From Ignavibacteriaceae bacterium (GTDB lineage: Bacteria > Bacteroidota > Ignavibacteria > Ignavibacteriales > Ignavibacteriaceae): DNA of 39,912 nucleotides. Under the pieces are notes generated by a model. It was not told where the DNA came from, ran no database searches, and was given only the letters and a program-made list of their open reading frames with translations. Position 1 is the first letter of the stretch. Every line of letters starts with the position of its first letter. Below are positions 1 through 39,912 of this stretch, in pieces. The stretch covers positions 1 to 39,912 of the forward strand of contig JACZKK010000196.1 in assembly GCA_014860115.1 (NCBI GenBank), read 5' to 3'. A program made the translations under genes and the position numbers.

Positions 1-446
1 TACTTAAACCCGGTTTAGTTGAAGAGGCAGCTAAAATTTTTGGAAGTCAGAGTATTGTGGTTTCTATAGATGCAAAGAAAAGTTTATTTGGTAAGTATGG
101 ATGCTGGATAAAAGATGGAAATGAAAATACTAAAATTGATCCCATCGAATTTGCAAAAAAAGCAGAGGAGATGGGAGCAGGTGAACTTATAATTAATTCA
201 ATTGATCTTGACGGTATGATGACAGGTTATGATATTGAGCTGATAAAAAGCATATCTGATTCTGTCTCTGTTCCTGTTGTAGCGTGTGGAGGAGCCGGAA
301 ATTTAGAACATTTAGAAGAAGCTTATTTCGAAGGAAATGCTCATGCACTTGCCGCGGGAAGTATGTTTGTTTTCCACGGACCAAGAAGGGCAGTATTAAT
401 TAATTATCCATCAAAAAGCGAACTCAAACAATTATTTAATAAATGA
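1..446 (+). CDS. HisF-like ammonia-channel subunit for sugar amidation (5' partial)
   Basis: The reading frame is open from base 3 with no start in the window, so the gene is cut by the left edge; an internal GTG at 57 is not its real start. The translation begins LKPGLVEEAAKIFG and is the C-terminal half of a HisF-type (beta/alpha)8 barrel, with SIDAKKS, INSIDLDGMMTGYD, VVACGGAGN and ALAAGSMFVFHG matching the conserved phosphate-binding and catalytic strands. True HisF belongs to histidine synthesis, but the next gene is an N-acetyl sugar amidotransferase. The WbuZ/HisF2 family, which works with a HisH-like glutaminase to deliver ammonia to such enzymes (for example with WbpG in Pseudomonas), therefore fits better. 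Its stop overlaps the next start (ATGA at 443-446), so the two are translationally coupled. A HisH partner would lie just left of the window (inference). Confidence 0.88.
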   Translation, partial: LKPGLVEEAAKIFGSQSIVVSIDAKKSLFGKYGCWIKDGNENTKIDPIEFAKKAEEMGAGELIINSIDLDGMMTGYDIELIKSISDSVSVPVVACGGAGNLEHLEEAYFEGNAHALAAGSMFVFHGPRRAVLINYPSKSELKQLFNK

Positions 447-1621
447 ATAAATCCAAAAATGAATACAGGATCTGTACGCGGGGTATCTGGGATACAACTG
501 TTCCGGGAATTACATTCGATGAAAATGGTGTTTCTAATTACGCAGAAATGTTTGATAAGCTTGTTAAATATCATCCCGAGGGAATGGAAGGAAATACTTA
601 TTGGGAAAATATTGTAGACCGTATGCGGGAAAAAGGGAAGGGAAAGAAGTATGACTGTATTATAGGAGTAAGCGGCGGAACAGACAGTTCATATTTATTG
701 CATATTGCAAAGAAGACTTACGGTTTGCGACCCCTGGCAGTAAACCTTGATAACGGCTGGAGTTCTGAAATAGCAGTTCAAAACATTAAAAAGGTAACCA
801 AGGCATTGGATATAGATCTTGAAACATATGTGATTGATTATGAAGAAGTGAAAGCAGTTTTACGTGCTTATATGAAAGCAGGATTGCCCTGGATTGATGG
901 TCCAACCGATAATTCTATAAAAGCTGTGTTATTTAAGATAGCAGACCGAGAAGGAATAAAATACGTTGTAAACGGCAGTGATTTCCGCTCTGAGGGCAAA
1001 CAGCCAAGTGAATGGACTTATACAGATTCAAAACAAATGTTGTATCTCTTAATAAAGTTCGAAGGAGTTCGACTAAAAACTTATCCATATCAGTCGCTGT
1101 TTGATATGATTAATTCAAGCATGGTAAAAAAAATTAAAGATTATCGTCCTTTTAATCATATCGAATATGAAAAGAAACCTGCGCAGGATTTTTTAACAAA
1201 TGAATATGGCTGGGAATATTACGGCGGACATCATCACGAAAATATTTTTACAAGATTTGCAATTGGTTACTGGATGCCAAAAAAGTTCGGCATAGATAAA
1301 AGGATAATTACCTTATCAGCACAGGTGCTGACCGGTCAAATCAGCAGAGAACATGCTTTAGAAATGATGAAGCATCCTCCTTATGATGAAGACTTGATGG
1401 AAAGAGACAAAGAATATATAACCAAAAAACTTGATTTCTCCAGAGAAGAATTTGATCGCATCTGGAGTGCGGAGAATAAACACTATTGGGATTATCCATC
1501 TTACATGCCGCTCTTTGAGAAGTATTTAAAGCTATCTACAACCTTTCTCAGAAAATTTTTCCCTACTCCCCCTACCATAATCTTCGAAAGACAGACCAGG
1601 AAGAATGAAAATTCTAATTGA
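443..1621 (+). CDS. N-acetyl sugar amidotransferase (WbpG/WbuX/PseA-like), copy 1
   Basis: A 392-residue ATP-dependent amidotransferase of the PP-loop family, expected to turn a carboxyl or similar group of a nucleotide-linked N-acetyl sugar into an amide or amidine, using ammonia from a HisF/HisH-like pair. The PP-loop is visible at about residues 75-83 (VSGGTDSSY), followed by LAVNLDNGW and NGSDFRSEG. The N-terminal segment corresponds to the zinc-ribbon of the family (CxxC...CxxC), but here it reads CTRG...SNYA, so three of the four cysteines are missing, whereas the paralogue at 2681 keeps all four. It starts inside the stop of the HisF-like gene and overlaps the next gene by 17 bases, so it lies in a tight operon. 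The cytoplasmic role in O-antigen or other surface glycan synthesis is inferred from family and context; the sugar substrate is unknown. Confidence 0.87.
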   Translation: MNKSKNEYRICTRGIWDTTVPGITFDENGVSNYAEMFDKLVKYHPEGMEGNTYWENIVDRMREKGKGKKYDCIIGVSGGTDSSYLLHIAKKTYGLRPLAVNLDNGWSSEIAVQNIKKVTKALDIDLETYVIDYEEVKAVLRAYMKAGLPWIDGPTDNSIKAVLFKIADREGIKYVVNGSDFRSEGKQPSEWTYTDSKQMLYLLIKFEGVRLKTYPYQSLFDMINSSMVKKIKDYRPFNHIEYEKKPAQDFLTNEYGWEYYGGHHHENIFTRFAIGYWMPKKFGIDKRIITLSAQVLTGQISREHALEMMKHPPYDEDLMERDKEYITKKLDFSREEFDRIWSAENKHYWDYPSYMPLFEKYLKLSTTFLRKFFPTPPTIIFERQTRKNENSN

Positions 1622-2678
1622 TATCGGGCATCCGGCTCATGTCCATTATTTCCGCAACTTCATAAAATTAATGGAAAAAAGGGGACATAATTTTCTGATT
1701 ACTGCACGTGAAAAGGAATTCACGCATTATTTATTACAAAAATACGGCATCGAATATGTTAGCAGAGGGAAAGGATCAAAAAGCACAATTGGAAAAATCT
1801 TTTATCTACTCAGAGGTGATTATGCTTTATTCAAAAACGGACTTAAGTTTAAACCTGATCTGCTGCTCAGCTTCGGGTCGTCCTATGCCGCTCATGCATC
1901 AAAATTAATGGGAGTGCCGCATATTGCTTTCGATGACACTGAACACGCAAAATTTGAGCATATAATGTACGTCCCATTCACAAAATGTATTATTACTCCG
2001 GATTCATTTAAAAAAAGTTTTGGAGATAAGCACGTAAGATTTTCCGGCACTATGGATATGGCATATCTGCATCCGGGATATTTTAAACCGGATATTCAGT
2101 ATCTAGATGAACTTCAGCTAAAAAATAAAACTTACTTTTTGTTAAGGTTTGTAAACTGGAGCGCTTCACATGATCTTGGACAATCAGGCTTTTCTGATAA
2201 AGGGAAAAGAGAGTTGATTAATTATCTATCACAAAAAGGCGAAGTAATTATTTCCTCAGAAGGAAATCTGCCGGATGAATTTAAGAAATATTTGTATAAA
2301 GGAGATCCTCATCAGATACATACTATTCTTCAATACGCACATTTATTCGTGAGTGAAAGCGGTTCAATGGCAACAGAGGCTGCTATACTCGGAACTCCTT
2401 CAGTGATGGTAAATTCAAGCGCAAAATACTTTGGTGTGTTTGAATATATAAGCAAATTCGGGAATCTTTTTTACTTTGATGATGAAACCCATGCAATTGA
2501 AAAAATTAATAGTCTCTTAAATACTGATAACTTAAAAGAAAACTCTGCAATCAATGCTCAGAAATGTATCAGTCAAAGCATAAATCTTACTGCATTTATG
2601 GTTTGGTTTGCAGAAAACTATTCTCAAAGTTTTGATATGATGAAGAATAACTCGAATTACCAATTTAACTTTAAATAG
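1605..2678 (+). CDS. DUF354 family glycosyltransferase-like protein
   Basis: A 357-residue protein starting MKILIDIGHPAHVHYFRNF, the typical N-terminus of DUF354 proteins, which adopt a GT-B-like two-Rossmann fold related to UDP-GlcNAc 2-epimerases and glycosyltransferases. Supporting motifs are the glycine/serine segment LLLSFGSSYAAHASKLMG (about residues 86-103), a central AFDDTEHAKFE and a C-terminal VSESGSMATEAAILGTP, which resembles the nucleotide-sugar-binding region of GT-B enzymes. It overlaps the previous amidotransferase by 17 bases and ends 2 bases before the next one, so it clearly belongs to the same surface-sugar operon. Whether it transfers a sugar or epimerises one cannot be told from the sequence. 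Confidence 0.85.
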   Translation: MKILIDIGHPAHVHYFRNFIKLMEKRGHNFLITAREKEFTHYLLQKYGIEYVSRGKGSKSTIGKIFYLLRGDYALFKNGLKFKPDLLLSFGSSYAAHASKLMGVPHIAFDDTEHAKFEHIMYVPFTKCIITPDSFKKSFGDKHVRFSGTMDMAYLHPGYFKPDIQYLDELQLKNKTYFLLRFVNWSASHDLGQSGFSDKGKRELINYLSQKGEVIISSEGNLPDEFKKYLYKGDPHQIHTILQYAHLFVSESGSMATEAAILGTPSVMVNSSAKYFGVFEYISKFGNLFYFDDETHAIEKINSLLNTDNLKENSAINAQKCISQSINLTAFMVWFAENYSQSFDMMKNNSNYQFNFK

Positions 2679-2680
2679 AT

Positions 2681-3844
2681 ATGCAAATACTTCCCTATCA
2701 ATACAAAGCAAATAAAGTCTGTTCCCGCTGCGTTATGGATGATACCGTTAAAGGAATCACCTTTGATGAAAAGGGCGAATGTACTTTTTGTAAAATTCAT
2801 GATGAATTGGAAAAAAAGTTTCCGTTAAATAATGAAGCCCCTCAAAGACTTCAGTCTTTAGTTGAAAAAATAAAACAGGATGGCAGAGGTAAAAAATACG
2901 ATTGTATACTTGGAGTTAGCGGAGGCAGAGACAGCACTTATACCTTATATAATGCAGTTAAACTTGGCTTGAGACCTTTGGCTGTTCATTTCGATAATGG
3001 ATGGAATTCGGAAATTGCCGTTCAAAACATAAAAAACGCTACGAAGATACTCGGAGTTGATCTTCATACACATGTAGCTGATTGGGAAGAATTTAAAGAC
3101 TTGCAGCGCTCATTCCTTTTCGCTTCTGTGCCTGATGCAGAAGTTCCAACTGACTGGGTTATTTTTTCTGTACTATTTGATGAAGCAGCACGGTATAATG
3201 TGAAATATATTGTTCATGGACATTCATTCCGAACTGAGGGAACTACTCCAATCACCTGGACATATATGGATGGAAAATATATTCAGGATGTTCAGAGGAG
3301 ATTTGGCAAACTTAAGTTAAAAAGTTTCCCGAATATGTCGATGATCAGGTATGCATATTATTCTCTCATAAAGAAAATTCAACAGCTAAGAATTCTTTAT
3401 TACATACCTTACAATGAAAAAGAGGTTTTCAGAATAATAGATAATGAACTGGGCTGGAAGAATTACGGAGATAAGCATCACGAGTCAAAATACACTGCGT
3501 TTTTCCAGGCTTATATTCTGACAAGAAAATTCAATATTGATAAACGTAAATTGCATTACTCTGCAAAGGTGAGGAACGGTCAGCTTACAAGAGAGGAAGC
3601 GCTTGAAGTAATAAAGAAAGATCCTTACTCCGGCGGAATGGATTCATTGGATTACTGCTTGAAGAAACTCGATCTTTCATACGAAGATTTTGATAAAATT
3701 ATGAATGATAAGCCTAAATCATTCAAGGATTACAAGTCATACTATTCACTTGTCAGAGCGTTGAAAAAACCAATTTCCTGGGGTAACAAGGTTGGAATTG
3801 TTCCGGATACTGTGTATAAAAAATATTTTAGTTTCGACCGATAG
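2681..3844 (+). CDS. N-acetyl sugar amidotransferase (WbpG/WbuX/PseA-like), copy 2
   Basis: A 387-residue paralogue of the protein at 443-1621, with the same PP-loop (VSGGRDSTY, about residues 75-83) and the shared segments LAVHFDNGWNSEIAVQNIK and VHGHSFRTEG. Unlike copy 1, the N-terminal zinc-ribbon is complete: C14xxC17 and C34xxC37 (CSRC, CTFC). The two copies flank the DUF354 gene and probably act on related sugars or on two positions of one sugar (inference). It begins 2 bases after the DUF354 stop, so it is co-transcribed. No glutaminase domain is present, so ammonia must come from a partner such as the HisF-like gene upstream. It is the last gene of the tight operon, with about 190 non-coding bases following. 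Confidence 0.87.
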   Translation: MQILPYQYKANKVCSRCVMDDTVKGITFDEKGECTFCKIHDELEKKFPLNNEAPQRLQSLVEKIKQDGRGKKYDCILGVSGGRDSTYTLYNAVKLGLRPLAVHFDNGWNSEIAVQNIKNATKILGVDLHTHVADWEEFKDLQRSFLFASVPDAEVPTDWVIFSVLFDEAARYNVKYIVHGHSFRTEGTTPITWTYMDGKYIQDVQRRFGKLKLKSFPNMSMIRYAYYSLIKKIQQLRILYYIPYNEKEVFRIIDNELGWKNYGDKHHESKYTAFFQAYILTRKFNIDKRKLHYSAKVRNGQLTREEALEVIKKDPYSGGMDSLDYCLKKLDLSYEDFDKIMNDKPKSFKDYKSYYSLVRALKKPISWGNKVGIVPDTVYKKYFSFDR

Positions 3845-4035
3845 AATTAGAGAAAAGAACTATGTAGTATCCGGATGTGAAATCAGTATAATTTTCTGTT
3901 AACCTAAGCATCATTTTTTTATTTTTTTTACATCGAATTCTTTAAACACTCAACAGGAAAATATTTTAGGCTTAAATTACCTGGCTTCTGATATTAGCAA
4001 AATAGTAATAATGTTCCAGGAAACTACAAGAAAGC

Positions 4036-4443
4036 TTGCTAAAATTATTAGAAAAATATCGTGTATATCTGGTTTATGTACCTCTAATCCTTTATGGAAT
4101 TATTTTATTTATACTCACCATATTACCAGGAGATGGTGCAGTAAAATCAAATTCACCTGATAAGTTTTATCACTTTGCTGCCTACGGCCTGTTTAGTTTT
4201 ATACTCTATTTTACGCTATTCTTTCAAAATAAAATATTACTATTAAAAAAATACACTGCAGCCTTTACCATACTTTTTGCTTCATTATTCGGAGTATTAA
4301 ATGAATTCAATCAGATATTTATTCCGGGTCGTAGTGCAAACATCTATGATGTAATAGCAAATTTTATAGGTTCTTTGGTAACAGTTCTGATTATAAAATT
4401 TAGCCTTAAAATATTAAAAAGGTGGAATGAATTACAGAATTGA
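4036..4443 (+). CDS. VanZ-like membrane protein
   Basis: A 135-residue integral membrane protein with about four hydrophobic segments: residues 11-30, 45-63, 70-85 and 105-125. Conserved VanZ-family positions are visible: DKFYHFAAYGLFSF after the first helix, and ASLFGVLNEFNQIFIPGRS-NIYDVIANFIG, holding the E...Q...PGR...D...N..G pattern. VanZ itself gives low-level teicoplanin resistance, but most small homologues have no known function. The start is a TTG at 4036, because the nearby ATG at 4011 is out of frame; the ribosome binding site is weak. It stands apart from the sugar operon by about 190 bases and may have its own promoter. Confidence 0.8.
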   Translation: MLKLLEKYRVYLVYVPLILYGIILFILTILPGDGAVKSNSPDKFYHFAAYGLFSFILYFTLFFQNKILLLKKYTAAFTILFASLFGVLNEFNQIFIPGRSANIYDVIANFIGSLVTVLIIKFSLKILKRWNELQN

Positions 4444-4710
4444 TTTTACAAACATGTTGTTCCTTCGGACCTCGTTTTTATAACAAGTTTTTTCTAGTGA
4501 CAATGCTTGACTAATAATTATCATTAATCATTCTTTTCTCTTTTATTATGCGCCTGCCAAGCTTTACTGGCCTGGTGTGTTTATGATTATTATAAAAATC
4601 GTATTTCTTTGTGATGGAAACTATCCGTCTCATAACGATGAGTGCTCACCAGGTAGTAATGTAATAAAGCAGTACTCCCAAATACTATGTTTACCTCACT
4701 ATGTACACAA
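4444..4710. other. non-coding gap with imperfect inverted repeat
   Basis: No gene is seen here. An imperfect inverted repeat has arms near 4561-4577 and 4647-4670 (CCTGGTG pairing with CACCAGG, plus GCTTT with AAAGC), and could form a long stem or be a decayed mobile element. It lies between the convergent VanZ-like gene and the dead T9SS gene. Confidence 0.4.
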
Positions 4711-5602
4711 CTACTGCAGAAGAACCATCTTCTTTGTTTCAACATAATCTGCTGTTCGCAACTGATAGATATAAATTCCCGATGCCAGACCTTGCCTACC
4801 GACAGGCAGGCAGATTCCGGACTCGTTCTTTTGGAACTTCGCCGGAATGACTATATGGTTGTCATTCCTTTGAGCGAAGCGAATAAGGAATCAGCGTAGA
4901 TTCCGGTTCCGTCTACACTTCGTTTCGACGGGACAAGCAAGCCGGAATAACTGTCCGCGCTGAATTCAACTTCATAATTACCTGCTTCTCTATCTTCATT
5001 GACTAATGTTGATACTTCGTTATCGAGGATATCGTACACCACCAAAGATACATAGGAGAAACTGGATACTTGATACTGGATTCTGGTGGAGGGATTGAAC
5101 GGATTTTAGTAATTCTGATAAAGTTGAAACGATTCCGGAATATCTAATTCTATACTGCTGGGAACCTGCTCTTTATAGATCAATGTTAACTTTAATTTAT
5201 TAAATGCTGCAGGATCCTGAACCAAATAACTGCCAGCACCAAAAATTATAGTATCTATGAATGTTCCAGCCACTATATCCTGAAGCCTTCCCATAATCAG
5301 GGTGGAATCATATAAACCGAAATCATAATTAATTGTTATGATTTCACCTGAACCAACCTGAAACTGCAATTGATGTATTCTTTCAAATCCTCCCGATAAT
5401 GTCCCCTCCCTGTAATCAATAATCGTTGAAGTAGTCAAATCAGGTAGATTAAATCTTGCATCGAAAACACCGAAGGCGGCAGAGGTGGTATTTCATATTC
5501 TCCAAGCCAGGGGTCGAGTCCATCCGATGCACTTAAATCTATACCTGCTATTAAAAGCTGTGTACCTCCTGCGCCATCGGTTATGGTGAAATAAATATAT
5601 AT
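4711..5602 (-). pseudogene. broken C-terminal part of a T9SS-secreted protein
   Basis: Reading the minus strand in shifting frames gives a recognisable protein tail. ITDGAGGTQLLIAGIDLSAS and LDPWLGEYEIPPLPP (5481-5590, frame of the propeller gene) are followed by a frameshift near 5473. FGVFDARFNLPDL and IPESFQLYQNY come next (down to 5109), then an in-frame TAA at 5106-5108 where the Pro codon of NYPNPFNP should be. NPFNPSTRIQYQV and VVYDILDNEVSTLVNE follow. A repeat insertion (about 4793-4952) carries stops and a frame change, and the end reads LASGIYIYQLRTADYVETKKMVLLQ and a stop at 4711-4713. This is a complete T9SS type A domain destroyed by a nonsense codon, a frameshift and an insertion. 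It may once have been the tail of the propeller gene at 5624-7000, from which it is separated only by in-frame TAG (5603-5605) and TAA (5624-5626). Confidence 0.82.
4793..4952. repeat. dispersed palindromic repeat inserted in T9SS-tail fossil
   Basis: Contains GCCTACCGACAGGCAGGC, ATTCCGGACTCG, CTTCGCCGGAATGAC and CGAAGCGAATAAGGAATC modules. The same modules recur at 14365-14410, 14622-14830, 19111-19137, 20230-20265 and 23386-23532. It splits the sorting domain of the pseudogene just after the 'EFSAD' strand. Confidence 0.75.
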
Positions 5603-5623
5603 CTACAAGTGCCTGATCTGATA

Positions 5624-7000
5624 TTACCGTGCTGAATTTATATAATTTAATTCATTTAAATGAAGCGTTCCGTTCTGGTTTACTTTAACCCAATAACCTT
5701 TCCCTATTTTAAGAGTGTCTGCTATCTGGTAAACGTTATTATATTCAAAGAAACTGGATGTTATAATGTTAGGTGGTGTACTAGAAATATTGTTCACACC
5801 CAAATTATAATGAAAAGGACCAACCAAGTTCCAGCCTTCGTTAACAGAAATTTCATTATTATTTACAAAAATTCCTGTTACTAATGCATTTTGATCACCA
5901 TTAAATTTAGCCCAGTAAGCTTTTCCATTTACCAGTGTATCTACCTGGTTATAAACATTATTGTATAAAAAAAAAGGCGATATTGCTGTGGGGAAAAGAG
6001 TTGAACCAGTCATATCAGTTGCTAATAGCGGAACAGAAAGCATATTCCAACCGTCTTTGATTGAGATTGATATTGAAGAACCGGAGGCAGAGTACCTGAT
6101 CATCCCACCATTAACACCAACTGCCCAGCCATGGTATGGATCAGTAAAAAAAATATCATAAAGAGTTGTAAGAATATTACTAGTTTCATTATTCCAGGTG
6201 ATACCAGCATCAGTCGTTCGTAATACGGTTCCATAACTACCCGCAGTCCAGCCGTTATAATTATCTACAAAAAATATTGATTCAAGCTCAAAATTATAAT
6301 TACTATTCTGGTTAAGCCAGGTGTTTCCACCATTTGTGGTGTGGAGGATCAATCCCTGCTGACCAGAAATCCAGCCATCAAGTTCATTCATAAAAGAAAC
6401 TTTATAAGGACATTTATCAACGTATTGGGCCTGTGTTTGCCAATTAACCCCGCCATTAGTAGTATGAATTATGTATCGAAAAAGACTGCTATTAGTTCCA
6501 CCAACTGCCCAACCATTAAGTCCATCTATAAAAGTAATGTCAAACAATACCTGAAATGGTATAAATTGTTCGGTCCAATTCACACCTCCATTAGTTGTGT
6601 GTATAATTCTGCCACCAACTGCCCAGCCGATATTTGAATTTACAAAGTGCACATCCCAAAGCTGAAAATTTGTTACTCCTGATTGACTATTCCAATTCAT
6701 TCCTCCATTTGAAGTATGAAGTATTACTCCAAAATCTCCAACTACCCAGCCAGTATTATTATCAATAAAAAAAACTGAATATAAAGGGCTACTGATTCCG
6801 CTTGTCTGGAATTGCCAGGTTAAACCTCCATCCGTAGTATGGATAATTGTTCCATTTTCACCAACCACCCAGCCATTATTGGTATCGCTAAAACATACCG
6901 ACCAAAGGTCGTTTTGCGTAGGCGAGCTTAATGCCTGCCACTGAGCATTAACCAATCCAGTAAATGATAATAAAATGATAAGGGCTGATATAATTTTCAA
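5624..7000 (-). CDS. Ycf48-like beta-propeller secreted protein, probably truncated
   Basis: A 458-residue protein with a signal peptide (about residues 1-19, ending VNAQ). About six repeats of a Ycf48/BNR-like propeller blade cover residues 25-300; each has the pattern W-x-V-x-F-x-D-x-x-N-G-W-x-V-G followed by HTT-GG-x-W. Two copies of a C-terminal module follow, starting DGWNMLSVPLL and EGWNLVGPFHY and each ending G-K-x-Y-W-x-K. The protein stops right after this module (NYINSAR) with no sorting domain, whereas related proteins normally continue into a linker and a T9SS tail. Such a tail lies dead just downstream (4711-5602), with its first part in the same frame beyond two stops. The protein is probably exported to the periplasm but no longer anchored at the surface, or the whole locus is a pseudogene. 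Substrate or partner is unknown. Confidence 0.75.
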   Translation of the reverse strand: MKIISALIILLSFTGLVNAQWQALSSPTQNDLWSVCFSDTNNGWVVGENGTIIHTTDGGLTWQFQTSGISSPLYSVFFIDNNTGWVVGDFGVILHTSNGGMNWNSQSGVTNFQLWDVHFVNSNIGWAVGGRIIHTTNGGVNWTEQFIPFQVLFDITFIDGLNGWAVGGTNSSLFRYIIHTTNGGVNWQTQAQYVDKCPYKVSFMNELDGWISGQQGLILHTTNGGNTWLNQNSNYNFELESIFFVDNYNGWTAGSYGTVLRTTDAGITWNNETSNILTTLYDIFFTDPYHGWAVGVNGGMIRYSASGSSISISIKDGWNMLSVPLLATDMTGSTLFPTAISPFFLYNNVYNQVDTLVNGKAYWAKFNGDQNALVTGIFVNNNEISVNEGWNLVGPFHYNLGVNNISSTPPNIITSSFFEYNNVYQIADTLKIGKGYWVKVNQNGTLHLNELNYINSAR

Positions 7001-7517
7001 ACCTACCTCTTTTAATTTGATGTATTCAATTTATTAATACTTCTACTCTATCAATAGTATACTAATATAAAATTTATAATCTTAATTTAATAGGAAGAAA
7101 AGATTTTATGGATACAATATAATACAAAATCAGCATTATGAGGTGCGAGTAGAACAACCAGGAATACTAAATATCTTTAGCCACGGTATGAATTGGTTGT
7201 GTGAATATTGAATAACTAAATAGTTATTTAATTATATATTGAACCTCTACAGGATTCAGGTATATTGGGATACTTTGTTTCTATAAATATTATGGCAAAG
7301 CCATCACTTTGTGAAATTCCTACGGAGTTTATTTCATAATCTGTTTTCGCTCCAGAGGAGTGATATGTTTATAGAAAATGAAAACCAAACAAATCCGGAA
7401 CTTCGTAGGAGTTCCATATTAAATGTTAATTAAATGAAATTCGAATAATCAAATTTCTAAATATTTATAAAACAAAATTTAATTTTAACACAGTCTCTGA
7501 ATCCGTGGGCTAAATGT
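7001..7517. repeat. intergenic region with dispersed repeats
   Basis: No gene is visible. Around 7265-7430 there are short imperfect inverted modules: TCCTACGGAGTT, CCAGAGGAGTGATATGTTTA and GGAACTTCGTAGGAGTTCC. These are of the kind scattered through Bacteroidetes-type genomes. The stretch 7001-7250 is very AT-rich and probably holds the promoter of the propeller gene, but no convincing -35/-10 pair could be chosen. Confidence 0.5.
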
Positions 7518-8207
7518 TTACTTTACTATTAAAAAATCCGAAACCAAAGATTTGACTGACGCGGCAATTTCCCTGTTTATTTTTACTAACGAAAACCTAA
7601 CAGGTGTTACATATTTAAGAAATCTTGTTTTGCTCCATAGTAAAATATATTTTTCATATTTCGCGGTTTGTGAAGCTTTTGCTGATCCCAGGTTTTTATA
7701 AAGACTGAGAGATGATTGTATAGTCGGTGATTTGATATACTCCCCTATCTGCTGAATGAAATTTGTTACAGCTTCATCCTCAATACCCAATTCACGTAAT
7801 AAAGAATTATTTTTTTTTGATAAATTAATATTTGAATTTTTTACCAATTCTATATTGAGAAACTCAAGGATTAACGAACAGTTGCTCTTTCTGACTCTAC
7901 CTTTCAGCATATTGAATGGAAATGTATGATGGAAAAATGATGGCAAGAACAATTGATCAGATAAACAATGAACTAAATAGCCCATCAAAAAATCTTTCAG
8001 AAGTGGGTATTTATTTATATAATGAAGGATTTTTTCTGTTGAGAAATGTGTTTGCCGTTTAGACAAATTTTCAGCAACGAACCTAATATCCGGAGCTACT
8101 GCACCCCAGTAATATTCATTTACGTTCTCAGGTTTGATGAAAGCTTCAAGATACTTCGCTACAACGATATGAGAATAAGGTCCAATTATTTCACCTGCTT
8201 TGTTTTG
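7518..8207 (-). pseudogene. zinc-dependent phospholipase C/nuclease-like protein without a visible start
   Basis: The open frame runs from an in-frame TAG at 8208-8210 to the stop at 7518, about 229 codons. The N-terminal part reads GPYSHIVVAKYLEAF, YYWGAVAPDIRFVAEN, THFSTEKILHY and FLMGYLVHCLSDQLFLPS. The spaced H, PDI, TH and GxxxHxxxD pattern matches metal-binding residues of the zinc phospholipase C / S1-P1 nuclease-like fold. The first usable start (TTG at 8066) would remove the first metal ligands, and no ATG or GTG precedes it in frame after the TAG. The 5' end therefore seems lost, or begins after an unseen frameshift. No signal peptide is visible. The rest (about 60-229) has no recognised motif. 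I treat it as a 5'-truncated gene; a non-canonical start is the alternative. Confidence 0.55.
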
Positions 8208-8336
8208 CTACTAAATTTATTTTGAAAGCTTGACTTATACTAAATGATTTACTCTAGTTTACCGCCAGTTGGTGTAATCCGTTATCCGAAGTATTTCTTC
8301 GGAGAAACGGTCATAAATATTGATCTTTCATCACTA

Positions 8337-8454
8337 GAGGTTGTCTCATAACTCAAATTTTTGTGGTAGTCGCAAGCTTCAGCTTGCGAAAATTTAATAA
8401 GTACGCAACTTAAAAGTTGCGGCTACCGGATTTTTGGACTTATAAAACAACCTC
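8337..8454. mobile_element. MITE-like element with terminal inverted repeats
   Basis: A 118-base element bounded by GAGGTTGT and ACAACCTC. The imperfect inverted ends extend about 32 bases each, to GGTAG/CTACC. Inside are two smaller hairpins (CGCAAGCTTCAGCTTGCG and CGCAACTTAAAAGTTGCG). It has no coding capacity. A related copy with an inner insertion lies at 18529-18645, and a third element with GAGGCTGTCT ends lies at 10777-10930. Confidence 0.7.
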
Positions 8455-8553
8455 CAGTAAAAGACCTAAACCTTAATGTTAACTGTTTTTCCTGTGCGCC
8501 TTTGGCGTAACAGTTTTTTTTCTCTAGCGGTTAACTTGAGTGCTTAACTCACC

Positions 8554-8684
8554 TTACGCAAAATCAAACAGTAAAAAGATGACATCTTTATTTTTCAATA
8601 GAAATCAAATAAAACAATATTTATATCAAAGAGACAGATTATTTATTTTGTTTAGAAAAGATGTCATCTTTCAATACTGCGTAA
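8554..8684. repeat. palindromic intergenic element (AAAGATGACATCTTT pair)
   Basis: A 131-base nested inverted repeat with outer arms TTACGCA (8554-8560) and TGCGTAA (8678-8684), then CAGTA/TACTG. The inner arms AAAGATGACATCTTT (8575-8589) and AAAGATGTCATCTTT (8657-8671) are exact reverse complements. The loop is AT-rich with no ORF. It could be a non-autonomous mobile element or a long structured RNA. Confidence 0.65.
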
Positions 8685-9183
8685 CATGAGTGATTAATTA
8701 GAAATAATTCATAGCTCAATTCGCCATAGCAGGTTCCAAACCTGAGCTTAATTATTAAATAAAATATTCTCAGGACTGGAGTCCTGAGCTACGAAAAGTC
8801 TACTGCATAAATTGAACTTATAATTTTCAATTATATCTGTAAGTAAAATTCAGGCAAACATCCTCAAAATTATCCCGGTAATATTTTTTTAAATCAATAA
8901 ACCTCACTCATATGCGGCTGACCAAAAAGTAAAATGTTAGAGAATGATTTAATAAGGGACATAGATTATGATAAAAATTTTCAACCTTCGCAGCACAGAT
9001 TACTGGCAAAGCCATTCCCTCGTCCGAGGACTCCTTTAGAGGAATAATCTGTGTTACACTTAGGTCAGCCTTAATTATTACCAATAAATATTAAAATGCT
9101 TATATTCTGACAGTACAGTTAAGACAGATACATTAAGTCATAATAATTTGTAAACAACCAAATAGAGTCAACTGCCTTAATTA
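8685..9183. repeat. gene-free stretch with short dispersed palindromes
   Basis: No gene is seen. Short palindromic modules include CTCAGGACTGGAGTCCTGAG (8770-8789; a relative with TCTGGAGA at its centre is near 18705-18723). Another runs from CACAGATTACT to AATAATCTGTGTT around 8995-9056 and is also present in compact form at 14484-14506. Confidence 0.6.
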
Positions 9184-10689
9184 CTATTTCAACAGCAGCA
9201 TCTTCTTTGTCTGTACAAATGAATCCGATGTAATTCTATAGATATATGTCCCGCTTGGTAAACCGCCTGAGGCGGAGCTTGCATTGAATTCTATTTTATG
9301 ATTTCCCGACTCAAACATTCCATCTGCAAGTGTTGCTACAAGCTCACCAATGACGTTATAAAGATTAATTTTTATCTGCGATGTTTGTGGTAATGAGAAC
9401 CTAATCGTTGTTGTTGGATTAAACGGATTCGGATAGTTCTGTGAAAGCTCAAATTGAGCCGGTACTACTTCTACTTCAACCACATCTGAATATTCAAACT
9501 GACCGTCGGTGTCCACCTGTTTTAACCTATACTGAAAATTGCTGCCTCCGGCAAACAAGTCCTTATCTGAGTAGCTGTATTCCTTTGGTGAGTTTGAGTT
9601 GCCGTGTCCTTCTACAAATCCTAAAGTATTCCATTCACTCTCGTTTATTCTTCTCTCAACATTAAAACCGTAGTTGTTAACTTCTGTTTTTGTAACCCAG
9701 TTTAACCGAATTTCGTCTCTTAAGTATTTAGATGAAAAAGAAAATAATTCAACTGGTAGTGTGCTTTCCATGCTTTTAAAAATACCTCCCTCCGTACCTG
9801 CAAACAAATCACCATTGGAATTTATTGCAAGTGAGTGGACATGAATATTACTTAAACCCTGGTTAATTTGAATCCAATTCTCTCCATTATCTATAGATCG
9901 GAATACGCCGAAGGCAGTTCCAGTAAATATATCTCCGTTTGTATTTTTAGCAAATGAACGTATACGGTAACCTTCTCCTGCTATTAGCCCCTGATTTATT
10001 TGCACCCAATTATTTCCATTATTCGTAGATCGGAATACTCCACTATTTGCAGTTCCTGCAAATATATGTCCACTTGAATTTATTGCAAAAGAAGTTACAT
10101 AGTTATCGCTCAATCCTTGGTTAATTTGGATCCAATTTTCCCCATTATCTAATGATCTAAAGACACCACCAGAAATAGTCCCAGCAAATATGTGTCCGCT
10201 TGGATTAATAAGAATCGAGTTGATGCTCGGATTAGTCAATCCTTGATTGATTTGAGCCCAATTCATTCCGTTGTCTGTTGAGCGATACACACCAAGCGCT
10301 CCGGTGCCTACAAATATATCTCCATTTGAATTTATTACAACTGATGTATGAAAATGATCTAGATCCAGAGTAGTCCAGTCGTCTCCATTGTCTGTTGAGC
10401 GTCTTAATCCGCCATGTTCAAGATGAGCAACATAAATATCTCCGCTTGAACTAATAACCATTGAAGTAATATTAAAATTCATTATTCCCAAGTTTATCCA
10501 TGTGTCTCCGTTATCTGTAGATCGAAATACGCCGTCCATATTAGTTCCAGCAAAAATATCCCCGCTTGAATTTATCGCAAGTGAATAAATTGTCGTTGTA
10601 TCAAGACCTGCCTCTTCCCAGAAGTCCTGCGGAAAACTATTTGACCAAGTACCTAAAATTAAAAACAGAGTTATTATATGTATCTTCAT
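9184..10689 (-). CDS. secreted beta-propeller protein with T9SS type A sorting domain
   Basis: The start is taken at the ATG of MKIHIITLFLILG (10687-10689), because the 28 codons upstream put charged residues in front of a clear signal peptide; this gives 501 residues. After the signal peptide come about seven blades (roughly 25-300) with the pattern S-L/F-A-I-N-S-x-G-x-I-F-A-G-T-x-x-x-G-V-F-R-S-x-D-N-G-x-x-W. An Fn3-like module follows (from LPVELFSFSSKY, with LNWVTKTEVNNYGFNVERR). The T9SS tail (SQNYPNPFNP ... VQTKKMLLLK) is about the last 85 residues. The protein is expected to be exported by Sec and displayed or released by T9SS. Its C-terminal half is nearly identical to that of the next gene (10953-12083), and its propeller resembles that at 12114-13718. 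The tail has a four-codon ASGG insertion, made by the palindrome CCGCCTGAGGCGG at 9263-9275, that the neighbouring copy lacks. Ligand unknown. Confidence 0.88.
   Translation of the reverse strand: MKIHIITLFLILGTWSNSFPQDFWEEAGLDTTTIYSLAINSSGDIFAGTNMDGVFRSTDNGDTWINLGIMNFNITSMVISSSGDIYVAHLEHGGLRRSTDNGDDWTTLDLDHFHTSVVINSNGDIFVGTGALGVYRSTDNGMNWAQINQGLTNPSINSILINPSGHIFAGTISGGVFRSLDNGENWIQINQGLSDNYVTSFAINSSGHIFAGTANSGVFRSTNNGNNWVQINQGLIAGEGYRIRSFAKNTNGDIFTGTAFGVFRSIDNGENWIQINQGLSNIHVHSLAINSNGDLFAGTEGGIFKSMESTLPVELFSFSSKYLRDEIRLNWVTKTEVNNYGFNVERRINESEWNTLGFVEGHGNSNSPKEYSYSDKDLFAGGSNFQYRLKQVDTDGQFEYSDVVEVEVVPAQFELSQNYPNPFNPTTTIRFSLPQTSQIKINLYNVIGELVATLADGMFESGNHKIEFNASSASGGLPSGTYIYRITSDSFVQTKKMLLLK
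9263..9275. repeat. 13-base palindrome inside T9SS tail
   Basis: CCGCCTGAGGCGG sits in frame in the sorting domain of the propeller gene. The near-identical paralogous site at about 11026-11040 lacks it, so the insertion (12 bases net, four codons) can be read directly by comparing the two genes. Confidence 0.8.
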
Positions 10690-10776
10690 TTCAAAAAATC
10701 TTTCACAAACTAATTTTTTATGGCTCGATATTCTTACCAAGCTCTTAACTTTTCCACACTTACAAATAATCAAAGC

Positions 10777-10930
10777 AAAGAGGCTGTCTTAAAAGGTTCT
10801 CTCGATACATTTCATTACTCGAGAACCATTTATTTTCTTTGGTTTTCGAGCTTGCCTGCTGCAAGCAGGTTTTTTTCTGATGGAATCAGAAAAATTATCG
10901 AGAAAACATTACTTGTGAGACAGCCTCTTT
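10777..10930. mobile_element. MITE-like element, AAAGAGGCTGTCT ends
   Basis: A 154-base element with perfect 13-base ends, AAAGAGGCTGTCT and AGACAGCCTCTTT. The inverted similarity continues inwards (TCTCTCGAT against ATCGAGAAA). Inner short hairpins include CCTGCTGCAAGCAGG. It has no coding capacity and lies neatly between two gene ends. The ends resemble those at 8337-8454 and 18635-18645, so this is probably one non-autonomous family mobilised by a transposase elsewhere. Confidence 0.75.
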
Positions 10931-10952
10931 TATTAAATATGTCAAGACCAAA

Positions 10953-12083
10953 TTACTTAAGCAGCATCATCTTCTTCGTCTGAACAAATGAATCCGATGT
11001 AATTCTATAGATATATGTTCCGCTTGGTAAGCTACTTGCATTGAATTCTATTTTATGATATCCCGACTCATACATTCCATCTGCCAGTGTTGCAACAAGC
11101 TCACCGATAACGTTATAAATATTGATTTTTATCTGCGATGCCTGTGGCAATGAGAACCTTATTGTTGTGCCCGGATTAAACGGATTTGGATAGTTCTGTG
11201 AAAGCTCAAACTGAGTCGGCATTACTTCTACTTCCACAACATCTGAATATTCAAACTGACCGTCGGTATCAATCTGTTTTAGTCTGTACTGGAAAATGCT
11301 GCCGCCTGCAAACAAGTCTCTATCAGCGTAGTTATATTCTTTCGGTGAATTTGAGTTGCCGTGTCCTTCTACAAAACCGATGCTATGCCATTCTCCATCG
11401 TTTATTCTTCTCTCAACATTAAAACCGTAGTTGTTTACTTCTGTTTTAGTTACCCAGTTTAACTGGACTTTATCATTCAAGTATTTTGATGTGAAGGATG
11501 TTAGTTCTACGGGAAGTGGTGCATCAATTATGTTTTCTGGAGGAGTTAATGTTTGATTAGTAATACCCGCCCCGACAGGTTCATTTTGGTAATTGTTAAA
11601 CAGTCCAATTGCATTGGTAGTATTATTTACTGTAAGACTAGTAGTGACAGCAGGATTTAGAATAGTAAAATTAAGTTGAACCCATGATGTGTAAGTCGTA
11701 CCTATATCAAACCCTGGAGGATCTCCTCCTCCGTCTCCATTTACGGTGGTACCTAAAACACCAACTCTAATAAATTTGGTAATTTGTGTGTTAGGTGTTG
11801 CGCTCCTTGAGTATCCAAGTGCTGACCCGAAAGCCCAAAGTGTAGAGTTTGTGAAAGCCAAATGAGTACTATCGAACTGAACATCGATTGTTGCTGAACC
11901 AAGAGTGTTAGCCGAAGGTAAATTTGTTCCCTTTACTTGAACTTGAATTCTGAAGTTACCATTTAATGTTTGTTCATTTTCAACGATAACTAGCCTCTGT
12001 TCTATTGATTGAGCTTGTAAACTTGAGAATGACCAAAATAAAAGCACTAAAAAGTTAAGTAAAAAAGAGAAAGTTTTATTCAT
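10953..12083 (-). CDS. cohesin-like module protein with Fn3-like and T9SS type A domains
   Basis: A 376-residue secreted protein with a signal peptide of about 24 residues (ending LQAQ). A beta-sandwich module of the cohesin-like type follows (about 28-185): VQVKGTNL, LGSATIDVQFDSTHLAF, and YTSWVQLNFTIL near its end. Next comes an Fn3-like module (LPVELTSF onward, LNWVTKTEVNNYGFNVERR) and the T9SS tail (SQNYPNPFNPGTTIRFSLP ... TKKMMLLK). The start ATG is preceded by AAGGTG about 5 bases upstream. The last 180 residues are almost the same as in the propeller gene downstream, which shows recent duplication or conversion of the tail. Cohesins bind dockerins, and the gene immediately upstream (12114-13718, same strand) ends in a dockerin, so the two may pair at the cell surface (inference). 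The cohesin assignment is by pattern only. Confidence 0.82.
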   Translation of the reverse strand: MNKTFSFLLNFLVLLFWSFSSLQAQSIEQRLVIVENEQTLNGNFRIQVQVKGTNLPSANTLGSATIDVQFDSTHLAFTNSTLWAFGSALGYSRSATPNTQITKFIRVGVLGTTVNGDGGGDPPGFDIGTTYTSWVQLNFTILNPAVTTSLTVNNTTNAIGLFNNYQNEPVGAGITNQTLTPPENIIDAPLPVELTSFTSKYLNDKVQLNWVTKTEVNNYGFNVERRINDGEWHSIGFVEGHGNSNSPKEYNYADRDLFAGGSIFQYRLKQIDTDGQFEYSDVVEVEVMPTQFELSQNYPNPFNPGTTIRFSLPQASQIKINIYNVIGELVATLADGMYESGYHKIEFNASSLPSGTYIYRITSDSFVQTKKMMLLK

Positions 12084-12113
12084 AACACACCTTAATAAAA
12101 ATTATATAAAATC

Positions 12114-13718
12114 TTATGGTACGAAAGTTTGTTTAGCAGCTGTAAAATTAGGATTAAAAAAGTTAAAGTCAGTACTGGTCACAAATCCATCTAAATTCCA
12201 GTCAGTATATTCATAGCCATTTGCAGCACTTGTGAACTTTGGATTGAAAACGTTAAAGTCCGTACTAGTGACAAATCCATCCTGATTTCCATCACCAGTA
12301 TACATACCAAATACTCCTACTCCCACATCCTTCATAGCACTTGATCCATAAGCTTGTGATTGTGCGGTACTAAAATCATATAAATCAGGGCTGAAAGATA
12401 AAGTAACAGGATTTGAGGTCATAACTGCAAGGTGGTTTCTGTGATGTATTGCTACATAATAATCTCCCGGCACAACACCTGGGAATTTTACGCTGCTTAC
12501 ACCATCCAGGTCAACTACACTACCATCGCTCATCAGAAATGCAGCTCTTCTTGATTCCAGTGTGGTTTCATCACTTCTTACTTCAAGTAAAACCCAATCA
12601 ACCACATCTGCAGGGATACCTGCAACTGTCTCTGTTCCAGCATAATTCCAAGGTGCTGCGCTGTAAGGCTGCGTGAATGGAATGTATCCGTTAGTATTTA
12701 ATGTAGTACTCATCGTGCCGGTTGTCGCAGAATACGGACCCTGCAGGAATACTTTAATATTAGCCGAAGGATTAGTTCTAAAAACACCATCGTAAGTTCC
12801 TGCGAAAACATCACCATTTAAATTTATAGCTAGTGAATAAACTCCAAGATTGGTCAAACCCAGATTGACTTGCGTCCAGTTTTCACCGTTATCTGTTGAT
12901 CGAAATACTCCATCGAAAGTTCCCGCAAATATATCTCCATTTGAATTTACAGCAATTGAACGCACACGGTAGCCTTCTCCTTCAGTTAATCCTTCATTGA
13001 TTTGAATCCAATTATTTCCGGTATCTGTAGACCGGTATATTCCATCACCTTCGGTTCCTGCAAATATATCCCCATTAGAATTTATTGCAAGTGAAAGAAC
13101 ATAATTTGTAGTTAAGCCATTATTAATTTGATCCCAATTTTCTCCATCATCTGTTGATCTGAATATTCCGCCACTTATAGTCCCGGTAAAAATATGTTCG
13201 TTGGAATTAATAGTTATTGCATTAATGTTGGAACTAGTTAAACCCACATTTATTTGCATCCAGCTATTTCCATTGTCAGTTGATCGGTATATTCCAACTG
13301 AAGCAGTTCCTGCAAAAATATCACCATTAGAATTAACTGCCATGCAAAATACCGGATGTTCGGCAATGCCGAAAGCCGTCCAGCTATTACCGCTATCAGT
13401 AGAACGATACATACCTCCATCGGCAAATTCATCGCTAATACCAATAATGATATTGTCATTCTGATTTATATAAATTTCCTGAATACTATAATTATAAGAT
13501 CCTAAATTCGGACCGATATTTGACCAGCTTACTCCGTTATCCGTAGAGCGATAGACGCCATCGATGCCGTTTCCAACAAATATATGCCCATCAGAATTTA
13601 TTGCCATTGAATAAATAGTGGTGCTGTCCAATCCGTTTGACCTCTCCCAAAAATCCTGGGAGGAAATACTAGTAAAAGCTATAAAAAGCTGAATTATAAA
13701 CAATGTGTATATTTTCAT
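12114..13718 (-). CDS. secreted beta-propeller protein with C-terminal type I dockerin
   Basis: A 534-residue protein with a signal peptide (about 1-20, ending SISSQ). About seven propeller blades (25-325) have the same S-x-A-I-N-S-x-G-x-I-F-A-G-T...RSTDNG-x-x-W pattern as the gene at 9184. A module at about 325-470 is also found in the beta-helix protein at 20286 (shared VVDWVLLEVRS, GDYYVAIHHRNHLAVM, YDFSTAQSQAYG). The C-terminal dockerin has two calcium-loop/helix repeats, GDGNQDGFVTSTDFNVF and DWNLDGFVTSTDFNFF. There is no T9SS type A tail. The protein probably reaches its place through dockerin binding to a cohesin-bearing neighbour such as 10953-12083 (inference). Its start lies 30 bases or more upstream of that gene in the same direction, so they may be co-transcribed (31-base gap). 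Confidence 0.86.
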   Translation of the reverse strand: MKIYTLFIIQLFIAFTSISSQDFWERSNGLDSTTIYSMAINSDGHIFVGNGIDGVYRSTDNGVSWSNIGPNLGSYNYSIQEIYINQNDNIIIGISDEFADGGMYRSTDSGNSWTAFGIAEHPVFCMAVNSNGDIFAGTASVGIYRSTDNGNSWMQINVGLTSSNINAITINSNEHIFTGTISGGIFRSTDDGENWDQINNGLTTNYVLSLAINSNGDIFAGTEGDGIYRSTDTGNNWIQINEGLTEGEGYRVRSIAVNSNGDIFAGTFDGVFRSTDNGENWTQVNLGLTNLGVYSLAINLNGDVFAGTYDGVFRTNPSANIKVFLQGPYSATTGTMSTTLNTNGYIPFTQPYSAAPWNYAGTETVAGIPADVVDWVLLEVRSDETTLESRRAAFLMSDGSVVDLDGVSSVKFPGVVPGDYYVAIHHRNHLAVMTSNPVTLSFSPDLYDFSTAQSQAYGSSAMKDVGVGVFGMYTGDGNQDGFVTSTDFNVFNPKFTSAANGYEYTDWNLDGFVTSTDFNFFNPNFTAAKQTFVP

Positions 13719-14399
13719 TTGGGTAATATATCAGTTAAAAGATTTATAAAATTCAAATTGCCTGCCAGCTTAAATTTAGTATTTAGCCCATTTTTCAGGT
13801 TTTTATAAAGATAAATTATTTCAATTTGAGGCAGAAATCTCTAAAGAATAATCGGAACTGGTCTATTAAAAGTATTTAGAGAATTATACCAAAAATTATC
13901 ATTCCTGTCCAAAATAATTTTTGAATTTATACAAGATTATTCATTTTTCTTATGAGCCGAAAAATGATCCTTCCAATTTCGTCCCATACGGGACTTTTTA
14001 CATACGTGGCATTGAATCACTATAAATATTTCGCCCCTATCGGGGGTCTGTTAAAATAGATACATAAAGAATGTCTTCATCCCATCGGGATGAAATATTT
14101 ATATATTAATTATGATAATAGCTGTTAAAGTCCCGGAGGGACGACATAAAATATTTTATTTTGGACATATATGGAAAATATGAATCTCTTAAAGCTAAGA
14201 TAATTATTTCTAATTAGATTTTCTTTTTTCATCATTTCCACACAGTTGAAACTTTGGGTTAATAACTAAATTAACGCAATGGGTCATTCTGGTCGTCAGA
14301 CTTCGACAAAGTCTAGCGAACACTGGCGAGCGATCCCGACAAAGTCGGGAGTGTCCAGAATCAATATGATCAGATTCCGGACTCGTTCCTTTGGAACTT
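13719..14399. repeat. gene-free region rich in dispersed repeats
   Basis: No gene is seen. 13965-14165 contains several short inverted modules typical of Bacteroidetes-like genomes (CGTCCCATACGGGAC, CGCCCCTATCGGGG, ATCCCATCGGGAT, GTCCCGGAGGGAC), each flanked by ATATTTAT-type spacers. 14280-14399 holds the CATTCTGG...GACAAAGTCGGGAGTGTCCAGAAT module, followed by ATTCCGGACTCG. Confidence 0.65.
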
Positions 14400-14500
14400 C
14401 GCCGGAATGACAATCGAAAGTGACCTCATAAATACACGGCTTTTTTTTATTCGTTAACTAATGTTGCGGCTTCATTACCAAATAACACAGATTAATAATC
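14400..14500 (-). pseudogene. fossil of a T9SS sorting domain (fragment A)
   Basis: The minus-strand reading gives GNEAATLVNE, then a stop/frameshift in a run of A (14440-14455), then VY(E)VTF-like remains. It then runs into the CCGGAATGAC repeat at 14399-14410. Nothing upstream or downstream resembles the rest of a gene, so only the middle of the tail survives. Confidence 0.6.
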
Positions 14501-14548
14501 TGTGTTACGGTGATTTTGATTTGACAGAAATAATATTCGGAAAGGTCT

Positions 14549-14885
14549 TACCACTTTAAAAGGGTCATCTTCTTTTGCTGAATAAATTCGCGCGCCTTAA
14601 GTGTATAGAAGTACACCCGACTCCTTAGATTCCGGACTCGTTTTTTGGAACTTCGCCGGAATGACTGGACGGTTGTCATTCTTTTTAGCGAAGCGAATAA
14701 GGAATCAACTTGGTTTCCGAACCCATCTTCAATTTGTTTCGACAGGACAAGCAAGTCCGTCAGGACTCTCCGTTAGGACTCCGTCCTACCGAGACGAGCG
14801 TCCTGCCGAGACGAGCCGGAATGACTGTTAAAAGTGACTTCATAAACACCGGGTTCCTTTTCTTCATTAACGAAGGAAAGCCCTT
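14549..14885 (-). pseudogene. fossil of a T9SS sorting domain (fragment B) split by repeats
   Basis: The minus strand reads VNEEKEPGVYEVTFNSHSG from about 14875 to 14818. About 200 bases of repeat sequence with in-frame stops follow (14622-14830). The end is VYFYTLKAREF...QKKMTLLKW with its stop at about 14548-14550. The insertion point is the same surface loop as in the pseudogene at 4711-5602. An open 68-codon frame here is only repeat plus tail, not a gene. Confidence 0.7.
14622..14830. repeat. composite dispersed repeat (CCGGAATGAC family)
   Basis: Made of ATTCCGGACTCG, CTTCGCCGGAATGAC, TAGCGAAGCGAATAAGGAAT, TTGTTTCGACAGGACAAGC and CCGAGACGAGCGTCCTGCCG modules. Related copies lie at 4793-4952 and 23386-23532; the latter runs in the opposite order. 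Confidence 0.7.
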
Positions 14886-14941
14886 TCCTCCCTACCCAAA
14901 GGGGAAGGATTTATGTATTTCAGATCTTTTGCTATTCAATT

Positions 14942-16801
14942 TCATTTTAATAAAATTAATTTTTTTATTTCGCTGAATGAACCAGCAGTCAACCTGTAAA
15001 GGTACACCCCACTTGAAAAATTGCTGCCATTAAACTCAACTTCATAAATACCAGGCATTTTTTCTTCATCAACCAATGTTGCTACTTCATTTCCTAAAAT
15101 ATCAAAAACTTTTAATTGTATGGGCACAATATATTGTGCCCCTACGGATGGGATTGTAAATTTTATTTTTGTACTTGGGTTAAATGGGTTCGGATAATTC
15201 TGAAACAACTCGAATGTCTCTGGAATTTCGGAGAATGTTTCAACTGAAGTTGCATCCTCTGTCCCAAACATTTCAACTTCCCAAACACTGGCGAATGGAC
15301 CCTGGTTGCTTTTTAACATTAATAGTTTCAAATATCTTGTTTCAGTAGAGTCTATATTCAATTCAGCCCACTCCGAATTCTCCGACCAGATTTCCTCAAG
15401 AACCGGTTGCCAGGTAATAGAATCAGCAGAAGTATAAACCGAGTACTGAAACATCCTGCCTGATTCCCATTTGTAAAAGGAAATTCTTAAACTATCAAAT
15501 GACTGAATTTCTTCCACATCATAGGTAACCGTAAGCGGCATTACATCTTCACTTTGCCATCTTGAATCAGGAAAGATCATTCCTTTCCCGTCAATTGACT
15601 TTTCCGGAGTAAAATACTGGTGCCAAGAATTTGATAATGCTCTTTGAATAATTTTCTGTTGTGGATTTCCCTTACCTTTTTTAGGCGTTAAGTATTGCTT
15701 TAATGACGGATTAGGATAAATGGTATTACCAGCTCTGTCCTTAATATTAGAAACTGTAATCGTGTACTGTGTGTTATCATTTTGCCTTGCCGTTTTCAGT
15801 GTCACACCTGATGAATCCGGCAAAAGTTGTGCACTGACAATACCGATATTATTAGAAATAGAATAGTTATTCTTATTAGCAGCAGAGTTTTGGTCTATTC
15901 TTTCCGAGAACTTAACTGTCAAAGTTTTATTATTAAGTACGGTTACATTTGTGAATAAAGGATCTGTAGTATCGGATTGGGATATATACTGAGCAGAATT
16001 GCTCTGACTACTAATAATATTACCAGAAAGATCGGCGATATCTTCTGCCGTAACAATATAAGAAAGACCATTGCTGTGCGGTGTGGTAATTAAAGTCACC
16101 ACATCACCAAAGTTTGATATGAATACATCCTGAATATTTATACCATTTGTTATTAAATAGTTCTCTGAATTTAAAGCAGTTGTAATTTCTAGTGGTTCTG
16201 AAAAAGTTAACTCTAATGTAGCAGGATCAAGTAACAATCCTGTTAGTAATTCAGGTGGTGTAGTATCAAAATTTGTTGTTCCAGTGAAATTTACAAATTG
16301 ACCGGTATTCCAAAGAGTTGAGTTATTTCCATCATATATACCCCAAAATGCACTTGAAGTTAGCCAATAAATATTAATAGAATCAGTTGAGTTAATTAAA
16401 TCGAAATTAATTGTGACAACATCTGTCCATTCAGGATTCTGAGAAACTATCGTTCCCTGGTTACTGTTATTAAAATATAAATCGATATTTACCCAAACCA
16501 TGTTCACTGATGGCTTTGTAACCGTTCCCAAAGTATAATTATCTCCACTAAAATTATGAAAGAAGTAATCGACATTTCTCTGGGGAGAATTGGGCAAGTT
16601 CAGCAGAGTATTATCGAACCCAAAGACTACAGTTGAGCTCCCCAAATCATCAGTGCCGGTATTTGTATTAAATTGAATTAAGATTGAAATTTTCGAATTA
16701 TCCGTACCAACAATTACGAATCTTCCATTGATATTTGTTGCTAAGGCTGCTGTTGAGTAAATAATTAAGAGTGACAAAAAATATAGCTTATATCTTCTCA
16801 T
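14942..16801 (-). CDS. multidomain T9SS surface protein: cohesin-like, SbsA-Ig-like, discoidin
   Basis: A 619-residue protein with a signal peptide (about 1-22). The N-terminal cohesin-like module (24-175) contains ILIQFNTNTGTDDLGSSTVV, FFHNFSGDNY and WTDVVTINFDL and is shared with the proteins at 16964 and 19035. Two SbsA-type Ig-like modules follow (about 180-370; LELTFSEPLE and LTVKFSERID starts, with YTITVSNIKDRAGN). A discoidin/F5-8C-like module lies at about 385-530 (SIDGKGMIFPDSRWQS, SFDSLRISFYKW, RYLKLLML, WEVEMFG). The T9SS type A tail begins FQNYPNPFNPSTKIKF and ends FSEIKKLILLK. An in-frame palindrome (15122-15141) adds the VGAQYIVPI stretch inside the tail. Discoidin modules often bind carbohydrate, so a role in surface attachment is likely but inferred. 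Only short repeats and fossils lie downstream. Confidence 0.86.
   Translation of the reverse strand: MRRYKLYFLSLLIIYSTAALATNINGRFVIVGTDNSKISILIQFNTNTGTDDLGSSTVVFGFDNTLLNLPNSPQRNVDYFFHNFSGDNYTLGTVTKPSVNMVWVNIDLYFNNSNQGTIVSQNPEWTDVVTINFDLINSTDSINIYWLTSSAFWGIYDGNNSTLWNTGQFVNFTGTTNFDTTPPELLTGLLLDPATLELTFSEPLEITTALNSENYLITNGINIQDVFISNFGDVVTLITTPHSNGLSYIVTAEDIADLSGNIISSQSNSAQYISQSDTTDPLFTNVTVLNNKTLTVKFSERIDQNSAANKNNYSISNNIGIVSAQLLPDSSGVTLKTARQNDNTQYTITVSNIKDRAGNTIYPNPSLKQYLTPKKGKGNPQQKIIQRALSNSWHQYFTPEKSIDGKGMIFPDSRWQSEDVMPLTVTYDVEEIQSFDSLRISFYKWESGRMFQYSVYTSADSITWQPVLEEIWSENSEWAELNIDSTETRYLKLLMLKSNQGPFASVWEVEMFGTEDATSVETFSEIPETFELFQNYPNPFNPSTKIKFTIPSVGAQYIVPIQLKVFDILGNEVATLVDEEKMPGIYEVEFNGSNFSSGVYLYRLTAGSFSEIKKLILLK
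15122..15141. repeat. 20-base perfect palindrome within coding sequence
   Basis: GGGCACAATATATTGTGCCC, followed by CTACGGATGGGATTG. The same palindrome and flank occur at 17144-17163 in the neighbouring gene, at the same codon position of the T9SS tail. Confidence 0.9.
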
Positions 16802-16963
16802 ATTTTATATTCCAGGATGTAGAATGTTGACTTTGAGTAGACCAATTATCGCATTCAATTAATTAAAAGAAATTATTGAGGTTAAATGATTTTCTGACTG
16901 AGTGAAACAATTTTTATCTCGACCTTATTTCAATTATTAAACTATAGGATTAGATCCAATTTA

Positions 16964-18109
16964 TTATCGCAGCAACACCATCTTCTTTACTGCAACGAAG
17001 GCATTGCTTTCAACTTTATATATGTAAATCCCCGAAGAAAGATGTTCTGAACGGAATTCAACCTCATAAATCCCAGGTTCTTTTTCTTCATCAACCAATG
17101 TAGCGACTTCATTTCCTAAAATGTCAAAAACTTTTAATTGTACGGGCACAATATATTGTGCCCCTACGGATGGGATTGTAAATTTTATTTTGGTGCTTGG
17201 ATTAAAAGGATTAGGATAATTTTGTGACAGAGTATATGCTTCAGGGAGTAAACTGACTTCTAAGTTTAAAATTTCTGATTCCGTTTTTGTTCCATCAAAA
17301 TCTAACTGAACAAGCTTATATGAATAACTCCCCGGCTCAAGATCTTTATCTGTAAAAGAATAACTATTTTCCTCTGTTGAAGTTCCCTGTCCTTGAACGA
17401 ATCCGATCATTTCGAATTGCAGATTTCGGATTTCTCCCGAAGGGATGGATGACCAGGATTTCGGATATACGTTAGCACGCAGGATTTCGAAGCCTGAATT
17501 ATTTGTTTCAGTTGCTGTTTTCCATTTAAGTATGACATTATTGTGATCCACAGAAGCCGTAAATGAAACAAGTTCAACAGGAAGGGGACCGAATAAATCA
17601 GTGAATTCTCCAGTCTGCCACAGAGTTGAGTTGTTTGCGTCGTAAATGCCCCAAAACGGGCTTGCTGTCTGCCAGGTTAAATGAGCAGCACCATTTGGAT
17701 CAACAATATCGAAATGAATTGTAACAACATCTGTCCATCCAGGGCTGGCAGTTACAATTGTTCCATTATTATTATTTGTAAAAGGCAAATCAATATTTAC
17801 CCATATTTGGTTTCTTATCGGTTTTGTAATTGTTGCCGGCGAGTAATTCCCATTATAAAAGTTGTGAAAAAAGTAATCCACGTTATTGACCGGATTATCG
17901 CCGATAGCAACCGCAGTCGTATCAAAACTAAAAGCAATTGTTGCTCCACCAAGATCATCAGCACCCGTATCTGTATTTATCTGAAGAAGTACAGAAAGTT
18001 CTGAACTTGTTATATTTATGACAGTGAATCGTCCATTAATTGTTGTTGAAAACAATAATGAATGAGAAAAGAAGAGTAAGACCCCAAAAAGCAGATTAAA
18101 TAGTTTCAT
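16964..18109 (-). CDS. cohesin-like, Fn3-like protein with T9SS type A tail
   Basis: The start is placed at the ATG of MKLFNLLFG (18107-18109), which has GGAGCG just upstream, rather than five codons earlier; this gives 381 residues. A signal peptide comes first. The cohesin-like module (about 22-165; LLQINTNTGADDLGGATIAF, FFHNFYNGNYSPATITKP, WTDVVTIHFDIVD) is followed by an Fn3-like module (LPVELVSFTASVD, LKWKTATETNNSGFEILRA) and the T9SS tail (SQNYPNPFNPSTKIKF ... VKKMVLLR). Two repeats are embedded in frame. About 17 codons (YPKSWSSIPSGEIRNLQ) lie inside the Fn3-like module, from a repeat at 17419-17465. The 20-base palindrome at 17144-17163 encodes VGAQYIVPV. It is a close paralogue of the genes on both sides. 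Probable surface anchor for dockerin-bearing proteins (inference). Confidence 0.87.
   Translation of the reverse strand: MKLFNLLFGVLLFFSHSLLFSTTINGRFTVINITSSELSVLLQINTDTGADDLGGATIAFSFDTTAVAIGDNPVNNVDYFFHNFYNGNYSPATITKPIRNQIWVNIDLPFTNNNNGTIVTASPGWTDVVTIHFDIVDPNGAAHLTWQTASPFWGIYDANNSTLWQTGEFTDLFGPLPVELVSFTASVDHNNVILKWKTATETNNSGFEILRANVYPKSWSSIPSGEIRNLQFEMIGFVQGQGTSTEENSYSFTDKDLEPGSYSYKLVQLDFDGTKTESEILNLEVSLLPEAYTLSQNYPNPFNPSTKIKFTIPSVGAQYIVPVQLKVFDILGNEVATLVDEEKEPGIYEVEFRSEHLSSGIYIYKVESNAFVAVKKMVLLR
17144..17163. repeat. 20-base perfect palindrome within coding sequence
   Basis: Second copy of GGGCACAATATATTGTGCCC. With one mismatch the symmetry extends outwards (GTAC... against ...CTAC). It is in frame in the T9SS tail, exactly as at 15122-15141. 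Confidence 0.9.
17419..17465. repeat. in-frame repeat insertion in Fn3-like module
   Basis: CAGATTTCGGATTTCTCCCG ... GACCAGGATTTCGG lies between the codons for EILRANV and FEMIGFVQG. Sister Fn3-like modules in this window (9184, 10953 genes) run through this point without it. Confidence 0.65.
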
Positions 18110-18795
18110 ATTTCGCTCCACCAAAAAAAGAGTTTGTCCATTTCGGCCATTTCTATTACTCTTTATTGAAGTAATCCAGCATCGTATCTATCAATACAGG
18201 ATTTTTAGCAGCCATTCCTTAGTATTCTTTTGCAAATAAGAAAATATTTTCTGCTGAACCGAAATTGTATCAGCAATTTATTTTCTATAATTAACCACCA
18301 ATTGTTGATTGGTTATAGTTTTCTCAACTTAGATACCACCGGATAATTCGATGAATTTGAAGAGAAAAAGAATGACTAAAAAATTTATGGGGTGACGGAC
18401 GACGAATCTGGCCGTCAGGAAATAGTCGGAAATTAGAATGAGTTTTTTTGAACTTCAGGAGTCATAAGAATAAAGTTTATCAGAATACTGGTAGTCACAG
18501 GATTTATCCTGCGGGATTTGATTGAGAACGCAACTCGCCCCGTCTCGCCTTCGGCTTCGCCCAGGCGGAAAAGTTACGAATTTGTTTAATTAACGCAAGC
18601 TAAAGCTTGCGACTACCCGGAAAAAATTATTTTTGAGACAGCCTCTAGATTATTTACTCTCATATAAGTGTTTATGATTTTTTTAGTTGTGGTACAGAAA
18701 TCTCAGGTCTGGAGACCTGAGCCACGCTGAACTATACTTCGTTTCGCCGAGACAAGTCGGACACCCTCTCCCTCAGAAAGAGGGATGGGGGTGAG
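18110..18795. repeat. gene-free region with a MITE-like copy and palindromes
   Basis: No gene is seen. 18529-18645 is a copy, in opposite orientation, of the element at 8337-8454. It shares CGCAAGCTAAAGCTTGCGAC and ends GAGACAGCCTC. It carries an inner insertion (GCCCCGTCTCGCCTTCGGC...CCCAGGCGG) and has lost its left terminus. 18705-18723 is the CTCAGGTCTGGAGACCTGAG-type palindrome. 18765-18800 holds the ACCCTCTCCCTCAGAAAGAGG repeat. Confidence 0.65.
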
Positions 18796-18880
18796 GGAAA
18801 ATTTTATTTTTGTTAAGGGATTAAAAGGATTGGGATAGTTTTGAACAAGATCAAAGTATTTCAGTGACGTATTTAGTTTC
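18796..18880 (-). pseudogene. fossil of the start of a T9SS sorting domain
   Basis: The minus strand reads LKYFDLVQNYPNPFNPLTKI and KFSL, then breaks into the CTCACCCCCATCCCTC repeat. Only the first 20-25 residues of the tail remain. The break falls at the same loop where repeats sit in the living genes at 14942, 16964 and 19035. Confidence 0.7.
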
Positions 18881-19034
18881 AACAGTAAGAGGAAAGTCTG
18901 TATGTATTACACTCAGTCATCCACAATTAAATTATTAAATGCAATCATTCAGTCTTGCTCTTTGGAACCGGTGTATAGTATTTTAAAAAAAACAACGCTG
19001 GCGAGATGAATTTCGCACTACAATATTTTATATT

Positions 19035-19892
19035 TTATCTTAACAAAATCATTTTCTTAGTGTCAGAAAATTCAGAAGCTTGTAAACGATAGATGTAAAT
19101 CCCCGATGCCAGATTCCGGACGTCGCCGGAATGACTTGCCCCACCAAATTCGACTTCATAAACACCGGGTGCTTTTTCTTCATTTACTAATGTTGCCACT
19201 TCGTTACCGAGGATGTCGTAGACCTGCAATTTTACCGGTACAGACCCTTCGACTCCGCTCAGGGTGACATATGGAATAGTGAATTTTATTTTGGTTGAAG
19301 GATTAAACGGATTAGGATAATTCTGTGAAAGTTCAAAATTCGTTGGTAAATCTGAAACAGGTTCTACTGATGTTGGGAAATCTTCAAACACACCATTTTC
19401 CCATATAGTTGAATTATCAGCATCATATATTCCCCAGAACAAGCTGTTTGTAAGCCAGGTCAAATCCTGAGTTACGTTTAAATCCACAGTATTAAAATGA
19501 ATGGTTACAACATCTGTCCATTCGGGATTTGCAGATACAGTAGTTCCATTATTACTATTTACATATGGTAGATCAATGTTGACCCATATTGTGTTTATCA
19601 ATGGCCTTGTTATAGTCGCCACCGAATAATTTTCACCGCTAAAATTGTGGAAGGTATAATCGACATCCTGAATAGGATTTTCATTTATGGAGATAGCTGA
19701 AGTGTTAAAGTCAAAAACGATGGTTGCACCACCAAGTGCAGCATTACCTGAATTAGTGTTAATCTGAAGAAGCACTGAAGTATTTGAAGGATCAGCACTT
19801 ACAATTACAAATCTGCCATTAATGGTAGCCGGTTCTGCGGAACATGCATACCATAAGAATAGTATTACTAAAAGTGAACTATAAAGCTTCAT
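19035..19892 (-). CDS. short cohesin-like protein with T9SS type A tail
   Basis: The start is placed at MKLYSSLLV (19890-19892), with GGAGAG close upstream; four earlier codons are also open. This gives 285 residues: a signal peptide (to about 20, CSAEPA), a cohesin-like module (22-165; LLQINTNSGNAALGGATIVF, TFHNFSGENYSVATITRP, WTDVVTIHFNTVD), a short linker and the T9SS tail (SQNYPNPFNPSTKIKF ... TKKMILLR). It is the minimal version of the family at 14942 and 16964. Two repeats are embedded in the tail: VTLSGVEGS, from CTTCGACTCCGCTCAGGGTG (19241-19270), and SHSGDVRN, from CCGGACGTCGCCGGAATGAC (19111-19137). Both keep the frame. It lies downstream of the dockerin-bearing beta-helix gene at 20286, so it is a candidate anchor for it (inference). 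Confidence 0.86.
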   Translation of the reverse strand: MKLYSSLLVILFLWYACSAEPATINGRFVIVSADPSNTSVLLQINTNSGNAALGGATIVFDFNTSAISINENPIQDVDYTFHNFSGENYSVATITRPLINTIWVNIDLPYVNSNNGTTVSANPEWTDVVTIHFNTVDLNVTQDLTWLTNSLFWGIYDADNSTIWENGVFEDFPTSVEPVSDLPTNFELSQNYPNPFNPSTKIKFTIPYVTLSGVEGSVPVKLQVYDILGNEVATLVNEEKAPGVYEVEFGGASHSGDVRNLASGIYIYRLQASEFSDTKKMILLR

Positions 19893-19904
19893 ATTTCTCT
19901 CCAT

Positions 19905-20285
19905 AACATAAAAGAGTTTGCATCATATACCGGGGTCACACCCCGAACTCTTGTTAATGATATTTCGACTTGATTTTTGAACAGGCCGAATTTTTAACGC
20001 ATAGTTTCCATCCACTCCAAATTAGTTGCCCCTTGTTATTTCTTTACAAAAAAATCTTAATCTCTGAAGTCATACAACCATACAGTCATTCGATCAGTAT
20101 TTCCAACTTCAATTGATCATTACCTGATTCATCTTCCATCAACCATCCGTCTTCGCTAGGGCTTCCACCTACACTACAGTTTCGGCGGACAGGTCGTCGG
20201 ACAAGTCTCCCATCTTCTCCGCCAGAGGCGGATTTCGCCCTGCCTACCGGACAGGCAGGTTCGCTCAACATCAACCACTTTTTAC
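19905..20285. repeat. intergenic region with dispersed repeat
   Basis: No convincing gene. 20100-20280 holds a composite repeat with CCGCCAGAGGCGG and CCTGCCTACCGGACAGGCAGG-type palindromes. It gives an open 62-codon frame by chance, rich in repeat-encoded RRPVRRNCS. Confidence 0.6.
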
Positions 20286-22367
20286 CTAAGGAACCTGCGA
20301 CTCTTTTCCTTCATTAATATTGTAAAATTGATTAACATCGTAAACTGAGACCCCACTATCCATATTAAAATCACCTTGACGATATCCCATTGTACCCCTT
20401 TGTGGTAAATAAATGTAACTATAATCAAGACTATCAATTATACCATCTCCATTGCCATCAGAGGCGAACATTCCGTACTTACCTGCAGCTAATTCAACCA
20501 TTGGATTTTGACCAAAAGCTTTATTCATTGAAGTTGTGAAATCATATAATGTGGAGTTTGATGATAGTTGAACTGGTCCCGATGACATAATTGCCAGATG
20601 ATTTCTATGATATATAACTATATAGTAAGAACCCGGGTCAACATTGTTAAAAAAGACACCTTCAATACCATTTGGTTCTAACAGAAGTCCGTTATTCTTC
20701 AATAATGCAGCACGTGTAGCCACAACCGGAAAAGGATAAGAAGTGCTTCTCAATTCGACCAGCACCCAATCAACAACAGAGGGATTTGAGCCCGGATTAA
20801 AATTTTCATTCCCACTGTAGTTCCAGGGTGGTGAGTTATAAGGCTGTGAATTTGGCAAAAAACCACCCTGATTAAGGGAAGTTGACATAATATTAGAACT
20901 GAATGGACCCTGGATATAAATTTTTCCTTTCAGATTTACACCATTTTGTGGCACTCCTTGATACTGTAAAGCACCAGCATCCCAGGCACCTGTAGTTGGT
21001 CTGGGATTACCTAAAATGTCATAGGCTAATTCCGGATATTCTGATAACAGATTTATACCCCCTCCCCTTCCAAATTCCGTATAGTAACCGCTTGCAAGCG
21101 TATCATATTTATTTGTGAATGTTACGTTGATGGAGTTAGCTATATCGCCATGTGTATCATAACCATCACCTCTCCATTGAGTCCAAGTCCTGGTTGGGCC
21201 ATTGTAAGCAAAAACTGTATTTCCGAAACCACCATATTTTGCATAGAAATTATAATCAATATCTTTGACTAACCCAAGCGCATCACTCATGAGATTATAT
21301 ATTTTGTCCGAAGTTGTATCTACAACAATCAAATTATTTTTTGCAATTAACGTATCAATATTGGCCGTTATTGGAGTGACCTGCACACCATCACCTTTTA
21401 GAATCAAAGTATTGTTAACTACAACTGCAGACTGGATTGTGCTGGCCGAATTAAGTTGACCGAACCAGATTCCGGCCATAGTAGTATTATTTTTCTCATC
21501 TACAATTATATTATTATAAACAAGCCATTTTAGATTTTTCTGATTCTGGAAATACATCATACCATTCCAACTTGTTCCAACTGCACCCTGATTTATAACG
21601 ACATTATTAGATATGGTATTGATTGCATAAGTTCCTGGGGTAGCATCACCCTGACTACCAATTTGGAAACAATCTCTATGTGCTAAAGTAACTTCATTAT
21701 CATTTCTGTAAATGAGTAAATTCCCATCTATAATATTCCCGCCTCTGCCTCCGCTTCCAGTAAGAAGGTCTTGGTCGTCTGTTAAACTATTTTGTTCATT
21801 TTCAAGTATACAATTTCTAATCGTAATTTTAGTACCATTCATATATATTAAACCATCTGCGAAGCCTTTCCCTTTCAGATGACAATTCTCAATAGTTTGC
21901 ATACTATCCACGTAAACCCCAGCATCAGCATTTCCTATTCTTACAAAACCAGTTCCGTTTGTTCTAGTTTCAAAAATATTAAAGCCAGTGAACTTAATAT
22001 TTGACTTATTCACCCAAGTAATAGGAGGTTTAAGATAAACATGTCCATTATGCCCTAAATGATAAGCAGGTGTAATTACGACCGGGTTGCCAGAAGCAAA
22101 GGTGTGCCTTATATTATCCTCACCTCTTACTGAACATTTAGTATAGTAAGTTGAATCGTCACCTCCAGATATATAAACAGTATCTCCCGGTTGAAGTATA
22201 GCCCAATTAATACCTTTATTGCCATACCAACTGGATGAATCTAAATAATTCCAAGCATCAGTCCAGTTTCTTCCCGTATTAGCTCCGGTTGCGTCTCTAT
22301 CAACATACCAAACATTTTGTGCTTGTACCGTAAAAAATATCAGTATGCTTATAATTATTGCTTTCAT
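20286..22367 (-). CDS. secreted right-handed beta-helix protein with C-terminal dockerin
   Basis: A 693-residue protein with a short signal peptide (about 1-17, ending VQAQ). The body (18-470) begins WYVDRDATGANTGRNWTDAW and has many short N-rich coils (IENCHLKGKG, ITIRNCILENE, ISNNVVINQG, VYNNIIVDE, VVNNTLILKG, IAKNNLIVVD). This is the ladder pattern of pectate-lyase-like right-handed beta-helices, ending in LGNPRPTTGAWDAGALQYQG as in many secreted polysaccharide-binding helices. Residues 480-625 form the same module as in 12114-13718 (VVDWVLVELRS, GSYYIVIYHRNHLAIM). The dockerin-like end has SDGNGDGIIDSLDYSYI and DFNMDSGVSVYDVNQFY; the second loop is less canonical. There is no T9SS tail. 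Substrate and enzymatic activity are not evident. Confidence 0.84.
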   Translation of the reverse strand: MKAIIISILIFFTVQAQNVWYVDRDATGANTGRNWTDAWNYLDSSSWYGNKGINWAILQPGDTVYISGGDDSTYYTKCSVRGEDNIRHTFASGNPVVITPAYHLGHNGHVYLKPPITWVNKSNIKFTGFNIFETRTNGTGFVRIGNADAGVYVDSMQTIENCHLKGKGFADGLIYMNGTKITIRNCILENEQNSLTDDQDLLTGSGGRGGNIIDGNLLIYRNDNEVTLAHRDCFQIGSQGDATPGTYAINTISNNVVINQGAVGTSWNGMMYFQNQKNLKWLVYNNIIVDEKNNTTMAGIWFGQLNSASTIQSAVVVNNTLILKGDGVQVTPITANIDTLIAKNNLIVVDTTSDKIYNLMSDALGLVKDIDYNFYAKYGGFGNTVFAYNGPTRTWTQWRGDGYDTHGDIANSINVTFTNKYDTLASGYYTEFGRGGGINLLSEYPELAYDILGNPRPTTGAWDAGALQYQGVPQNGVNLKGKIYIQGPFSSNIMSTSLNQGGFLPNSQPYNSPPWNYSGNENFNPGSNPSVVDWVLVELRSTSYPFPVVATRAALLKNNGLLLEPNGIEGVFFNNVDPGSYYIVIYHRNHLAIMSSGPVQLSSNSTLYDFTTSMNKAFGQNPMVELAAGKYGMFASDGNGDGIIDSLDYSYIYLPQRGTMGYRQGDFNMDSGVSVYDVNQFYNINEGKESQVP

Positions 22368-22502
22368 ATGTCCATCTCCCTATTTTAGAACCACCATGTT
22401 GTATAATTAAAAAGATTTTATACGCTTCAATATTATTCTTCCAACTGGCCCGAGCTCAATTTATACACTAGTATCTGAAAAATTATAAATTAAAATTTCT
22501 AA

Positions 22503-22736
22503 TTATAGAATAAATTGCATCCCGAGAGGCATCAGCGAAAATAAAAATGCTGAAACAGTATCTGTTGTTTCCTGAAAATGAAGAAAAATATAGGCAGCCA
22601 GATAAGTTATCAGCGAAAAGAAATATACTATATGCCAGGAGCGATTTATTGCAAGTGAAATCCGGGATGCTTTTGCTGAGAAAAACTGTATCATCTGATT
22701 TGTCTCCAGTAAAATATTTTGTTGTAGCAATAACAA
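22503..22736 (-). CDS. small hydrophobic protein, uncertain
   Basis: A 77-residue open frame with two likely membrane segments (WHIVYFFSLITYLAAYIFL and VSAFLFSLMPLGMQFIL). No family is recognised. Another plus-strand frame overlaps it, and neither has a good ribosome binding site. It could be a remnant of a larger membrane protein. Reported because the composition looks protein-like, at low confidence. Confidence 0.25.
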   Translation of the reverse strand: MLLLQQNILLETNQMIQFFSAKASRISLAINRSWHIVYFFSLITYLAAYIFLHFQETTDTVSAFLFSLMPLGMQFIL

Positions 22737-23610
22737 AATTTGTACCTTATTGAATCATTGTTTTTTAATGGCAATCAAAATGGGACATTGCGTAATATTG
22801 TAATTCTGGTAATATTTACTTTCTCTTTCCTGGCTATGGGAAATGAATACGTCAAAGGGGGATTAAAACGGAAATTAAGTCGGAGGAATAATCCAAGAAC
22901 TAAAGTATTCTATTTCTTGGGGTTGAAAAGTAAATTTATTTTAAGTTAATAAAAAGTCAGAATACAGTGCCAGCTAAAAAAGTAATTATAAGGTGAGATA
23001 TATCAGAGACAGCGTGGCAGAAATGTACAGACACCTATTATGATTATTCAGGTATTTGATGAGCGTCTTGCGGACAATCAGCTAGAAGGTATTTCCGGAA
23101 ATTAGCTAGAGCCCGGATAATATAAATTTGTATATTCGGAATAATAATGTTTAGAATCCTACAAAAAGCCTAATTTGAGACAGAATATGTTGAAAAGAGG
23201 GATTTTTTAATTAGAAATGTAATTTTTTTTTTGGCATAGCTATAGTATACAATCATCAGCAAAAAACGAGCAATTTTTGACTTAAAATTAAATTGAGGGA
23301 TACTCTCCGATTTGAAGAACCATTTTATTCAATTATTTTTTAATTATAACTTAGTGAGTTATGTTAAGAAGTACTGCCATAAATTTGTCATTCTGGCTCG
23401 TTCCGGCAGAACGCTCGTCTCGGTTGGACGAAGTCCTAACGGAGAGTTCTGACGGACTTGTCCAGAATCCGAAAAGACTAAACTAACATAGATTCCGAAC
23501 TCCCCGCCAATTGACGGGTCGCCGGAATGACACCTTTGAGTAACGTGAGTTAATAATAGATATAAAGTACAGATGCTGGAATTTCTTAAAGTATTTTTAA
23601 AATAAAAAAA
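22737..23610. other. gene-poor leader region of the biosynthetic operon
   Basis: Short frames here (for example 22740-22949) have no recognised motif. 23386-23532 is a composite repeat: CATTCTGGCTCG..., GACGAAGTCCTAACGGAGAG and ...GCCGGAATGAC at its right end. The promoter for the biosynthetic genes should lie between about 23200 and 23600, but no convincing -35/-10 pair was identified. Confidence 0.5.
23386..23532. repeat. dispersed repeat upstream of biosynthetic operon
   Basis: TGTCATTCTGGCTCGTTCCG at the left and CGCCGGAATGACA at the right form inverted ends. Inner modules (ACGCTCGTCTCGG, TCCTAACGGAGAGT, ACGGACTTGTCC) match those at 14740-14830 in reverse order. It lies about 80 bases before the first biosynthetic gene. 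Confidence 0.7.
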
Positions 23611-26600
23611 ATGAAACAGAAGTTACTTAAAGAGAATAAAATTGAAATTTCTCAAGATAAAGGTGCAATTGTAATAAGTCTTACAGACCTACCATATCTT
23701 GCCGATCATGCTTTCCAGGGAATGGTGGTTCTGCCGGGATCTGCTTATATAGAAATGTCGCTGATTATCTGCAACCAGCTTTACAATAAGCTGCCCTTCA
23801 CACTGAGTAAAATTAATTTTGAGAACTTAATTATACTATCAGAAAACGATACGAAAATTGATTTTGAATTGTTCGATGACTCAGACAAAGAATTGCGGAT
23901 AAAATTCAAAGAGAAAATTGAAAATGATAAATCAATTGAGAAAACCACTTCTGCGACAACTCTATACCTTCACAAGGATGAACTAGCAGTTACGTCACAG
24001 ATTTACGATTTCAGAATTTCAGAATTTCAGAAAGCGGCTGAGAAAAAAATTTTAGCAGAAGAGTTTTACAGCAAATTATCTCAAAACGGAAATCAATATG
24101 GTCCACAATTCCAGAACATCAAAGAAATATGGTTATCGGGAACTAAAGCTCTCGCAAGGTTAAAAAGCAAATCAAAAGTGAGTGAAATTCCGGGTGATCA
24201 TTTTTTAAACCCATCATTGCTGGATTCCTTTACGCAGCTTCTATCAGTGCTCAATGAAAGCAATGGCAGAACATTTATACTAAATTCTATTGAGAAAATT
24301 AAAGTTTTCAACTACGATTTTCCTGAAGAGGTGTGGTGCACAGCAAATCTCTCACCAAATATTAAAAAAGAAGAGAATGGATTTGAGGGTGATCTTAAAG
24401 TATTTGATCCTGAGGGCAAAATATACATTGAACTAAACGGAGTTAAGTTTAAATACCTGGAAACATTTCAAACACATGATAAAATTCCGGATAAAGTAAA
24501 AAATGCTTTGTGTATTGCTTCCACGTTCACAGCAGATCCACTTGAGGATTCATTGAAATACTGGGACGATTACTTTAACCTGTCATTTGATGTCCAATTT
24601 GCTCCGTACAACCAGGTGTTTCAGGAACTGTTAAACCCGCAAAGCTTACTTTCGGTAAATCAGAACGGCATTAATGTAATACTTCTTGGATTGGAAGACT
24701 GGACAAGAAACGATCATGGGCTAACATCAAAAGTAAGCGATGCCGAGAGAGAAAAGCTATTTAAGGATAAGTCCACCTATACTCTGCCCAACCACCTGGA
24801 AATTGTTCACCTGAATAAGTATGAGACCGAATATGTTTATAAAGAAATTTTTGCAGATAAATGTTATCTCAAGCATGGAATTGCTTTAAATGACGGCGAT
24901 ACTATTATTGATATCGGTGCAAACATAGGTTTGTTTACATTGTTCGTTAATCAATACTGTAAGGATCCCGTTGTTTATTCTTTTGAACCTTCTCCCGTGG
25001 TTTACGATCTATTGAAGACGAACTCCGAGTTATATGGTTCCAGAGTTAAAACTTTTAACTTAGGAGTTTCGGATCGCGAGAAAACTGCAACGTTTACTTT
25101 TTATGAAAGTTCATCTGTATTTTCAAGCTTTAATCCTGATGAAACCAAGGACAAAGAAGCAATTCAAGCCGTTGTAAGAAATATGCTGAAAGATACTGCA
25201 GGCTCAGATGATGGTTCAATTGAAGAATATGTTGAAGAACTTACAAGCGGCAGACTAGAAAGTAAATCATATGAGTGCCGATTGTTGTCTATATCTGATA
25301 TTATAAAAGAAAATAATATTAAAAAAATAGATCTCCTTAAGATAGATGCAGAGAAAAGTGAGTTGGGTATTATTCAGGGAATTAATGATGAAGATTGGGA
25401 TAAGATAGAGCAGATTGTGATTGAGATTCATGACAAATCGAGGAAGGTGCTTGAGGAAATTGAAAAAATTCTTAAGTCGAATGGTTTTAGTATTGCAGTT
25501 GAAGAAGAAAAGATGCTTAAGGAATCAGGTCTATTTAATGTTTTTGCAATTAAGAAAATTTCTGATGACAATCAACAGGTAGATAACAATCAAACAAAAT
25601 CACTGTCTGAGCGATTGAGTGAAAATATAGAAAATTTCGTCAACGCATTAAGTTCATTCAAACAAAGATCAACGATTCCTCTTGTCGTGGCGGTTACTCC
25701 AAGATCCACGGAAGCTATTATTAAACCAGCATTTCAAAGTTTGTTTGACAAATATGAAGAGGAATTATTCGATCAGATAAATAGCCTGCCAAATGTTTAT
25801 ACGATTACTTCTGAATCATTACTGGCTGCTTATCCAATCGTAAATTATTATGATCCACAGGGGGATGAATTAGGACATATACCTTATACCTTACCATTTT
25901 TTAGTTCGTTGGGCACGAGTCTGATCAGACTAATATTCTCACTTGAGCATTCTCCATATAAAGTAATCGCGCTTGATTGTGACAATACACTCTGGAAAGG
26001 TGTTTGCGGGGAAGATGGCCCGCGCGGCATTCAGATTTCAGAAAATTATAAGTTCCTGCAAAAGTTTATTATTGACCAGATAAACGCAGGTATGCTCGTT
26101 TGTCTATGCAGTAAAAATAATGAGGAAGATGTGCTAGAAGTATTCAGACAAAGAGATGATATGCTTCTAAAGCAGGAACATCTGGTTTCCTGGCGAACAA
26201 ACTGGGATTATAAATCAGTTAATCTAAGGTCAATTGCTGAAGAATTAAATCTTGGTCTGGACAGTTTCATGTTTATAGATGACAATCCTGTTGAATGTGC
26301 GGAAGTTAAAGCTAACTGCCCTGAAGTTTTTACCCTTCAGCTACCTCAGCGAGAAGAAGTCATACCAATTTTCTTAAAAAACATCTGGGCATTTGATCAT
26401 CTGAAGGTTACTGAGGAAGACAAAAAAAGAACAAAGATGTACCAGGAAAATATCCGGAGGGAAAAATATCTTTCAAGTGCATTAACACTAAAAGACTTTC
26501 TGGAGGGTTTGAACTTACAGATAAAAATCTCTCAACCTGATCCTGAACAAATGGAAAGAGTCTCCCAGCTTACTTATCGGACTAATCAATTTAATTTTAC

Positions 26601-27498
26601 AACGATCAGGCGTTCAGAATCAGAGATTAATAAACTAATCAACGAAGAGAAATACAAATGTCTGATAGCAAATGTCAGCGACCGGTTCGGAGATTACGGT
26701 CTGGTTGGATTACTATTATATAAAACCAATAAGGATATTATTGAAGTTGATACATTTTTATTAAGCTGCAGAGTATTGGGTCGTGGAGTTGAACACAAGA
26801 TTTTATCTGAATTGGGTTCTGTTGCAATAGAAAAAGGATTGAATATTGTAGAAATAACTTATCTGGAAAGCAATAAAAATAAACCGGCATTGGATTTTAT
26901 TGAAAGTTTTGGGAAAGAATTCAAATCTGAAATTTCTGATGGTTTCAAATACACTTTTCCGGCTGAGTATTTAAAGAATTTAGATTATAAACCAGCCTCT
27001 TTGGAAGTTAAAGAAGTGGTCGATAAATCAGGGAAGAAGAAGAAATCTACTAATCAGGTTTCTGGAAATTATAATGAAAAGATTCAGCAAATAGGAGCTG
27101 AGCTCAAGGATATAAATGAGGTTTTCAGAAGGATTGAGGCGTATAAAATTGCACAGTCGGATAAGGAAAAAATAAATTATGTAGCTCCTGAAACTGATTT
27201 TGAGATACAGATGGCTGAAATCTGGCAAAAAGTATTAGGCGTAAGTAAGATCGGGCTGGATGATAATTTTTTCGAAGCAGGTGGAACATCATTAAAAGCT
27301 GTACAGCTGATTGCTACAATTAAAAAGGAGTTAAAAAAGAATATTTCTGTCGTAACTCTTTTTGAATGCCCTACTGTTAAATTACTTTCAAAAAAAATTG
27401 GGAATGCAGACGATAAAGAGGATTCCGAAGGACAGTTTGAATCTCAGGTTGACCGAGGCGTACGCAGAAGAAATAAGATAATTTCCAGAAGAAGGTAA
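23611..27498 (+). CDS. fusion: PKS dehydratase - FkbM methyltransferase - FkbH (HAD) - ACP
   Basis: A 1295-residue protein. Residues 10-285 are a PKS dehydratase of the double hot-dog fold with both catalytic motifs (H33xxxG37xxxxP42; D205xxxQ209). From about 298 comes the N-terminal region of FkbH-type proteins (STFTADPLEDSLKYW, FAPYNQVFQELLNP, LLGLEDW). It is interrupted at about 385-650 by an FkbM-family methyltransferase (DIGANIGLF at 434-442, LLKIDAEKSE at 575-584), then resumes (SENIENFVNAL onward). The HAD catalytic motif is D789xD791NTLW, followed by the GNAT-like C-terminal part (to about 1120). The ACP lies at about 1195-1265 with attachment Ser1227 (GGTS), then a basic tail. FkbH proteins dephosphorylate 1,3-bisphosphoglycerate and load glyceryl on an ACP; the methyltransferase could O-methylate the product. 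A DH at the front, with no ketosynthase, is odd; it may act in trans on a neighbouring module. First gene of the operon, on an A-rich start. Confidence 0.9.
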   Translation: MKQKLLKENKIEISQDKGAIVISLTDLPYLADHAFQGMVVLPGSAYIEMSLIICNQLYNKLPFTLSKINFENLIILSENDTKIDFELFDDSDKELRIKFKEKIENDKSIEKTTSATTLYLHKDELAVTSQIYDFRISEFQKAAEKKILAEEFYSKLSQNGNQYGPQFQNIKEIWLSGTKALARLKSKSKVSEIPGDHFLNPSLLDSFTQLLSVLNESNGRTFILNSIEKIKVFNYDFPEEVWCTANLSPNIKKEENGFEGDLKVFDPEGKIYIELNGVKFKYLETFQTHDKIPDKVKNALCIASTFTADPLEDSLKYWDDYFNLSFDVQFAPYNQVFQELLNPQSLLSVNQNGINVILLGLEDWTRNDHGLTSKVSDAEREKLFKDKSTYTLPNHLEIVHLNKYETEYVYKEIFADKCYLKHGIALNDGDTIIDIGANIGLFTLFVNQYCKDPVVYSFEPSPVVYDLLKTNSELYGSRVKTFNLGVSDREKTATFTFYESSSVFSSFNPDETKDKEAIQAVVRNMLKDTAGSDDGSIEEYVEELTSGRLESKSYECRLLSISDIIKENNIKKIDLLKIDAEKSELGIIQGINDEDWDKIEQIVIEIHDKSRKVLEEIEKILKSNGFSIAVEEEKMLKESGLFNVFAIKKISDDNQQVDNNQTKSLSERLSENIENFVNALSSFKQRSTIPLVVAVTPRSTEAIIKPAFQSLFDKYEEELFDQINSLPNVYTITSESLLAAYPIVNYYDPQGDELGHIPYTLPFFSSLGTSLIRLIFSLEHSPYKVIALDCDNTLWKGVCGEDGPRGIQISENYKFLQKFIIDQINAGMLVCLCSKNNEEDVLEVFRQRDDMLLKQEHLVSWRTNWDYKSVNLRSIAEELNLGLDSFMFIDDNPVECAEVKANCPEVFTLQLPQREEVIPIFLKNIWAFDHLKVTEEDKKRTKMYQENIRREKYLSSALTLKDFLEGLNLQIKISQPDPEQMERVSQLTYRTNQFNFTTIRRSESEINKLINEEKYKCLIANVSDRFGDYGLVGLLLYKTNKDIIEVDTFLLSCRVLGRGVEHKILSELGSVAIEKGLNIVEITYLESNKNKPALDFIESFGKEFKSEISDGFKYTFPAEYLKNLDYKPASLEVKEVVDKSGKKKKSTNQVSGNYNEKIQQIGAELKDINEVFRRIEAYKIAQSDKEKINYVAPETDFEIQMAEIWQKVLGVSKIGLDDNFFEAGGTSLKAVQLIATIKKELKKNISVVTLFECPTVKLLSKKIGNADDKEDSEGQFESQVDRGVRRRNKIISRRR

Positions 27499-27763
27499 AA
27501 AATTTTTTAGAATCCATTTGGCCTAAATTTAACGGAAATGCTTAAAAAATAGTCAGATTCAGATTTTGTCGTATTCTGATACAGGACATACCAGCATTCT
27601 AATGATGAGAATTAAGTATTTACCCAAATTGGGATTTTGGACTTTTTACATGATTAAAACAGGTACAGGTTTTGAGTTTTTAACCTGATTTTGAGGGTAT
27701 TAATTATTCCTGATTGTCTGAATCAAAATCTACTTAATAACAATTATTTATTAGTGAAAAATT
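27499..27763. other. 265-base gap inside the biosynthetic operon
   Basis: AT-rich, with no gene. It is the only large gap in the operon (others are 15-41 bases), so a second promoter for the extender-unit genes may lie here. No clear promoter or terminator hairpin was found. Confidence 0.35.
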
Positions 27764-28624
27764 ATGACATTTAAAAACGTTGGGGTTATTGGTGCGGGTA
27801 ATATTGGAATTGGTGCGGCAACCGATTTGGTCTTGCATGGAATTAATTGTGTTTTAGTTGATATATCCCATGATCAACTGGAAAAAGCAAATGAAGAAAT
27901 ATTAAAAAATATAAGATTTGCGCCTTTAGTTTTAAAAAATTCTCCGAAGGTTTCCAAAGAAGAAGTTCTGGAAAGACTAAAGTTGAGCATAAATATTAAG
28001 GATTTATCTGCTTGCGATTTTGTAATTGAAAATGTAACGGAGGATTGGGAAATAAAAGAGAATGTATACAAGCAACTAGACGAAATTCTTAATCCTGAAG
28101 TCTGCATAGGCTGTAATACATCTTGCATTTCAATTACCAAAGTTGGGAGCGTTACAAACCGTCCTGATAAGATAGTAGGTATTCACTTAATGAATCCTGT
28201 TCACATGAAACCAACTGTAGAAGTAATAAAAGGTTTTCATACTTCAGATGATACTCTGGAAAAACTGCATGTACTGTTCAAACAATTGAATAAAAACTCT
28301 ATAGTGGTAAACGATATGCCGGGATTTGTTTCGAACAGAATTTCACATCTGTTTATGAATGAAGCTGTATTCGTTCTGCAGGATCAGGTAGCATCAGCAA
28401 AAGATATTGATGATATATTTAAAAAATGTTTCGGTCATATAATGGGACCGCTCGAAACAGCGGACTTAATCGGTCTCGATACAGTAATGCATTCGCTCGA
28501 TGTTCTGTATGAGAGCTATCATGATCCAAAATTCAGGTGTTGTCCCCTGCTCAGAAAAATGGTTTATGCAGGCCAGCTTGGCAGAAAGACCGGCAAAGGA
28601 TTTTACGAGTATCCCAAAGTTTAA
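27764..28624 (+). CDS. 3-hydroxyacyl-CoA dehydrogenase-like (FkbK/ZmaG type)
   Basis: A 286-residue NAD-dependent dehydrogenase with the Rossmann motif G10AG12NIG15. Active-site positions known from 3-hydroxyacyl-CoA dehydrogenases are visible: S120 (NTSCIS), H141 (GIHLMNPVHMKP), E153 (TVEVIKG) and N191 (PGFVSNR). In methoxymalonyl-, hydroxymalonyl- and aminomalonyl-ACP pathways, a member of this family oxidises the alcohol of the ACP-bound glyceryl or seryl group to the aldehyde. Together with the acyl-CoA dehydrogenase-like gene and the free ACP that follow, it forms the classic fkbK-J-I trio. It acts in the cytoplasm on ACP-bound rather than CoA-bound substrate (family knowledge). No strong ribosome binding site; the gap to the next gene is 41 bases. 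Confidence 0.88.
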   Translation: MTFKNVGVIGAGNIGIGAATDLVLHGINCVLVDISHDQLEKANEEILKNIRFAPLVLKNSPKVSKEEVLERLKLSINIKDLSACDFVIENVTEDWEIKENVYKQLDEILNPEVCIGCNTSCISITKVGSVTNRPDKIVGIHLMNPVHMKPTVEVIKGFHTSDDTLEKLHVLFKQLNKNSIVVNDMPGFVSNRISHLFMNEAVFVLQDQVASAKDIDDIFKKCFGHIMGPLETADLIGLDTVMHSLDVLYESYHDPKFRCCPLLRKMVYAGQLGRKTGKGFYEYPKV

Positions 28625-28665
28625 AATTAAAATAATAATTTGTGAATAATTAAACAAAGGAAGCA

Positions 28666-28926
28666 ATGACCATAGAAACCAAACAAGCAACTAAGGAGAT
28701 TATAAGAAATTTTATTCTTGACTCAATTAATATTCCAAATTTGAGTGATGATGATAATTTATTCGAATCCGGAATAGTCAATTCACTTTTTGCAGTTCAA
28801 TTGATGACATTTATAGAAAAATCTTTTAGCATCGAAGTTACTATGGATGATCTGTCTATGGATAATTTTGAGTCCGTAAATGCTACTTCATCTTTTGTCG
28901 AACGAAAACAAAATCATAATCAATAA
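28666..28926 (+). CDS. free acyl carrier protein (FkbJ/ZmaH type)
   Basis: An 86-residue carrier protein. The phosphopantetheine Ser is residue 40 in FESGIVNSLFAVQLM, where Asn replaces the usual Asp before the Ser. The helix II and III pattern (FIEKSFSIEVTMDDLSMDNF) is intact. AGGAAG lies about 4 bases before the ATG, a better ribosome binding site than its neighbours have. It sits between the two dehydrogenases and is expected to carry the glyceryl or seryl unit while it is oxidised to the malonyl-type extender. Which of the two loaders uses it (the FkbH domain or the serine A-domain protein) cannot be told from the sequence. Confidence 0.88.
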   Translation: MTIETKQATKEIIRNFILDSINIPNLSDDDNLFESGIVNSLFAVQLMTFIEKSFSIEVTMDDLSMDNFESVNATSSFVERKQNHNQ

Positions 28927-28941
28927 ACAGAAATTTAAATA

Positions 28942-30099
28942 ATGATCAGCTTGCTTACAGAAAATCAGAAAGCGCACTACGAAGAATTTAAAGAATTTAT
29001 AAAAGCAAACGTTGAACCATACGCGTCGAAGTGGGATTACAACCAGGAAATGCCTGATGATTTCATTTCATTGCTGGCAAAATCAGGTTACCTTGGAAGT
29101 AACATACCGACTGAGTTCGGTGGAAAAGGCTGGGACTTCGTCACCTTTGGATTATTGAATGAAGCAGTGGGAAGAGGAATTTCTTCGCTCACAGATCTTT
29201 TAACTATCCAGGCAATGGTATCAATGACTTTATTGAAATGGGGAAGCAAAGAACAAAAAGATAGGTGGCTAAACCCTTTAGCTAAAGGAGAAATAATTGG
29301 AGCCTTTGCCCTTACAGAACCGAATGTTGGCAGTGCCATTCAAAATCTTGAAACTAGTTTTAAAAAGAAGGGCAATAATTATATTCTTAATGGTAGAAAA
29401 AGATGGACATCTTATGGTGAAAAAGCTGATCTATTTTTAGTTTTTGGCAAGGATGAAGACAAGTCGATGGCTTGTTTGTTGCCAAAAGACTCACCTGGGC
29501 TGGAGATCAGTCCGATAAAAAATATGATGGGATTCAGAGCTGCACATATGGCTCAACTGAATTTTCATGACATAGAAATCCCTGAATCGAATATTGTAGG
29601 AAAACCTGGCTTTGCGTTATCACACGTAGCATCCATTGGTTTGCACTATGGAAGAATCAGCACTTCCTGTTCAGCATCAGGATTATTGAGAGCTTGTTTT
29701 GAGGAGAGTGTTATTTACTCTTCTCAACGAAAAATAGGAAAGAAATTAGTTGGTGATGAAGGTATGATTCGAACTTTAATCGCCAGGATGGGAACTGATC
29801 TTCATGCCGCAAGTCTGCTTTGCTATTCTGCCTGTAAAGCTGAGGATGAACACACATCCAATGTTTATGAGAAAGTTCAAATGGCGAAGTATTTTACCTC
29901 AAGGGCTGTCGTTCGCGCAGCATCAGACGCAGTTCAGATTCAGGGAGCAAATGGCTGTCACGAATCCTCCCCTGCTGCCAGATATTACAGAGATTCTAAA
30001 ATTATGGAAATAATTGAAGGTACAACGCAAATCCACGAGCGAATGCTTGGGAAAACATTTGTAGAAAAAGCGGCAAAATTAATTAAAGCAAAGATTTAG
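28942..30099 (+). CDS. acyl-CoA dehydrogenase-like flavoenzyme (FkbI/ZmaI type)
   Basis: A 385-residue protein of full acyl-CoA dehydrogenase length, with the FAD-binding AFALTEPNVGSA segment (about 126-137) and the catalytic-base motif near the end: E359 in MEIIEGTTQIHERMLG. NIPTEFGGKGWD and the GRISTSCSASGLLRACFE helix also fit the family. FkbI/ZmaI-like members oxidise the ACP-bound aldehyde (tartronate or aminomalonate semialdehyde) to the acid. The 15-base gap after the ACP gene implies they are made together. Only one such gene is present, whereas zwittermicin-type clusters that make both hydroxy- and aminomalonyl units carry two; the single copy may serve one or both routes. Confidence 0.88.
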   Translation: MISLLTENQKAHYEEFKEFIKANVEPYASKWDYNQEMPDDFISLLAKSGYLGSNIPTEFGGKGWDFVTFGLLNEAVGRGISSLTDLLTIQAMVSMTLLKWGSKEQKDRWLNPLAKGEIIGAFALTEPNVGSAIQNLETSFKKKGNNYILNGRKRWTSYGEKADLFLVFGKDEDKSMACLLPKDSPGLEISPIKNMMGFRAAHMAQLNFHDIEIPESNIVGKPGFALSHVASIGLHYGRISTSCSASGLLRACFEESVIYSSQRKIGKKLVGDEGMIRTLIARMGTDLHAASLLCYSACKAEDEHTSNVYEKVQMAKYFTSRAVVRAASDAVQIQGANGCHESSPAARYYRDSKIMEIIEGTTQIHERMLGKTFVEKAAKLIKAKI

Positions 30100-30132
30100 G
30101 TACAAAAATTATTATTATTCCAGATATAGCTA

Positions 30133-31761
30133 GTGACTGAAAAGCATGAAATAAATATCGATATTGTGTCAGATCAACTGATAATGTTCAATAATACTGA
30201 GCGGAAGTTTCGGGATAATGTAACAATTCATCAGCTTTTTGAAGAGCAGGTTTCAATAAACGGTTCTGAGATTGCAGTACTATGTGATCATGAAAAAACT
30301 TTTAACGGAAAGAAGTCTCTTACTTATGAAGAGTTAAATAGCCTTTCAAACAGCTTAGCCAAACTTTTAAGAGAGAATGGCGTTACGGCAGATAAAGTGG
30401 TCGGAATATGCGTTGATCGTTCCTTTGCTATGATAATTGGTATTCTGGGAATTCTTAAAGCCGGGGGTGCATATCTTCCGCTAGCTCCCGATTTTCCTAA
30501 AGAAAGAATTTCTTATATGCTTTCTGATAGCAGTGCTGAAATTTTGTTGGTTCAGGATAAAACAAATTTTGAGTATGATTTCGATGGTAAGATTATCAAC
30601 ATAGAGAATATAGATATTTACTCAGAATCATCTGAGAATCTAACTTCAGTTAGTGGTCCCCGAGATTTGGCTTATGTTATTTATACTTCGGGCTCAACGG
30701 GGAAACCTAAAGGTGTAATGGTTGAACATAGATCCTTGGTTAACAGACTTTCCTGGATGCAGAACGCTTACACAATTGATCGAAGTGATGTTATACTACA
30801 AAAGACACCATTTTACTTTGATGTATCTGTATGGGAAATTTTTTGGTGGGCAATTACGGGTGCAAAGATGTGCTTCCTGATGCCGGGTGGAGAAAAAATT
30901 CCACTGGCAATTGTCGAGGCAATAAAAAAGTATAATGTATCGATTTTACATTTTGTTCCATCAATGCTGAATGTATTTCTTGAATATCTTGAGGGCAAAG
31001 ATATATCCCAAATTAAAAAATTATCATCTGTCAGAAAAGTTTTCTCGAGTGGTGAAGCTCTTTCACTAAGCCACGTGAAAAAGTATAACAATTTCTTTGG
31101 TCAGCATACATCAGCGCAATTAACGAACCTCTACGGACCAACGGAAGCAACTGTGGATGTAAGTTACTATAATTGTCCGTTAAATAATGGATTTGATAAA
31201 GTTCCAATTGGAAAGCCAATTGACAATATAAAATTTTACGTAATTAAAGAAGGTCAGCTTCAATCTATTGGGGAAACCGGAGAATTATGTATATCCGGTG
31301 TTGGTTTAGCCAGAGGATATATTAATAATCCTGATTTGACTAACGAAAAGTTTGTTGACAATCCATTTCTTCCAGGTGAAAAAATGTATAAGACTGGCGA
31401 TATTGCTCGCTGGCTTCCTGACGGTAATATTGAATATCTGGGTAGAGAAGATCATCAGGTTAAAATACGGGGATTAAGAATAGAGTTAGGGGAAATAGAA
31501 ACAACTATAAGAGAGTTTATCGGAGTGCAGGATTGTATCGTTACTGTAAAAAAATTCTCTGAAAATATAATTTTAATTATCGCTTATATCGTCTGGAGAG
31601 CCGAGTTAAATATTGATGGATTAAAAAATAATCTTAAAAAATATCTTCCGGAATATATGATCCCAAATCATTTTATAGAGCTTGATCAAATTCCATTACT
31701 TCCAAATGGTAAAGCAGATCGTAAATCACTTCCAGAACCCATATTGAATGTTAAACAATAA
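30133..31761 (+). CDS. stand-alone adenylation protein, predicted serine-activating (ZmaJ-like)
   Basis: A 542-residue protein with a GTG start; the first ATG, 17 codons in, would cut the domain's conserved lead-in. All adenylation core motifs are present: YVIYTSGSTGKPKGV (A3), FDVSVWEIF (A4), NLYGPTEATVDVS (A5), YKTGDIARW (A7), GREDHQVKIRGLRIELGEIE (A8) and PNGKADRK with the A10 Lys. No carrier or condensation domain is attached; it ends 15 residues after A10. The specificity residues read by eye (D230 V231 W234 H273 F304 S306 L333 V341 D342) match the serine code DVWHFSLVD. A free serine-loading enzyme next to a free ACP and the two dehydrogenases is the layout of aminomalonyl-ACP synthesis (zwittermicin, guadinomine). 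Alternatively it loads serine onto an ACP of the assembly line. Confidence 0.86.
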   Translation: MTEKHEINIDIVSDQLIMFNNTERKFRDNVTIHQLFEEQVSINGSEIAVLCDHEKTFNGKKSLTYEELNSLSNSLAKLLRENGVTADKVVGICVDRSFAMIIGILGILKAGGAYLPLAPDFPKERISYMLSDSSAEILLVQDKTNFEYDFDGKIINIENIDIYSESSENLTSVSGPRDLAYVIYTSGSTGKPKGVMVEHRSLVNRLSWMQNAYTIDRSDVILQKTPFYFDVSVWEIFWWAITGAKMCFLMPGGEKIPLAIVEAIKKYNVSILHFVPSMLNVFLEYLEGKDISQIKKLSSVRKVFSSGEALSLSHVKKYNNFFGQHTSAQLTNLYGPTEATVDVSYYNCPLNNGFDKVPIGKPIDNIKFYVIKEGQLQSIGETGELCISGVGLARGYINNPDLTNEKFVDNPFLPGEKMYKTGDIARWLPDGNIEYLGREDHQVKIRGLRIELGEIETTIREFIGVQDCIVTVKKFSENIILIIAYIVWRAELNIDGLKNNLKKYLPEYMIPNHFIELDQIPLLPNGKADRKSLPEPILNVKQ

Positions 31762-31802
31762 ACTCACTGGAAATTTTATCAGGATCATTAGTAAATAAAT
31801 AA

Positions 31803-34800
31803 ATGAATAACAGTTTTGACATAGCGATAATTGGAATGTCCTGCCGGTTCCCCGGAGCCGATGATCTTGATTCTTTCTGGAATAATTTAGCAAATGGCGT
31901 TGAATCCATAAGTCACTTTTCCGATGAAGAGTTAAGGAAATCGGGAATTCCCGAATCATTAATTAACAATCCAAATTATGTTAAGGCTGCACCAATAATT
32001 AATGAACCGGGAATGTTTGATGCAAGTTTCTTTGGATATACTCCAATGGAAGCCAAGACAATGGATCCGCAACACCGGATACTATTAGAATGTGCGCACC
32101 AAGCCCTAGAACATTCCGGATACGATGCTGAAAAGTATAAAGGTAGAATTGGCGTGTTCACAGGATCTGCTATGAACACTTATTTTATGAATAATATTCT
32201 ACGTTCAAAGTTTGTCGATGAATATATTCCAACTTTAATTGGCAACGATAAAGATTTTCTCAGCACACGAATCTCATACAAATTAAATCTTAAAGGACCA
32301 AGTATTAATGTTCAAACCGCTTGTTCAACTTCCTTGGTGGCTGTACATCTAGCCTGCCAGAGTCTCATTAGTGAAGAATCAGATATGGTACTTGCAGGTG
32401 CAGTATCAGTAAAGGCTCCTCACACGGCAGGATACATTTGTGATGGTGGTGGAATAGTGTCGAAAGATGCTCATGTAAGAGCATTTGATGCAAAGGCAAA
32501 TGGAACTGTTTTCGGAAGCGGCTGCGGTGTTGTAGTATTGAAACGGCTTTCAGATGCGATAAAAGATAATGACACAATTCACGGTGTAATAAAAGGTAGT
32601 GCAATCAATAACGATGGTTCTGAAAAAGCTGGTTATACAGCGCCAAGTGTTAACAGTCAGGCCGATGCTGTAATTGAAGCTCTGTCTCTGGTGGACATTA
32701 ATGCAAATACTATCTCATACATTGAAGCACATGGTTCCGGAACACCATTGGGTGATCCAATAGAATTGGCAGCATTAACAAAAGCTTTCAGAAATTTCAC
32801 TAACGAAAATAAGTTTTGTGCAGTAGGTTCTGTTAAAACAAATGTTGGTCATCTTGATGCAGCAGCAGGAATGGCTGGATTAATTAAAACATTACTTTCC
32901 CTTAAACATAAAAAAATTCCACCCAGCATAAACTTCTCCGAACCCAATCCTGAAATTGATTTTGCAAGCAGCCCATTTTTTGTTAATTATCAATTATCAG
33001 ACTGGAAAAGTATTGGCCCAAGAAGAGCAGGCATTATGTCTACTGGAATGGGAGGGACCAATGCGTATTTAATTTTAGAGGAAGCACCTGAAGAAAAGAA
33101 AGTATCCACATCAAGTCATCCCAACATTTTATTGTTTTCTGCAAAAAGCGAAACAGCACTAAGCGAACATTCAAAACAATTATCAGAGTTCTTAGAAAAG
33201 AATAATGAAGTTAACATTAATGATGTGGCTTATACACTGCAGCAAGGAAGGAAAAAATTTAATCATCGGCGATTTTTAGTTAGTAAAGACAGACCCGATA
33301 CTATAGAAATATTGGAACAGGAGAAATCAAAAAGAGTTTTTTCGGGAAAACTTAAGAATACGTCTAAACGTCCTGTGATCTTTTTATTCCCAGGCATTGG
33401 TGATCATTATGTCGGTATGGGATATGATCTTTATCAAAATGCAAAAATATTTACTGAGGAAGTGGATAGATGTGCTGATATACTTAAAGAATATCTCGAT
33501 TTAGATATCAGAGACATACTGTATCCTAAGGATTATAATAGAAGTAAACCTGGAAATGGTGGTGGTATTGATCTGAAGAAAATGCTGGCGAGCCGGGTTA
33601 ATAAAGCTGCCGATGTGAATACTCAAAAGCTTAATCAAACATTATATGCTCAGCCAGCACTATTCACGATTGAATATGCGCTTGCAAAATTATGGTTACA
33701 TCTCGACATTACTCCGGATGCAATTGTCGGACATAGCATGGGTGAATATGTTGCTGCTTGCCTGGCCGGTGTATTTTCTTTGGAGGATACCTTAAAGCTT
33801 ATTGCTATTCGTGCAAAGTTGGTAAATGATTTACCGCAAGGTGGAATGCTTGCTGTTACACTTCCGGAAGATGAACTGACCCCTTTACTGAGTGATGGGT
33901 TATCAATATCTCTGATTAATTCACCTAATCTTTGTGTTGTTGCAGGTCCAGAAGAGAAAGTGAATCAGTTTGAGGGAGTCTTAAAAAATAAGAAAATACT
34001 TTATCGACAAGTTCAGAATGCTCATGCATTCCATTCTAAAATGCTCGATCCGATATATGATGACTATACCAAAGAGATCAAAAAGATTAAGCTAAACTCA
34101 CCCAAGATACCATTTACTTCAAACCTAACAGGCAACTGGATTACTGATCGTGAGGCCACGGATCCGATTTACTGGGCTAAGCATGCTAATAATACAGCTA
34201 GATTTAGCAATTCACTTGAAAAAGCATGGCAAATGATCAATGCTATATTTTTAGAGGTGGGGCCGGGGAATACTCTTAGTGTGCTTGCGATGCAGCATCC
34301 TGAGAGTAAAAAGTATGAAAACCCTGTCACAATCTCCACTTTAAGACCAGAATATGATAATCAATTCGACTTGGACTATTTTTTTACTAGTATTGGCAAG
34401 TTTTGGTTATCGGGGACTGAGATAGATTGGGAAAAACTATATCAGGATGAAAAACCCAAGCGAATACCTTTACCAACATATTCTTTCCAAAGAGAAAATT
34501 ATTGGATTGAAGACTTAGTTGATACTAATTCAAGATTCACATCTGAAGTATCAATTCACAAAACTTCAAATATCTCCGAGTGGTTTTATGTTCCGTCATG
34601 GAAACGATTAATTCAACAACCTATCTTGAGTAATGATCTAAAGTTAAAGATTGGACTAAGACTAAATTGGTTAGTTTTTTTAGATGATATGGGAATAGCT
34701 TCAAGTTTAGTTGAGAGACTTCGCAATTGTGGACAGGTGGTAGTTACTGTTAAGAAAGAAGAAATATTTAACTTTGATAATAATTCATTTACATTAACTC

Positions 34801-36473
34801 CGAGTAGATATAGTGATTATGAATTATTAATAAAAAAGTTAAAAGAGATCAACAAATTACCAGATAGAATAATTCACGCCTGGAGTTTAAGTCAAGATTC
34901 TAACAAAGATTCTGAAAGAACGTATTTTAATTTCAAACAGGAATTTGGATTCTTTAGTACTCTATTTCTTTCGAAAGCACTTGCAAAGAACAACATTTCT
35001 AATGATATGAAACTGTTTATACTCTCTAACAATCTACAAGAGGTAGTAGGAAGTGAAGAACTGAGTCCTGAAAAAGCTACTGTCATCGGTCCATGCATGG
35101 TAATTCCCCAAGAATATCCTAATATAAAAGCTAAAAGTATTGATCTAGATATAAATATTGCTCCCAGAAACGATCAAAAATACATAGATTATCTGACAGG
35201 GGAGTTATTAGATTTGACTCAAGATGTCTTTGTTGCTTATAGATCAAATAATCGTTGGGTGCAATCATTTGAACCAATTTATATAAAACCATTACAGGAG
35301 GAAAAATCATCTTTTAGAATAAAAGGTGTTTATTTGATTACAGGTGGATTGGGAGAAATTGGATATGAAATGGCACTCTATTTAGCAGAAAAGTATAAAG
35401 CAAAATTAGTATTGGTTGGTAGATCTGAATTACCTGAAAGAGAAAATTGGACAGATTGGGAAGCAACTCAAAGTGATGAATTTGATCATAGTAACAGAAT
35501 AGAAAAAATCAAACGATTGGAATCTCTTGGCGGTGAAGTATCGTATCTGAGTTCAGACGTGTCAGATTTCAATAAAATGCAAAATGTGATCAAAAGAACA
35601 GAAGAAAGGTTTGGAAAATTAAATGGTGTTATTCACGCTGCAGGAATTGTTGGTGAAAAAGGGTTTTTCAATATTCATGATTTAGATTTTGAAAAGTGTC
35701 ATCTTCATTTTCAAGCTAAGGTCAATGGGTTATATAATCTCGATAAGGTTTTAAAAGGTAAGGACCTCGATTTTTGCATGTTACTTTCATCCTTAACACC
35801 TATCTTAGGTGGCTTAGGCGAAGTAGCTTATGCTTCATCTAATATATTTATGGATGTTTTTGCCAGAAAGCATAATCGTAACTCGAATATGAAATGGATT
35901 AGTGTAAATTGGGATTTATGGCGAATTCAAAAGAGAAATATAGAAGAAACTGGATTTGGGAAAACATTAACCGAGTTGGGAATTCTACCATCCGAGGGGA
36001 TGGAAGCAATGGAGAGAATTCTAAGCTTAAAAGATGTATCTCAGTTTGTTGTATCAACCGGAGATTTGAATAAAAGAATAAAGCAGTGGATTACCTTAGA
36101 ATCTCTAGATGAAAATCAATTAAATCTCTCTGGCAATGAAAAAATATCAAAATATTCTCAAAGACCAGTTTTAGAGGTAGATTATTCTGAACCACAGGAT
36201 GAAACGCAGGAATTAATCGCTGGTATTTGGCGAGATGTTTTAGGAATTGACCAAATTGGAATTTATGACAATTTTGCTCAGCTTGGAGGACATTCACTAT
36301 TAGCAATTAAAATTATCTCTGAACTAAGAAAAGCTTTTATGGTTGATCTTCCAATAAGTGCACTTTTTGATACACCTACAATAAACGAATTAGCTGAAAA
36401 AATTAAAGAAATAATTTTAGTTGAAATTCAACAGTTAAGCGATGAGGATGTCAAGAAAATGAATCTAAATTGA
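31803..36473 (+). CDS. type I polyketide synthase KS-AT-KR-ACP
   Basis: A 1556-residue single module. KS at 5-430 with C174 (TACSTS), H310 (EAHGSGT) and H350 (VGHLDAA). AT at 522-870 with the FLFPGIGDHYVGMG start, catalytic Ser645 (GHSMGE) and HAFH at 741-744, a motif usually linked to malonyl. A weak linker or structural half of the KR lies at about 920-1165, followed by the catalytic KR at 1172-1375 (TGGLGEIG; K1306, S1329/S1330, Y1343). The KR lacks the LDD signature of B-type and has no clear A-type Trp. The ACP lies at about 1465-1535, attachment Ser1498 (LGGHSL, of the PCP-like style common in hybrids). The module has no DH, although a DH is present in the first gene. No N-terminal docking domain is clear. 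A 41-base gap separates it from both neighbours. It probably extends by two carbons (or by the special extender), reduces to the alcohol, and passes the chain to the NRPS. Confidence 0.92.
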   Translation: MNNSFDIAIIGMSCRFPGADDLDSFWNNLANGVESISHFSDEELRKSGIPESLINNPNYVKAAPIINEPGMFDASFFGYTPMEAKTMDPQHRILLECAHQALEHSGYDAEKYKGRIGVFTGSAMNTYFMNNILRSKFVDEYIPTLIGNDKDFLSTRISYKLNLKGPSINVQTACSTSLVAVHLACQSLISEESDMVLAGAVSVKAPHTAGYICDGGGIVSKDAHVRAFDAKANGTVFGSGCGVVVLKRLSDAIKDNDTIHGVIKGSAINNDGSEKAGYTAPSVNSQADAVIEALSLVDINANTISYIEAHGSGTPLGDPIELAALTKAFRNFTNENKFCAVGSVKTNVGHLDAAAGMAGLIKTLLSLKHKKIPPSINFSEPNPEIDFASSPFFVNYQLSDWKSIGPRRAGIMSTGMGGTNAYLILEEAPEEKKVSTSSHPNILLFSAKSETALSEHSKQLSEFLEKNNEVNINDVAYTLQQGRKKFNHRRFLVSKDRPDTIEILEQEKSKRVFSGKLKNTSKRPVIFLFPGIGDHYVGMGYDLYQNAKIFTEEVDRCADILKEYLDLDIRDILYPKDYNRSKPGNGGGIDLKKMLASRVNKAADVNTQKLNQTLYAQPALFTIEYALAKLWLHLDITPDAIVGHSMGEYVAACLAGVFSLEDTLKLIAIRAKLVNDLPQGGMLAVTLPEDELTPLLSDGLSISLINSPNLCVVAGPEEKVNQFEGVLKNKKILYRQVQNAHAFHSKMLDPIYDDYTKEIKKIKLNSPKIPFTSNLTGNWITDREATDPIYWAKHANNTARFSNSLEKAWQMINAIFLEVGPGNTLSVLAMQHPESKKYENPVTISTLRPEYDNQFDLDYFFTSIGKFWLSGTEIDWEKLYQDEKPKRIPLPTYSFQRENYWIEDLVDTNSRFTSEVSIHKTSNISEWFYVPSWKRLIQQPILSNDLKLKIGLRLNWLVFLDDMGIASSLVERLRNCGQVVVTVKKEEIFNFDNNSFTLTPSRYSDYELLIKKLKEINKLPDRIIHAWSLSQDSNKDSERTYFNFKQEFGFFSTLFLSKALAKNNISNDMKLFILSNNLQEVVGSEELSPEKATVIGPCMVIPQEYPNIKAKSIDLDINIAPRNDQKYIDYLTGELLDLTQDVFVAYRSNNRWVQSFEPIYIKPLQEEKSSFRIKGVYLITGGLGEIGYEMALYLAEKYKAKLVLVGRSELPERENWTDWEATQSDEFDHSNRIEKIKRLESLGGEVSYLSSDVSDFNKMQNVIKRTEERFGKLNGVIHAAGIVGEKGFFNIHDLDFEKCHLHFQAKVNGLYNLDKVLKGKDLDFCMLLSSLTPILGGLGEVAYASSNIFMDVFARKHNRNSNMKWISVNWDLWRIQKRNIEETGFGKTLTELGILPSEGMEAMERILSLKDVSQFVVSTGDLNKRIKQWITLESLDENQLNLSGNEKISKYSQRPVLEVDYSEPQDETQELIAGIWRDVLGIDQIGIYDNFAQLGGHSLLAIKIISELRKAFMVDLPISALFDTPTINELAEKIKEIILVEIQQLSDEDVKKMNLN

Positions 36474-36514
36474 TAACAAATGAAATTAATTCATATTAAA
36501 ATATTGGAGATATT

Positions 36515-39500
36515 TTGAGTGATGTAAGGAAACTTACCAGCGAAAGACAAGCACTTCTTGAAAAGAGATTGAAAGGAATCTCTTTAGGAAAATCTGTTTC
36601 CTCCTCTATTCCGAAGCGTAAAAAGAATGATATAATCCCATTGTCAGACTATCAGGAACCTTTGTGGATAATTGACAATTTGGAGCCTGGTAATCCTGCT
36701 TATAATGTGCCTGTAGCTTATCGTTTGAAAGGTGAGTTAAATCTACAAAAGATTAAAGAGTCTCTTAATAAGGTTATAGAAAGACATGAAACATTAAGAA
36801 CTACGATAGAAAGACATGGGAATGAAGTCGTACAGGTTATTCATGAGAATCTTAAAGTGATTCCTGAATATATAGATTTAGAAAATATCCCTGTAAATGA
36901 TTCTTGGAGTAAACTAAAAATACTTCTATCAGAAAAAGCTGGCAAAAGATTTAATTTATCGAAGCTTCCATTACTGAGTCTTACTTTGTTTAAATTGAGT
37001 ATAAATGAATATGTATTATTTATTAATATGCACCACATTATTTCTAGTGGAATATCGGCTGGGATATTAATTAGAGAGCTATTTGCTTTCTACGAAGGAA
37101 ATAATGAGATCCTTTCAGAATTAGATATTCAGTACGCAGATTATACGATATGGGAAAAAAGTAGAGTAAATAGAGAAACGCAAAAATCTCAATTAGATTA
37201 TTGGAAAAGTACACTTGGTGATCAACTCCCAGTTTTAGATTTCCCAATCGATAAGTCAAGACCATCCCTTCCGACTAATGTCGGAGCGAATCATTTTTTT
37301 TCACTTCCTAAATCATTATGTGCCTCTTTAAATGAAATTGGTTCCAAATCAGGTTGCACATTATTTATGACCTTATTATCCGCTTATTACGTTTTATTAA
37401 GAAGGTATTCCAATCAAAATGACATCATTATTGGTGTGCCTGTGGTAAACAGAAACCTGAAAGAGCTAGAAAATTTAATTGGTTACTTTATTAATATAAC
37501 GGCATTTAGGATAAAGACAATAACTAATATTTCATTTCTAGAACTACTGAGTCAAGTTAGAGATATAACTATCGATGCATTTGCTAATCAGGATATCGCC
37601 TTTAATAAGATAGTTGAAAATTTAAATTTTTCTAGAGATTTAGGCCATAATCCTATTTTCCAGACTTTATTCGAATTTACCGCTAATATGAACTTACAAT
37701 TTCCCAATTTTCAAATCAGTAGGGTCCCGGTTGATAATAAATATTCGCAACTTGATATTTCTCTACATATAAATGAAGAAAAGGATGAATATTTATGCAG
37801 GTTTGAATATAACACAAACTTGTTCGATGAAACTACTTTGATAAGGCTCTCAAATAATTTCAGATATTTACTACAGCAGATCATTGAACATCCCAATGAG
37901 TCTATTTCTAATATTTCTCTCATTGCACCTAGAGAATCTCATTTAGTATTTGATGAATTTGTTTTTTCCCCAGCTGAATTTATTTGCGAATCTACGCTTC
38001 ATCAAATGTTTGAAAAAACAGCGAACATTTTTAGCGATAAAATAGCAATTGAATATGACAACACAACATTGACATATAAAGAACTAAATATTAAATCAAA
38101 CCAGGTTGCAAATTTTTTACAAAAAAAAGGTGTACATACTGAAATTCTAGTCGCTGTAAATTTAAATCGTTCTTTAAATCTAATAATATGGTTATTAGGA
38201 ATTTTGAAAGCGGGTGGTGCTTACATTCCACTAGATACTGGATATCCTAAAGAACGACTTAATTTTATGCTGCAGGATAGCGCGGTTTCCTTTCTGGTTA
38301 CGGAAAAAGAATTTGTGGAAACTTTTTCAGAGTTTAGTGGATTAAAAGTATGTATTGAGGAGGTTCAAAATTTAATTAATTCTGAAGATGATAATTTTAC
38401 AATTGGTGATTCCAGATTGGACAATGCAGCCTATGTCATTTATACATCAGGATCCACAGGTACACCTAAGGGTGTAATTAATACTCACAAAGGAATTACA
38501 AATTATCTAACTTCATTACAAAATTATTATAAAGTTAATTCCTCAGATGTTGGGCTACAGAAAACTCCGATAAGCTTTGATGTTTCAGTAAGAGAAATCT
38601 TTCTGCCCCTTATATCCGGCGCTAAGCTAATACTTGCAAAACCAGATGGACATAAAGATAATGCTTATCTTATTGAACTTATAAGAACAAAAGAAATTAC
38701 TTTACTAAGTTTTGTACCATCCCAATTAAGTGTTTTTCTAATGGAAAAAGATGTTAGTAAATGTAAAACCATCCGTCAGGTTATTTGTAGCGGGGAAGTG
38801 TTGAGTACTTCAATCCAAAAAATATTTTTTAATAATTTAAGTTCCGAACTTGATAATCTTTACGGTCCTACTGAAGCTGCAGTCGATGTAACAAGATGGA
38901 GATGTATTAATGATACTGAAAGTGGTTTTATTCCTATTGGTAAACCAATTACGAATAATAGGATCTATATTCTTGATGGTAATGATCAACAGGTTCCTAT
39001 TGGTGTCTATGGGGAAATTTGTATAGGTGGAATTCAGGTGGCCCGAGGGTATTTAAACAGACAGGATTTGACATCTGAGAAATTTGTTCATGATCCTCTA
39101 AGCATTGATTCTAGTAATAAAATTTATAAGACTGGCGATATCGGCAGATTTCTTATTGATGGGAATATAGAATATAAGGGTAGAAGAGATAATCAGATTA
39201 AAATTCGAGGATTTCGAGTAGAATTGGGCGAAATTGAATCAATTTTGATTAAAAATAAAAACCTTAAAGACGTGGTTGTTTTATTACGGGAAAGAAATAA
39301 TGAAGATAAAATAATCGTTGCTTATTATATTCCAAATGATCAAAACATTTCCATAGGTGATTTGAAAAGGTATGCAAAGGAAAGATTACCTGAATATATG
39401 ATCCCAGCATATTTCGTAAAAATGGATGTGTTCCCTCTCACTCCAAGTGGAAAGATCGACAGAAAATCTTTTCCAGAGGTTGACTCAATATTAATTGAAA

Positions 39501-39751
39501 ATGATCTTACTGAAAATATTCCTCAAAATAATCTTGAAAACGAAATAATGAAGATCTGGGAAAATCATCTTGGAGTTAAAAATATTGGGGTAAAAAACAA
39601 TTTTTTTGAAATTGGTGGTAATTCTCTTTTAGCAATTAAATTGATTTATGAGTTGAATGATAAATTTAATATTGATTTACCATTGAGTATTATTTTTGAC
39701 GCCCCCTCAATAAGCAAACTTTCGATTGAAATTTCAAAATTTAAGAACTAA
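36515..39751 (+). CDS. NRPS module C-A-PCP
   Basis: A 1078-residue protein starting with TTG at 36515, with GGAG five bases upstream. Condensation domain at 38-470: the core motif is H173 H174 I I S S178 G instead of HHxxxDG, so the usual Asp is Ser; other C motifs look normal (LIGYFINITAFR, HNPIFQTLFEF). Adenylation domain at 495-985 with YVIYTSGSTGTPKG, SFDVSVREIF, NLYGPTEAAVDVT, YKTGDIGRF and PSGKIDRK. The specificity residues by eye (D689 V690 R693 S732 I757 S759 L782 V790 D791) are unusual because R693 replaces the common Trp; no amino acid can be predicted. PCP at about 1005-1075 with Ser1037 (IGGNSL). There is no thioesterase or reductase, so another protein must release the product. 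It is the last gene in the window. Confidence 0.92.
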   Translation: MSDVRKLTSERQALLEKRLKGISLGKSVSSSIPKRKKNDIIPLSDYQEPLWIIDNLEPGNPAYNVPVAYRLKGELNLQKIKESLNKVIERHETLRTTIERHGNEVVQVIHENLKVIPEYIDLENIPVNDSWSKLKILLSEKAGKRFNLSKLPLLSLTLFKLSINEYVLFINMHHIISSGISAGILIRELFAFYEGNNEILSELDIQYADYTIWEKSRVNRETQKSQLDYWKSTLGDQLPVLDFPIDKSRPSLPTNVGANHFFSLPKSLCASLNEIGSKSGCTLFMTLLSAYYVLLRRYSNQNDIIIGVPVVNRNLKELENLIGYFINITAFRIKTITNISFLELLSQVRDITIDAFANQDIAFNKIVENLNFSRDLGHNPIFQTLFEFTANMNLQFPNFQISRVPVDNKYSQLDISLHINEEKDEYLCRFEYNTNLFDETTLIRLSNNFRYLLQQIIEHPNESISNISLIAPRESHLVFDEFVFSPAEFICESTLHQMFEKTANIFSDKIAIEYDNTTLTYKELNIKSNQVANFLQKKGVHTEILVAVNLNRSLNLIIWLLGILKAGGAYIPLDTGYPKERLNFMLQDSAVSFLVTEKEFVETFSEFSGLKVCIEEVQNLINSEDDNFTIGDSRLDNAAYVIYTSGSTGTPKGVINTHKGITNYLTSLQNYYKVNSSDVGLQKTPISFDVSVREIFLPLISGAKLILAKPDGHKDNAYLIELIRTKEITLLSFVPSQLSVFLMEKDVSKCKTIRQVICSGEVLSTSIQKIFFNNLSSELDNLYGPTEAAVDVTRWRCINDTESGFIPIGKPITNNRIYILDGNDQQVPIGVYGEICIGGIQVARGYLNRQDLTSEKFVHDPLSIDSSNKIYKTGDIGRFLIDGNIEYKGRRDNQIKIRGFRVELGEIESILIKNKNLKDVVVLLRERNNEDKIIVAYYIPNDQNISIGDLKRYAKERLPEYMIPAYFVKMDVFPLTPSGKIDRKSFPEVDSILIENDLTENIPQNNLENEIMKIWENHLGVKNIGVKNNFFEIGGNSLLAIKLIYELNDKFNIDLPLSIIFDAPSISKLSIEISKFKN

Positions 39752-39912
39752 GCATGAATCTATTTAAATAAATTGAAAAATTAGTTCGCTTAGAAATTTC
39801 TAACTCACTTTAATGTTTTTAATTTACTTCAAGTATGAAAAAATGATCAATGAGGAATGTTTAATTCTGTAGTTACCTAAATTTATAAACAGTTCAGGAC
39901 AAATAATATTAT
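39752..39912. other. non-coding right end
   Basis: AT-rich, with no start or terminator hairpin recognised. The window ends before it is clear whether the biosynthetic operon continues. Confidence 0.4.

Follow-up and report, generated by a model that had tools for sequence, protein, structure and literature searches.

Closest described systems

Among the closest described counterparts of the protein analysed here is the first module of OocJ in the trans-AT oocydin A synthase, which opens a PKS and was published as 'DH-MT-FkbH-ACP' (PMC4552970), so that the domain set itself is already known. In the accessible portions of that account, the ACP of the module is shown to be essential, the starter is predicted to be malonyl, and the DH and MT are said to lack conserved motifs and are thought to be non-functional (PMC4552970). 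A second group comprises the modules of the suomilide, banyaside, varlaxin and dysinosin pathways (BslA, AerB, DysB), which, in the parts of the reports consulted, combine FkbH, an O-methyltransferase and a carrier domain within a single loading module whose product is 2-O-methylglycerate (PMC6520454, PMC13122637, PMC10143770). The suomilide-type loading module is proposed there to make 2-O-methylglyceric acid 3-O-sulfate (PMC13122637), which is the loading-module unit of both suomilide and varlaxin (PMC13122637, PMC10143770). The glyceryl-transferase-phosphatases FkbH and ZmaN (TIGR01686) consist of HAD-IIIC and GNAT-like regions with a BF1531-like N-terminal domain, and the zwittermicin aminomalonyl-ACP genes zmaGHIJ are given, in the excerpted source, as HBDH, ACP, ACAD and seryl-AMP synthetase (PMC6395733).

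Domain organization of the 1295-residue protein

In the window, by which we mean the whole 39,912-nucleotide stretch analysed, DH, MT, FkbH and ACP lie on one chain, as in OocJ as known from its published description; however, the motifs of the window protein are intact and its KS is on a separate protein. The gene and its domains are as follows.

23611–27498, + strand: whole gene, DH - FkbH[FkbM] - ACP, 1295 residues, ATG start
23653–24468, + strand: PKS-type dehydratase, residues about 15–286, with H33, P42, Y163, D205 and Q209 (Pfam, fold, DH alignment)
24499–24714, + strand: FkbH N-terminal domain, first half, residues about 297–368 (alignments, superposition)
24715–25608, + strand: insert with FkbM methyltransferase, residues about 369–666, Pfam 434–627 (Pfam, superposition, tree, alignment)
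25609–25959, + strand: FkbH N-terminal domain, second half, residues about 667–783 (alignments, superposition)
25960–26925, + strand: FkbH catalytic part, HAD-IIIC (DCDNTLW at 789) and GNAT-like region (TIGR01686, TIGR01681, GNAT folds)
27214–27393, + strand: carrier protein domain, Ser1227 (PF00550)

The order of the domains is thus DH, the first half of the FkbH N-terminal domain, FkbM, the remaining FkbH, and ACP. The Pfam/NCBIfam scan matches PKS_DH_N at residues 22–98 (E 3e-12), PS-DH at 141–284 (1e-26), FkbM (PF05050) at 434–627 (E 7e-18, 65.8 bits against a cutoff of 22.7), TIGR01686 at 784–1105 (299.2 bits against a curated cutoff of 146.65) and PP-binding at 1202–1261. The sequence LGLEDW occupies residues 359–364, on the N-terminal side of the insert, and SENIENF begins at residue 670, on the other. 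HAD enzymes are marked by the motif D-x-D-x-T, which is present in the FkbH part as DCDNTLW. As the first-pass annotation had read it, the chain carries its own ACP and no attached KS: the scan found no KS domain inside this ORF, the nearest lying in ORF 31803–36473, and no sulfotransferase domain in the 1295-residue protein. In OocJ the first KS shares the chain; here it does not, and in a related locus (L040) the two are likewise split by an in-frame TAA.

Nesting of FkbM and the dehydratase fold

Several comparisons bear on the same annotation's claim that FkbM is nested in the FkbH region. In the un-nested FkbH proteins of Aquisphaera (L024) and Niallia (L025), the stretches matching window residues 287–388 and 658 onward, and 300–372 and 667 onward, respectively, are contiguous, and when four un-nested FkbH proteins are aligned with the window protein, residues 369–666 are almost wholly without a counterpart, except for a short linker. 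In the AlphaFold model of residues 290–1110 (mean pLDDT 85, pTM 0.59), the FkbH-like BF1531 (3slr) superimposes on model positions 3–644 (residues 292–933) with Z 26.0 and rmsd 2.8 Å over 342 of 376 residues. Since the part after the insert covers no more than about 282 model residues, some 60 of the aligned residues must fall earlier and, in the model, would most simply sit in the segment preceding the insert; by sequence alone, the match of this first half to BF1531 is only 1.7 bits. The model, the superposition and the alignment rule out a simple linker for segment 298–365 and bear out the nesting, the FkbM insertion truly interrupting the FkbH N-terminal domain. Relative domain placement was left out of the interpretation because the model of residues 1–1110 has a pTM of 0.40. 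FkbH and ZmaN share this N-terminal domain and catalytic part but differ from the window protein, in which a methyltransferase is inserted in the former and DH and ACP are fused to the chain.

The complete DH with both catalytic residues, also claimed previously, agrees with the results. The domain superimposes on solved DH domains with Z about 30 and rmsd 2.3–2.7 Å, the matches including N-terminal and split-module DH domains (5kku, 5e1v). In the alignment of the window with seven loci labelled as five phyla, the dyad H33/D205, as well as P42, Y163 and Q209, is kept in all eight rows, and the glycine of the HxxxG motif is substituted in four. Judged from model and alignment, the domain carries the PKS dehydratase fold with its His/Asp dyad.

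Relatives and their distribution

The domain order recurs in several phyla. A full-length copy, 60% identical, is encoded in a genome of the same genus, and the nested form with DH is also found in the seven loci of five phyla, three of them truncated or interrupted, so that nesting combined with DH is not unique to the window. Because of this copy and the recurrence in other phyla, the layout is taken as more than chance, and an assembly error as the origin of the fusion is ruled out. Within the phylum of the window, FkbH matches reach E ≤ 1e-60 in 14 of 395 genomes, in a draw that did not include the same-genus copy, and among the matches listed none besides the window spans the insert, all of them starting at query residue 371 or later.

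In L034 and L035 the gene directly downstream of the DH-type gene bears a KS. Over its full 19,246 bases, the L034 contig consists of the DH-type gene, a KS-AT-KR PKS and then C-A-PCP NRPS genes, and in L040 GNAT-ACP-KS-DH follows in the same frame beyond a single in-frame TAA. Symploca (L054) and Nostoc KVJ20 (L118) encode nested proteins of the order FkbH[FkbM]-ACP-sulfotransferase that lack a DH, the Nostoc protein being 51% identical to the window protein and collinear with it. These two fit the published suomilide and varlaxin loading modules. The order FkbH[FkbM] followed by ACP is found in the window protein as well, whereas the suomilide-type modules, as far as described, lack a DH, are followed by a sulfotransferase and continue as an NRPS line. 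Two further candidates were not counted as nested: in Frankia (L093) the sequence stops within the MT, and in Chitinophaga (L058) the MT precedes FkbH.

Downstream genes

The assembly line is visible up to the end of the contig at 39912, shortly past the last of the following genes.

27764–28624, + strand: 3-hydroxyacyl-CoA dehydrogenase family (HBDH; FkbK/ZmaG-like; Pfam/NCBIfam)
28666–28926, + strand: stand-alone acyl carrier protein, 86 residues
28942–30099, + strand: acyl-CoA dehydrogenase family (ACAD; FkbI/ZmaI-like; Pfam/NCBIfam)
30133–31761, + strand: stand-alone adenylation domain, code DVWHFSLVD(K), serine (Pfam; code according to the consulted part of PMC3795760)
31803–36473, + strand: PKS module KS-AT-KR-ACP without DH (Pfam)
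36515–39751, + strand: NRPS module C-A-PCP, adjoining the contig end

HBDH, ACP, ACAD and the serine A domain match the zmaGHIJ set at the level of gene content and differ from it in adjoining a loading module. The neighbourhood resembles the aminomalonyl-ACP genes of zwittermicin more than a simple methoxymalonyl set, and by analogy with zmaGHIJ these genes most likely make aminomalonyl-ACP for the KS-AT-KR module. HBDH and ACAD adjoin the DH-type gene in four of the seven loci with a visible downstream side, always with a serine-type A domain (the window, L037, L038, and L036 provided that L114 continues it, which is an inferred link). In five other loci (L138–L140, L115, L117), it is FkbH that comes after HBDH, ACP and ACAD, with one additional ORF in between in L117. 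The best match of the stand-alone A domain is NCBIfam SolG; no FkbH was noted in the consulted portions of the solanimycin papers.

The AT of the adjacent PKS carries GHSMGE and HAFH, which are of the malonyl-CoA kind (table of PMC4207774), and not the GYSLG and GPFH of a ZmaF-like AT; another AT may be encoded past the contig end. Within the region of the ACP-type recognition motif, the window has HAFH and reads LYR at the RXR position. Counted by hand, only the first residue of RXR is hydrophobic in the window, L114, L037 and L038 (L, I, I and M), and this residue is D, A and E in L034 and two ATs of L117.

Possible reactions of the module

The reading that we favour, and to which we give an even chance, is that the 1295-residue protein works as a stand-alone PKS loading module that first forms 2-O-methylglyceryl-ACP and then, through its DH, 2-methoxyacryloyl-ACP. 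Judging from its relatives, the FkbH part would dephosphorylate a glyceryl unit derived from 1,3-bisphosphoglycerate and put it on the C-terminal ACP, and the nested FkbM would methylate its C2 hydroxyl. The DH would then eliminate the hydroxyl at C3, the position beta to the thioester, a step with no direct precedent in the literature examined, and the KS of the following protein would take 2-methoxyacryloyl-ACP as its starter. We infer catalysis throughout the chain. With no KS on the chain, the DH has as its nearest substrate the unit carried by the protein's own ACP. This reading is favoured by the DH-less nested relatives, tied to 2-O-methylglycerate products and sharing an MT clade with the window, and by the OocJ module, which, with an equal domain set, opens a PKS, as well as by the gene orders of L034, L035 and L040 and the conserved DH residues; the malonyl prediction and the reported lack of motifs in OocJ speak against it.

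The HBDH, ACP and ACAD genes beside FkbH, O-methyltransferase and ACP also complete a methoxymalonyl-ACP set, all five FkbG-K functions lying within 6.5 kb. An extender synthase of this kind, which we consider unlikely, would load glyceryl by FkbH, oxidize C3 to a carboxyl by HBDH and ACAD, methylate the C2 hydroxyl by FkbM and pass methoxymalonyl from the ACP into the PKS module by the AT, the DH being a relic or used elsewhere. A Streptomyces locus (L139) has a related FkbM as AT-ACP-FkbM beside HBDH-ACP-ACAD-FkbH, but this FkbM falls into a different clade. However, HBDH and ACAD alone were rejected as proof of methoxymalonyl, as the set has its own ACP and a serine-type A domain; the latter, needless for methoxymalonyl, accompanies HBDH/ACP/ACAD in four loci, one via the inferred contig link. 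The set is absent from the L034 contig, none of whose 19,246 bases encodes HBDH, ACAD or a stand-alone A domain, and among nine genomes of the DH type, three (G001, G060, G065, in incomplete assemblies) lack an ACAD above 34% identity. The DH remains intact, and the malonyl-like AT disfavours methoxymalonyl and aminomalonyl alike, which also weighs against the loading module as placed here.

The DH might instead serve the neighbouring module in trans as a split-module domain, acting on the beta-hydroxyacyl chain of KS-AT-KR-ACP, with FkbH[FkbM]-ACP giving a 2-O-methylglyceryl starter. The adjacent PKS module is without DH in all three loci that are complete and scanned (window, L034, L037), and N-terminal and split-module structures are among the fold matches; but even L040, whose differing PKS has its own DH, keeps this DH joined to the ACP of the C3 unit, and an aminomalonyl extender would then yield a dehydroamino acid, so that we regard this arrangement as improbable. 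An idle DH, as claimed for OocJ in the accessible description, leaving plain 2-O-methylglyceryl as in suomilides, seems very improbable: the DH-less nested relatives linked to a known product and the replaced HxxxG glycine, which also counts against the preferred loading module, are in its favour, but the His, Pro, Tyr, Asp and Gln residues are retained in every row across five phyla.

The window protein shows in intact and catalytically plausible form a domain set described, in the literature examined, for one module thought dead, and it points to an enol-ether starter unit. In the titles, openings of abstracts and text excerpts covered among the matches listed, largely outside subscription journals, neither a nested FkbM/FkbH nor a 2-methoxyacryloyl starter was found in print.

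To our knowledge, 2-methoxyacryloyl was not known before as a starter unit. More tentatively, and with some doubt, we can speculate about a widespread one-chain enzyme that converts 1,3-bisphosphoglycerate to 2-methoxyacryloyl-ACP and hands it to a next, perhaps aminomalonyl-extending module to give a 2-amino-3-hydroxy-4-methoxypent-4-enoyl unit. If this is true, a sugar-derived three-carbon unit would provide the unusual first building block of a natural product, and the oocydin-type modules, so far dismissed as inactive, would be related to an enzyme making 2-methoxyacryloyl-ACP. The short cluster in the window offers a setting where the proposed chemistry could be tested.

Comparison of the methyltransferases

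The FkbM tree, a quick tree without bootstrap and with row labels assigned by rule, comprises 88 rows drawn from 91 FkbM hits (span over 140 residues and over 80 bits) plus the window, with the duplicates L032, L119 and L122 and the second L063 hit omitted. Both FkbH halves flank the MT in nine of the 17 rows labelled 'in FkbH' (L005, L034, L035, L037–L040, L054, L118), as they do in the duplicate L032. The window row is the query, L036 has only the first half matched before the contig end, and L026, L027, L028, L031, L029 and L042 are labelled via longer alignments, with the first half unmatched in L028 and no HAD part in L029 and L042. In four of the rows labelled 'in A', an A subdomain is matched on the left flank alone, and L063 is labelled 'other' despite lying in an A domain.

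The MT of the window shares one starred clade of 13 rows with those of the DH-less Symploca and Nostoc KVJ20 proteins, and a Streptomyces-type clade of four stands apart. Given this separate clade, the nested FkbM may have arisen either by two independent insertions or by a single one that later diverged strongly. Interrupted NRPS adenylation domains follow the same nesting principle, a related FkbM sitting within the A subdomain, whereas the host domain here is FkbH. Matches to A subdomains lie on both sides of FkbM in 36 of the 91 hits; FkbH N-terminal domains accept a whole methyltransferase, as adenylation domains do.

Organization of the gene and its surroundings

The protein encoded by ORF 23611–27498 (1295 residues) is real, conserved and unusual, a probable one-chain loading module of the FkbH loading-module kind. 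The 39,912-base contig, which forms the entire window, comes from a 3.9 Mb assembly of 222 contigs. The genes on the strand of this ORF are as follows.

23611–27498, same strand: PKS dehydratase (DH), FkbM methyltransferase, FkbH region and carrier domain
27764–28624, same strand, downstream: 3-hydroxyacyl-CoA dehydrogenase family (HBDH)
28666–28926, same strand, downstream: small ACP
28942–30099, same strand, downstream: acyl-CoA dehydrogenase family (ACAD)
30133–31761, same strand, downstream: stand-alone adenylation (A) domain
Downstream of the A domain, same strand: KS-AT-KR-ACP module
Same strand, reaching almost to the contig end: C-A-PCP module

Since one ORF with no Pfam match and then several type IX sorting-signal proteins lie upstream on the opposite strand, the cluster seems to start at ORF 23611–27498. 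BNR/Sortilin-like and other proteins stand in a row at 5627–19904 (minus strand), and type IX sorting signals of the Por_Secre_tail family occur in five of these.

Dehydratase and nested methyltransferase

The first-pass annotation had placed a PKS dehydratase with its catalytic residues in front, and this is borne out by the fold, which matches the CurF, CurJ, MlnB and PksJ dehydratases with Z about 30, as well as by H33 and D205, which, like P42, Y163 and Q209, are invariant in all eight DH-bearing alignment rows (G37 in four). Both Pfam DH models were found in all eight relatives scanned (L034; L032; L035–L040), with PKS_DH_N under its cutoff in L040, where BLAST missed the DH.

The nesting of FkbM within the FkbH region, claimed in the same annotation, is seen in three ways. 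The two matched pieces of the Aquisphaera and Niallia FkbH proteins are adjacent there and 270–295 residues apart in the window protein, and an alignment with four un-nested proteins breaks from a few residues past the LEDW motif (359–364) to about residue 667. A model of residues 290–1110 (14 rows, pLDDT 85) places residues 292–933, most likely with the pre-insert FkbH segment included, on the FkbH-like BF1531 (3slr) with Z 26.0 and 2.8 Å, superposing 342 of 376 residues, and its inserted domain matches FkbM 2py6 with Z 15.1 over 170 residues. The FkbH N-terminal domain is therefore whole, but interrupted. Profile search also found BF1531 (E 1e-47) via the post-insert part, the first half giving just 1.7 bits.

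Predicted product

The nested protein of Nostoc KVJ20 (L118, taken as bslA by strain name and domains) is collinear with the window protein at 51% identity and adds a sulfotransferase domain, as does Symploca L054. PMC13122637 models the suomilide pathway on the KVJ20 bsl cluster, with a loading module of FkbH, OMT, PCP and sulfotransferase, and reports 2-O-methylglyceric acid 3-O-sulfate in suomilides by NMR; comparable accounts exist for suomilide and varlaxin (PMC10143770) and for dysinosin (PMC6520454). No description of the nesting was found in the available portions of these three papers. By analogy with suomilide-type products, the methyl group would be on C2. Those modules carry a sulfotransferase and no DH, whereas the window protein has a DH.

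This DH could remove water to yield an acrylate, because in the glyceryl unit the hydroxyl on C3 stands beta to the thioester and the hydrogen on C2 is acidic. With C2 O-methylated beforehand, the product would be 2-methoxyacryloyl-ACP; dehydration first would give an enolpyruvyl, which methylation might trap as the same product. As both the dehydration and the use of the unit as a starter are inferred, the mechanism as proposed has about an even chance of being correct.

Loading module or extender supply

In the Nitrospirota locus L034 and the Chloroflexota locus L035, the DH-type gene lies directly 5′ of a KS gene. The entire L034 contig runs from the DH-type gene through a KS-AT-KR PKS to NRPS genes and lacks HBDH, ACAD and a stand-alone A domain, and in L040 the frame runs on, after a TAA, into ACP-KS-DH. 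Oocydin synthase protein OocJ opens with "DH-MT-FkbH-ACP", and mutation of the ACP abolished activity (PMC4552970); according to a later paper, oocydin B retains a cryptic starter moiety (PMC7930024).

Alternatively, the window gene set could supply a methoxymalonyl-ACP extender, which we consider less likely. Against such a simple role, the stand-alone A domain has the code DVWHFSLVD plus K, that of serine in enterobactin (PMC3795760), and HBDH, ACP, ACAD and seryl-AMP synthetase are the set that makes aminomalonyl-ACP in zwittermicin (PMC6395733). In L037, L038 and the verrucomicrobial contig L114, the A domains agree with it at all nine positions compared. The PKS AT motifs are malonyl-like, pointing neither to aminomalonyl nor to methoxymalonyl. 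An ACAD above 40% identity occurs in six of nine DH-type genomes (G000 of the window, G059 and G061–G064) and was not found in G001, G060 and G065. That of G059 belongs to a separate HBDH-ACP-ACAD-FkbH set on a different contig, and no HBDH was found beside that of G064. Missing ACAD or HBDH says little for G001 and L039, because the contig end cuts off the downstream side, and for L035, where only 1.2 kb of it is visible. On a Streptomyces plasmid (L139:4105–6789), an AT-ACP-FkbM fusion, similar to the PelG type described in PMC6395733, lies directly 5′ of HBDH-ACP-ACAD-FkbH.

Relatives and the methyltransferase tree

An alignment covering FkbH-N and FkbM served as the query for a scan of genome contigs. 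The domain order recurs elsewhere: seven of the best 80 of 365 relatives kept have the DH-FkbH[FkbM] layout, namely L034 (Nitrospirota), L035 (Chloroflexota), L036–L038 (Verrucomicrobiota), L039 (Cyanobacteriota) and L040 (Thermodesulfobacteriota). Contig ends cut L036 and L039, and L036 appears to continue on L114, another contig of the same genome. The full layout is also present in one of five other same-genus genomes searched (G001), the only one among all 58 relatives searched. Symploca L054 has the nested form with no DH, and so, in divergent form, do plasmids of Streptomyces (two), Embleya and Kitasatospora, three of the four collinear with the window protein from residue 311 on and L028 only from 391.

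Several variants accompany these loci. FkbM has FkbH-N-like flanks and no HAD part in Burkholderia L029:7827–10064, where an isochorismatase domain follows in the same frame, and in Paraburkholderia L042:7770–9431. The in-frame TAA of the Desulfobacteraceae MAG (L040:5086–5088), either a true stop or a fault of assembly, splits the start of the FkbH GNAT-like region from the rest of GNAT-ACP-KS-DH. Frankia L093:4905–8723 has an un-nested FkbH gene beside a DH - FkbH-N - FkbM gene ending inside the methyltransferase. On L114, the FkbH end and HBDH are separated by another FkbM-like methyltransferase (2061–2987, 26% match), which stands alone.

In the methyltransferase tree of 88 rows (17 labelled in FkbH, 39 in adenylation domains), the in-FkbH rows form a 13-row clade that includes the window (SH-aLRT 99) and a four-row actinobacterial clade (99). 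Within the former, the DH-bearing L039 has as its sister group the two suomilide-type proteins that lack a DH, so the DH was gained or lost inside this group. In many phyla, related FkbM domains sit within NRPS adenylation domains, inside their C-terminal subdomain (e.g., L030:4851–12569, L043, L059). This type of methyltransferase is thus nested in two or more hosts that are unrelated to each other, FkbH and the adenylation domain among them.
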